A stretch of 64,000 nucleotides of DNA from Siphonodentalium dalli (lineage: Eukaryota > Mollusca > Scaphopoda > Gadilida > Siphonodentaliidae), in assembly GCA_032622095.1 (NCBI GenBank), contig CP136063.1:31436987-31500986 (forward strand), written 5' to 3'. Position 1 is the stretch's first letter, and the number at the start of each line of letters is the position of its first letter. This document shows positions 1-64,000 of this stretch, piece by piece. The notes beneath the pieces were generated by a model. That model saw only the letters and a program-made list of their open reading frames with translations. It made no database searches and was not told the origin of the DNA. A program made the translations under genes and the position numbers.

Positions 1-2460
1 GTGGATGGTCGGTATCATGCGTGAATGCTCAGTAACATGCGTGAATGCTCAGTAACATGCGTGGATGGTCAGTAACATGCGTGGATGCTCGGTATCATGC
101 GTGAATGCTCGGTATCATGCGTGAATGGTCAGTAACATGCGTGAATGCTCAGTAACATGCGTGAATGCTCAGTAACATGCGTGAATGCTCGGTATCATGC
201 GTGAATGGTCAGTAACATGCGTGAATGCTCAGTACCATGCGTGAATGCTCGGTATCATGCGTGAATGTCCAGTAACATCCGTGAATGCTCGGTATCATGC
301 GTGAATGCTCAGTAACATGCGTGAATGCTCGGTATCATGCGTGAATGGTCAGTAACATGCGTGAATGCTCAGTAACATGCGTGAATGCTCGGTATCATGC
401 GTGAATGTCCAGTAACATCCGTGAATGCTCGGTATCATGCGTGAATGCTCGGTATCATGCGTGAATGGTCAGTAACATGCGTGAATGCTCAGTAACATGC
501 GTGAATGCTCAGTAACATGCGTGAATGCTCGGTATCATGCGTGAATGCTCGGTATCATGCGTGAATGCTCGGTATCATGCGTGAATTCTCGGTAACATGC
601 GTGAATGCTCGGTGACATGCGTGAATGCTCGGTATCATGCGTGAATGCTCGGTATCATGCGTGAATGCTCGGTATCATGCGTGAATGCTCGGTATCATGT
701 GTGAATTCTCAGTAACATGCGTGAATGCTCAGTAACATGCGTGAATGCTCAATAACATGCGTGAATGCTCGGTATCATGCGTGAATGCTCGGTATCATGC
801 GTGAATGCTCGGTATCATGCGTGAATGCTCGGTATCATGCGTGAATGCTCGGTATCATGCGTGAATGCTCAGTAACATGCGTGAATTCTCAGTAACATGC
901 GTGAATGCTCAGTAACATGCCTGGATGATCAGTAACATGCGTGAATGCTCAGTAACATGCCTGGATGATCAGTAACATGCGTGGATGCCCAGTAACATGC
1001 GTGAATGCTCGGTATCATGCGTGAATGCTCGGTATCATGCGTGAATGCTCGGTATCATGCGTGAATTCTCAGTAACATGCGTGAATGCTCAGTAACATGC
1101 CTGGATGATCAGTAACATGCATGAATCCATGTTGACACTTCAATCACAAACACCCCGAATTGTCACTAACATGCATGAATGCTCAGTAACATGCACGAAT
1201 GATCAATATCACGCACGAATACTTAGTATCATGCGTAGATGCTGAAAATAATAAATTGACACTTAAGTTGCAAACCCCGAATGCTTATTATCATGAATAC
1301 ATGCTAACGATACTAAGAATCATCTACGAATGCCCGGTATACACGAATCCATGCTAAAAAAATAATTATAAACACCACGAACGCTCAGTAACATCCATGA
1401 AAATGCTCAATATAATCTATGAATCAATGCTAAAACTTTAATTATAATGCTCAGTATCGTGTGGCAATGCTCAGTACCATGCGTGAAAGCCAAGTACCAT
1501 ACGTGAATGTCCAGTACCATGCTCAGTATCATGCGTGAGTGCTCAGTAACACGCGTGAATGTCCAGTGCTATGTGTGGATTCTCAGTAACATGCGTGAAT
1601 GCACAGTAACATGCATGGATGCTCAGTATCATGAATGAATACATGTTGACACTTCAATTACAAATACTCCGAACGCTCAGAATGCGTGAATGCCCAGTAA
1701 CATGCGTGAATGTCCAGTACCATGCGTGAGTGCTCAGTTTTAGGAGTGAATGCTCAGTATCATGCGTGATTATGCGCGAATGCACAGTAACATGCGTGGA
1801 TGCCCAGTACTATACGTGAATGTCCAGTACCATGCGTGAGTGCTCAGTATTATGCGTGAATGCCCAATATCATGCGTGAGTGCTCCATATCATGCGTGGA
1901 TGGCCAGTAACATGCGTGAACGCTCAACAACATGCATGAATGCACAGTACCATGCGTGGATACCCAGTAACATGCGTAAGTGTTCAGTATCATGAGTAAA
2001 TGCTCAGTAACATGGATGAATGCTCAGTACCATAGATTAATGTTCAGTACCATACGTGAATGTTCAGTGACATGCATGGGTGCTCAGTAACATACATGAA
2101 TGCTCGGTAACTTGCGTGAATGCTCAGTATCATGAATTCAGATGAATACATGTTGACACATCAATTAGAAATACCCCGAATGCTCAGTAACATGCATTAA
2201 TGCTCAGAAAAATGCGTGGTGCTCAGTAACATGCATGAATGCTCAGAAAAATGCGTGGTGCTCAGTAACATGCGTGAATGCTCATTATTATGTGTGAATG
2301 CATCATTACCATGAATTAATCCATGTTGTCATTTCAGTTAGAAATAGGCCTACATTTTGACAATTACAAATACCACCAGAATGTCTATTATCATGAATAC
2401 ATGCTCACGATACAATGAATCATCTAATTATAAACATCCGGAATGCTCAGTGATATGCAT

Positions 2461-4694
2461 GAATGCTCAATATCATCCATGAATCCATTCTAAAACTTTA
2501 CTTATAAACACCCCGAATGCTCAGTAACATGCGTGAATGCTCAGTAACATGCGTGAATGCTCAGTAACATGCGTGAATGCTCAGTAACATGCGTGAATGC
2601 TCAGTAACATGCGTGAATGCTCAGTAACATGCGTGAATGCTCAGTAACATGCGTGAATGCTCAGTAACATGCGGGAATGCTCAGTATCATGTGTGAATGC
2701 TCAGTAACATGCGTGAATGCTCAGTGACATGCGTGAATGCTCAGTAACATGTCTGAATGCTCGGTAACATGCGTGAATGCTCGGTAACATGCGTGAATGC
2801 TCACTAACATGCGTGAATGCTCAGTAACATGCCTGAATGCTCAGTAACATGCGTGGATGCTCAGTAACATGCGTGAATGCTCAGTAACATGTCTGAATGC
2901 TCGGTATCATGCGTGAATGCTCAGTAACATGCGTGAATGCTCGGTAACATGCGTGAATGCTCAGTAACATGTGTCAATGCTCAGTAACATGCGTGAATGC
3001 TCAGTAACATGCGTGAATGCTCAGTAACATGCGTGAATGCTCAGTAACATGTGTGAATGCTCGGTAACATGCGTGAATGCTCAGTAACATGCGTGAATGC
3101 TCGGTAACATTCGTGAATGCTCAGTAACATGCGTGAATGCTCAGTAACATGCGTGAATGCTCAGTAACATGCGTGAATGCTCAGTAACATGTGTGAATGC
3201 TCAGTAACATGCGTGAATGCGCAGTAACATGCGTGAATGCTCGGTAACATGCGTGAATGCTCAGTAACATGCGTGAATGCTCAGTATCATGCGTGAATGC
3301 TCGCTAACATATGTGAATGTCCAGTATCATGTGTGAATGCTCAGTAACATGCGTGATTGCTCGGTAACATGCGGGAATGCTCAGTAACATGCGCGAATGC
3401 TCAGTAACATGTGTGAATGTCCAGTAACATGCGTGAATGCTCGCTAACATATGTGAATGTCCAGTATCATGTGTGAATGCTCAGTAACATGCGTGATTGC
3501 TCGGTAACATGCGGGAATGCTCAGTAACATGCGCGAATGCTCAGTAACATGCGTGAATGCTCAGTATCATGCGTGAATGCTCGCTAACATATGTGAATGT
3601 CCAGTATCATGTGTGAATGCTCAGTAACATGCGTGAATGCTCGGTATCATGCGTGAATGCTCGGTATCATGTCTGAATGCCCAGTAACATGCGTGAATGC
3701 TCAGTAACATGCCTGAATGTCCAGTAACATGCGTGAATGCTCAGTAACATGCGTGAATGCTCAGTAACATCCGTGAATGCTCAGTATCATGTGTGAATGC
3801 TCAGTAACATGTGTGAATGCTCAGTAACATGTGTGAATGCTCAGTAACATGCGTGGATGGTCAGTAACATGCGTGGATGCTCGGTATCATGCGTGAATGC
3901 TCGGTAACATGCGTGGATGGTCAGTAACATGCGTGGATGCTCGGTATCATGCGTGAATGCTCAGTAACATGCGTGGATGGTCAGTAACATGCGTGGATGC
4001 TCGGTATCATGCGTGAATGCTCAGTAACATGCGTGGATGGTCAGTAACATGCGTGGATGGTCGGTATCATGCGTGAATGCTCAGTAACATGCGTGAATGC
4101 TCAGTAACATGCGTGGATGGTCAGTAACATGCGTGGATGCTCGGTATCATGCGTGAATGCTCGGTATCATGCGTGAATGGTCAGTAACATGCGTGAATGC
4201 TCAGTAACATGCGTGAATGCTCAGTAACATGCGTGAATGCTCGGTATCATGCGTGAATGGTCAGTAACATGCGTGAATGCTCAGTACCATGCGTGAATGC
4301 TCGGTATCATGCGTGAATGTCCAGTAACATCCGTGAATGCTCGGTATCATGCGTGAATGCTCAGTAACATGCGTGAATGCTCGGTATCATGCGTGAATGG
4401 TCAGTAACATGCGTGAATGCTCAGTAACATGCGTGAATGCTCGGTATCATGCGTGAATGTCCAGTAACATCCGTGAATGCTCGGTATCATGCGTGAATGC
4501 TCGGTATCATGCGTGAATGGTCAGTAACATGCGTGAATGCTCAGTAACATGCGTGAATGCTCAGTAACATGCGTGAATGCTCGGTATCATGCGTGAATGC
4601 TCGGTATCATGCGTGAATGCTCGGTATCATGCGTGAATTCTCGGTAACATGCGTGAATGCTCGGTAACATGCGTGAATGCTCGGTATCATGCGT
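2461..4694. repeat. Higher-order repeat copy 1 (2,234 bp)
   Basis: Begins with the spacer motif GAATGCTCAATATCATCC followed by about 110 20-bp units whose variants occur in a fixed order (for example GTGTCAATG, ATTCGTGAATG, GCGCAGTAAC, the CTAACATATG block). The same order recurs exactly 2,234 bp downstream, so the amplification unit is this long block rather than the 20-mer. Confidence 0.9.
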
Positions 4695-6928
4695 GAATGC
4701 TCAATATCATCCATGAATCCATTCTAAAACTTTACTTATAAACACCCCGAATGCTCAGTAACATGCGTGAATGCTCAGTAACATGCGTGAATGCTCAGTA
4801 ACATGCGTGAATGCTCAGTAACATGCGTGAATGCTCAGTAACATGCGTGAATGCTCAGTAACATGCGTGAATGCTCAGTAACATGCGTGAATGCTCAGTA
4901 ACATGCGGGAATGCTCAGTATCATGTGTGAATGCTCAGTAACATGCGTGAATGCTCAGTAACATGCGTGAATGCTCAGTAACATGTCTGAATGCTCGGTA
5001 ACATGCGTGAATGCTCGGTAACATGCGTGAATGCTCAGTAACATGCGTGAATGCTCAGTAACATGCCTGAATGCTCAGTAACATGCGTGGATGCTCAGTA
5101 ACATGCGTGAATGCTCAGTAACATGTCTGAATGCTCGGTATCATGCGTGAATGCTCAGTAACATGCGTGAATGCTCGGTAACATGCGTGAATGCTCAGTA
5201 ACATGTGTCAATGCTCAGTAACATGCGTGAATGCTCAGTAACATGCGTGAATGCTCAGTAACATGCGTGAATGCTCAGTAACATGTGTGAATGCTCGGTA
5301 ACATGCGTGAATGCTCAGTAACATGCGTGAATGCTCGGTAACATTCGTGAATGCTCAGTAACATGCGTGAATGCTCAGTAACATGCGTGAATGCTCAGTA
5401 ACATGCGTGAATGCTCAGTAACATGTGTGAATGCTCAGTAACATGCGTGAATGCGCAGTAACATGCGTGAATGCTCGGTAACATGCGTGAATGCTCAGTA
5501 ACATGCGTGAATGCTCAGTATCATGCGTGAATGCTCGCTAACATATGTGAATGTCCAGTATCATGTGTGAATGCTCAGTAACATGCGTGATTGCTCGGTA
5601 ACATGCGGGAATGCTCAGTAACATGCGCGAATGCTCAGTAACATGTGTGAATGTCCAGTAACATGCGTGAATGCTCGCTAACATATGTGAATGTCCAGTA
5701 TCATGTGTGAATGCTCAGTAACATGCGTGATTGCTCGGTAACATGCGGGAATGCTCAGTAACATGCGCGAATGCTCAGTAACATGCGTGAATGCTCAGTA
5801 TCATGCGTGAATGCTCGATAACATATGTGAATGTCCAGTATCATGTGTGAATGCTCAGTAACATGCGTGAATGCTCGGTATCATGCGTGAATGCTCGGTA
5901 TCATGTCTGAATGCCCAGTAACATGCGTGAATGCTCAGTAACATGCCTGAATGTCCAGTAACATGCGTGAATGCTCAGTAACATGCGTGAATGCTCAGTA
6001 ACATCCGTGAATGCTCAGTATCATGTGTGAATGCTCAGTAACATGTGTGAATGCTCAGTAACATGTGTGAATGCTCAGTAACATGCGTGGATGGTCAGTA
6101 ACATGCGTGGATGCTCGGTATCATGCGTGAATGCTCGGTAACATGCGTGGATGGTCAGTAACATGCGTGGATGCTCGGTATCATGCGTGAATGCTCAGTA
6201 ACATGCGTGGATGGTCAGTAACATGCGTGGATGCTCGGTATCATGCGTGAATGCTCAGTAACATGCGTGGATGGTCAGTAACATGCGTGGATGGTCGGTA
6301 TCATGCGTGAATGCTCAGTAACATGCGTGAATGCTCAGTAACATGCGTGGATGGTCAGTAACATGCGTGGATGCTCGGTATCATGCGTGAATGCTCGGTA
6401 TCATGCGTGAATGGTCAGTAACATGCGTGAATGCTCAGTAACATGCGTGAATGCTCAGTAACATGCGTGAATGCTCGGTATCATGCGTGAATGGTCAGTA
6501 ACATGCGTGAATGCTCAGTACCATGCGTGAATGCTCGGTATCATGCGTGAATGTCCAGTAACATCCGTGAATGCTCGGTATCATGCGTGAATGCTCAGTA
6601 ACATGCGTGAATGCTCGGTATCATGCGTGAATGGTCAGTAACATGCGTGAATGCTCAGTAACATGCGTGAATGCTCGGTATCATGCGTGAATGTCCAGTA
6701 ACATCCGTGAATGCTCGGTATCATGCGTGAATGCTCGGTATCATGCGTGAATGGTCAGTAACATGCGTGAATGCTCAGTAACATGCGTGAATGCTCAGTA
6801 ACATGCGTGAATGCTCGGTATCATGCGTGAATGCTCGGTATCATGCGTGAATGCTCGGTATCATGCGTGAATTCTCGGTAACATGCGTGAATGCTCGGTA
6901 ACATGCGTGAATGCTCGGTATCATGCGT
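4695..6928. repeat. Higher-order repeat copy 2 (2,234 bp)
   Basis: Same start motif and same order of unit variants as the preceding copy with only a few substitutions (for example CTCGCTAAC versus CTCGATAAC in one block), which indicates very recent duplication. Confidence 0.9.
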
Positions 6929-8840
6929 GAATGCTCAATATCATCCATGAATCCATTCTAAAACTTTACTTATAAACACCCCGAATGCTCAGTAACATGC
7001 GTGAATGCTCAGTAACATGCGTGAATGCTCAGTAACATGCGTGAATGCTCAGTAACATGCGTGAATGCTCAGTAACATGCGTGAATGCTCAGTAACATGC
7101 GTGAATGCTCAGTAACATGCGTGAATGCTCAGTAACATGCGGGAATGCTCAGTATCATGTGTGAATGCTCAGTAACATGCGTGAATGCTCAGTAACATGC
7201 GTGAATGCTCAGTAACATGTCTGAATGCTCGGTAACATGCGTGAATGCTCGGTAACATGCGTGAATGCTCAGTAACATGCGTGAATGCTCAGTAACATGC
7301 CTGAATGCTCAGTAACATGCGTGGATGCTCAGTAACATGCGTGAATGCTCAGTAACATGTCTGAATGCTCGGTATCATGCGTGAATGCTCAGTAACATGC
7401 GTGAATGCTCGGTAACATGCGTGAATGCTCAGTAACATGTGTCAATGCTCAGTAACATGCGTGAATGCTCAGTAACATGCGTGAATGCTCAGTAACATGC
7501 GTGAATGCTCAGTAACATGTGTGAATGCTCGGTAACATGCGTGAATGCTCAGTAACATGCGTGAATGCTCGGTAACATTCGTGAATGCTCAGTAACATGC
7601 GTGAATGCTCAGTAACATGCGTGAATGCTCAGTAACATGCGTGAATGCTCAGTAACATGTGTGAATGCTCAGTAACATGCGTGAATGCGCAGTAACATGC
7701 GTGAATGCTCGGTAACATGCGTGAATGCTCAGTAACATGCGTGAATGCTCAGTATCATGCGTGAATGCTCGCTAACATATGTGAATGTCCAGTATCATGT
7801 GTGAATGCTCAGTAACATGCGTGATTGCTCGGTAACATGCGGGAATGCTCAGTAACATGCGCGAATGCTCAGTAACATGTGTGAATGTCCAGTAACATGC
7901 GTGAATGCTCGCTAACATATGTGAATGTCCAGTATCATGTGTGAATGCTCAGTAACATGCGTGATTGCTCGGTAACATGCGGGAATGCTCAGTAACATGC
8001 GCGAATGCTCAGTAACATGCGTGAATGCTCAGTATCATGCGTGAATGCTCGGATAACATATGTGAATGTCCAGTATCATGTGTGAATGCTCAGTAACATG
8101 CGTGAATGCTCGGTATCATGCGTGAATGCTCGGTATCATGTCTGAATGCCCAGTAACATGCGTGAATGCTCAGTAACATGCCTGAATGTCCAGTAACATG
8201 CGTGAATGCTCAGTAACATGCGTGAATGCTCAGTAACATCCGTGAATGCTCAGTATCATGTGTGAATGCTCAGTAACATGTGTGAATGCTCAGTAACATG
8301 TGTGAATGCTCAGTAACATGCGTGGATGGTCAGTAACATGCGTGGATGCTCGGTATCATGCGTGAATGCTCGGTAACATGCGTTGATGGTCAGTAACATG
8401 CGTGGATGCTCGGTATCATGCGTGAATGCTCAGTAACATGCGTGGATGGTCAGTAACATGCGTGGATGCTCGGTATCATGCGTGAATGCTCAGTAACATG
8501 CGTGGATGGTCAGTAACATGCGTGGATGGTCGGTATCATGCGTGAATGCTCAGTAACATGCGTGAATGCTCAGTAACATGCGTGGATGGTGAGTAACATG
8601 CGTGGATGCTCGGTATCATGCGTGAATGCTCGGTATCATGCGTGAATGGTCAGTAACATGCGTGAATGCTCAGTAACATGCGTGAATGCTCAGTAACATG
8701 CGTGAATGCTCGGTATCATGCGTGAATGGTCAGTAACATGCGTGAATGCCCAGTACCATGCGTGAATGCTCGGTATCATGCGTGAATGTCCAGTAACATC
8801 CGTGAATGCTCGGTATCATGCGTGAATGCTCAGTAACATG
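6929..8840. repeat. Higher-order repeat copy 3, shortened
   Basis: Follows copy 2 in register but ends early. Near 8,840 the sequence jumps back to the CGGGAATGCTCAGTATC landmark that lies at about 7,140 in this same copy. The next copy therefore starts at an offset of 1,701 bp instead of 2,234 bp, as an unequal exchange inside the array would leave. Confidence 0.85.
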
Positions 8841-10660
8841 CGGGAATGCTCAGTATCATGTCTGAATGCTCAGTAACATGCGTGAATGCTCAGTAACATG
8901 CGTGAATGCTCAGTAACATGTCTGAATGCCCGGTAACATGCGTGAATGCTCGGTAACATGCGTGAATGCTCAGTAACATGCGTGAATGCTCAGTAACATG
9001 CCTGAATGCTCAGTAACATGCGTGGATGCTCAGTAACATGCGTGAATGCTCAGTAACATGTCTGAATGCTCGGTATCATGCGTGAATGCTCAGTAACATG
9101 CGTGAATGCTCGGTAACATGCGTGAATGCTCAGTAACATGTGTCAATGCTCAGTAACATGCGTGAATGCTCAGTAACATGCGTGAATGCTCAGTAACATG
9201 CGTGAATGCTCAGTAACATGTGTGAATGCTCGGTAACATGCGTGAATGCTCAGTAACATGCGTGAATGCTCGGTAACATTCGTGAATGCTCAGTAACATG
9301 CGTGAATGCTCAGTAACATGCGTGAATGCTCAGTAACATGCGTGAATGCTCAGTAACATGTGTGAATGCTCAGTAACATGCGTGAATGCGCAGTAACATG
9401 CGTGAATGCTCGGTAACATGCGTGAATGCTCAGTAACATGCGTGAATGCTCAGTATCATGCGTGAATGCTCGCTAACATATGTGAATGTCCAGTATCATG
9501 TGTGAATGCTCAGTAACATGCGTGATTGCTCGGTAACATGCGGGAATGCTCAGTAACATGCGCGAATGCTCAGTAACATGTGTGAATGTCCAGTAACATG
9601 CGTGAATGCTCGCTAACATATGTGAATGTCCAGTATCATGTGTGAATGCTCAGTAACATGCGTGATTGCTCGGTAACATGCGGGAATGCTCAGTAACATG
9701 CGCGAATGCTCAGTAACATGCGTGAATGCTCAGTATCATGCGTGAATGCTCGATAACATATGTGAATGTCCAGTATCATGTGTGAATGCTCAGTAACATG
9801 CGTGAATGCTCGGTATCATGCGTGAATGCTCGGTATCATGTCTGAATGCCCAGTAACATGCGTGAATGCTCAGTAACATGCCTGAATGTCCAGTAACCTG
9901 CGTGAATGCTCAGTAACATGCGTGAATGCTCAGTAACATCCGTGAATGCTCAGTATCATGTGTGAATGCTCAGTAACATGTGTGAATGCTCAGTAACATG
10001 TGTGAATGCTCAGTAACATGCGTGGATGGTCAGTAACATGCGTGGATGCTCGGTATCATGCGTGAATGCTCGGTAACATGCGTTGATGGTCAGTAACATG
10101 CGTGGATGCTCGGTATCATGCGTGAATGCTCAGTAACATGCGTGGATGGTCAGTAACATGCGTGGATGCTCGGTATCATGCGTGAATGCTCAGTAACATG
10201 CGTGGATGGTCAGTAACATGCGTGGATGGTCGGTATCATGCGTGAATGCTCAGTAACATGCGTGAATGCTCAGTAACATGCGTGGATGGTGAGTAACATG
10301 CGTGGATGCTCGGTATCATGCGTGAATGCTCGGTATCATGCGTGAATGGTCAGTAACATGCGTGAATGCTCAGTAACATGCGTGAATGCTCAGTAACATG
10401 CGTGAATGCTCGGTATCATGCGTGAATGGTCAGTAACATGCGTGAATGCCCAGTACCATGCGTGAATGCTCGGTATCATGCGTGAATGTCCAGTAACATC
10501 CGTGAATGCTCGGTATCATGCGTGAATGCTCAGTAACATGCGTGAATGCTCGGTATCATGCGTGAATGGTCAGTAACATGCGTGAATGCTCAGTAACATG
10601 CGTGAATGCTCGGTATCATGCGTGAATGTCCAGTAACATCCGTGAATGCTCGGTATCATG
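8841..10660. repeat. Higher-order repeat copy 4, lacking its start
   Basis: Matches copy 3 at a constant offset of 1,701 bp from the CGGGAATGCT landmark (for example TGTCAATGCT at 7,440 and at 9,141). It then merges into the array edge that is shared with the left end of the window. Confidence 0.8.
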
Positions 10661-12861
10661 CGTGAATTCTCGGTATCATGCGTGAATGCTCGGTATCATG
10701 CGTGAATGCTCGGTATCATGCGTGAATTCTCGGTATCATGCGTGAATTCTCGGTAACATGCGTGAATGCTCGGTAACATGCGTGAATGCTCGGTATCATG
10801 CGTGAATGCTCGGTATCATGCGTGGATGCTCGGTATCATGCGTGAAGTCTCAGTAACATGCGTGAATGCTCAGTAACATGCGTGAATGCCCAGTAACATG
10901 CGTGAATGCTCGGTATCATGCGTGAATGCTCGGTATCATGCGTGAATGCTCGGTATCATGTGTGAATTCTCAGTAACATGCGTGAATGCTCAGTAACATG
11001 CGTGAATGCCCAGTAACATGCGTGAATGCTCGGTATCATGCGTGAATGCTCGGTATCATGCGTGAATGCTCGGTATCATGTGTGAATTCTCAGTAACATG
11101 CGTGAATGCTCAGTAACATGCGTGAATGCCCAGTAACATGCGTGAATGCTCGGTATCATGCGTGAATGCTCGGTATCATGCGTGAATGCTCGGTATCTTG
11201 CGTGAATGCTCAGTAACATGCGTGAATGCTCAGTAACATGCGTGAATGCTCAGTAACATGCCTGGATGATCAGTAACATGCGTGAATGCTCAGTAACATG
11301 CCAGGATGATCAGTAACATGCGTGGATGCCCAGTAACATGCGTGAATGCTCGGTATCATGCGTGAATGCTCGGTATCATGCGTGAATGCTCGGTATCATG
11401 CGTGAATTCTCAGTAACATGCGTGAATGCTCAGTAACATGCCTGGATGATCAGTAACATGCATGAATCCATGTTGACACTTCAATCACAAACACCCCGAA
11501 TTGTCACTAACATGCATGAATGCTCAGTAACATGCACGAATGATCAATATCACGCACGAATACTTAGTATCATGCGTAGATGCTGAAAATAATAAATTGA
11601 CACTTAAGTTGCAAACCCCGAATGCTTATTATCATGAATACATGCTAACGATACTATGAATCATCTACGAATGCCCGGTATACACGAATCCATGCTAAAA
11701 AATTAGTTATAAACACCCCGAACGCTCAGTAACATCCATGAAAATGCTCAATATAATCTATGAATCAATGCTAAAACTTTAATTATAATGCTCAGTATCG
11801 TGTGGCAATGCTCAGTACCATGCGTGAAAGCCAAGTACCATACGTGAATGTCCAGTACCATGCTCAGTATCATGCGTGAGTGCTCAGTAACACGCGTGAA
11901 TGTCCAGTGCTATGTGTGGATTCTCAGTAACATGCGTGAATGCACAGTAACATGCATGGATGCTCAGTATCATGAATGAATACATGTTGACACTTCAATT
12001 ACAAATACTCCGAACGCTCAGAATGCGTGAATGCCCAGTAACATGCGTGAATGTCCAGTACCATGCGTGAGTGCTCAGTTTTAGGAGTGAATGCTCAGTA
12101 TCATGCGTGATTATGCGCGAATGCACAGTAACATGCGTGGATGCCCAGTACTATACGTGAATGTCCAGTACCATGCGTGAGTGCTCAGTATTATGCGTGA
12201 ATGCCCAATATCATGCGTGAGTGCTCCATATCATGCGTGGATGGCCAGTAACATGCGTGAACGCTCAACAACATGCATGAATGCACAGTACCATGCGTGG
12301 ATACCCAGTAACATGCGTAAGTGTTCAGTATCATGAGTAAATGCTCAGTAACATGGATGAATGCTCAGTACCATAGATTAATGTTCAGTAGCATACGTGA
12401 ATGTTCAGTGACATGCATGGGTGCTCAGTAACATACATGAATGCTCGGTAACTTGCGTGAATGCTCAGTATCATGAATTCAGATGAATACATGTTGACAC
12501 ATCAATTAGAAATACCCCGAATGATCAGTAACATGCATTAATGCTCAGAAAAATGCGTGGTGCTCAGTAACATGCATGAATGCTCAGAAAAATGCGTGGT
12601 GCTCAGTAACATGCGTGAATGCTCATTATTATGTGTGAATGCATCATTACCATGAATTAATCCATGTTGTCATTTCAGTTAGAAATAGGCCTACATTTTG
12701 ACAATTACAAATACCACCAGAATGTCTATTATCATGAATACATGCTCACGATACAATGAATCATCTAATTATAAACATCCGGAATGCTCAGTGATATGCA
12801 TGAATGCTCAATATCATCCATGAATCCATTCTAAAACTTTACTTATAAACACCCCGAATGC
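10222..12861. repeat. Duplicate of the array edge seen at 1-2520
   Basis: From ATGAATCCATGTTGACAC at 1,121 and at 11,462 the two stretches run in parallel at a constant offset of 10,341 bp to about 2,520/12,861, with only about half a dozen substitutions and no net indel in 1.4 kb. Upstream of that the match continues at an offset near 10,221, a difference of six 20-bp units. The decayed array edge was therefore copied recently, and the high-order repeat block lies between the copies. Confidence 0.9.
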
Positions 12862-13079
12862 TCTGTAACATGCATGAATGCTCAGTATTATCCATGAATC
12901 CATGCTAAAACTTTAATTATAAACACCCCGAATGATCAGTAACATACATGAAGGCGCAATATCACCCATTCTAGAACTTTAATTATAAACACGCCGAATG
13001 CTCAGTAACATACTTGGATGCTCAGTATCGGGGTATTTTAATCTGAAATGTTATTCAGTACACTTTTCGATAGATTTAA

Positions 13080-13428
13080 AGATGGATTGTCTCTTTAAAT
13101 AACAAATTTTAAATAGTTGCGTGGGTATAAAATAATATATATGAACTGAAGACCCCTGTCCAGAAAAGCTTCTATCAATTAATATTGATTTTATTTCGAA
13201 TATTTAATTGGGACCGTTTATGTGTCTATTTAGAACAGACCATTCGGATGATACCATATTGCTATATAGAGCACTGGGCTGTTCCTATGGCTACGCACCG
13301 AACGTCAATGTTCCAGATTGATTGTTTGTATTGTTTTCTTCCATAGTTATAAGCGATAATGAGTATAATTAGCGTTTATTTGTGACAAAATTGTACAATA
13401 ACATTTCTGGTCTCTGTTAACAGTAACC
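13080..13428 (+). mobile_element. TTAA-flanked TIR element, copy A, left part
   Basis: Starts with AGATGGATTGTCTCTTTAAA directly after TTAA and matches the left 350 bp of the uninterrupted copies at 21,415-21,944 (opposite orientation) and 45,426-45,927. It stops at AACAGTAACC, where a LINE begins; the remainder resumes at 18,193. TTAA at both outer ends would fit a piggyBac- or Kolobok-type target duplication, but no transposase is encoded, so the superfamily is open. Confidence 0.8.
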
Positions 13429-16400
13429 TTTACCTTTACCTTTTCATTCTTCGTAGGTACCTCCTCTTGCAGGAGAACCGCCTTCGATGAGGCGTTAGTA
13501 GACCTATTACATTCTTATATAGATATGGTCGTCTCGGTTGAACAGTGGGATTTTCATAAGTATGTAGATATTGATGGCTGAATTATACTTTGCTGTTATG
13601 ATGAGTAGACGTTGTCTGTGGAGTTTGTAGTATGAGCCCCTGGATATGATCTCCACGCGTTTGGTAGTTGTTGTGTTGAGTTGGCATTTTGTACAATCTA
13701 GCACTGCTTGCAGTCTGGTCTGGTCTGGTCGGATTCATGCATCTGATTATTAAGTGTTAGAGATTATTCTAGGATAGCTTTGTCAATCGCCTCCATATTT
13801 GGTTTTCTGGCATCTGATAGTATTGGACAGGTTATGAGAAAATGAATCATGTCTTCTGTAGATTTATTACATATCTGGCACGTTGGATTTTCGTTGGAGT
13901 TGCTGAATCTTGCTTTATGTCTCTGGAGGATGTATGCCTGTTGCCATTTTCATCTTAGCCGTGGCCATGGTGGTTGCAACGGGCTCAGAGCGGAACATAG
14001 CCGCAGTTACATGTGTATCTCAGATTGGGTGGGTTTTTACCTTGGGTGGCATCTTGAAGATTTATGTACTTCAGAGATGACTTGTTGTTAGCTTCTTCTT
14101 TCATCTTATCAAACCAGTAGTTGTTAACGGCGGTGTCAACAATGTGTTTCCATATTAGATTTGAAGGAGGGTTTATAAGGACGTCATGTGGTGATGGTAG
14201 ATCATAAAATCCGCTAGTCTGGATGCTTTAATAAACCAGCTGGAAGAGTTCTCCTTCACGACAAGTTGTCTACAGGCAATTTTCCATTCGATAGCTCCAT
14301 TATTCCGCAGCACTCCACCAATAGTCTTGAGTGTTCGCTTATGTATTTCAGCTTCGAGGGGTAGGAATCTAAGAGTTAGTAATACAGCACATGTAGATGT
14401 CCGCTGTGGAAGATGCTGAATACGTTTCAACATTTTTAGATACAAAGTAGATAAGTTATCCAGATCGTTCTTTGTGATGTTCATGACATCCAGTCCATAG
14501 CGCAGTGTTGGGAGTATGAAGCATTTCAAGAGATGCCTAGTATATTTTGGATTAAGTCCGTTGAGTCCGTGAAATCCCGCTCCAAGTAAGGCGTAAGATT
14601 TTTTCATTTGCCACTTCATGGGTCCCAGTCCTTGATGTGTTATTTCGTGTTATGCCTAAGTGTGTAGCACTGCTGGCTGATTGTAGTGGATTGTTGTTAA
14701 AGGTCCATGTGTAAGAAATATTGGTGCGATACTAAGAATGCAGGATTTTTGTTCACTAATGAGATATCTGTATCTATTAGCATAGTCTGCATTTCGTGGG
14801 GGGGGGGGGGGTCTGACATATTACGTCATCAGCAATTGTTCGTGTACCACTGTAAATACCTCCGAGTGAAGACCCCAGTTGGTAATCTTCCATCGTTGCC
14901 GGCAGACCATTGACGAACACCTTGTAGGCAGCAGGAGAACATATACTGTCTCGGACATGGAATTTATCCTAGTAAGGGAATTTTAGCAGACGGAATTGCA
15001 GTGGAGACAACTGGTAGCTGTCAGCGGTGAATTCTTAATTGGTTTTCTCTACACAGAGATAGCTGTCCTATTTATAGAAAATCAACACTTTTCGGCTTCT
15101 CGCATTCTGATTGGTCAATGGCGAGTATAAAAGAGATGTTTTTTGAAACTCTGGTTAGAAGTCTTCGGACTTCTCACCTGCCAAGATCAAGAGCTGAAAT
15201 GAAGAGGCATCCCTAGGTGAACTGGTCATGGAGCACACGATCAGCCAATTGCATTGGTAGCCCTTACTATCGCCTAGCAGAAGATTGCCAAGTGGTTGCA
15301 GGTGTCTTTTGAAGAAAGACCAGTGGTAGCCTGGCGATATAGTGGGAATCACAGGTATTTGGTGACCAATGTGTGCTTCTATGGCGTTTTCATTTGGGTC
15401 ATGCAGATCGAAGATTCACAAGAATCGCTCAAGTCATTTTGCAAGAACATACAAAGCACAGAGATAGGTGAGCATTCATTTCTCTACTTTTGGCGTAGAC
15501 CTAGTAAATGGCGGCCAAATATTGTGTGCCAAGTGAGCGATTCTCATTTTGGTATCCCCTTGATTGGTAATTTAAATTTGATTGGCGCTCTTTAATGGCG
15601 ACCTCTCAGTTGGACTCCTTCATTCATTAGCGATTGTGGCTTGATAATTGTAATAGCTAGTTAAACTCCGATTGTCACTCCAACCTTGGACTTATGTGGG
15701 CAGCCGCCGAAGCAGACGATAGGGATGAGAAGAGGTATCCCTCAGATAGTTCACGGTCAGCCAAATACATTGGTAGCCCTAACTATCGCTTGCGATATAT
15801 TGGGAATCCCAGGCATTTGATGACCAATGTGAACACCCGTTGGCGCATCTTAATGTGGCGTACCTTGAAACATAAAAAGGATTCACTGAGATTGGTCATA
15901 CTTGGATGGCCTCCCACTCGTTGGACAACCTCCACAACCAGAGAAGTACATGGGAAGACCAGAGAGTTCGTAAAGAATGATAAGGCGATGGACTGGTTGT
16001 GGTTGGTATGTCCTGTGTGCGATCCAATCTTGCATGCTCAATGTTTATTCTGTATGGGATGACGTTTGCATAGATATCTAAGTGGATGGCTGCCCACAAC
16101 TGCCCTGGTGGTTGGACGAAATTGGGTCTCAAGAAAGTTGGCATACCAGAGGAGCTGAAGTTGGGCGCCCTCACAGTGACACCACATGGTTTAACACTGA
16201 GGGCTTCCCACATCATTTAAACCGGCTACATTAATTGTAGAAGACTTTTTGGTGAAGTTGACATCCCTGATTCCGGGTTGGCATCTCAGATGGAGCTCTT
16301 GTTTGGGGTCGACTATCAGTGGCGGACCAGGCAGATATTTTTGGATGACCAGTAATGATGGTAACCAGAAAGGTATACCTCTTGATTTTTGGGACACCCT

Positions 16401-18192
16401 GCCTGGTGGTCGACCACCCTGGGTTGAGTGACCGGACCGAATATCAGTCAAAGACTCAGTCGCAGATGGCAGGCACCCAACCCCGTGAGGAACTCATGAT
16501 ATGCTAACCCTTGGAATCGTATTCTTACCTGACATGTGCAGTGATATTAACGAAGACAATGCCGAATTATACCACTTGGTTGATGGGCCATACCGGAGTC
16601 GCACCAACCTGGACACCCTAAGATCTTAGTATCGTGGACGCCCATCAAAGCTGTACAGACGAGATACGCAGAAGACAGAGAGCTGTGTCCAGGCTGGATG
16701 TGCTGGTATGTGTCGCCAACGTGGTGGGTTGGTCATAGATACAATGGAGAAACTGCGGCATGGTAACGTCTCCAGATGTGTGCCTTTTGTTTGACAAAGA
16801 ATTGAAAGATGCGAATAATCATGCCGTAATGCCTCGGCCTTGTGGTTTTGATGGTGGGATCTGGAGCTAATAAATCTAGGGTCAGGTGGGAATGCGTTTT
16901 CTCCCCTTAGAATGTGACAGAGCTGAGACTAGGGCCAAGACGGGAAATGTAGTTTCTCTCCCTAGTGGTCCCACTGTCAAAACCTATGAGAATACAAATA
17001 TTTCGTCAAACAAAGGTTGCCGTCCCGGATTCCTTCCCTTGATGTGCACATCTGGGTCTGATGGAAATTTACAAAGTCGAGGGTCCTAACCTATAGATCA
17101 TGATTTATCAATGATGGTATTCGTACTATACAACGCCATGGGCCACTTCAGGCTGGCGAATGCAGCAATTGTTTCTCTGCACATGGTCAGGTGGATAGGC
17201 GATTTCCGTCATGGAAGTCAAGGGGGGAATTCAAGACAGATAAATGGGTTGACAGATCGATATTTAGCTGCTGATGTGCAATTGGCGTGACAGTCTGGAT
17301 GTACGACCCGAGTGTCCGTGAATTACAACCTGACTGGGTTCTGCCCCTTAAACTATCAGTAGACGGCACAGCTGCCCATCAAGATTGTTACGTTTTGTTG
17401 CACATCATACTCAGTCATGGAACATAGCAGGTTGACGGAACATTTCTTTTTCCCGGAAGTTAACGTCAAAGGGGACGCCATTTCCGGTTTAGAAGGTCCA
17501 AATTGAGTTCTCGGGTGACATGAAAATTGGCAGGGATCTCAGCAAAGAATATGAGGGGGCTCCAGAGGATTAAATTTTCTTCGGCGTGCATGGGGAACCG
17601 AAGAGACCTATTTTGAAGGCACACTACCATTTGTTAGAATAATTAGTTTTCGGCTCGTGACGTTGGACATGTAATGCAGTTCTGATGAATTTGGGAAATT
17701 GGTGGTTACGTGGTCCGTATTTGAACCCCCGTGCGCGTTACAATATCATCCTGTCGGACGCCTTGTTTGTTTCTGGAAAACGGAGGGATTCCTCCAGACA
17801 CCATCTGACAGTAGATGCTGTTTCGGTGTACCAGTTACGGAACAGCATCCAGTTATCGCCTGTGACCCCTATCTTTGCCAGCTCCCGAAAGAGTCCAGAA
17901 TGCCATACTACGTCGAAGGCTTTCTTAGCATCCATAAAAAGCAATGTAGATCGGTTTCTTCGTTTATCGGGCTCCATTTATTAGTTCAGTTACCAGGCGT
18001 GCAGCAGTAGTTGGGGATTGTTTTTCAGTGAAGCCTTTTTGAAGAGGACGTTGGTATGCTTGTATTTTGTCCTTGTTTCTGTTGAGGTGTTTTTTCCACA
18101 ATTTTTCCGATGATGCTTGTTATTGTTATCTTCCTGTACGAGTTGGGGTCGTTCTGTGGCTTGCCTCCCTTCTTGTAAATAGGGCACACGAG
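13429..18192 (-). pseudogene. Decayed LINE (non-LTR retrotransposon), minus strand, 5'-truncated
   Basis: Reading the minus strand from 18,192 down: reverse-transcriptase fingers (PIYKKGGKP...NSYRKITITSIIGKIVEK, near 18,180-18,080), palm motif A region (FMDAKKAFDVVWH, in 17,738-17,977) and QGVRQ near 17,750. After a 2.8-kb insert come SPAAYKVFVNGLP and the catalytic TIADDV box (14,960-14,820), then the thumb (14,173-14,619), an LPSPHDVL segment and a C-terminal CCHC motif (CQIC...H...C near 13,870). The 3' end is a short TTTACC repeat on the plus strand (13,429-13,443). Several frameshifts are visible, so it is dead. There is no endonuclease: the copy is truncated at RT. It is related to, but not the same family as, the LINE at 30,007-33,901. 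Confidence 0.85.
14957..17738. mobile_element. Unidentified 2.8-kb insert inside the LINE
   Basis: In the LINE's RT, QGVRQ..I and SPAAYKVF are normally adjacent; here about 2.8 kb separates them, which defines the insert. It contains a TATAAAAG box-like motif near 15,127 and a two-copy internal repeat (GCATTGGTAGCCCT...ACTATCGC with TGGGAATC.CAGGTATTTGGTGACCAATGTG; about 15,237-15,400 and 15,756-15,840). The longest frames (for example 15,694-16,062) match nothing I know. No clean terminal repeats or target duplication could be read, so its class is unknown. Confidence 0.55.
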
Positions 18193-18360
18193 ACTATTGT
18201 TCGTTAGCTAAACATCTACACCTTTTTAGTCTATAAAATATTCAAAATAACATTAACATTAATCGATAGAAGCATTTCTGGACAGGAGTCTTCGATTCAG
18301 GTATAATATGTTATACCCCGGTAACTATATAAAACATGTTTACAAAGAGATAATCCACCT
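18193..18360 (+). mobile_element. TTAA-flanked TIR element, copy A, right part
   Basis: Resumes with ACTATTGTTCGTTAGC and ends ...GAGATAATCCACCT followed by TTAA, the inverted counterpart of the left terminus at 13,080. Together with the left part it forms a normal ~520-bp copy into which the LINE of 13,429-18,192 was inserted. Confidence 0.8.
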
Positions 18361-18756
18361 TTAACGTAACCCAGTAAAAGCTTGGCGAACAAATTGTCAC
18401 GTGAATATTGTCGATTGTGTCAATTCTCTCATCATAAACCTGTTATTGTCAAGAAAACTGTGTACTCTAATCGTCTACTGGGCTGTAAATATTTCAAGTG
18501 CAATTACTTTTTTTTTGTAAACTATGTATTGCGACATTGTTCTATTCCGCACCCCATTGGTTAAGACCACTTATTTAAACACCCTTTTCTGGACAGAAAT
18601 ATTTTTTTCTTTTCATCTTAACTGTATCGATTGTCGGTTCGATAATTTTAACTCTTTCGTGAGATTTCCTGTTAGCTTTTGTCAGGTAATCTCATGTAAG
18701 CATATTGCCCATTTGATTCTGTACAGACAAATTACATATACAGATACCGTTAACTC

Positions 18757-19758
18757 ATGATGTATGGGCAGGTGAAGCCATCAACAATGAACACTGAAGA
18801 TGATAAACACACGCCGATAAATACGTCACCGATGACTGTGGACTCGGAATCGTTGAGCAGTTTTCCCAGTAAGACAAAGCATAAGGGTTCATATCAGTGT
18901 GGGGTCTGCGAGAAATCATTTACTCGCTCGAGTCACTTGACGACACATATGATGATCCACACAGGAGATCGTCCGTATCAATGCGATGTGTGCGAGAAAT
19001 CATTTACTCAGTTGAGTAATCTGAATATGCATAAGAAAATCCACACAGGAGATCGTCCGTACCAATGCGACGTGTGCAAGAAATCATATACTCAGTTGAG
19101 TAATCTTACGACACATAAGATTATGCACAATGGCGATCGCCCGTATCAATGTGATGTGTGCGAGAAATCATTTACCCAGTTGGGTAATCTGAACATTCAT
19201 ACGATGATACACACAGGAGATCGTCCGTACCAATGCGATGTGTGTGAGAAATCATTTAGTCAGTTCGGTAATTTGAACATGCATAAGAAAATCCACGCGG
19301 GATATCGCCCGTATCAATGTGATGTGTGCGAGAAATCATTTGCTCAGTTGAGTTACCTGACGACACATAAGATGATGCACACTGGAGAACGCCCATACCA
19401 ATGCGATGTGTGCGAGAAATCATTTACTCAGTTGTGTAATTGGAAGATTCATAAGAGAATCCACGCGGGAGATCGCCCGTATCAATGTGATGTTTGCGAT
19501 AAATCATTTACTCAGTGTGGTGCCCTGACGACACATAAGAGGATCCACACGGGGGATCGCCCGTATCATTGTGATGTTTGCGGGAAATCATTTACTGTGT
19601 CGGGCCATCTGACGAAACATAAGAGGATCCACACGGGGGATCGCCCGTATCATTGTGATGTGTGCGAGAAATCATTTACTGTGTCAAGCCATCTGACGAA
19701 ACATAAGAGGATCCACACGGGGAATCGTACGTATCATAGTGATGTGTGCGATAAATAA
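18757..19758 (+). CDS. Tandem C2H2 zinc-finger protein, array 1
   Basis: A 333-residue frame with a ~45-residue leader (MMYGQVKPSTMNTEDD..., Ser/Thr-rich) followed by ten regular C2H2 fingers of 28 residues, roughly residues 47-326. Each is of the form Y[11 protein letters not shown]7-H-x3-H with linker H-T-G-D-R-P instead of the usual TGEKP. The backbone is nearly constant while helix positions vary (RSSHLTT, QLSNLNM, QLGNLNI, QFGNLNM, QCGALTT, VSGHLTK), the usual sign of a DNA-binding array. There is no KRAB, BTB or SCAN domain. The second ATG (18,760) aligns with the start of the paralogue at 34,865. The frame ends in the eleventh finger at a TAA that replaces the Ser codon of KSFT, and its first Cys is Ser. 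Likely a nuclear DNA-binding protein or a recently broken one; a 5' exon cannot be excluded. Confidence 0.8.
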   Translation: MMYGQVKPSTMNTEDDKHTPINTSPMTVDSESLSSFPSKTKHKGSYQCGVCEKSFTRSSHLTTHMMIHTGDRPYQCDVCEKSFTQLSNLNMHKKIHTGDRPYQCDVCKKSYTQLSNLTTHKIMHNGDRPYQCDVCEKSFTQLGNLNIHTMIHTGDRPYQCDVCEKSFSQFGNLNMHKKIHAGYRPYQCDVCEKSFAQLSYLTTHKMMHTGERPYQCDVCEKSFTQLCNWKIHKRIHAGDRPYQCDVCDKSFTQCGALTTHKRIHTGDRPYHCDVCGKSFTVSGHLTKHKRIHTGDRPYHCDVCEKSFTVSSHLTKHKRIHTGNRTYHSDVCDK

Positions 19759-20320
19759 TTTACTGTGTCGGGCCATCTGACGAAACACAAGAGGATACTC
19801 ACGGGGGGATCGCCCGTATCATTGTGACGTCTGCGAGAAATCTTTTACTGAGTCGGGCCATCTGACGAAACATAAGATGATCCACACGGAGGATCGCCCG
19901 TATCACTGTAATGTGTGCGAGAAATCATTTACTGAGTCGGGCCATCTGATGAAACATAAGATGATCCACACGGGGGATCGCCCGTATCACTGTAATGTGT
20001 GCGATAAATCATTTACTGAGTCGGGCCATCTGGCGAGACATAAGAGGATCCACACAGGCGACATATAGTTATAAATGTGATATGTGTCAAATCATTTACT
20101 CAGTTGGGTCACATGAATATGCATAAAACGATCCACACAGGCGGCACGTATTTATCAATGTGATGTGTGTGAAATCATATACAGTGACATGACGAAACAT
20201 AAGCGTATCGTGCGGGGGGTGTCGACCGTAACAATGTGATGTGTGTGAAAGCATTTACTCAGTCGGGTGACCTCACGAAACACAAGCGGTTCCACACGGG
20301 TGATCTCCTTTATCATTGAA
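19759..20320 (+). pseudogene. Decayed continuation of zinc-finger array 1
   Basis: Fingers continue without a gap after the stop at 19,756-19,758. One more finger remnant is followed by an extra G in the CACGGGGGGATCG linker. Then comes a clean stretch with two complete fingers (within 19,877-20,068: CNVCEKSFTESGHLMKH and CNVCDKSFTESGHLARH), and then shortened fingers with several indels to about 20,320. The ancestral array therefore had some 15 or more fingers and has lost its 3' third. Confidence 0.8.
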
Positions 20321-21414
20321 ACATAATGGCAACGGTAGATACTCAGTTCACTGTCGCACCCCGAAATGCGGTCAGACCGATAGTACCACTTTATATTTAG
20401 TAAAAATTAGTTTGGATTTTTTCAGGATATCATGCAGTATCGGATATGGGTTGGTTTAAATAGTATTATATTTAGGCGTCTAATATCTAGTGTGTGTAAT
20501 TTATACAATCTCGTTAAGTGTTTTTTGGCATTTACATGTGCAGCACCCACCCCCCCCCCCCCACTCTGAACGATTTTCAAGCATAAAATTTGGGCATTTT
20601 TTGGGAGAATGGGACTTTCTGGCAAATCACATGGTGCATCTGCATGTATACCTTCACATTATTTGTAATGTACATGGTATTATGCACTGTATATTCAATA
20701 ATTATAATGTGTCCAATTTATCCGGTTACATGTGCCAAATTTATTTGTTATAGAGTGGCTATTTTATCTCAGGAATGGAATGGCTTGCTACCGGGTATTA
20801 TCGGTATATTATCTTATACCAGGCTACCATTCGTCACTGCGTGTTGAAATTTCAATAATTTTTTCAAAGTCTAACTTAAATCGTGATATGTATATTAGAT
20901 CCCATCTTCAGCAAAATATATGTCTCCATGGTGCTATGAACGTTTGTGTTATGAATGGGTAAAATTTATCTGCTCGTAAACCCTCATAGTAAACAATTTT
21001 ATACCAGGTTCTATTCAGTTTTCAGAAATAGCTCGCAATGGAAATGTGCATGGTAAATGTACATATTTGGTTAAGATTTTTTGGTCAAAGGTGATAGCGG
21101 TAAATTTGGTTTAAATATATATCAGTGGCAGTGCTCTTGATTTGTCCATCAGTCTCTCTGGATCACTTTATGTTTTACTTTTACAAACATTTCAGAGTTA
21201 ATACATGGCTGATATATAGGGTCCTGATTCATTTTGTTATTCTGATGAATCTTCCAAAATGAGGACTTAATCCATACTGGACTTAAATAACTAATAGTTG
21301 TATTAAATGATATGTCTAAGTCATGTGCATAAACCCCATGTTATGTAGACAAACAGTTTGTGAAGAGTATGCGGTAAGGAAAACACTCATCACAGCGGAT
21401 ACTCTATGCATTAA
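20321..21414. other. No gene recognised
   Basis: AT-rich sequence between the zinc-finger array and the next TIR element. It contains a 14-C run near 20,550. The short frames here (20,490-20,962) have no recognisable domain and overlap each other in different phases. Confidence 0.6.
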
Positions 21415-21944
21415 AGGTGGATCATCTCTTTGTACACGTGTATTATATAGTTACCGGGGTATAAAATATTAGATTTGAATCGATGACTCGGATTGACTCC
21501 TGTCCGGAAATGCTTCTATCGATTAATATTAATTTTATTTCGAATAATTTCTAGTCTAAAAAGGTGAAGTTGTTTAGCTAACGAACAATAGTGGTTACTG
21601 TTAACAGAGACCAGAAATTTTATTGTACAATTTTGTCACAAATAAACGTTAATTATACTCATTATCGCTTATAACTATGGAACAAAACAATATAAATAAT
21701 CAATCTGGGATATTTGACTTTCGGTGCGTACCCATAGGATCAGACCAGTGCTCTATATCGCAATATGGTATCATCCGAATGGTCTGTTCTAAAAATAGTA
21801 ACATGAACGGTCCCGATTTAATATTCGAAATAAAATCAATATTAGTTGATAGAAGCTTTTCCGGACAGGGGTCTTCAGTTCATATCTATTATTTTATACC
21901 CACGCAACTATTTAAAATTTGTTATTTAAAGAGATAATCCATCT
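21415..21944 (-). mobile_element. TTAA-flanked TIR element, copy C, complete
   Basis: A full 530-bp copy in the orientation opposite to copy A, with TTAA immediately outside both ends (21,411-21,414 and 21,945-21,948). Termini are AGGTGGATCATCTCTTTG and ...AAAGAGATAATCCATCT; the inverted arms are alignable for about 110 bp at roughly 75-80 percent identity. The centre includes ACTGTTAACAGAGACCAGAAA. An 86-codon frame on the plus strand (21,677-21,937) is shared with copy E but shows no sign of coding constraint. Confidence 0.85.
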
Positions 21945-21949
21945 TTAAA

Positions 21950-22660
21950 GGGACACAACAATCTTCCCCGGTATACCCCGATTGACTGAAGCAATAACAT
22001 ATATATATACGGCGGAATCCCGCAGATAACTATTTTTAGCCACAATTCCAATCCGCGCGATCCGATTGGTCGGCGATCTTTCGTCACCAATTTGATACGA
22101 TTGTTTTGAGAATAATAACTCTCATTCTCAAGACCAAATAAATTAATTAAAACTTAATTAGTTAGAACGCATATTTGAGTTAGATTATCGGAGTTTTATC
22201 TCCGTGTATGTTGTGTTGAATGGGAATGTTGGGTCCTCACATATGAAATCAACGATTATTGCCTGGAAAACTTGTCAAAAACTCGGTTCGAATTGAAGTT
22301 CGTGTGATCAGATCAGGCTATGTTGTTGACATTCTAATTGAATATTGTCAACAGCGGGAATTCTCATCCTGATGACCCAGGAGAGTGACTCAGGTCACAA
22401 TTAATGGGAACTTTTGGAGAACCTATCGTTCAAACGCGCAGATTTAAAAAAAACAGTGTGGGTAGATAGCGTCAGAAAAATGTACATGTAGCAAGTGCAA
22501 TTTGACACTAAAATGTACATGTATGGCTTTGGACTGGACTGGCCGCAGTAGGCCTACACTAGTGTAGGCCTACACTAGTACAGGCCTTGCAGATTCAAAT
22601 TGAACTAAAGTCTCCAACAGTGACCTGTAGTATTAAAATAACTAATTTCAAAATGTGTGG
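21950..22660. other. No gene; perfect 26-bp palindrome at 22,548-22,573
   Basis: Only AT-rich sequence and short low-complexity runs are visible, apart from GTAGGCCTACACT followed by its exact reverse complement at 22,548-22,573, with a third partial AGGCCT unit just after. No ORF of note. Confidence 0.6.
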
Positions 22661-22668
22661 CCCAGTAT

Positions 22669-23164
22669 TGTGGGATGCCAAATTGACATTTAATAAATAA
22701 TTGAGCTTAAGCGCAATAAGGAATCCCTTATTAGCGCAATAAGGAAAAATCTAATTGCCCTTAAGCACAATAAGAGATTCCTTATTGCGTTTAAGCGCAA
22801 TAAGGAATTTCCTTATTGGGCTTAAGTGCAATAAGAATATTCCTTATTGCGCTTAAGCGCAAATAAGGAATATTACATAAACTCCCCATAATTCCAATAG
22901 TGTAGTCCATGGTGCAATGGGTGGAGTTTATTGGTCACATGGTGACTGTCCACGTGTAGGCCTATTCAGATTCCATCAGATTCTATCCCTGTTAACAGGC
23001 AAATATAGGATAATTCTACTATTTTCTCACGAGGGAGATATTAATTGCACTTAAGCGCAATAAGGATGTATTGCGGTTAAGCGTATAATAAGGAATGTTC
23101 TTAATAAGATTCCTTATTGCGCTTAAGCTCAATTATTTATTAAATGTCAATTTGGCATCCCATA
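22669..23164 (+). mobile_element. Palindrome-rich MITE with 6-bp TSD, copy 1
   Basis: A 496-bp element flanked by perfect CAGTAT duplications (22,663-22,668 and 23,165-23,170). Terminal inverted repeats begin TRTGGGATGCCAAATTGAC and run through TTTAATAAATAATTGAGC for about 50 bp. The interior is mostly repeats of TTGCGCTTAAGCGCAATAAG, itself a palindrome centred on CTTAAG, so the whole unit can fold into many nested hairpins. A unique core (GTTAACAGG... near 22,990) sets the orientation. No coding capacity, so it depends on a transposase elsewhere. Confidence 0.9.
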
Positions 23165-23216
23165 CAGTATAAGATATATTGGGAGCAGGGTAGATCATGC
23201 CATGAATCTCTACTCT

Positions 23217-23718
23217 TATGGGATGCCAAATTGACATTTAATAAATAATTGAGCTTAAGCGCAATACAATAAGGAATCTCTTATTGCGCTTAACGCTTAA
23301 GGAATATTCTTATTGCGCTTAAGCGCAATTAGATCTTCCCTTATGCGCTTAAGCGCAATAAGAACATCCCTTATTGCGCTTAAGCGCAATTACATCCTTA
23401 TTGCACTTAAGCGCAATTATTATCTCCCTCATGAGATCACCCCTCTGCAAATAGTAGAATTATCATATATTGCCTGTTAACAGGGATAGATATTGATTGC
23501 ACCATGGACTAAACCATTTGAATTATAGGGAGTTTATGTAATATTCCTTATTGCGCTTAAGCGAAATAAGAATCTCTTATTGCGCTTAAGCGCAATAAGG
23601 AATCTCTTATTGCTCTTAAGCGCAATAAGGAATTTTCTTATTGCGCTTAAGCGCAATAAGGGATTCCTTATTGCGCTTAAGCTCAATTATTTATTAAATG
23701 TCAATTTGGCATCCCATA
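23217..23718 (-). mobile_element. Palindrome-rich MITE with 6-bp TSD, copy 2
   Basis: A 502-bp copy of the same family, 52 bp downstream and in the reverse orientation (its core, including CTGTTAACAGGG near 23,480, is inverted relative to copy 1). It is flanked by perfect TACTCT duplications at 23,211-23,216 and 23,719-23,724. The two independent, perfect but different 6-bp duplications fix the element ends as TATGGGATGCC...GGCATCCCATA. Confidence 0.9.
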
Positions 23719-24289
23719 TACTCTGGCTAATATGACTTTGGGGCATAGATTTGGGCCATAGCTATGGTCATATAGCAATAATGTGGTGTCACTGTATAAG
23801 GGCTTGCTTACCTCATATGGTGTACTTATTGACTTAAATCGGGTGAAAAACCCTATTGTCATATTATCAGCATCCCTGTCCCAAAAATTGGTGTTTCATT
23901 CCGGGAGCTTTGATGTATCACTCCTCGAGCTCTGGTAGTTTTATTAAATCAGCGGCTCTTGCACAGATCTATAGTTTTTCGAGGTCATAAACTGTAGCGC
24001 GAATATGGTGTCACTGAGGACCTGCTTCCCTAATATGGTGTACCTGTATATGTACTCGAAAATCAAAGTTGCCCCAACTAATACAGAAGTTAATACTACC
24101 ACGAGTTGCCACAACTAAAACAGAAGGTAATGCTATTGCGAGTCTACCATTTCGATAAAGAACTTAGGCTTGCTCCCATGCAAACCAATGAAAACAAGAG
24201 GTGATATGTCAATAAGAGCTAAGGTTGAGTTATGGATTAACCTATTTATTCACCAGGGGTGTTTAGTTACATACATGTATAACCACGAA

Positions 24290-24533
24290 ATGCGCTTAAG
24301 ATTAGGCAATTGATTGTGTGTAAGCAAAATTGATTGCGCTTAAGCACAAATAATTATGTTTTCAAGAACAAATCACTATGCTTAATCACAATCGATTGCA
24401 CTTAAGAGCAATGATTGCTCTTAAGCACAATGATAAGTTCAACTAATTGTGCTTAAGTGTAATTATTTGTGCTTAAGTGAAATTAATTGCACTTAAGCGC
24501 ACTTCATTATTAAATGACAATTTGGCCTCCCAG
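24290..24533. mobile_element. Old, diverged relative of the CTTAAG-palindrome MITE
   Basis: Repeats of ATTGCGCTTAAGCACAA-like units end in TTAAATGACAATTTGGCCTCCCA, which matches the MITE terminus with several substitutions. The left end could not be defined. Confidence 0.6.
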
Positions 24534-25830
24534 AGGCGAATGCCCGTATAAATCATATTCTACCAGTACAAAACCTCGGGAACTTTTTTAAGTATTGATA
24601 GAGAACCTTATAAAGCTGAAAAAATAACAAGGGGAATATATTTCTTTATTAATACCTGTCGCTTAATAGTTTATTCATAAGTAGGTGAAAGTGCCAACTC
24701 GAGATGACATTATTTAACAGACTTGATGGGTGAGTTTGCTATGCGCACTTACAATCATGGAATTTCTGCAGGGTAATTAATTCAGTGTTTTTGTGATATC
24801 AGCTCACTAAAGCCACAAAAAGCATGCATTTTCGAGCTGGGACCACCCCATACGTTGAAGTTGATTATCGAGGAACAAATATAAACAAAGAAATATGTTC
24901 CCTGCCTTGTTTGTTCAATGTTATAAAGTTCATTATCAAAACATAACAAAATTCCCAAGTTTTGTACTGATGGAATAAGATCTCTACAGGCGCTAAGCAG
25001 AGTAAAGATTCATGACATGATCTAGGGGAGGGGGTTTCTTCATTTTCAACAAGATAGCTCCAGGCTGTTGACCCAACATTCAACAATAATTTGAACAAGG
25101 ACTAAATCATGCCAGAAGCTCCCACAAAAATATTCATGATTGCCAATTACTCAGTTAATAAATTCAATTGCAAGTCTATCACAGCTAGTGACAGTCAGTT
25201 GTGGTATTCAGTTATTAACAGACTTGTAATTATATTAAATTTAATTCATTAGTGAAAATTCATACATGTGTTAAGTAAATCATTTAATATAAGTCTTCTT
25301 AAATATATCTCTTCATGATATTGATGATGTCCATCCCTCTCATGGCAGACCCCAGACTCCTATACTGAATACTAATAACAAATAGGTGGTTTTTCTGTTT
25401 ACCAGCAGGTACCAGATAAGAAAATATGTATAGTGACAATGGAGTGAAATCTCCTGGAACTGTAAGATTTATCTCACAGTTTGTCATTGAGCATCAAATT
25501 GATTATTTTTTTGTCAAAATGACATATTTAGATATCATTCAGTCTCATACTTCTTGGTGAGCTGGGGTTATGGACAATATTTCAGCAGCAAAAATGTAAT
25601 TATTTTCATATTTATAATAGTGTGAAATAACCATGGCTTCTATCCTATATTTTTTATCTTGTACCCATGATTCATCTATGTTATTCAGGATTTATGGGAG
25701 GTGCTAGTATACCATCAGTAGTCAGAGCAATCAAAACTATGTGGTTCATTTATGAGACAAAATACCGAACCTGGAGGGTCGGAACTAAAACTAATTACAA
25801 CAAAAATTGTCTATTTAGGAATAAAATCAA
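24534..25830. other. No gene recognised
   Basis: AT-rich, non-repetitive at the scale I can see. The short minus-strand frames at 24,865-25,098 and 25,299-25,487 have no motif I recognise. Confidence 0.55.
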
Positions 25831-26120
25831 TTAACCCTTTCATTATGGGAGCAGCATTCACCCTTCCATGATTGGAGCATTGGAAATATTGCAAAAAAAA
25901 CCTGTGCTAATGCATTCTCTTATATATGGTAGTTTCCAGTAGGGATCCTAGAATATATAAGAGAATATATTACATTGGCCTAACAATATTTACCTTGACC
26001 TTGTAAGCCAGTGCATTCTCTTATATATGTGAGGCTACCTATGGTACCTGCAGATATAAGGGAATGCACTGGCACATGATTCAATGCTCCACTAGCGCAG
26101 CTCCCATCAAGAAATGGTTA
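25831..26120. mobile_element. Hairpin MITE of the TCTCTTATATAT family, complete copy
   Basis: Ends are TTAACCCTTTCATTATGGGAGC and its inverse GCTCCCATCAAGAAATGGTTATA. Inside lie two hairpins whose arms read GCATTCTCTTATATATG and CATATATAAGAGAATGC, separated by CTAACAATATTTACCTTGACCTTG. The same modules recur at 26,880-27,290 and 46,951-47,106. Confidence 0.7.
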
Positions 26121-26228
26121 TATTATATATTTGAGTCTCCCAAGTTCTTCCAACTGCATATTTTGTAGATTTTATTTTCCTGCTTTACAGAAGAAATTTA
26201 ATCATTTACAAATTTCCAAATTCACTAA

Positions 26229-26578
26229 AGATGGATTATCTCTTCCTCTAACATGTGTTGTATAGTTTACTGGTTATAAATTAATACAAATAAGCCGGAG
26301 ATACCTGTCTGGAAATGTTACTATCAATTAATATTGATTTTAAATCAATATGTATTTTTTAATGCGAGAATTAAGTGGGATATATATTTGTTCCTATTTT
26401 TTTTTGAAAAAGTTCCAATAAACACGAGCCCTAAAATACTGGACATTGATTGTATGCTTATTATAATACTAATTGATAGAAGTGTTTCCAGACAGGGGTC
26501 TTCGATTCATATTTATTATGTTATACACAGGAAACTATCAAATACTTGTTATAGAAAGAGATAATGATTAATCCATCT
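26229..26578 (+). mobile_element. TTAA-flanked TIR element, copy D, variant interior
   Basis: Termini AGATGGATTATCTCTTCC and ...GATTAATCCATCT match the family, and the subterminal ATTAATATTGATTTTA is present in both arms. The middle is shorter (350 bp) and unrelated to the ACAGTAACC core of copies A-C and E. The flanks are CTAA and GTAA, so it is an older insertion. Confidence 0.7.
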
Positions 26579-26869
26579 GTAAGAGTAAGGGTTTTTCAAG
26601 TTGTGTGTCTTCAAGAATTGGAGTGTATCACACTGAGCCAAATTCAATATATGATGGTTAGGTATTTCAAAAACAGGAAACAAAATTAACAGCTTTTTCA
26701 TAGTTTTAGTAATTTTCTGACTAGATTGTGTACAAAACATGATTTCTTATTAGTCTATGGTGAAGACAAAACTATTTTTGAACAAATTATGTGTTAGACT
26801 TACAAACTGTGAAGGGATTTCCAAACACATTGTGATGCTATCGTTTTACAATTGAAAGTGTTCTAAATA

Positions 26870-27290
26870 ATTTTGCACATTTCATGACTGGAGCTTCCTG
26901 AAATTTAGCGAAAACACTGTACCAATGCATTCTCTTATATATGACAGTCTCCCATAGACAGACTCACATATTTAAGAGAATTCATTGGCCTAACAACATT
27001 TATCTTGACCATGCAAGCCAGTGGATTCTTTTATATTTACAACCTGCCATATTGGAGACCATTATTTATGATTAATCCTTCCATAATTGGAGCTTCATGA
27101 AATTTTTTGAAAACTTGTGCCAATGCATTCTCTTATATATGCGAGTCTCCAATAGGATGCCTTGCATATATAAGAGAATGCATTAAGCTAACAATACTTA
27201 TATTGAACTTCTAAGCCAGTGCAGTCTCTTATATTTAAGATTGTATATATGCGAGATTAATATATATAAAAGAATGCATAAGCATGACTG
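26870..27290. mobile_element. Two further hairpin MITE copies, tandem
   Basis: Units starting near 26,880 (TTCATGACTGGAGCTTCCTG) and 27,085 (TTCCATAATTGGAGCTTCATG) are each followed by TGTRCCAATGCATTCTCTTATATA hairpins and the CTAACAAYAYTTATMTTGA spacer. Divergence from the 25.8-kb copy is high, so they are old. Confidence 0.6.
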
Positions 27291-27720
27291 GTTGTTTTTT
27301 CTATTTATGCCCCAACATTTGTTAAACAGACAAAAATGCCAAAAAATGGCATTTTTGGAAAAGTATCAAGACTGAAGGAGTAATCTCAGTCATAAGTTAA
27401 TTTTATTCAACAAAACACCAAAACAAAAAATGCCATGGGAAAAACAGGGTATATGGATTTAAATTTATTTCAATTTGCTCTGGAGGTGGGGGGGGGGGGG
27501 TAATATATATTCAGACACATATGATACTTTTTTACATTTTACCATTTCTGCGATTCACCCACCCCCCGAAACCAATTTCTTTCCCTCTTTACAATTGTTT
27601 TCCCAAAGCATTTTTCAACACCCCTCCCCATCTGTCTGTCTGAATATATATGTGGATATTCTATGAGGAAACAACTATTTTTTACCATCTTACCATCCGC
27701 CCAGAACATTAAACCTTTCT

Positions 27721-28039
27721 AAGGCTGAAGGGGTCACTCTCACCAAAAAAAGTGCTGAAGGGTACACATGGTTTGAAAATGTGCTGAAGGTTTGTGATCG
27801 CCACTAACACCGTTACTTAAACTGTGTTTCTGAAAGTCTGACGCCCATGAGCAGTTTGTTTTCAGTTCATTTTCTGTTCATTGGAACGTAATCAATTATT
27901 TTCTAACAGAAATCATGGCAGATACGAAATCTAAACGTCATTCAGAACGACATTTCAAACCCTGTATACCATTCAGCACATTTTCAAATCCTGTGTACCC
28001 TTCAGCACTTTTTTTGGTGAGAGTGACCCCTTCAGCCTT
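27721..28039. mobile_element. Foldback MITE (AAGGCTGAAGGGG termini)
   Basis: Left end AAGGCTGAAGGGGTCACTCT, then CACCAAAAAAAGTGCTGAAGGG. The right end is its inverse (CCCTTCAGCACTTTTTTTGG, AGTGACCCCTTCAGCCTT), giving ~70-bp inverted arms in a 319-bp unit with no coding capacity. A clear target duplication was not found. Confidence 0.75.
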
Positions 28040-28329
28040 ACTAAGTTAGATACATGTAGGTCTACCATTACATATAACGCTGTAAGGCAATACAAACCAA
28101 TTATGCTTTTAAAGCGTAATGGAGTTACGCTTAAGAATAATCAGCCATTACATGTTAGATTGATCTCCCATATAGTACTTAATATATGCAATGACAATGT
28201 TGTTGTTTGAGCCATCCAAATGATTTTGGAGTATAAATATAAGCAGCAAGCGAAATAATTGAAAAATAATTTATTATATATGATAAACAAGCATAAATTA
28301 CAAATAGTTAAGCAATAGTTCCTTGTTAG

Positions 28330-28690
28330 CATTGTTGAAAACACCCCATACTGTTGTTCCCCTCGCAGAGCAGATAGAAAACCGTCAATGTCACTGATAT
28401 CAACAACCGACTATTCCAGGTGGTTCCATTCCACAGTTGTTTTAACAAAGAAGGAGTTTTCGTATTGTGAGCTGCTAGTACGCAGAAGTTGGAACGATTC
28501 TGTGTTGTTACACACCTCCTTCTCCACCGGATTTTGACTGACACGTAGGCTACAGTCCTCAAATTTTGTTGGCTGTAGCCTGTATTTGCCTTGTGTTTTA
28601 GATAATCAGGCTTAGGAAGTGCTGGGAGCAACCCCATGACTATTTTGTGGTATTTAACCAGTCGCTGTTCTTTCCTTCTGGGAGCTTTAC
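28330..28690 (-). pseudogene. 3' scrap of a LINE reverse transcriptase
   Basis: Minus-strand reading gives RRKEQRLVKYHKIVMGLLP and later YENSFFVKTTVEWNHLE, VVDISDIDGFLSALR. These are the typical C-terminal words of jockey/CR1-type LINE proteins ('RR..ARL...YKI..GL', 'SFFPRTV.EWN.LP', 'SLD.FK..L'). Two frame changes separate them, and everything upstream is missing. Confidence 0.6.
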
Positions 28691-28796
28691 CTCAGACAGC
28701 ATGTCTGTGACTGATCCATCATCTCGTCTGTATATGTTCTTTTCTGTATCTGTTCTTTGAGTTTAAGAGAGATCTCGAGGTCAAGTGACCAATTTT

Positions 28797-29345
28797 GAAT
28801 GGGGATTTCCATGCAAATCTGCAGAGCAAAATTTAGAGTTGCACATACTTCTGAGTGTGACTTGATGTAGTATTGAAAACAACAGGTATTTACAGGGACG
28901 CCAGAAGCATCAAAGGGCAAGGGGGCAAACCAACCAGGAGGGCACTTTTCGGATACCCACTGGCCTCACCTGAGTCAGGCCAGCAAGGGGGGCAAGTGCC
29001 CCCGTATGTCCCCCTTCTCTGGCGTCCCTGGGTATTTATCTGGCGACTGGCGGGTCCAATTGGAACTTGTTCCATTATAAATTATGTTGGTGTATTTATT
29101 TTTGAATTTTATATTGATATTTCGAATCTGACATATATAAGTTATGACTTATGTAGGTCAAGTGATATGTAATTCCAGAAAAAAATTCTCAAAAATATAT
29201 TTATAGCAAAAAATTTTAATTTACGAAGCGGACCCACCAGATAAATACCTGTTGTCTAGTACCACATCAAGTCACACTCAGAAGTATATGCAACTCTTTA
29301 ACTTTTGCTCCGCAGATTTGCATGGAAATCCCCATTCAAAATCCA
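28797..29345. repeat. Inverted repeat, ~110-bp arms
   Basis: Left arm 28,797-29,060 (TTTTGAATGGGGATTTCCAT ... ACTTCTGAGTGTGACTTGATG ... ACAGGTATTTATCTGG once the hAT insert is removed) is repeated inverted at 29,226-29,345 with roughly 85-90 percent identity. The loop is ~170 bp. Whether this is a foldback element or an inverted duplication of a host segment is not decidable here. Confidence 0.7.
28893..29030. mobile_element. hAT-type MITE, 138 bp, with perfect 8-bp TSD
   Basis: Termini CAGGGACGCCAG and CTGGCGTCCCTG are perfect inverted repeats, flanked by GGTATTTA on both sides (28,885-28,892 and 29,031-29,038). An 8-bp duplication with CAGGG ends is diagnostic of hAT elements. The insert interrupts the left arm of the surrounding inverted repeat, so it is younger than it. 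Confidence 0.9.
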
Positions 29346-29691
29346 CCACGGCGGAAGACACACACCATTCGTTGCTCTTTCCAATTTTTCGGCATCTTCC
29401 CGCTTACGAAAACTTCTTATTTGATCGCATTTTGCCAATTTAAGCTCAATATATCTGTCTTTTTCTAACGATATCCTGACAGTGAAACCATTCTTGACAG
29501 AACACAGGGATATCCCCAATCTATTTATAGCATATCAGGCTGTATCAGGGGAGATAAACCATGCATGCAGTTTATAGAAGCGTTAGGAACAGGCAGTAAA
29601 CAGCTGATTTCAACAACAACAACATGGTGGCGATTATTTTTGAGTCCCTTTAAGTGCATGACAATCCGACTTTATCGAATGTGATATACTG

Positions 29692-30006
29692 AGTATAAAA
29701 TAATAGATATGAACTGAAGAGCTATGTCCGGAAAAGCTTCTATCAATTAATATTGATTTTATTTCGAATATTAAATCGGGCCCGTTTATGTTACTATTTT
29801 TAGAACCGACCATTCGGATGAGACCGTATTGCTATGTAGAGCACTGGGCTGTTCCTACGGCTACGCAATGAATGTCAAATGTCACAGATTAGTTGTTTGT
29901 ATTGTTTTGTTCCACAGATATAAGCGATAATGAGTATAATTAACGTTTATTTGTGACAAAATTGCACAATATAATTTCTGGTCTCTGTTAACAGTAACCA
30001 CTATTG
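29692..30006 (+). mobile_element. TTAA-flanked TIR element, copy B, left part
   Basis: Matches copy E from TATAAAATAATAGATATGAACTG to AACAGTAACCACTATTG, about 95 percent identical. The outer ~60 bp including the left terminus are missing. It is interrupted at 30,006 by a LINE and resumes at 33,902. Confidence 0.8.
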
Positions 30007-33000
30007 ACAGCATGCTACCCATCAACATAAGCATGATATAAGATCTCGCCCTACATATAAAATTCCACACAGGCGTTACGATACAAATAACAAACAACGA
30101 ACGACTGAACAACAACCAACCCAGAGAAACCAAAAGTAGTCTGAAGTTACTACAAATACATCCAACACAGAAACCGCTTTCAGCAGTTCACTGTCAACAC
30201 CACCACTGGATACTCCACAACAGACCCAAAATTCTTTTTTGTCACAGGCCAAGCCTCCACAAAATCAGATGTGACACAGGATAACGTGAAGTTCGATGAC
30301 GCAGAAAAACTAACTATCGTAACATATAATGTTAAGAATATCAAAACATCGTCATTAGTGTTTAAAGATCTACAAAAATTTGCAGACGTGATATTGGTCC
30401 AGGAACATTGGTTATTCAACTGTCAGCTGAATCTATTAAACGAAGTAAATTCAGATTTCACAGGAGTTGGCAAAGCTGTTGACGACAAAGAACCGATCGA
30501 ACAACATAAAATGCCCCGGGGTTATGGAGGAGTTGCCGTGCTTTGGAGAAAATCTCTAGATCGTTATGTGAATCCAGATAGCTGCGGTGGCACAAGAATC
30601 CAGTGTATCGAATTCAACTGTGCGAAACCAATCCTCTTCGTCTGCGTTTATATGACCACACGCTCAAACGATCAAGATCATGAATTCGACGAAGTAATTG
30701 ACCAGCTGTTCACAATAAATACTACATACAAGAACTCACATCGAGTCATCATCGGAGGCGACACGAATGAATATATTGCCGTATTAAACACTAATCAACG
30801 TGCCACGAATCTAAGAGACTTAATGACAGAATGCGGACTGCGAACTAACTTCAAGGGAAAACCCTTCATCAATGTCTATGGAGTACTGGTTTCAGAGATA
30901 GATTATATTTTCCATCCAAAGTCTATGACAGACGTTACAACAGCCAGGGTCATGAATCTCTCGTCTAACCCATCTGACCATATACCAGTTTACTTGGAAC
31001 TGCATGAAAGAATAGAAATAGCAAAAACAAATAAGACTCCTGTCATTTCACGGAAAGTTAACTGGAAAAAGATCAATACTGAACTATACGCAAGCGCTGT
31101 AACACACAAATCTGCAACGCTGAAGTGTATTCCCGGCTCTACAAGCACAGTTCAACTGCAACATGCCGTGACTAAATTATCATTGGTGCTCGAGCAGTGT
31201 GCAAATGAGGCAACTACAGTGAAAAAACCATCACAGAATAAACCAAATCTTGAAGTCTGGAACAGAGAGATAGCCGCAGCCCTATATTCAAATAGAAATG
31301 CGCACAGTAGCTGGGTAAACGCTGGAAAACCATCAGCCCACGATAACATGCCTTTAGTACAAAAGAAAGAATCTCGTAAGCTCTACCGCACGAAAGTTCG
31401 AGAAGCAGTCAGCATGAAGGATGCAAGATATAAGGACAAGATCATGACAACAAGGGCATCTGATTCTGAAACATTCTATAAATTAATAAGTAAACAGAGA
31501 AATTCGGGAGCCGTAATGATATCTGACCTTAATGTGGACGGACAAGTGTACAGTAATGAGCAAGTACTACAAGGCTGGCATCAGCACTTCAGCGATCTTG
31601 CTAAACCAGCAGCCAATGGCTACAATCACAATTTCCCGAAACTATGTCAAAGGGACTATCAACACATCTCAGAATGTCTACCAGACGACAAGTTATAAGA
31701 GGTCAGCTGTGGGGACGTGATCAATGCATTAGGATTTCTACATAGAAGAAAAGCCCAGGATATCTTTGGGCTAACAGTGGAGCATTTTATCTTTGGTGGC
31801 GAGGACCTGCTAGGTATACTAACGAGCATAATCAACTGTATCCTGATAAATAAAGAAGTGCCTGCAAATCTCAAGATCGGCCTACTTAATCCAATATATA
31901 AACGCAAAGGCGACAAGACAGCCTCTTCCAATTATCGGGGCATCACTGTGTTACCAGTTATCCTGAAAGTTGTGGAAGTCATCATGCGTGAATACCTACG
32001 AAAATGTACTCTACCTACACAAGCTCCAACTCAAAGAGGATTCACTGCCAACGCGTCTCCACTTAATAGTGCATTGATGGTCGAGGAGATAGTCAGAGAA
32101 GGCCTGGATAACAACACACCGATATATGTAGCATTCCTGGATGCGAAGTCAGCCTTTGACGTTGTCACAAAAGAAATACTGATGAGAAAAACATACCTCA
32201 CAAACACTCACGCTGTTTGCTGGTCAGTGATCGATAACCTTCACACAGACTGTGTATCCGTTGTAAAGTGGAACAACCAAAGATCGGAACCATTCGAGAT
32301 ATATCAAGGAGTGAGACAGGGGGTTATCTTAAGCGCCGACCTCTACAAGCTATATATAGAGGATCTACTGCATTCACTGCTGGCGAACAGTCTAGGTAGC
32401 AGCATTGGAACCATCCGAATGAACTCCACAGCATGCGCATATGATGTCGCACTGATGAGCAGTGATCCAAATTACCTCCAAATCCTGATCAACACTGCAT
32501 ATCAATACAGTAATTTACATCGGTATCTCCTTCAACCGAAGAAAAGTGTAATATTGAAGATTTCACCAAACGGAATAAAAAATACTGTTGACAAAACATG
32601 GGATCTGGCTGGGACACAGATGCCCAACGTCGATGTGGCAGCCCATCTTGGTATACTCCGCTCAACAACAGCCACCAAATCAGTCATGGAAACCATACAA
32701 AATAATATCAAAAAGGCGAGAAGAACAGCTTATAGTCTAATGCCGCTTGGATTCCATGGGGAGAATGAATTGGACCAAGAGACATGCCTTCATATTTATA
32801 GGACATATGTTATTCCCACTTTGACATATGGATGTGAAATCCTGCTACCAGAAGAAAGACACGTCAACATGCTGGAGGGATATCAGAAGAAGTTCGTTAA
32901 GCAGTTGCTATCTCTACCACCAAATGTAGCCAATCCTGCTATATACATACTGTCAGGTCTCCTCCCGATAGAGGCACAAATCGACTTGAAGGCTCTCACG

Positions 33001-33901
33001 TTCTTCAACAATCTCACCCATCAAGATGAATCTTCAATAGAGAAAAAACTGGCACTCCGCCAACTAATCTTGAAAGATGAGAAAAGCAACAGCTGGTTGT
33101 CTGAGGTCAGGAGAATACGAGCTACCATCTCCATTGAACTTATTACATCACCCCGTGAAGAAAAATGCATGGAAGAAAATTACTAAAGACTCAGTCAACC
33201 GCTACTGGAAGAGCTACATTACTACAAGATGCCATTTGTACAGCACCTTACAACTACTAGATCCCACTACCTATACACCAGGAAAGATCAACAACATCAT
33301 TGGTGGTATGAATTCAGCTAATTACATCACAGCAAGGATTGCGGTGAAGCTGGAGATGCTGACTAACACATATACGCTAGAAATACACAACCAAAAATTC
33401 AACATCTCAAAGTCAGAAGGGATATGCCGTTGTTGTAACTTGAAGAGAGAGACTATTGAACACCTACTGTTGGAATGTGAGATCTTAGAGTCGGTTAGAG
33501 GGGGTTGTCTTCAACATATCAAGAACATATATGATGAAATAACGAAAGAGGATTTCAACAACTTGTCGACAAAGGACAAACTCACAGTCATCCTGGGTAA
33601 TGGGATTCACAGATGGCAGATTGAGGATTGCGAAGGGGTTGCAGCTCTGCTATCAAGACTAAAGATCAGCTGTATGCATCTATGCTATCGCTTGCACTGT
33701 GCCAGAAAGAAGTACTCGATCGACAGAGAGAACATTGGTGGCGACGAATGACCGTGCACGGTGCATTTTAACCTATATATTTTATACATTTTATCCCCTA
33801 ATATGGTGACGTTATGGTACCTGTAAATATGTACAGTTCACTCAACAAGTTGAGGTTGTCCGATGCTGGACGGTTGGATTGCAGAAGTAAGAAGTAAGTA
33901 A
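30007..33901 (+). pseudogene. LINE with APE endonuclease and RT, nearly full coding length, broken
   Basis: Frame 30,271-33,751, open upstream without an ATG. N-terminal AP-endonuclease (VTYNVKN, VQEHWL, YGGVAVLW, IIGGDTNEY, EIDYIF, NPSDHIPV) is followed by RT: LLNPIYKRKGD, SSNYRGITVLP, FLDAKSAFDVV, QGVRQGVILS. In the catalytic box ACAYDVAL, Tyr occupies the first Asp position (codon near 32,440). A C-terminal CCHC (CRCCNLKRETIEHLLLEC) completes it. One in-frame TAA lies at 31,696-31,698 and a frameshift falls near 33,115 before YELPSPLNLL. The 3' end is a GTAAGAAGTAAGTAAG tail. It sits inside copy B of the TTAA element. Clade is uncertain (jockey/CR1-like); low decay implies a fairly recent insertion. 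Confidence 0.88.
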
Positions 33902-34059
33902 GTTAGCTGAACAAACACACCTTTTTAGACCAGAAAATATTCGAAATAAAATTAATATTAATCGATAGAAGCATGTCCGGACAGGAGTCTTCGATTCAAA
34001 TCTAATATTTTATACCACGGTAACTATATAATACATGTTTACAAAGAGATAATCCACCT
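33902..34059 (+). mobile_element. TTAA-flanked TIR element, copy B, right part
   Basis: Resumes with GTTAGCTGAACAAACACACC and ends ...GAGATAATCCACCT, TTAA at 34,060-34,063. It differs from copy E by only a few bases. Confidence 0.8.
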
Positions 34060-34063
34060 TTAA

Positions 34064-34860
34064 AACTGAAATTTTTTCAAGTCAAGTTTTCTAACTTAGA
34101 CCAATTCTAAGTAATGAAACTCAATCAAATGGTTATGTTTATGTTCTAAATTACTACAATACCCAAAATATTTCAACAAAATCTCAAATGCAAACAAGTT
34201 TGTTATGTTGCTAGTGTTAGCTGTTGGTTTAGACCAACATTTTATTATGTATTCATTATCAATATCTCTGTGTTCCCGCCAAGTAGCGTTTTATATTACT
34301 ATTCGTTTAATTTACTAATTAGTTGTATTTCCTTGTCCAACGAGGAAGCCCTATATGTTCTACGTTGATATACCTTTACTATTACTGGCGCAGTTCAAGA
34401 AACGGTACTATATCCTGATCTGCACAATCCATATCTATTAACCTGACGCCGCTAATGTGGTCCAACATCCGCATTACTGTCCCGTTCCATATAATCAATA
34501 GTTCCTCCGAAATCATATACATGTACATATATGGTCACGAAAACTGTGTTTTATAGATCTTCGCGTTTTCCATGCTGTTCAGATTTCAGACACAGTTACT
34601 TTTTCGTAAACTATGTATTGTGACATTGTTCTATTCCACCCACCGTTGATTAAGACCACTTTTTTAAACGTGTTTCGAGACAGAAACAATTTTACTTTCA
34701 TTTCCGCCTATCATCCGAGGGTTTCTTAACTTAACTATATGGATCGTCTGTTCGATGCATTTAACTATTGTGTGAAATTTTCTGTCAGTTTACTCGGCTA
34801 ATCCCGTGTGGAATAAGTTTAGTGCTCATTGGATATTGTACGGAAACAGATACAGTCGAG
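34064..34860. other. Upstream region of zinc-finger array 2
   Basis: No ORF of note to about 34,530. From there to 34,860 the sequence aligns with 18,440-18,755 upstream of array 1 (for example GAAAACTGTGT and GTAAACTATGTATTGYGACATTGTTCTATTCC), so the two zinc-finger loci share a duplicated 5' flank or 5' exon/promoter of about 300 bp. Confidence 0.65.
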
Positions 34861-34864
34861 TCAT

Positions 34865-36850
34865 GTATGGGGAGGTGGAGTCGGCAACAATGGAGACCGG
34901 AGATGATAAACACACAACGCAAATACATCTCAAACAGGCGTTGATTCATTAGTCAGTTTGCACAATAAGGATAATAAGGATATTCGTTTGTTGGAGCACA
35001 ATGGGATACACACTGTTGATCTTCCATATCAATGTGATGTGTGTGAGAAATCATTTACTCAGTCAAGTGACCTGGTGAGACATAATAGGATCCATACTGG
35101 AAATCTCCCTTATCAATGTGATGTGTGCGAGAAATCATTTACTGATTCCAGTCCTCTGACTTCACATAAGAGGATACATACTGGTGATCGACCGTATCAA
35201 TGTGATATGTGCCAGAAATAATTTACCACGTCCAGTCACCTGACTTCACATAAGAGGATCCACACGCTGGATCGGCCGTCTCAATGTAATGTGTGCGAGA
35301 AATCATTTACTCAGTCGAGTCACCTGACTTCACATAAGAGGATCCACACGGGGGATCGACCGTATCAATGTGATGTGTGCGAGAAATCATTTACCCGGTC
35401 GAGTGACCGGTCTTCACATAAGAAGATCCACACGGGGGATCGCCCCTATCAATGTGATGTGTGCGAGAAATCATTTACTCAGTCGAGTCCCCTGACTTCA
35501 CATAAGAGGATCCACACTGGGGATCGCCCGTATCAATGTGATGTGTGCGAGAAATCATTTACTACGTCCAGTCACCTGACTGAACATAAGAGGATACATA
35601 AGGGAGATCGCCCGTATCAATGTGATTTGTGCGAGAAATCATTTACTCGGTCGGGTGGCCTGACAAAACATAAGAGGATACATACGGAGGATCGACCGTA
35701 TCAATGCAATGTGTGCGAGAAATCATTTACTCAGTCGAGTTATCTGACTTCTCATAAGAGGATCCACATGCGGGATCGGCCGTATCAATGTGATGTGTGC
35801 GAGGAATAATTTACTACTTCGAGTCAACTGACTTCACATAAGAGGATATATGCGGGGGATCGACCGTATCAATGTGATGTGTGCGAGAAATAATTTACTA
35901 CGTCGAGTCAACTGACTTCGCATAAGAGGATCCACACTGGTTATCGACCGTATCAATACGATGTGTGCGTGAAATCATTTACTACGTCCAGTCAACTGAC
36001 TTCATATAAGAGGATCAACACTGGTGAACGCCCGTACCAATGTGATATATGTGAGTAATCATTCACTCAGTTGAGAAGCCTGGTGAATCATAAGAGGATC
36101 CACACAGTAGATCACCCGTATCAATGTGATTTTGCGATAAATCATTTACTCAGTTGGGTAGCATGACGAGACATAAGCGGATCCACATGGAGGAATTAAC
36201 CGCATCAATGTGATGTGTGTACGAAATCATTTACTGAGTCGAGACACCTGACGAGACATAACATGATCCATACGGGAGATCGCCCGTATCAATGTGATGT
36301 ATGCGATAAATCATTTACTGCGTCGACTCACCTGACGATGCATTTATAAGCGGATACATACAGGAGTTTGCCCGCATCAATGTGATTTGTGCGACAATTC
36401 TTTCGTCCAGCCGAGTGACTTTGCGAAACAAACGGTTCCGCATCGGGATCGCCCTACCAAGGTGATTTATGCGAGAGAAATCATTCCCTCAGTTGAGCAG
36501 CTTGGTGAAATAGAGGATCCACTGGCGGCTTACGACAAATATTAGAAAATACACACAGGAGTATGGTTATGTAAATTGTTTGACGACAGATGAGAGCATA
36601 CACTCCGAAGATCGGCCATATCCATGTGATATGTACGAGAAATCAAGTGTCAGTATGAATCACGTAGAATGCATAACATAATGAAAACAAGTAGTCGCCC
36701 GTGTCCATGTGATATGAGAGGTTTGTTACTTGAATCATTTGAAAAGACAGGATACTGAATACATGCGATCGGCCGTATCCGTGCGACACATCATTCACTT
36801 GCTGTTGCATTCGATAAGTCACACCGGACCGTGACTCATAACACGATAAT
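34865..36850 (+). pseudogene. Zinc-finger array 2, decayed paralogue of array 1
   Basis: The leader [18 protein letters not shown] matches array 1's leader, then a ~2-nt loss shifts the frame. From 34,958 the finger frame runs with KSFT-type C2H2 units and TGDRP linkers (2 fingers to 35,221; 6 complete ones in 35,291-35,809). It stays in phase to about 36,130 through TAA codons at 35,219, 35,807, about 35,891 and about 36,057, after which indels accumulate to 36,850. Helices (QSSDLVR, DSSPLTS, RSSDRSS, TTSSHLTE) differ from array 1. At least 15 fingers existed. A short product of 6-8 fingers is conceivable but there is no intact start-to-stop frame. Confidence 0.85.
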
Positions 36851-37904
36851 TCTTACAGGAGGTTAAACTCAGCGAAGATTAAATCCGCATTTTCATTCAT
36901 CTGGAATTTCGGCTTCCCCAAAAGATGGTATAACTTTCATTAAAGGGGCATTCATGGGCCCACAATAGGCCGAAAATACAATTTTCGGTTTTACAACGAA
37001 AGGCAGAAATGGTATGGAGGGGTTAATTTTTTAATTTTATTTGACGGCTCCTGTGTCTTAATAATATGTAGTATCGAGTGCTTCAAGCTCCCAATTTGTT
37101 TGTTAGGATAATGATTACGGGACATGTTCCAGAGCAGAAAACGACCATATCTTGCTATATGTTACGGTACACTAATTATTCTCCATATGCGACAGTGTTA
37201 ATGTCCAGGCTATGCTCAATTCCTTGTGAATGCTGGAACTTTGTAACCTAGTCAATTTTGAAGAATGTCTCTTTGGACCCTATAAGACCCAAAAAAATAA
37301 TAGGTCCTTGTGACTTTTCCGTCTTTAAATTTGCCGCTTTTGATACTGCCCTGATTCCGTACAAAAATCATCACCAAATTTTCAAACATACCCCAATTAA
37401 ATGCCAGGTTAATTATCATCCACTCTGGATCAATATTTGGATCAATATTCATCTAGGTATAAACCGTATAATATTTCCATGGTGGCTTTGATTTGTTCTT
37501 GTTTTAGCATTAATTTTATCCCAATCATAATCAATCATTCAGCTGCCAGATGTGATGTTATGCTGACTTGAGTGTGGGTGACAGCACACCAAAGGAGAGG
37601 GGTATTTTTTTATATTTGTTGTACTATAACCTTTGAGTTTAATTGCAAAAGCACATGATTTCCTTGATTCTGCATAAAGTATCTGTAGTCATTGTCAGTT
37701 GTGATTATTCTAGACCATTGGTATATTCTACCTTATGGCAGCAAATACAGAACTATGCTTAATCATTTTGTTAAATTGAAGAGATTAGCTTGCCGGCGGT
37801 GCGGATCTAGAATGAAACCGACTTGATTCGCGGCAGTTTGACCGTCGGGAAAGTCATTCGATAAGGCGTGTTTCGAGAACTGTGAAATAATTTAAGAAAC
37901 TGTG
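36851..37904. other. No gene recognised
   Basis: AT-rich spacer between the zinc-finger remnants and the nuclease/CXC element. Only short overlapping frames (37,252-37,491 on both strands) without motifs. Confidence 0.55.
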
Positions 37905-37934
37905 CAGTCTAGCAGCCAAGTACCGAATTTTGCC

Positions 37935-38080
37935 CTAACCCAAAATTCTCTGTTAAAGTTTTTTTCTCGGCGGATAATTCATTAGTAGTATCTCGGCAAC
38001 TATTTTCCGGTTGATGTGCTCTTGTAACCCTTGGGGAAATTTAAATATTCAACATTGCAACAACCTACCCAAAACGACAT
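37935..38080 (+). repeat. Left inverted repeat of the nuclease/CXC element
   Basis: Contains the 34-bp perfect core at 37,935-37,968, TTCCGGTTGATGTG at 38,005-38,018, TAACCCTTGGGGAAA near 38,025 and CTACCCAAAA near 38,065, each with an inverted partner at the right end in the mirrored order. Confidence 0.8.
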
Positions 38081-38367
38081 ATGGCCATACGGGTGTGATC
38101 ATGTTTTATTCAGTAGCATAAGTTGGAAATCACGTAAGAACGTTGGTTTATGTACGTATGTTCACACCAGATAACACAAATGTCAAGATCTTACTTTTAT
38201 AGGATTATACAAAATGGCGGTCAAAATGGCCGTCATACAATCTACACTTTCATGTTACGAAAATGTACACTTTCGAAACATGACTCAACGGTGACACCCA
38301 ATATGATAGACCGGTTTTTGTTATGTCACGTGTTCGCATATGCATATAGAACAAAAATAGGTCAAGT

Positions 38368-41300
38368 ATGTCGAAATGCTTATTCAAATTCAGTTACAAA
38401 GAAGCTTGCAATAGCAATGAAAAGTGCACTGAAAATGCCGGTGAGGCGCGCATACACTCTATAATATACGCGAGCAAAGTATATGGCGATGGCCTGCATG
38501 AAACACTCGAACAAAGTCTTAATATAGACAGCAAACTTAAAGTGTCGTTTCACAGAAATTGTGCTTCCAGATACACATCAAAAACTAATGTTGAAGCATC
38601 CAAACGCAGCAATTCACCAGCTATTCCACCGAAACGTTCACGTAGGTCAGCAGGCAACTTTAATTTTCAAACTGATTGTCTATATTGTGGTGAGACATGT
38701 AATGTCGAAAAAGAACGCAGACATCCAGATCGATGGCGTCCTGCTTTCATTTGCCGATCAACGCAAACAGTAGATGGGAAGCCGTATAAGGTCGCTCTTG
38801 TGGAGAAGTGTGATTTGCGAAGAGACGAGTGGGCAAGAGGTTCGGGGTAGAATTGAGAGTGCGGTTAGTGATTTGCACGCTGTCGGGGCAAGATACCACA
38901 GAGACTGTATGACAAAATTCCTACAAAACCGATCATTGGGAGCAACCGATACGATGTTACCAACCTAATTCCATGACCTTGAATTGCAGTTTATTATTGA
39001 CGAAATGTCCGATCAAAGAGACAAAATATGGAATTCGGCGGATGTGTTTGGTATGTATGCTAGCAATGGTGGGTGTAAGTTGACACTCCCCCGGTTGGTA
39101 TCAGAACTTATTTCTCATTTCGACGGCGAACTATTGTCATTGTCTGCACCAGGATATGCAAATGTTCTTGCTTTCCATAAGAATACCGCCTCTGTGCTAA
39201 GACTTGTTAAAGATGACAACGACGACGATCTTGAACCATCTGTTCGAAAAGTGGCTAGTAGTATCGTTAATGAGTGCAGGGAACTGGCAACACATATATC
39301 TACATATAGAGTCCATATTGATAGAGATAATGCTGAGGATTCAGTGTCTGAAACACTTAAAAACCTCCTGCGAGTAATATCGACTAAGTTTGATAAAACA
39401 TTGCCTGCGCTACTTATAGGCAACATCGTCACAAATATCGTAACTGGTCATGTTACCGATTTACAAATTGCTCTAGGTATATTTTTGCGAGATTCTAAAT
39501 CGGTAATAAACCATCTTTACGATTAAGGTTAAAAAAATCGGCGGCATTAGCATCATCGGTTCATACGTATGCGAGCTCATCACTGAGTAGCGGAAAAGGT
39601 TTGTTGCAGGTCATAGCCGACAACTTCGATGCTGACATTAGTTCGCCGAATGGCAAACTTTCAACCCATTCTCTCGCAATGATAGCGACACAACCGTCGG
39701 ACGGCAATGTGATTGAACATATCAGGCAAGAACTAGAAATTCCCCGTTTAGAGAAAGCATACATCCCACTGGTAGTACTGGATGACAACGTAACTAATGT
39801 GTACGTTGACTTAAAGAAGGACCCATCCATGCCGACTGTTCCGCTGAGTAATATATCCGGTGACTTTCGCAATTATCAAAATATTTCGATATGGCGCGCA
39901 GAGGAGTGTGATTTTGCATTTTTTCAAGATATGCATCGAATTGATACTTGTCCGGAATATAATGGATACAATACAAAAATGAGCAGGGAACACGAACGAG
40001 CTCTTTCGCCAAAAACCATTGTCGGTTATCTACCGCTAATCGACCGGCCGCCTGCAGATCCATCGACAATGATGACAGCCATGTTAAAGGCGAAATTAAT
40101 CTCAAACGCTGCTCGGCAATAATTTGTAATATTTGTAGCAGACCAACTATTATATCGGATTGCACTTCACGTCAAGTGGGACAATCCTGACATGTTTAAG
40201 AACACATATATAAGGTTAGGAGGTATGCATTTGCTCATGAGCTATTGTGGATCCATCGGGTCACTGATGGTGGGAACCGGCCTGAAAGAAATTTTAGAGT
40301 CGACTTTTGGCGGAGTCTTAAAAATGCTCAAAGGCAAGAAGTTTCCTCAAAATATAAGAGCTTTGCGTCTGTTGACAGAAGAGTTACTCCGAGCAGTATT
40401 TGAAACACATGATGATATGCGGTGCATGTGTGACCTCTTTGTTGTTCTGGAGGCATCCGCATGTGAAAGCAGAACCGATAAGCTCTGGATTGAATGTCTA
40501 ATCAAACCCATGTTCATAATACTGAGATATATTAGAGCAGAGCGGGAATCTGATTGGCCGCGCCATCTAGACACCGTTGAGGAGATGATTCCTCTTTTCT
40601 TCGCAGCTGGTCACATTCATTATGCCAGATATGCACTCTATTACATATACAATAAGCCGGAACGTGAAAACAATTACATCAGCTAGTAAGCATATAAACA
40701 TTGGCAGCGTACAAATTTTCGACACAGAAGTGATCTATGCGAGGGCAATGGGATTGAAGAATAGTACGAGGAGCTTGGATATTGATGACATCCTTTCGTA
40801 TGAGTTATCGCCCTATCCACCTTCCATGTTTGAGTCTAACGGACATATGAAGGAAGCAAAGTCCAAATCAAACCTGAATAATGCGCTACGTGTTGACATC
40901 ATTTCTGACGTACCAAAGGGCGGTGTCAGCCATGCCACCTTCCTAGACGGATGTGCAATTCTATGGACAGTACGATGGCCACCACTGGGAGTAGTGCAAG
41001 ATTTCCTTGATGAATTTCGGTCTTATATACTTGCAACACTGAGAAAGAAGACAGATGTATACTTGATATTCGATAGGTATAATAAATTCAGCATCAAAGT
41101 ATCGACGCGATTAGCCCGAGACAAAGGGGCTAGCAGATTCTTCACACTCAAGCAAAACACGAGGCTACCTTCACAAAAAGTTATCCTGACAGTGAGTGAC
41201 AACAAAGCACAGCTTATTGACATGATTGTTAATGATCTCCAGGTGCACCAGGAATGTTTTGCCAATACAAATAAACGACTCGTAGTAACCGGAAAGGATC

Positions 41301-42200
41301 CCATTCCTATAGAGATTAATAAGGGCATATGTATCAATAGGCGTGATCTCAGATCGACCCACGAAGAAGGAGATACTCTCATTGTTCAGCAGGTTGCGAG
41401 AGTAGCAGCCCAAACATCGTTAGTTGTGGCAGATGACACTGACATATTTGTAATGTTACTCCATTTCCTTTATCATGGTGATTTATCCGGCCATATACTG
41501 ATGGTAGCACCGGCAAAGGGACGGATCACAATAAACATAAATGAAACGCTCAAAGCTCACATGAATATCGCTCGTGTCCTTTTAGCAATGCGTGGACTCA
41601 CGGGATGTGACACTGTCGCGGCTCTACATAGCATAGGGAAATGTACTGCCCTTAAGATTCTCAAAGTTGGAAATCACAATCTAACAGATATTGGCATGCC
41701 ATCTGCTGCAATAGAGAGAGTTGTAGATGCGGCTAAGCCATTTATTTTGGATTGCCAATCAACCACAGATGCTCGACGGAAGATATGGTCAAACAAAAGT
41801 TAGTCGCAGCATGGCTGCTGTGCCAAAACTGAATTCTCTACCTCCAACCGACGATGCTTTAATTGAAAATATTAAACGCGCCCACTTACAGGTAAGTGCA
41901 TGGAGACATGCGCTTGATGACACACCTGCTGATCTCAATCAAACTGATTACGGCTGGTCGAGAGAGAACGGATCACTCGTCCCAACCGTTGTCCCAACTG
42001 GGAAACCACTAGCTCCTGAGGCTATACTAAAACTCATTAGATGTTGTTGTGCTTCAAATGTCCCTTGCATGACCATACGTTGTGGCTGTAGGCGTGTGGG
42101 TTTAACTTGCACGGCGTTCTGTTCGTGTGAGGGGGACAGTCGGTGTATGAACGAGCTGACACATCGACAAGACGAGGAAGATACTGATGACATACACTGA
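38368..42200 (+). pseudogene. EXO1/FEN1-like nuclease with zinc-binding N-terminus and CXC domain, broken
   Basis: N-terminal part (38,368-38,850) has Cys/His clusters (MSKCLFKF, HRNCASRYTS, CLYCGETC...HPDRW). The middle part includes RYHRDCMTKF, LRLGGMHLLMSY-like IRLGGMHLLMS and FGGVLKMLKGKKFPQN (40,210-40,360). The C-terminal frame 40,622-41,803 carries, in order, DGCAILW (res. 109), LIFDRY (148), SIKVSTR, HEEGD (247), ADDTDIF (270), LTGCD (326) and IGKCTAL (338). These align with EXO1 words DTYCWLH, LVFDGC, YEAD, EDSDLL, LSGCDY, GIG..KA. The last part (41,727-42,200) has a CXC-type cluster (CCCASNVPC, CGC, CTAFCSC). Frame changes near 38,835, 39,525 and 41,795, TAA at 38,966 and 40,120, and an apparent internal loss near 40,670 show it is dead. 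I recall similar multicopy, unnamed proteins in corals and molluscs. Confidence 0.75.
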
Positions 42201-42295
42201 CTGCTCTAGGTACATTATTTATTCAATACACCAATGCTGATTTACATATGTCATTATAATTATTTTGTTTCTGTCCTAATGACATGTTGTTACCA

Positions 42296-42301
42296 AATAA
42301 A
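42296..42301 (+). promoter_or_regulatory. AATAAA poly(A) signal
   Basis: AATAAA about 95 bp after the end of the CXC-domain frame, inside the right part of the element; position fits a polyadenylation signal for that gene. Confidence 0.45.
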
Positions 42302-42534
42302 GCGAAAATGTTATATGTCGGAAGCACTGCCTTGATAGACTTGCAACAGTTATGATTTGAGCAATGAGTGCGGCCATTTTGGCAGCCATCTTGAGTATTT
42401 AATTGTCGATTTTGTCCAGTTTATGTTATTTGTCACAGCATGTCATAATACATACATCGTATCGTATTTCTGCTGCCATATATGCTGTTATTGATACGGA
42501 GATGGATCTGACATGGTCAAGGTATACACACTAT

Positions 42535-42675
42535 TTAAGACTTTTGGGTACTCAGCGGCCATTTTGAATAACAAAAGTTTCCCAAAGGTTACACATCAAC
42601 CGGAATATCAATAAAGACACCCCCGTGATACATTATCAACAGAGAAAAAAACTTTAACAGAGAATTTTGGGTTAG
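42535..42675 (-). repeat. Right inverted repeat of the nuclease/CXC element
   Basis: Inverse of the left repeat: 34-bp perfect core at 42,642-42,675, CACATCAACCGGAA at 42,592-42,605, TTTCCCAAAGGTTA near 42,578 and CTTTTGGGTAC near 42,541. Confidence 0.8.
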
Positions 42676-42889
42676 ACCCCAGTTCTGCTGGACGACATAC
42701 TCCATTAAAACGTACAATTCTTCAGCGAATAAGTTAGCAGAAGGATGAAGCCAGCAAATGCAGTAAGTACAATTGCATACCCCCATCTGAACAACGGAAT
42801 GTTTCTCGGTATCAGCAAAATTCTGTCCGCACAAAACTTAATTAAAATTCATAGCACATGTAAGTTTATCAAAATTTGGCATAGGTTAA

Positions 42890-42990
42890 AGATGGATTAT
42901 CTCTTTAAATAACAAATTTAAAATAGTTGCGTGGGTATAAAAAATAGATATTAATAATATTTATGGTCTCTGTTAAGGGTCCTTGGGGAA
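42890..42990 (+). mobile_element. TTAA-flanked TIR element, copy F, remnant
   Basis: AGATGGATTATCTCTTTAAA after TTAA, then GTTGCGTGGGTATAAAA and a jump to TGGTCTCTGTTAA. Only ~100 bp of the family's left half survives. Confidence 0.65.
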
Positions 42991-43460
42991 CTGTGATTTA
43001 GATTGAGGTCACTGGGTCGAATGTGGGCGGCCAGTGACATAACAAAAAATTTAAATTCAGAATTTTCACCTTGCTCAATTTAACAAAAAAACAAAAATAA
43101 TTTTTTAAAGATGTTATAAAATTTGAAAAAAGTGAGACTATTATAACATCTGCAGAGTTATGAATCTTTAATCTGTAATGAAATTACAGAAATATTCCAT
43201 TACCCATCCCCCCTCCCACATGGTCCATACCCCCCCCCCCCCCACTCTGTACCCAACCAACATCCCTTTCAACCGATATCATCTCCAAATTCCAATTTTA
43301 ATACCTGTTCTATCCAAAAGCAGATCATATCTCTGCAGAGACCAAGAGAGAGAAGGACGTTAATCTAGATTAGAATAATATATGTTATCTGACAGCTTGT
43401 GTAACAACACTGCTATCACTGCTAGGTTTCCCATGGCTGTTGAGGCCTAATCAGACTGAG
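42991..43460. other. No gene recognised
   Basis: Low-complexity AT-rich sequence with a C run of about 15 near 43,231. Confidence 0.5.
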
Positions 43461-44172
43461 GATGAATCCGGTGATGCTAGCCCGCCTTGCGTAATAGCGT
43501 CATTAAATTCACCTTTTGGGGAGCTCATTCTGCAAATGTCAGACACACTATATCCAGACTTGGCCGTCATATTATTTTCTTAACCACCGCTTATCCAGCT
43601 GAAATGATACCCTGATTTTTCAAAGAAAAATTGGGGGGTATATTGGATTGAATTTGTCTTCTATCAGGCGGTCCTTCCATCAATATTTCTGTTGGGATGT
43701 CTATCCATCCGTCTATCAACAATTGTTTTCTTCTCCATATTAAAGACCAAATGTGTTTATATATTTCAGTGTGCATGTTCCCTAGGTGACTCACAATCAG
43801 ATTTGTTCAAATAAGTTCATCAGATCAAATAGTTGCGAAGCTAGGGCCACAACTCTTTCCGTTCATAGTAATTTCTTCTCAAGCACCATTGAGCCTATAT
43901 TACTAGTAGCTTATATTTGGTATGGATGGGCCTTGGTGGCCATGTTCAGATGTGTTCAAATGGGGTCATTTTTAGGAAATTAGGTTCACAGAGGGTGAAT
44001 TCGTTGATGCTATTCCACCTTGGGGGAATAGTGTCATTAAATTCACCTTTTGGTCACCTCATTGTGCAAAGGTCAGACACACTAAATACAGACTTGGCTG
44101 TTCCAATATTATTTTCTAAACCACCACTTATCCAGGTGAAATCATACCCTATTGGATATTGGGGGTATATTG
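43461..44172. repeat. Spaced direct repeat, ~180-bp units
   Basis: Unit 43,461-43,645 (GATGCTAGCCCGCC, GTCATTAAATTCACCTTTTGG, CAGACACACTA, TAACCACCGCTTATCCAG, GGGGTATATTGG) recurs at 43,990-44,172 in the same orientation, about 530 bp downstream and about 80 percent identical. Nature unknown. Confidence 0.7.
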
Positions 44173-45425
44173 GTATTACTAGATGAATGGATATAATAGA
44201 TGGGGATTCACATTTGCTCTAATATGGGCAGAGTTAAGAGATTTAACTCTCCTCTATCATGTTTGGTACTGGTATAATAATATTGATTTCTAGGCAGCCT
44301 GGGTGGGGGCAATATTTGAGGCAATGGGGAAGGATTGTAGGGGGGTGGAGTTTTGACCCCTACTTTGATTAAAATTTAAACAGTTGAAAATTTCATGCCT
44401 GATATAACATTAGTTGTAGATTAGATGTTCACATCACAAATAGGTTAGAATTGATCTCATAGTTTGGTTTGATTTTCCAACATGTATGTTTTTAAACCAA
44501 CAGTCCATATGTTCCTACTTCAGGTTAAACTGTTGGACCAAATTGGCCACACATTTTAACTTCATGTAAATTTCAAACGTTTGAGAGCTTGAAGTACTGG
44601 TACCAGTTGTAAAATTCAACCTAAGAGGGATGTGCAAAAGGATTTTGTGAACTTAGTACTATGGTATGATTGTCTTCTTTAAAGGGTAAGAGGTTTGAGA
44701 TTTGTCAGTGCTGTGAACTTCAAGTTGAAGAGCCCTGCCCATCTGAGAACCTCCAGCTATGTCCATGTTTAGAACTACTTGTATTAAGTGATATTGTCAC
44801 ATACTGACTCGTATAGTCTTCAGAGTCTCAGTCTTTACAATCTGGGCGACCAACAGTCATTGACTGTCTTGTTACAGTATATAACAAAGATAAAACACGA
44901 TAATTATACACGCAATTAACTTTGACAAATATTTTTTTAGTTTAGCAAAACAGAATTTCATGTGGCAAAAAGTTTGTCAAGAGAAAATTTCGTCCAGCGT
45001 CAACCCTGATTGTCCTATTTAATGTCCTGTTGATTGCCGGTGAGATCAAAGTGGTCATTTGGGGCATGACATGATTTCCCAAAATCATGTCGCACGCATA
45101 AACATAGTTGTCTAAGTCTAATGGCGTCTTTGGTGGCATATAAATTAAATTTTTAAATGAAATATCAATAATCTAACCAATGTGCTTTTATCTGATATTT
45201 CAAAGCAGAAATGCATTATACAATTAACCATTTACAGTAATATAATCACAAATTATAATGTGTGCATGTTTCACTGGTAAATAGTAATAAGTAACTTGTT
45301 CTATAATGTCGCGATATTCAGTCTCAAAATATCAATTTTGTTCTCTATGTACATCTGAATAATTCAAATAAAATTGGATAACGCAAAATATCAATTTGAA
45401 GCACTACCCAAATATTATGATTTAA
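44173..45425. other. No gene recognised
   Basis: Non-coding looking sequence with no repeat partner that I could find in the window. The minus frame 44,942-45,139 has no motif. Confidence 0.5.
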
Positions 45426-45927
45426 AGATGGATTATCTCTTCAAATAACAAATAATAAAATAATAGATATGAACTGAAGACCTATGTCCGGAAAACCTTC
45501 TATCAATTAATATTGATTTTATTTCGAATATTAAATCGGGACCGTTTATGTTACTATTTTTAGAACCGACCATTCGGATGAGACCGTATTGCGATATAGA
45601 GCACTGGGCTGTTCCTACGGCTACGCAACGAATGTCAAATGTCACAGATTGGTTGCTTGTATTGTTTTGTTCCACATATATAAGCGATAATGAGTATAAT
45701 TAACGTTTATTTGTGACAAAATTGCACAATATAATTTCTGGTCTCTGTTAACAGTAACCACTATTGTTCGTTAGCTGAACAATCACACCTTTTTAGACCA
45801 GAAAATATTCGAAATAAAATTAATATTAATCGATAGAAGCATTTCCGGACAGGTGTCTTCGATTCAAATCTAATATTTTATACCCCGGTAACTATATAAT
45901 ACATGTTTACAAAGAGATAATCCACCT
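45426..45927 (+). mobile_element. TTAA-flanked TIR element, copy E, complete
   Basis: A 502-bp uninterrupted copy with TTAA outside both ends (45,422-45,425; 45,928-45,931). Termini AGATGGATTATCTCTTC / GAGATAATCCACCT. The junction AACAGTAACCACTATTGTTCGTTAGC near 45,751-45,775 is the empty version of the site into which LINEs inserted in copies A and B. Confidence 0.85.
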
Positions 45928-46200
45928 TTAACAGTGTTGTTCCTCTTGGAAGCACGTTTTATATGCCCGTTTTTAAAAACTGGAAGTATTATGCTATTGA
46001 TCTGTCCATTCATCTAACTGTCTTTCTGTTGGCTTTTTTGGGTTTCCGGATGATAAATTTAGTAAGTCTTATTTGAATGGAATTAAATTTCGTATGTGAG
46101 TTAACTAACCCAAAATACAGGTCAAGTTTGAAATTGGGTTCCGCTCGCCAATTCTGCACATACATATTAAATTATACTAATCATAAATCTTATATTTCAG

Positions 46201-46415
46201 GATGCCAACCACTCCATCATCACATATGATGGTAAAGATTTTCTCAGTGCTAGCAGCTTGGAGGTAGTGGCCGAGGGTGTATCCATCTGCACTTGTGATG
46301 ATCTGGTGGATGCTGTAACTTGCTTAACTGCAGTTCATTATCTTTAACATTACGTACAACAAAAAAGTATCTAAAACTCTAATATTTGTCCAGAAAGTCC
46401 TGCTCTGTGACTGAA
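46201..46415 (+). pseudogene. Terminal-exon fragment of an unrecognised multicopy gene
   Basis: Directly after a good 3' splice site (pyrimidine-rich ...ATCTTATATTTCAG at 46,187-46,200) a frame reads DANHSIITYDGKDFLSASSL, EVVAEGVSICTCDDLVDAVT, CLTAVHYL and stops at 46,345. With a one-base shift it continues FNITYNKKVSKTLIFVQKVL to about 46,415. The pattern (a '...ALTCFIAAHYIFNIAYP..' like C-terminus) reminds me of repeated invertebrate genes of unknown function, but I cannot name it. The splice acceptor argues that it derives from a spliced gene and was not reverse-transcribed. No upstream exon was found. Confidence 0.4.
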
Positions 46416-46950
46416 TTTGTGAGAAAACTGAACTCAAGTGCCTGTCCTTGACCATATTTCCAGGGATGCATGACAGTCAATAATGACTTGCGGTCAATGG
46501 TTGCCACTGCAAATGCCGTCTTCCGGAACTACAACAACAATTGATTGCAGTCACAAAAAACTCCAATTATAAAGTCCCATTAACTGGACAGACAGATTTG
46601 TACCCGTAGAGATAGCTTAAATTACGTTGGAGTATACCTGTTCTCGGCAGAATTTAATTATTTTTCAATTCATTTACCTACATTCTTTAATTCAGACTGT
46701 GATGGCACCGCCAGTTTTTATATGAAAATTGCTATCTCGATAGTACCATGGCTGGTGCTCTTAAAGGATTTGTCCGGTAAAGAAACAGTTTGGTTTAAAC
46801 ATGTTTCCTTGTTTATGTTAGTGAATCTGTTTCGGTAAATGATATAGGCATGTCATTGTAATGTCATAACTGCTATGAGTCCCAAATAACATAATCATCT
46901 ATGTATGTTGGGTAGCATTCTATGTGAAATCCAATTACATGTACAGAATA

Positions 46951-47106
46951 CATATACACTGGCTTACAAGGTCAAGGTAAATGTGTGTTAGGCAATGCAT
47001 TCTCTTATATATGCAAGGCTATAGGAGACTCGCATATACAGTATCAGAGAATCCATTGGCACATGGTTTTCACAATATTTCAGGAAGCTCCAGTCAAGCA
47101 AGGGTT
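46951..47106. mobile_element. Hairpin MITE of the TCTCTTATATAT family, right half
   Basis: Contains GGCTTACAAGGTCAAGGTAAA, the GCATTCTCTTATATATGC hairpin, CCATTGGCACATGGTTTTCAC and the end GGAAGCTCCAGTCAAGCAAGGGTTAA, the inverse of the family's left end. The left terminus is not identifiable. Confidence 0.6.
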
Positions 47107-47735
47107 AAGAATAAGAACCATTTCATAACCCTATTATTTGGTCATATTGGCAGGCGTCTTGTTCAGAACAAAATAAACAAATGCTTAGCAGCTAGTCGGA
47201 ATTAATTTCTCCTTTTGTTATGTCACGATACAGCCTCAGCTGTTGAATGTGACAATAAACACGGGCAAACAATCAAAGTCAGTGTTCAAATGGTTAAAAA
47301 GAGTAAAGCTTTATTCCACCAATCTAGGTGTTATCCTAGATATAAATGTGCGCATGCGCGGAAGAGGAAGTCTTCGAAAATTTTCGGAAAGATTTTCAAA
47401 TTATTTTTGCATAATCTACCTATTTTGTTTTACTATGTCAGTAATAAATTGTTTGTAGCTGATCTGAACAACTTGAAGCACAAAACTACGCCGACCCGAT
47501 CGCCGAAAGACAAACGGAACACCGGTTTGAAAGTTGAAAAATAGCTATCCTATTTTCGTGGTATCAACAACATCACGGCAACAGACTTTCGTCGAAAATA
47601 AATATAAAGGTAAAATAGACGCTTCCAATCGTAACATCAATGATATGTCAAGTTGTATGTCAGATTGAGTTGGGCAGCATGGACTTGTCACCAAGCTATA
47701 TCAACTCACTCTCCTGGCTGCAATTTTGACACTTC
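47107..47735. other. Probable 5' UTR of the CR1-like LINE
   Basis: Two short overlapping frames (47,215-47,544 and 47,243-47,458) lie here in different phases and have no motif. The segment from about 47,500 is less AT-rich and runs without a boundary into the LINE coding frame at 47,736. Confidence 0.35.
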
Positions 47736-50700
47736 ATGAAGATTGAGAAGAAAATAGACCAGAAAACAAAGATGCAACATATGCTGTACATGCCTGCTAG
47801 AAAATCAATGAAAGTAGAGAACATGATTTTATACCTACTATACCTTGCCATTCTCCTGATAATAAAATCATCGGACTGCGAAACAAATCCAGGTCCCCGG
47901 ACTCCAAAGTACCCTTGTGGAATTTGCGAGAAAGCCACCAAATGGGGACAAGAAGCCCTATGCTGTGATGACTGTGACACCTGGTATCACGTGAAATGCA
48001 TGGGAATGAACAGCCCGGTATATCAGGTCTACACTAACGCATCAACATCTTGGATATGCTGTCAGTGTGGAATGCCAAAGTTCTCAACGACACTATTCGA
48101 CCAGTCTTCATCAATATTATCAGAACAGGGACCGAGCTCCTATGATTTTGACTGCGAATTGAAATCGCCCAATATACAAGACCCAGGGCCTCCAATGCTC
48201 AGTTCATCACCTAAAGATAACACCACTTCCAGTATTGAAATACCAAAAGAGATGCGAGTACTACTGGTAAATTTTCACAGTGTGATGAACAAAAGAGATG
48301 ACCTTGAAAACCTGTTGTCAAGCTCAGCGCCAGATATCATCATAGGCACCGAAACCTGGCTAAAACCAAGAATCTTTAGCTCAGAAGTCCTGCCAGATAG
48401 TTACATCATAGCTGCAAGGAAAGACAGATCTGATGGCTATGGAGGTGTCATCATTGCCACTAAATCATCAATCCCATGCCATGAGATCCAGATAGAAAAC
48501 TCAGAGACGAACAACAGACTTGAATTAGCAGCAGTAAAGATATGTTGCAAAAACAAACAGGAGCTTGTGGTTATTTCCATTTACAGACCGACAGACGACA
48601 ACGCTGAGTACAGTAAACACTTGTGTGAGGCCATAGCCAAGTTAGTCAAGCAAAACAGGCATGCCACCATCTGGATTGCAGGCGACACTAACCTCCCCGA
48701 CATAAACTGGGAAAACCTAACAGTAGATGGAAACCAATATCAGAAGGTCATCAATAATGTTTTCATCGAAACGATGCAAGACTGTGGAATGAAACAGATC
48801 GTCACCTTCCCAACACGAGGCAATAACATCCTAGACACCTTCTTCACCAACAGACCATCGTTGTAATAGCTCTCAAGGTAGATTACGTCGTTGACCATCG
48901 TTGATAAACCTATGTAAACCAGCTCCGGGATTAGGTGATCATGACATTGTCTTTGTGACATCAAACATCACAGCACAATACAAGGCACCAACAAGAAGGA
49001 AGATATATCTCTGGTCCAAGGCAGACATGACTGAGTTATCGCTAGCAGCAAGGATCCAGACAGAACATTTCAGATCCAACTACTCAGTGAAAGACGATAT
49101 TGAAACACTCTGGTCGGCTTTCAAGGACATCTGCATTCAACTTCTCAAGCTAGTACCATCCAAAATGAGCACCACCAGATTCCATCAACCATGGATTAAT
49201 GGAGAAATCAAGCGCCTGTCAAGAAAGAAACATCGGGCTTATAATAAAGCCAAAAAAACTTGACTGGGAACGCTTCAAACAACTGAAAAATCAAAGTCGC
49301 AAACAATGCAAGGCAACCAAGTCCAAATACATCATGGATCTAGTGACTGAAAACGATGGGAGGAGAACATCAAAGAGACTATGGACTTACATCAAGAGTA
49401 AAAGGAAAGATAGTTCTGGAGTGTCACCACTGAAGAGAAGAGGAATTATATACAGCGACGCCAACACAAAGGCAGAGATACTCAATCAGCAATTTTCATC
49501 AGTATTCACCACAGAAGACACCACAAATATACCAGCTGAGCCCATCCCGGTGAATAAAGTGGACGAAATAGTCGTCACCGAAAATGGAGTACTTAAATTG
49601 CTAAATAACATCAACATACATAAGGCCACTGGACCGGACGGTATTCCTGGACGACTACTAAAAACAGTCGCTTCAGAAATTACACCAATGCTGACAAAAC
49701 TCTTTCAATCCTCAATCAACCAAGGGAAAATACCAACTGACTGGAAAGAGGCATATATCACTCCATTGTACAAGAAAGGAGATAAAACATCTGCATCAAA
49801 CTACCGTCCAGTATCTTTAACATCAATCTGCAGCAAACTTCTAGAACATATAATTCACCACCATCTAATCAGTTATCTGGAATCAAACGACCAGTTAACA
49901 GACTTTCAACATGGTTTCAGAAAGAACAGATCATGTGAAACTCAACTTCTCTTGACGGTGGATGACTTAGCAAGAGGACTATTTAAAGGCGAACAGATCG
50001 ACGCTGCACTACTCGACTTCTCCAAGGCATTCGACAAGGTACCGCATCAGAGATTACTACAAAAGTGCATAGGACATGGCATAAATGACAACATCTTGGA
50101 ATGGATAAAGGATTTTCTCTCAAACAGAACCCAGAGAGTCATCTTAGAAGGTCATCTCTCCGAAGAAAAACCTGTAACATCAGGAGTACCACAAGGAACA
50201 GTTATGGGACCATTACTGTTCCTTATCTACATCAACGACCTTCCCAAATGTGTGACAGCTACACCCCGCTTGTTTGCAGATGACTGCTTGTTGTACAGGA
50301 CAGTAAAATCAAAAAAAGACGCTAAACTGCTCCAGGAAGACCTTGACTACCTTCAACTTTGGGAAAAGAAGTGGCAGATGGAATTCAATGCGGACAAATG
50401 CGAGATCATACGTATAACAAACAAAAGGAAACAAAATGTCTTGGAAACCCAGTACACCATTCATGGGAAACCACTACGATGTGTGAACTCTGCAAGGTAT
50501 CTCGGTGTCAACATCAAGGAGGATGTTAGTTGGAATGACCATGTTTCCAAGATCTGTAAAAAGGCAAATTCTACAACAGCCTTCATTGGAAGAAACCTAA
50601 CCAACTGCAGCCCCAACATCAAGGAGCAGTGTTACAATGCCATGGTGCGTCCAATAGTAGAGTACTCATCGACTGTATGGAACCCACACACAGCGGAAAA

Positions 50701-50870
50701 CATCGAGAAACTGGAGAAAGTTCAACTGAGAGCAGCCAGAATGGTCCAGAACAACTACCAATGGAGGAGCAGCCCAAGAACGATGGTGAAAAACCTTGGA
50801 TGGAAATCACTTGAAGAAAGACGAAAAGATGCCACCTTGTCTATGTTCTTCAAGTGTTCTTCTCCTGTGT
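47736..50870 (+). pseudogene. CR1-like LINE: 2A-like leader, PHD finger, endonuclease, RT; broken and 3'-truncated
   Basis: Residues 31-54 form a hydrophobic stretch ending in SSDCETNPGP, a 2A-like motif (D-x-E-x-N-P-G-P). Residues 61-113 form a PHD finger (CGIC...CCDDCDTWYHVKC...WICCQC). Endonuclease follows (VNFHS, GTETWL, YGGVI, YRPT, AGDTNLPDINW, LDTFFTNRP, GLGDHDIV), then RT (ATGPDGIPGRLL, ITPLYKKGDK, SNYRPVSLTS, FQHGFRKNRS, LDFSKAFDKVPH, SGVPQGTVMGPLLF, RLFADDCLLY) and thumb (FNADKCEIIRI, YLGVNI). CR1 assignment rests on the PLYKKGD/SNYRPVS/FADD pattern and on the known occurrence of 2A in invertebrate CR1 elements. Breaks: a 40-bp insertion at 48,864-48,903 and a one-base shift in an A7 run near 49,255. 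The 3' end is lost at a junction with a Pao element at about 50,868. Confidence 0.92.
47826..47897 (+). other. 2A-like peptide with N-terminal hydrophobic segment
   Basis: Encodes MILYLLYLAILLIIK then SSDCETNPGP. The predicted ribosome-skipping point is between Gly (47,892-47,894) and Pro (47,895-47,897). This would release a 53-residue leader from the PHD-EN-RT protein. Fusion of a signal-like hydrophobic stretch with 2A is known from sea-urchin and other invertebrate proteins. Confidence 0.8.
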
Positions 50871-51050
50871 GGTAAAATGCTGGGACATCTGACACCCTAC
50901 TATGAGGCAAAGGTGGTAGATCGGGAAGACGGTATGGTTTGCCAGTGAGTCTGCGACACGTTACACACTGTGCAAGTACTGTTCTGACCCTCTGTCTGAT
51001 TCTAGGGATCCAGTAATTCGATCGTATTGATGCAACTGTGGAGGTCACTC
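50868..51050 (-). pseudogene. Pao/BEL integrase zinc-binding region (fossil)
   Basis: Reads STVASIRSNYWIPR, RTVLAQCVTCRRLTGKP, LPDLPPLPHSRVSDVPAF, the N-terminal zinc-binding part of a Pao-type integrase, then meets the LINE sequence. Confidence 0.8.
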
Positions 51051-51359
51051 ATGAGTGTTTGACCCTTCTGTGGATGTCAAGAATAAGGAGTTTGGTCAAA
51101 TGGTGATCTTTTGGTAATAGTATTGGATATTTGACACCATCGTTCAACTGAGCGTTTTGAATGCGTCCACGACATCGAATGGGTCCATTTGTATCAATGA
51201 ATAGTTGAAGTTTTCGGGTAATCGGTATCTTGATAGGTGATTGTTTCTGAGTACGTTCTTAGGACATCCGCGAATATAGATTCTTGTATATTTCGTATAA
51301 TAAATGTATGTGCGTAGTCTATTTCCGATGCTCTTAACGGGCCCGATCTGCGAGGTTCA

Positions 51360-52440
51360 TTCTTTTTTGGCATTGTGGGCAAATCGTAGTATCCAGGCCG
51401 TTACACGGCATACTTTCCTTAGTTCCGAGAAACGTGTAGTGTCTATCACTTCCTGGATATTTGGCGGGGTTTCTGTAGTCATGCTAGACACTAGTATCGG
51501 TTCTTCAGTGTCATCTGGAATCGAAACCATGGATATAGTTTCATCAACGCTTGGCTGACACAGTAGCCATTTGGGTCCACCAAGCCACATTGTAGATGTT
51601 TTCAGCTGCTCAGCGGAAACACCACGTGACAAATATCAGCTGGATTGAGTTATGATGAACAATATCGCCAGTAACTGTTGTTGATGTCTGAGAATGTTGT
51701 GATTTCCTTGTAACGGTTTTCAACAAACTTCACTTGCCTTTTGTTGGATTTCAACCAACTGAGAACAATTGTACTATCAGTCCAAAACTGAATAGTAAGA
51801 CCTGGTATAACGGTGGCCAAGGTATCAAATGTCCGTTTCCCCAATCTAACCGCCAGTGTTGCTGCCATTAATTCCAGTTGGGGGATAGTTAATGGCTTGA
51901 GGGGGGGGGGGGGGAACTCTCGATTTAGCGATCACGAATGATATATTGTTGGCTGTTTGTAGGTAGCAAACTGTCCCGTAGGCTGGTGCGGCTGCATCAG
52001 CAAACACATGGAGTGTGTAAACGTCTTCGTCGTGTCCAAGAACAGAGTCACGCAAACATGGGTACTGTCGTGGAATTTCTATTTGGATAGCAGCATCAAC
52101 ATCTGATGCTATGCGCATCCATTCAGTAGCATATGTCTCAGGTAATGGTGAATCCCATTCAAGTGGTTCTTTCCATAATTTTTGCAGGAGAATTCTTGCT
52201 CGAACGGTCGTCGGAGCTAGCACTCCAAGCGGATCAAACACACGCGCAATTTGCTGGAATACCATGCGCTTGGTTATAGTATGCGAGTCGCTGTGATTGA
52301 CTGAATCAACGTGGCTACAGGACAACGTGTCATGATGAACAGACCAAAGGAGACCCAACACTTTCACCTGATCGGGTGTTTCTTCAAACTCTGGTGTTAA
52401 GCAGTTAGACGCCCAACTTCGCAATTTGAAATGTGCCTTT
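51360..52440 (-). pseudogene. Pao/BEL RT thumb and RNase H-like region (fossil)
   Basis: Contains MTKAHFKLRSWASN, VLGLLWSVHHD, RMVFQQIARVFDPLGVLAP, LHVFADAAAPAYGTVCY and FWTDSTIVLSWLKS, the words that follow the polymerase palm in Pao/BEL elements. Confidence 0.85.
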
Positions 52441-52449
52441 GTCATGGTT

Positions 52450-53875
52450 TAATTTGCTTCTCGTTGAAATTCTAAAGCGTCAGACATTGTTGGGAAGCTG
52501 CATACAATGTTATCAACGTAAATGTTTTCCTGCATAATTCCGGCACATTTTGAGAATTCTTTGGTCTCATTCAGGTGGCGATTTATTGTTGTGTTCAATA
52601 TGAAAGGCGAGCATGTCGCCCCAAACAGAACTCTCTTGAAACGATACACTTGAAAATCTCTTTCCGGGTCCGAAGGATCTGATAACCAGAAGAATCGGGT
52701 GACATCACGATCGCTTTCATCAAGACTTATATTTAAGAATGCTTTCTCAATATCGCTTGTCACACCAATTGCACCAACGCGAAATTTCACCAGAATAGAC
52801 GTTAAGTCGTTTAGCAAGGGTGGTCCGCTCTCTAGACAATCATTAAGTGATGGAAGATTCCCATGTGAACAGCTGCAGTCAAACACAATTCGAACTGGTG
52901 CTGTAGGTGACTCTTTCATGACAGGATGGTGTGGAAGGTAGTGCATCCTGTTAGATTCATGAATGTCGGGATGAGGAACAATCTCTATGAAGTCTCTAGC
53001 CAACTGATCTTCAATAATATGTGCGTACGTTGTGAAGAGGTCGGGCTTCTTTGACAGGTGCCTAACCATTGATCGTGTTCTGTAATTGGCAATTTCTATG
53101 TTAGTCGGCAAGTCTTGGTGGTCAGTTTTCCAGGGTAGTTTCGCGTGATATCTCCCATCTCGCAGCTGTATGGACTTTTCACAATAGTCTTTCGTGAATG
53201 TTTCATCTCGATCGTCTTGTGAGCAGCTAGTTATCCCGAACGTTTCCAGATCCCAGAATCGCTTCAATTGTGAATCGTCTGGCTCAGTCAGAATGTTCAG
53301 TAAAGCTGCATTTCTTTCTTTGGTACCGGTAGCAGTTTCGGATCTTATTGGTCCACATAGAAGGTAGCCTAATTTAGATTTCACAGCAATGGGACCGTTT
53401 GCTGACTTGATATGCTGACCATCCACAAAGTGATAATAAAAATCACTGCCGATGAGAAGCGAAATTTCAAATTTTTCACAGTTATAGTTCAGCGGGTGGG
53501 CTAATTTTAAACCCGAGAATTCTGAGATGTCACATCTAATTCTGCTTGCCATTGGAATATATTTTGTTATGGTAGGGAACACCAATAATTTGACAGGAAT
53601 GAGATGTGTTTCACACACTATGTGTGCAGTGATGGTTTCAAGTTCACGATACTTTGGCGTGTCTGAACCAAATGTGGATATGGTCAGAACCTCTTTTCCC
53701 TTTGATGTCAGTCCTAGTTCTTCTGCAAACTTCGCCGATATGAAGGATCTCTGAGAGCCGTCGTCAAGCAGCAGATGACCTAGTCCACTAATTTTCGTAT
53801 CCTCGTCGAATACAGTAGTAACAGCGGTTTTCAGGTAAACGAATGTTGGACTCGACGTTTGAGCAGTCGCAGCAG
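52450..53875 (-). pseudogene. Pao/BEL protease and reverse transcriptase (fossil)
   Basis: Protease-like segment (GLGHLLLDDGSQRSFIS) followed by a connecting domain with LLIGSDFYYHF and the RT palm (MHYLPHHPVMKE, VRIVFDCSC, PPLLNDLTSILVKFR, VTSDIEKAFLNI, RFKRVLFGATCSPF). Order and spacing are those of Pao/BEL pol. Confidence 0.88.
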
Positions 53876-53879
53876 TAGT

Positions 53880-54778
53880 CACAATTGCACTGGTGTCTCC
53901 TTTAATTTCTGGTCTGTTTTAGCGACGTCCTGCTCTTTATCCAAATTCTTTTCCTGGTCTTTGATATCGACGTCATGTGAAGCACTATTGCGATGGATGC
54001 TTGTGTGATGTTTAGATTTGCAGATCAAGCAACGTTTCAGTGAGCGGCATTTATTGACCCTGTGCCTACCGAGACAATTGTAACAAAGGTCATGTTTCCG
54101 TATGTGGGCCACTCTAGCTTCGATGTCTTTCATTGAAGTGCAATCGGATGGGAAATGTCCAGCATCGCAATACACACAGCTGCGAGATGAACTTTGATAT
54201 GTTGGCGTGGTTAGAGAAGTAATTGTACCGAAAACCTCTTCTTCTACATTACTCTGTGCTGACAACTTAAGGGGAGTACTTGTAGCTGGTTTGAGAAACT
54301 CTAGAACAGAAATTTCAGCTTGCAAGTCATCTCGGAATTCCTTGAGTTTCCACGCGCCATTACCATGTTTTCTATCCATGTTGCCTTTGATATCATTTGG
54401 AATTTGTCGCCACATAATCGGAAGCAACATCGATTCGTATGACTGCTCAGGGTGAGAAAGTGATTCTAATGCTCTGACTGAAGACTCTAGTTTATCCGAA
54501 AACATGCGCACAGAATGAATGCTCATTGTTGCAGAGGGTAGTTGTATTATGTTCTTCATATAGGAATCAATGATTGTGTGCGGTTGTCCGAATCGAACCT
54601 TTAACAAATCTAGTGCTTTGACATAGTTAGCGGCTGTTAATGGCAGACCATCTATGCAGGATTTAGCTTCTCCAACAATCGACGTTTTCAGATAGGTGAA
54701 CTTGTCAATGTCTCTTAATTGTTTTGATGAGTTCACCGAGGAGTCAAATATCTCCCAGAAAGTCTGCCACTCCATTAG
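53880..54778 (-). pseudogene. Pao/BEL gag, central and C-terminal part (fossil)
   Basis: WQTFWEIFDSSVN, KFTYLKTSIVGEAKSCIDGL, ALDLLKVRFGQP mark a DUF1759-type gag. CVYCDAGHFPSDC, LCYNCLGRHRVNKC, CLICKSKHHTSIH are zinc knuckles. The N-terminal part lies at 59,364-59,753 on the other side of the nested insertion. Confidence 0.88.
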
Positions 54779-55191
54779 GAGGGTGACGACCCCCCTTTTC
54801 GTACGCCGGATGCGGGGTCTGTTATGGCGTATTCCGGATGCCAGACCACCGTACGCCGGATGCCGTCGGGCACATATATCGGATGCCGGATGCTTCCATT
54901 AATAATTTTTCTTGACGTTAAACAGCAAAAACACAACGAAATTACGTCCGCTAATTTATATTTCTTTGCTCGGACGCTCTATTTCCCACAATTTAGCTAA
55001 GTATACGTCTCGTTATCACATCTGACATATCTAAATAGTGATAATTAATATTTAGTACCTACTGTTAAAATAAATCGCAATGCTGATCTGCGATATCGGT
55101 TTGTTATATTATCCGATAGAATTGTCGCCCATCTGATGTCTGCTTGGCAATAATTTTGAATATGTAACTAATTTTTATTAAATTTTGAAAA

Positions 55192-55545
55192 ATGTATTTA
55201 GAAGCCTGCATGCGACTTCAATTTAATAACACCATTAAAAAGTATGAAACTCGCAGTTTTGGACTAAACTTCAACGGAGAAGACAATCTAAGTACAATCA
55301 GGGCGGTGTTGACAAAAGAATATGCCCTGGCCTTGGCGAATTATGGCGAATGGGTTAAGACACTCGGAGTCTCGAACTACAGGTTCAAAGTTGCACTGAA
55401 GAGGCTTGCAAAAGATCCCGAGTATCCAAATGGAAGATTTTTTACAGGCGGAGACGGAGAAAGAGTGGCATGGACATATGTACTGTATCAACATGGAATG
55501 CAGGGAGGCGACAAGTGCCAAATATTTACAAGTTCACGGATATGA
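55192..55545 (+). CDS. Hypothetical 117-residue protein in the 6-bp-TSD element
   Basis: Begins MYLEACMRLQFNNTIKK, 413 bp inside the A end, and contains EYALALANYGEWVKTLGVSN and KRLAKDPEYPNGRFF. The region is present in the nested copy (57,236-56,960, minus strand) with the ATG conserved but with indels that shift frame. There is no domain I recognise. It may be a first exon or piece of a former transposase, or an accidental frame. Confidence 0.3.
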   Translation: MYLEACMRLQFNNTIKKYETRSFGLNFNGEDNLSTIRAVLTKEYALALANYGEWVKTLGVSNYRFKVALKRLAKDPEYPNGRFFTGGDGERVAWTYVLYQHGMQGGDKCQIFTSSRI

Positions 55546-56684
55546 AATAATATGCTACAAAATATAATTGGGCGGGACCATGAGTGCCCGTGCCTCACAA
55601 ATGCTTCAATAATTAATCACTGATCAAATTGCATGATATTGCGAGTGTGTGGTGTGACATGATGAGGTGTTTGTAAACATGAATTATTATAATCTTAACT
55701 CCTAGAGTTATGTGAAATCATAACATTGTTAGATTTATTATACTATACCGCACATGTATAATGCTATACGTTTGTTAAAGGTACTCAATCCCAATAAACG
55801 CTCGCAAATTACTATTTCCTTGGCTTCGGGGGGGGGGGGGGGGTAAACATATTTGATTCGAGTCGAGGAACCCATCCATCACAGCTCAGAGTGATCAAAT
55901 ATCGATGTTTGAAATCTATTATTTTAGGTGGCCCAATAGACAGTCAACGAGAGGAATTTCATTGACCAAATTGCGGGTAAAGATGGATAACTCTAAAATC
56001 AAGTGGCTTTTTGTGTTAGATATTTGACAAACCGGCAAAATTTCGTTGAACAAAATGTTGATAAATAACAGGTTTTGCAGGGTTTTGTGGAATGCTATAC
56101 TATAGTTGATTGGGCTTTTCGTTATATTTGGGCAATTATTAGATTATGATAACTGAAGCGGCATTTCAAAACATGTTGTCGTTTTTGTTGGAATGTGATG
56201 ATATGGAGACACTCTGATTGAGTACCTTTAATTTGAAATATTAAATATATTAGTTTTCTATTTGCGTGTCCCTGGTGTTCAATACTACCGTGTACGACCA
56301 TGAACGGTCACCCAAGATTGGCTATATAGGTGGTTTCCGCACGTATGCCACTTCAACTTCTCCTCATTCAGTATATTATTGAGGGTGACGACCCCCTCCC
56401 CCTGGCATCCGGCATCCGGCTTAAAATTGACCCCGGCATCCGGAATACGCCATAAGTTCATAACAGAGAGACGGCATCCGGAATACTATTTAATTAAATT
56501 TATTGAAAACAGACTCAGGAACGAAGTAAACGTTGGCACGAGGTATTGGAATTAGTCTCCGTATTGGCTAGTAATGATTTGATTTAGCAGCTTTACGGAA
56601 AGATTAAACTTTTTACTAAAGGTATGATCTACTATCAGTATCACACATATATATATACGCCCTGTCTAACTTACTCGCGGCCAT

Positions 56685-56885
56685 ATTGGATCCACCAGGT
56701 CCGGTTCCGTGGTTTTAGTGCTACAGGTCAAAGTTTTGGAGTAGCATTTCCATATACATGTATGACATATATGGAAGTTATGAATATTCAAAAGCTCGAT
56801 ATATGATCATATATGGAAATGCTACTCCAGAACTTTGATTTGTAGCAATAAAACCACGGAACCGGGGCTGCATGGAGGAATCTCT
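56685..56885. repeat. Imperfect palindrome near the B end (nested copy)
   Basis: Arms GGTCCGGTTCCGTGGTTTTA...AAAGTTTTGGAGTAGCATTTCCATATA and the inverse TATATGGAAATGCTACTCCAGAACTTTG...TAAAACCACGGAACCGG, ~85 bp each, around a short AT-rich loop. The same palindrome occurs in the outer copy at 58,855-59,095. Confidence 0.8.
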
Positions 56886-57442
56886 TACATCACGGAACCG
56901 GAACTGGTGGAACTAATATAGCCGGGAGTTAATGACATGACAGGGCGTATTGGGTGGGGATGAAAGGCATAGACCATGCTCCAAATGACAGGAGTGGTAA
57001 AAATCTTCCATTTGGATACTCGGGATCTCTTGCTAGCCTCTTCAGTGCAAATATGAACCTGTAGTTCGAGACTCCGAGTGTCTTAACCCATTCGCCAAGT
57101 GCATATTCTTTTCTCAACACCGCCCTGATTGTACTTAGGATTGTCTACTTCGTTGAAGTTTAGTCCAAAACTGCGAGTTTCAGACATTTTAATGGTTTTA
57201 TTAAATTGAAGTCGCATGCAGGCTTCTAAATACATTTTTTTTAAATTTAATAAAAGTTAATTACATAATTATTGAATATATGATATTAAAAATTACTGTC
57301 AAGCAGACATCAGATGGGCGACAACTCTATCGGATAATATAACAAACCGATATCGCAGATCAGCATTGCGATTTATTTTAACAGTAGGCCTACCGTAGGT
57401 ACTACATGTATATATTAATTATCACTATTTAGATATGTCAGA

Positions 57443-58514
57443 CAGAGACGTGGCGACAGGGGGGGGGTTTGGGGGTGTCTCACCCCCCCCCCCCCACAAC
57501 TTTGGTCAAAATTGTCAACAGTTGGAAATTTCATACCTGCCAATACATTAGTTGGAAAGTTCACACCAACAGTATGTTGAAAATGTTCTTGTAGTTTGAT
57601 TTTCAAACAATTTCTTGGGGGGAATTAATTGTTTTTGGACCAATATTTGCAAATGTTCTTATTTTTGGTAAAAATTTTGGACTGAAATAGTCATCGACAG
57701 TTGGAAATTTTCCGACCTCAGGGGGGTGTCAGGTTGGAAATTTCCAACAGTTGGAAAGCTTGTGTCCTGGTCCCTCCGCCATGGCCAGTCAAAAACTGCT
57801 AGTTAATTTAAGAAAACAATATTATCATACATTTGGTCAATATTGTCATTGGAATTGTCATCAGTTGTAAATTTTCCAACCTAAGTGGAGTGTTAGGTTG
57901 GAAATTTCCAACTCTAGGAGGGCTAGATGCTAGGATTTTGCGATTTTCTTGTTCAGATTACAAAATTTTCCCACACCGGGCCGAACCATGGTCGGCCCGG
58001 TGTGTCATTGTGTCTCCGCTGAGGCCAATACAATTATATTTGTTCAAATTTGTGGACTGAAATGGTCATCAGTTGGAGAATTTTCCAACCTGAGGGGGAG
58101 TATGAGGTTTGAAATTTCCAACACTATAGGAAAGCTTCAGTTGAGGCCAGTCTAGATGCTAGGATTTGCAATTTTCTTGTTTCAAATTTCAAAATTTTCT
58201 CACATCGGGCCGAACAGCCATGGTAAGTCTGGTGTGTCGTGGTCTGTTGCCCGTAGCCGTGTGCTTTTGTATGGAGTTAAATACCCGGTATGTAAAATAT
58301 CTGAATGTTCTCGTACCGGGAATATAGAACCATGGTTTATGGAGATATGGGATATTAGACCTAAGAGCACTGAGATACAAGGGGGGGGGGGGTGCAAATG
58401 GAATTATGCAAAACTTGTGTTCGGTCTGATTCTGATTCAAGGGTGGGGGGGGGTGCAGTTGGAATTTCCCATGGTGGACACCCCCCGAACGGAAACCCTC
58501 TAGCCACGTCCCTG
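57443..58514. mobile_element. hAT-type non-autonomous element with perfect 8-bp TSD
   Basis: Ends CAGAGACGTGGC and GCCACGTCCCTG, flanked by ATGTCAGA at 57,435-57,442 and 58,515-58,522; the empty site is visible in the outer copy near 55,020. The interior is made of AGTTGGAAATTTCCAAC-type repeats, G/C runs and a two-fold ~230-bp tandem duplication (GATGCTAGGATTT...GGGCCGAAC at 57,925 and 58,155). No transposase. Confidence 0.88.
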
Positions 58515-58854
58515 ATGTCAGAATTGATAACGAGACGTATAATTAGCTAAATTGTGGATAATATTGTGTCCGAGCAAATAACTATAAATTAGCGGACGTA
58601 ATTTGGTTGTATTTTTGCTGTTTTTGCTGTTAACGTCAAGAAAGATTATCAATGGAAGCATCCGGCATCCGATATATGTGCCCGACGCCGACGGCATCCG
58701 GCGTACAGTGGTCTGGCATCCGGAATACGCCATAACAGACCCGGCATCCGAAAAGGGGGGTCGTCACCCTCATTATTCCACTCCTGTCATTTGGAACATG
58801 GTCGATGCCTTTCACCCCACCCAATACGCCCTATCATGTCATTAACTCGCGGCC

Positions 58855-59095
58855 ATATTAGATCCACCATGCATGCAGGTCCGGTTCCATTGTATCAGAG
58901 ATTCTTCCATGCAGTCCCGGTTGTTTTATTGCTACAGATCAAAGTTCTGGAGTAGCATTTCCATATATGGAGCTTTTGAATAAGTTCATGACTTCCATTT
59001 ATGTCATATATGGAAATGCTACTCCAAAACTTTGAACTGTAGCACTAAAACCACGGAACCGGACCTGGTGGATCCAATATGGCCGCGAGTAAGTT
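58855..59095. repeat. Imperfect palindrome near the B end (outer copy)
   Basis: Same GGTCCGGTTCC...GCTACTCCAAAACTTTG...CCACGGAACCGG inverted arms as in the nested copy, here next to the right (B) end. Confidence 0.8.
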
Positions 59096-59363
59096 AGACA
59101 GGGCGTATATATATATATGTATGATATGAGATCATACATTTAGTGAAAAGTTTAATCTTTCCGTAAAGCTGCTAAATCAAATCAATACTAGTCAATACGG
59201 AGACTAATTCCAATACCTCATGCCAACGTTCACTTCGTTCCCGAGTCTGTTTTCAATAAATTTAATCAAATAGTATTCCGGATGCCGCCTCTCTGTTATG
59301 GCGTAATCCGGATGCCGGTGTCCATTTTAAGCCGGATGCCAGGGGGAGGGGGTCGTCACCCTC

Positions 59364-59753
59364 CATTAGGTTGCCCGCAAACTTTGGTAACTCAGTCTTT
59401 GGCAGTGACACTTTGAATTTTGGAGGTTGTTCTTGCTCTGTGGGTTTCGTATCCCGGTTTGCTTTTTTCTCCAATTATTATGCATTCAGCGCTATCTGAG
59501 CTTCATTGTACCTTTTCTTCAGTCCATAAATGTACTCATCGGCTTCTACAATGATGTTTTCAAAATTCTGGGAATCGTCATCCTCTGTAAGATCGATTAA
59601 CTCTTTGTCAAGTTCTCTGAGTTCCGCCATCTTGTCTTTGAGATTGGTAAGCACGAGGGTGGATTCGACTGTATTTTGTTGAGAAATCACGTCCTCGAGC
59701 TGTCTTAACATATTTGTGGCTTGTCCTCTATGCGCGCGTCGCGTTCGTGACAT
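59364..59753 (-). pseudogene. Pao/BEL gag, N-terminal part (fossil)
   Basis: Starts MSRTRRAHRGQATNMLRQLE and is rich in Glu, Asp, Lys and Leu in a coiled-coil-like pattern, then KVSLPKTELPKFAGNL, the usual lead-in to DUF1759, cut by the nested insertion. Confidence 0.8.
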
Positions 59754-59782
59754 TCTTTAGGCCATTATCGGTTCGTTTTTGA

Positions 59783-60175
59783 GGTTCGAGGGACCAATTT
59801 CGGGAATATAGCAGATAGAAATCACAGGTCGTAGTTGAACAGAAATAGATTTTAATCTGAACAATAACTGTTGTGAAAATTGGTATACAACAAGTACAAG
59901 TTATATTAATACATGCACAAGATAATAAGGTTTATACTCACCAATATATATATGCAGAAACGTGAAGATTGTATCAGATAATAATGAAAATAGCAACAGC
60001 AATAAAATAACGATGTGTTCAATTTGGTTTCTCTTTTAGTTCTCCCTTCGATCTCGTCACTTCTTCTCGAACCGAGAGTTCCGGTTCACTTTCCGGTACA
60101 AACTTATCGCCGCTCCAGCTCCGGTCACTTCTAATAGAATTATCTCCTATTGATTAGAAACCCAATTTCACAACA
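59783..60175 (-). repeat. Putative 5' LTR of the Pao/BEL fossil
   Basis: On the minus strand it starts TGTTGTGAAATTGGG (60,175), contains a GCATATATATATTGG TATA-like box and ends just before TGGTCCCTCGAACCTC, which has the form of a tRNA primer-binding site. Without a partner LTR in the window the borders are inferred. Confidence 0.45.
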
Positions 60176-61317
60176 CTATTCCCCCTTTAAAATAATTAGA
60201 GTCCAGCAGAGGGAACAGCGATCCAAATCCAAATTCACAAGGTTTGCGGAGAAAATCATTCCACAACAGAGAAAAAATTACCATGCCTGGTCGGTTTACA
60301 AATAATTCGATGAAATGAATGAATGATTACCAAAAATCCACTCTTCAATAAGCTTGACTGACGTAGATAACCGACGTAGATAACCTTTGCCGTATTTCGA
60401 ATATCTCATGAACATCGAACAATTTGTGTGAAGAGTGGAATGCCAGTATTTTGGTTACCCTTTATTTAAAACGAATTAACCAACATATTGAGTGAACAAT
60501 TGTGCAGTCACCACTGATATAGTTTTAAAATTCACTAACCTACAAGATCTTATAAATTTGTTCTAAAAAATTAGCAATGATCCAGCGATAACCGTGGTTG
60601 CTCCAATCACAGCAATGCAATTCAAATTTGAGGGTAACCTACTGGTTATGTGATGCTTTGAATGATCATTGAGCAAAACAACCGATAATCATTGTTGCTG
60701 AACAGATAAAATTATATGTTTCTTTTTTAGAAATCCTATTCACGGGACAATCAGGCGATAATCGTTGTTGCTCATCAGATATAATTATGTGTTTCTTTTT
60801 TAGAAATCCGGTTCACAGGACAATGAGTGAGCAATCAAGCGACAATCGTGGTTGCTCATCAGAGAAAAGTATGTGTTCGTGTCTGTGTGAGCTGTATTCC
60901 ATAAAATGTTATCTGGTGTGTCTCCTCGAAATAATATTAGCAATATTCTGGCCAATTCACCCGCTACCTCGCCGATAATCGCAGGCAGTGTTTTCTTTAT
61001 TTTGCTATGCCAAAATACCACATTCTGCGGCTCGTCAGACACCAATTCTAGAACATGTGAAACCGATGTAATTTAAGTGTTAGGTCGTGTATATGTGACC
61101 ACATATGGACCATTTGCTTAACTAGTAAACCTATTCAGGAGACAATTAATGGATGGGAATCATTTGATCCACATAAGTCTGTGATCACTATTTCCGCTAT
61201 CGTATAACAGACGTTACGGTATAACTGTTTGTGGCTCAGCAATGTATATTCTCGCACAAGAAGGAAACAATACAGACGATATCTTTCCAGTGATAACCAC
61301 TGATGCCAATGTTCGTT
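60176..61317. repeat. No gene; ~75-85-bp tandem repeat at 60,676-60,870
   Basis: Three tandem units with RGCGATAATCGTTGTTGCTC, ATCAGATAWAATTATRTGTT and TCTTTTTTAGAAATCC (60,680; 60,753; 60,837), and a weaker fourth near 60,590. The rest shows nothing recognisable. Confidence 0.6.
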
Positions 61318-61623
61318 TTACTTGTAAGCCTCAAAACATTTCTGATATATTTCACACCTTCTTCCCCTTCCATAATAGATAGCCTGGTAAATCAGATTCG
61401 ATTTGAAACAAGGGCTAACTCGAAAACGATCTAAATAATTCTGTTCTAAATATTCGTCTACAGCATTAATAGTTGCAAAAGCGTAAAGTTTTACACAGAG
61501 GCTTTTTAACAACACTTTAATTCTCACTCGGTAACCGGAAGAATTCACATCACGATAGCCCGATCTTATAATTTCTAAGTGTTGCAGGCCTGTCCTTACT
61601 TGATCCCCACATTTGTTGGACAT
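61318..61623 (-). CDS. Hypothetical 101-residue frame
   Basis: MSNKCGDQVRTGLQHLEIIR... ending ...CEIYQKCFEAYK, preceded in frame by a stop four codons before the ATG-proximal region. Mixed hydrophobic/basic composition, no signal peptide or known motif. It could be a short exon or chance; listed because no better frame overlaps it. Confidence 0.2.
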   Translation of the reverse strand: MSNKCGDQVRTGLQHLEIIRSGYRDVNSSGYRVRIKVLLKSLCVKLYAFATINAVDEYLEQNYLDRFRVSPCFKSNLIYQAIYYGRGRRCEIYQKCFEAYK

Positions 61624-62775
61624 TATACATACATATTTCTATGTACAACATATCCGGATGTTCGAGTATGTTGCCTGAGAATATGTTGTTTATAATGGTC
61701 TTTCACTTGTGATTTATAATCCCAAATTACACAAGTATTTTCTTTCTATATATAAAACAGACACAGTATCTACCTCCCGGATAGTAACTGGAGTAGAGTT
61801 AATAGTAAAATATGGCTCAACCGTTACCATGTCTGTAAACGTGACTGTTCCAGATCGAGATAACCTCTGACTGATTTATAAAACCAATCGTAGAACTAGA
61901 TTTCCAAGAACCACAGTCAGTAACTTATTAATATAGATTCAATTTGAATGGCCATTCTAGGCAGTCTCGAGACACCATGGTTCCTGACAGTTCAAAAGTG
62001 AGTTATTAGAGGTTCATCTGTCTCAAAATATGTAAATCCTAGAAATGTACACCGGTATTCAAGTTAAATCATTATATATTGGTTTATCCGTACCTTGGAG
62101 ATAACATCAGGTTGTGGGAACTTGTCTTTTAAAGATAAGTCTGCAAACCTATATTTGGTGACTAACTATACAAGATGAAGTTTCTGGATATTGATCCAGT
62201 ATAACTCCTACGTCAGCTATCAATGAAAAGGTATCCTCATCTGCCGACGATTTGCCAACTGTAGTCTAAAACACACATGTTCAAATCTGTGAATCTTGTA
62301 ATCGGGTGGTTACCTCAATGTCGACCATGATGACATTTACCACTTGCAGCACTCAACTCTCTCTGCTAGTTTACCCCATAACGGGACGATTGGATTATAA
62401 TAAACCCATCAATGGCATTCGTTAAACCTCTCTGTTCCTATAATACACAGACGATCAGGAACCTTCATAATGGGTGAATAACTCACCTGGTTTTAACTGA
62501 TGGTAAGTAGTCAGTCTGATTTGTCAAAGTAATTATAGTCTTTTAACTGATGTCATATACATAATCTGACATATATATTGGAAGCAATGTTCATATTTCA
62601 ATAACTGAAATGCGAATCTCTATCGTAGAATGCCATCAGGAGTATTTCACCGTATATGATATGGTTCCGCTGCTGCTAGAAAGTTTACACGGAACTAACA
62701 GTGTCTTTAAATATCTTCGACTTAGCTTTGACTCTTGGAAACTGAAAACCAGTGCTGAATCCAACTATGATGATG
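61624..62775. other. No gene recognised
   Basis: AT-rich, no repeat or domain seen. If the frame to the right belongs to a spliced minus-strand gene, this may be its intron or 3' UTR. Confidence 0.4.
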
Positions 62776-64000
62776 TTAACAGCCCCATGTTCGTGGTAAC
62801 CACACATGGACCTTTTTCGAACTGGAGAAATCAATGTATAAACCCGGCGTTCTTCTGTAAGGGGAGGAAACACATATATCACTTGCGTATATATGTACAC
62901 ACTCTGTGCTCCCCAGATGTTTACTTTCAAATTTCCCGATGTCTGCTAATCTACCTCGATCAAATATTGCAGTTTCCACGCTTAAACCTTTAAATTGTGG
63001 ATTATTATCGCTCTTGAAATCAATCATAATCTGATGTTTCCGCCGATCGGGTGGGGAAACAATCACCGTTGAATGTTCCGAAACAACATTCGACCTGGTT
63101 TTCTCCCGGGATACCCCCAGTTTAGTTTCAGTAACTGAAATAAGAGAACTATGGTTGAGTTGCGTTGTGTCGTCGATTGTGACAACTGATCCATGATCAC
63201 TATGTCCAACTGAACTATTTGAACCTGTCTCAGTGACGATCATGTGACTAGCTGTCGGTGTTGTAGTATCGCACATGTACATTGCCCTATCGTAGCCGAA
63301 ATTTTCATCAGTACCATCCCTACTGGGCACGATGTTTGAAATATACCCTGTACCATTTATATCTGATGACAACGATAACCGTTGGATTTCTGTGGAACAC
63401 GATGTAACAGTTAAGTTTGCTTCAGCTGTACACACCGATGATGTTATCTGTGTTGACACATTCATTTGAGATGACGTAACCGTGACAACCGGAAACGCCA
63501 CATTCTGGCTGTTATTCAGTGAATACGTCTGTTGAGTATCACCAACAAGTGCTTCTGCTACGCTTTCGGTATCCGATATTGTAGCCCCTAATGCATTATT
63601 CCCGACCACTGACTGCGTTTTCAAGGCAACATGTGACTTGGTATCACTGTCTAACCGTGTGACCACAGACGCCCCTCTCTCATTTGCAGTATCAACAAAA
63701 TTCGATAAACAGGGCTGTTCTTCCCAGGTAATCTGGGTTCCTGGTACCGTGTTTGATGCAGGAAGGTCGTGTCTGTCATCGTCACTTAAATATGCCATGT
63801 CAATAGGCTCCTGTGTCATCTCTGCTTCACTGGTTCTCACACTGACATCATGTTCTTCCATGGTCACCTGGGGTCTCTTCCAGTTTATCACACTCTGCTG
63901 GGAGAACCTATTTGTATCAGATGAGAGCTGCGTATTGTCTCTGTCATGTATGCATGCCCCCTTAACCTCGTGGGAGGAGCTATTTTCACAATTGCTAGTA
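62776..64000 (-). CDS. Ser/Thr-rich protein, partial at the window edge
   Basis: One minus-strand frame stays open from the last base of the window to a stop at 62,776, at least 408 codons, so its start lies outside. The part I can read includes SDTNRFSQQSVINWKRPQVT, MTQEPIDMAYLSDDDRHDLP, then a long Ser/Thr/Val-rich tract (VTVTSSQMNVSTQITSS) and a more structured tail with IYASDICVSSPYRRTPGLY. There is no transmembrane segment or known domain. A possible splice donor (CGAG|GTAGAT) near 62,963 would remove the tail. Length and composition argue for a real exon of a host gene, perhaps an intracellular disordered region. Not recognised. Confidence 0.6.
   Translation of the reverse strand, partial: TSNCENSSSHEVKGACIHDRDNTQLSSDTNRFSQQSVINWKRPQVTMEEHDVSVRTSEAEMTQEPIDMAYLSDDDRHDLPASNTVPGTQITWEEQPCLSNFVDTANERGASVVTRLDSDTKSHVALKTQSVVGNNALGATISDTESVAEALVGDTQQTYSLNNSQNVAFPVVTVTSSQMNVSTQITSSVCTAEANLTVTSCSTEIQRLSLSSDINGTGYISNIVPSRDGTDENFGYDRAMYMCDTTTPTASHMIVTETGSNSSVGHSDHGSVVTIDDTTQLNHSSLISVTETKLGVSREKTRSNVVSEHSTVIVSPPDRRKHQIMIDFKSDNNPQFKGLSVETAIFDRGRLADIGKFESKHLGSTECVHIYASDICVSSPYRRTPGLYIDFSSSKKVHVWLPRTWGC

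Follow-up and report, generated by a model that had tools for sequence, protein, structure and literature searches.

A decayed inverted-repeat-bounded element in Siphonodentalium dalli, a candidate Academ transposon with an XPG/EXO1-like region

Terminal repeats and the enclosed gene

Within the window, the whole 64-kb stretch of Siphonodentalium dalli DNA that was analysed, an element of ~4.7 kb (37,935-42,675; 4.74 kb) is flanked by inverted repeats (Table 1). The cores of the two terminal inverted repeats (TIRs) align with 34 of 34 positions identical, and the full arms share 72% identity over 140 columns (blastn E 6e-16), with matching blocks inside them at 38002-38018/42592-42608 and 38023-38074/42542-42593. 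A further, inner pair of blocks lies 275 and 282 bp in from the two element edges; its 20 matches in 23 positions compare with a maximum of 17 among 60 shuffled arm pairs. The perfect core, the similarity of the arms, and the near-equal distances of the further blocks all agree with a preliminary description of the locus as an inverted-repeat-bounded element. The repeats proposed there were correct, but the outer edge had been put at 37905, ~30 bp beyond the start of the clear repeat at 37935. No exact target-site duplication (TSD) of at least 3 bp was found at the symmetric repeat edge, 3-bp duplications having been sought from 4 bp outward to 2 bp inward, and the ends of this old copy are approximate. 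The TSD candidates considered, a 4-mer lying 32-34 bp beyond the edge of the repeat and a pair of 8-mers that carry two mismatches, were judged, with no null model, to be at chance level.

The terminal regions also contain short motifs. Four of the six copies of AAAATGGC in the 64 kb, a motif chosen post hoc, fall in the two terminal regions, where they are inversely oriented. The near-perfect 34-nt palindrome next to the left arm is a possible binding site for a protein. The CXC-target motifs TTYGAA and TTYRAA show no enrichment in the element arms. Satellites, clusters of palindromes, and zinc-finger repeats also occur in the window.

The enclosed gene, whose stop codon is at 42198-42200, is ~3.8 kb long. 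Its reading path passes through frames 1, 2, 2, 1, 1, 2, and 0, with at least 4 frame changes and two in-frame stops, so the element is indeed dead, as had been proposed. The size of the coding region had also been given correctly; the accompanying term "intronless" would agree with the run of ORFs, which is nearly gapless. From 5' to 3', the parts are a Cys/His-rich region, a candidate transposase core, a nuclease-like frame, and a CXC-like module. The Cys/His-rich part (38368-38850), which gave neither a match in Pfam nor a significant one in PDB, is judged from its residues to be a zinc-finger-like, putative DNA-binding region.

Table 1. Coordinates of the features of the element (positions in the window)
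Feature	Position	Strand	Details
Left terminal inverted repeat	37935-38074	+	perfect 34-bp core 37935-37968
Inner block, left arm	38210-38232	+	20/23 match to right arm; AAAATGGC twice, at 38211 and 38223
Palindrome, near-perfect, 34 nt	38250-38283		15/17 pairs; adjoins left arm on the inside; contains TTCGAA
Gene start, N-terminal Cys/His-rich part (CLYCG..., HRNC)	38368-38850	+	likely ATG at 38368
Gene continuation, next frame	38774-39526	+	in-frame stop 38966
Candidate RNase-H/DDE core	39499-40686	+	low-confidence predicted strands just ahead of two Asp, D 39619 (DNFD) and D 40141 (ADQ), the second followed by helices only; in-frame stop 40120
Open frame, 404 aa, XPG/EXO1-like nuclease motifs	40589-41803	+	motif order, hhalign scores
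GCD/helix-2-turn-helix block LTGCDTVAALHSIGKCTALKILKVGN	41597-41674	+	hhalign score 23.1
CXC-like cysteine module, single (within ORF 41727-42200)	42042-42152	+	cysteine spacing
AATAAA polyadenylation-type signal	42296-42301	+	96 bp past stop; second AATAAA at 42610
Inner block, right arm	42371-42393	-	inverse AAAATGGC at 42373; another inverse AAAATGGC at 42558
Right terminal inverted repeat	42542-42675	-	perfect core 42642-42675

The nuclease-like frame and the CXC-like module

The six ordered motifs on which an EXO1/FEN1-type nuclease had been proposed, DGCAILW, LIFDRY, HEEGD, ADDTDIF, LTGCD, and IGKCTAL, all fall within the 404-aa open frame, of which position 40,622 is an internal ATG. 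Many uncharacterised invertebrate proteins have the same motif order. The hhalign score of the GCD/helix-2-turn-helix (H2TH) block was reached by none of 100 shuffles (maximum 14.8; E 0.00095, probability 22%). Against two XPG-family profiles, the whole frame scores 25.9 and 26.6, with maxima of 22.95 and 22.1 in 150 shuffles, at probabilities of just 3.7% and 5.3%. For the whole frame and the H2TH block, the suggested profile-profile check gives scores above those of shuffled sequences but low probabilities (3.7-22%). The XPG profile is only 7 sequences deep because no FEN1 relatives for a deeper one were confirmed in viral contigs and none matched in phages. Blocks in the first half of the frame do not stand out: the N-block score was reached by 13 of 100 shuffles and the EAD-block score by 18 of 100, and hhalign placed neither block on its expected motif.

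The acidic residues D120, D162, E260, D262, D283, D285, and D341 occur in the expected order, although the blocks besides GCD are not significant alone. A pattern of these motifs in EXO1 order, drawn with the query in view, matches the query frame, both of two EXO1 sequences, none of five archaeal FEN1s, and none of 200,000 shuffles. The frame has no XPG match in Pfam and no match among PDB sequences, and its AlphaFold model, made without an alignment, has a mean pLDDT of 30.2, too low for inferring a fold; a match to aspartate semialdehyde dehydrogenase (E 0.23) was taken as noise. The GCD/H2TH block and the order of the acidic motifs are consistent with an EXO1/FEN1-like nuclease, and the XPG fold is unproven because Pfam and PDB give no matches, the hhalign probabilities are low, and the AlphaFold models are unusable. 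No relatives came out of IMG/VR and GTDB when these were scanned with degenerate DNA and protein patterns (two pattern matches, neither confirmed), and there was no match in plasmids. Eight candidate loci in the viral and prokaryote collections were put down to chance, the best tblastn E with the 404-aa frame being 0.59.

Downstream, the C-terminal frame contains one match to a CXC-like cysteine spacing, a spacing seen in none of 300,000 shuffles; the pattern, which also finds both LIN54 modules, had been relaxed at two of its gaps, by one to three residues, so that it would take in the query. The second module of a tandem CXC pair was not found in this frame. In a Pfam scan, the 157-aa C-terminal ORF matched no family, and its PDB matches include no CXC protein. 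The residue before the second C-x-C is Arg in the element (MTIRCGC) and Tyr in the two LIN54 modules (LKLYCDC and LKNYCEC), where it is a DNA contact. The module had been described as sequence-reading; its cysteine spacing is indeed CXC-like, but because it is single and carries Arg where the LIN54 modules have Tyr, reading of sequence is a putative function.

The upstream region and the assignment of the element

The ~400 aa upstream of the nuclease-like frame have a strand-D/strand-D/all-helix layout in an AlphaFold model made without an alignment (mean pLDDT 35.5, low confidence), an arrangement that would be compatible with an RNase-H transposase. The third acidic residue of a DDE triad was not found in this region, no named DDE family was matched by the element ORFs in Pfam, and the matches of the transposase part to Pfam, NCBIfam, and PHROGs models all stay within noise. 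The one weak lead in Pfam is DUF6589 (E 0.029 and 13.5 bits for the piece, where the cut-off is 27 bits; E 0.058 for the read-through), of which the literature searched makes no mention. A match to NarP (E 0.01, with 15 bits where the cut-off is 343) and the remaining weak profile and PDB matches of the element products were taken as noise. The preliminary description held that the element has no DDE transposase; that statement is unsupported because absence was never demonstrated and the upstream layout, in its low-confidence model, would fit an RNase-H core.

Kapitonov and Jurka and, in 2020, Kojima are said to have described the Academ superfamily and its AcademX lineage, and the AcademX nuclease is reportedly, from Kojima's 2020 work, XPG-type. 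Academ is a DDE/D superfamily, and curated bivalve Academ elements have a mean length of 5,565 bp (PMC10294476). AcademX encodes a nuclease and has TSDs of 3 or 4 bp, AcademH encodes a helicase and has TSDs of 9 or 10 bp, and a link between nuclease or helicase content and TSD length is suggested (PMC10045372). Since Academ, a DDE/D superfamily, has a nuclease-encoding lineage, the companion claim that no named superfamily has such a make-up is not supported. The element is probably a cut-and-paste DNA transposon, now decayed, that belongs to the Academ superfamily, with the nuclease-bearing AcademX lineage as the most likely candidate, and is most likely a new copy of an already known kind of transposon rather than a new kind.

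It is unlikely, though worth weighing, that the element represents a DDE transposon from another superfamily or deep lineage, one without a name, whose XPG-like and CXC-like modules were acquired independently. The poor profile matches of the transposase part, with DUF6589 as the best, would suit such a lineage, as would the finding of no CXC-like module for Academ in the literature searched, but a nuclease-bearing Academ lineage has already been described (PMC10045372) and Academ elements are likewise TIR-bounded and of similar size (PMC10294476).

Movement by the XPG-like nuclease alone, in an element with no DDE transposase at all, is highly improbable. The XPG-like block is among the two best supported domains and Pfam matched no named DDE family, but ~750 aa of unexplained protein lie upstream, including the strand-D/strand-D/all-helix layout of the low-confidence model, and no flap nuclease is known to join strands. 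There is very little likelihood that a flap-type nuclease guided by the CXC-like module cuts the strands while the upstream domain serves for binding only, which would make a transposon class without DDE catalysis. That a host gene remnant or retrocopy happens to sit between fortuitous inverted repeats is very hard to credit, for although the element is present once in the 64-kb window and, among 404 pairs of stretches drawn at random from the rest of the window, one outscored the TIR (103 versus 91; the next were 85, 69, and 67), the repeats fit tightly around the gene and its poly(A) signal, with a perfect core and three further blocks whose distances are nearly equal, and the inverse copies of the post hoc motif cluster in the terminal regions.

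If the element is an Academ transposon, its protein would use the N-terminal Cys/His region and the C-terminal CXC-like module to bind the long inverted repeats and the AAAATGGC copies near the ends. Cutting and joining of the element ends would then fall to an RNase-H-like DDE core, and where element and target meet, the XPG/EXO1-like module may trim or cut branched strands (5' flaps), leading to a short target-site duplication. The Academ assignment, if true, weakens the case for a class of transposons that lack a DDE enzyme and adds another fossil to the transposons in which a transposase is coupled with a repair-type nuclease. With intact relatives, it would be testable whether the length of the target-site duplication is set by the nuclease.

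Comparison with known systems

Like the tesmin/TSO1 (LIN54) CXC domains, the element has the spacing C-x-C...C...C-x-C...C...C-x-C...C-x-N; it differs in having one module rather than a tandem pair, in the Arg that replaces Tyr, and in having no Pfam match. With the EXO1/FEN1/XPG nucleases, it shares the GCD/H2TH block and the order of the acidic motifs, a pattern nearer to that of EXO1 than to that of archaeal FEN1. Unlike these enzymes, its nuclease-like part is embedded in a transposon protein and has no Pfam or PDB sequence match, and its N-terminal and EAD blocks are not significant alone. Within Academ, the difference from AcademH, with its superfamily II helicase, is that no helicase occurs among the seven ORFs of the element that were scanned, although a decayed copy may have lost a segment. 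AcademX was compared by its published description; the third acidic residue of the triad and an exact TSD were not found, and the likeness lies in a TIR-bounded element of ~5 kb, a nuclease-like part, and an expected DDE-type core.

Setting and ends of the element

The composition of the window is transposon-rich and animal-like, with LINEs, a Pao/BEL-like element, zinc-finger arrays, and satellites. Within it, positions 790-2546 recur without gaps at 11131-12887 (99.3% identity), representing either a recent segmental duplication within the satellite array or an assembly artefact.

Positions of the element, its parts, and its neighbours
Feature	Position	Strand	Details
20-bp satellite array	1-12654		about 636 copies
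C2H2 zinc-finger array	18892-20305		84-bp units, about 17 copies
Tandem clusters of interlocking ~30-bp palindromes	22733-24501		CTTAAGCGCAATAAGG.../...CCTTATTGCGCTTAAG
LINE-type retrotransposon	30145-33751		endonuclease, reverse transcriptase
C2H2 zinc-finger array	35004-36394		84-bp units, about 17 copies
Element	37,935-42,675		one gene between two inverted repeats
404-aa open frame	40589-41803
CXC-like module	42042-42152		CCCASNVPCMTIRCGCRRVGLTCTAFCSCEGDSRCMN
LINE-type retrotransposon	47730-50875		PHD finger preceding endonuclease; reverse transcriptase
Pao/BEL-like retroelement	51846-54898	minus	DUF1759, DUF1758, RVT_1

The terminal inverted repeats (TIRs) claimed in the preliminary description are borne out. 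The two arms are identical over their outermost 34 bp and can be aligned at 72% over about 140 bp, and an inner 23-bp block has 20 matches between the arms, versus a best of 17 among 60 shuffled pairs. The block is set 275 bp in from one element edge and 282 bp in from the other, and therefore the full TIRs may extend over about 300 bp and have diverged in the middle. As a control, 404 pairs of stretches were drawn at random from elsewhere in the window; 1 of them outscored the TIR. The octamer AAAATGGC, a motif picked post hoc that partly overlaps the inner block, occurs 6 times in the 64 kb; 4 of these copies fall within the element's terminal regions and are oppositely oriented in the left and right ones. 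The arms show no enrichment of TTYGAA, a CXC-target motif. A 34-nt palindrome is present at 38,250-38,283. The left repeat edge (37933-37941) reads CCCTAACCC, one telomere-like repeat unit, which is probably fortuitous, as the outer part is absent from the right edge.

The decayed gene and its nuclease- and CXC-like parts

The gene runs from a likely ATG at 38,368 to a stop at 42,198, followed by AATAAA at 42,296. Its ORFs succeed one another almost without gaps, an arrangement that speaks against introns. As previously proposed, this copy is dead: there are in-frame stops at 38,966 and 40,120, and the reading order (frames 1, 2, 2, 1, 1, 2, 0) requires at least four frame changes. A Pfam scan of the gene gave nothing significant; elsewhere in the window, the same search recognised retroelement proteins in all 6 ORFs given.

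With a profile of seven EXO1/FEN1 sequences, hhalign scores the 404-aa frame at 25.9 (E 0.011, probability 3.7%); with two EXO1s alone, the score is 26.6 (E 0.007, probability 5.3%). Of 150 shuffles run in each case, the highest-scoring reached 22.95 and 22.1, and the reversed sequence 15.2 and 12.6, respectively. The signal comes from the GCD/helix-2-turn-helix block, which scores 23.1 (E 0.00095, probability 22%); the highest of 100 shuffles was 14.8. Taken alone, the N-terminal and EAD blocks do no better than chance: among 100 shuffles, 13 reach the score of the former and 18 that of the latter. Neither block was aligned by hhalign with the motif expected for it. An ordered acidic pattern designed with the query known, FD - E(A/G)(D/E) - (E/D)DxD - G(C/T)D - (I/V)G - A, is present in the frame and in 2/2 EXO1s, 0/5 FEN1s, and 0/200,000 shuffles; among 19 window ORFs of at least 150 aa, the core pattern has 1 match, presumably this frame. 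AlphaFold on the single sequence gave a failed model (pLDDT 30). An EXO1-type ancestry is likely, though not proven.

The CXC-like module fits a spacing pattern that recovers both LIN54 modules, after loosening at two gaps so that the query fits. Shuffling the 72-aa tail 300,000 times produced no match; among 590 window frames of at least 40 aa there is 1 match, presumably the element's own. The element's module is single and carries Arg at the position of the Tyr found in both LIN54 modules. Consequently, sequence-reading of the known CXC kind is not to be assumed for it.

A candidate transposase core

The earlier view that the element lacks a DDE transposase is not borne out. A model of 39,499-40,686 (395 aa, one stop read through; mean pLDDT 35.5) predicts, with low confidence, strands immediately before D41 (...LQVIADNFD) and D215 (FVIFVADQ), with only helices thereafter. 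Such a layout would be compatible with an RNase-H transposase carrying a helical insertion like that of hAT-like enzymes. A third acidic residue was not found in this stretch; the frame shifts near 40,680, where, judging by related invertebrate proteins, a segment may be missing. The end of the stretch matches DUF6589 weakly, below the Pfam cut-off (the piece gives E 0.029 and the read-through 0.058). A DDE core here is plausible, but not demonstrated. In an intact protein, zinc-binding ends would bind the long repeats, the candidate DDE core would cut and join, and the putative flap nuclease would process branched junctions. Given its stops and frame changes, no such protein is expected from this copy.

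Probable relation to Academ elements

At the symmetric repeat edge of this old copy, whose exact ends are uncertain, no exact target-site duplication of 3 bp or more was found, 3-bp repeats having been sought within 4 bp outward and 2 bp inward. No relatives were found in virus, prokaryote, and plasmid collections, whose content means that this says little about a eukaryotic family. The element is a real feature, ordinary in kind, and its interest is mainly as a lead toward intact relatives. The nuclease of AcademX, an Academ lineage, is reportedly of the XPG type. In one published account, the Academ elements of bivalves are grouped as a DDE/D superfamily, and the curated ones have a mean length of 5,565 bp (PMC10294476). 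Another describes AcademX as encoding a nuclease and producing target-site duplications of 3 or 4 bp, and AcademH as encoding a helicase, with duplications of 9 or 10 bp (PMC10045372). Thus, a named group already exists for a nuclease-bearing TIR element of such size, and the element is most simply read as an AcademX-like copy.
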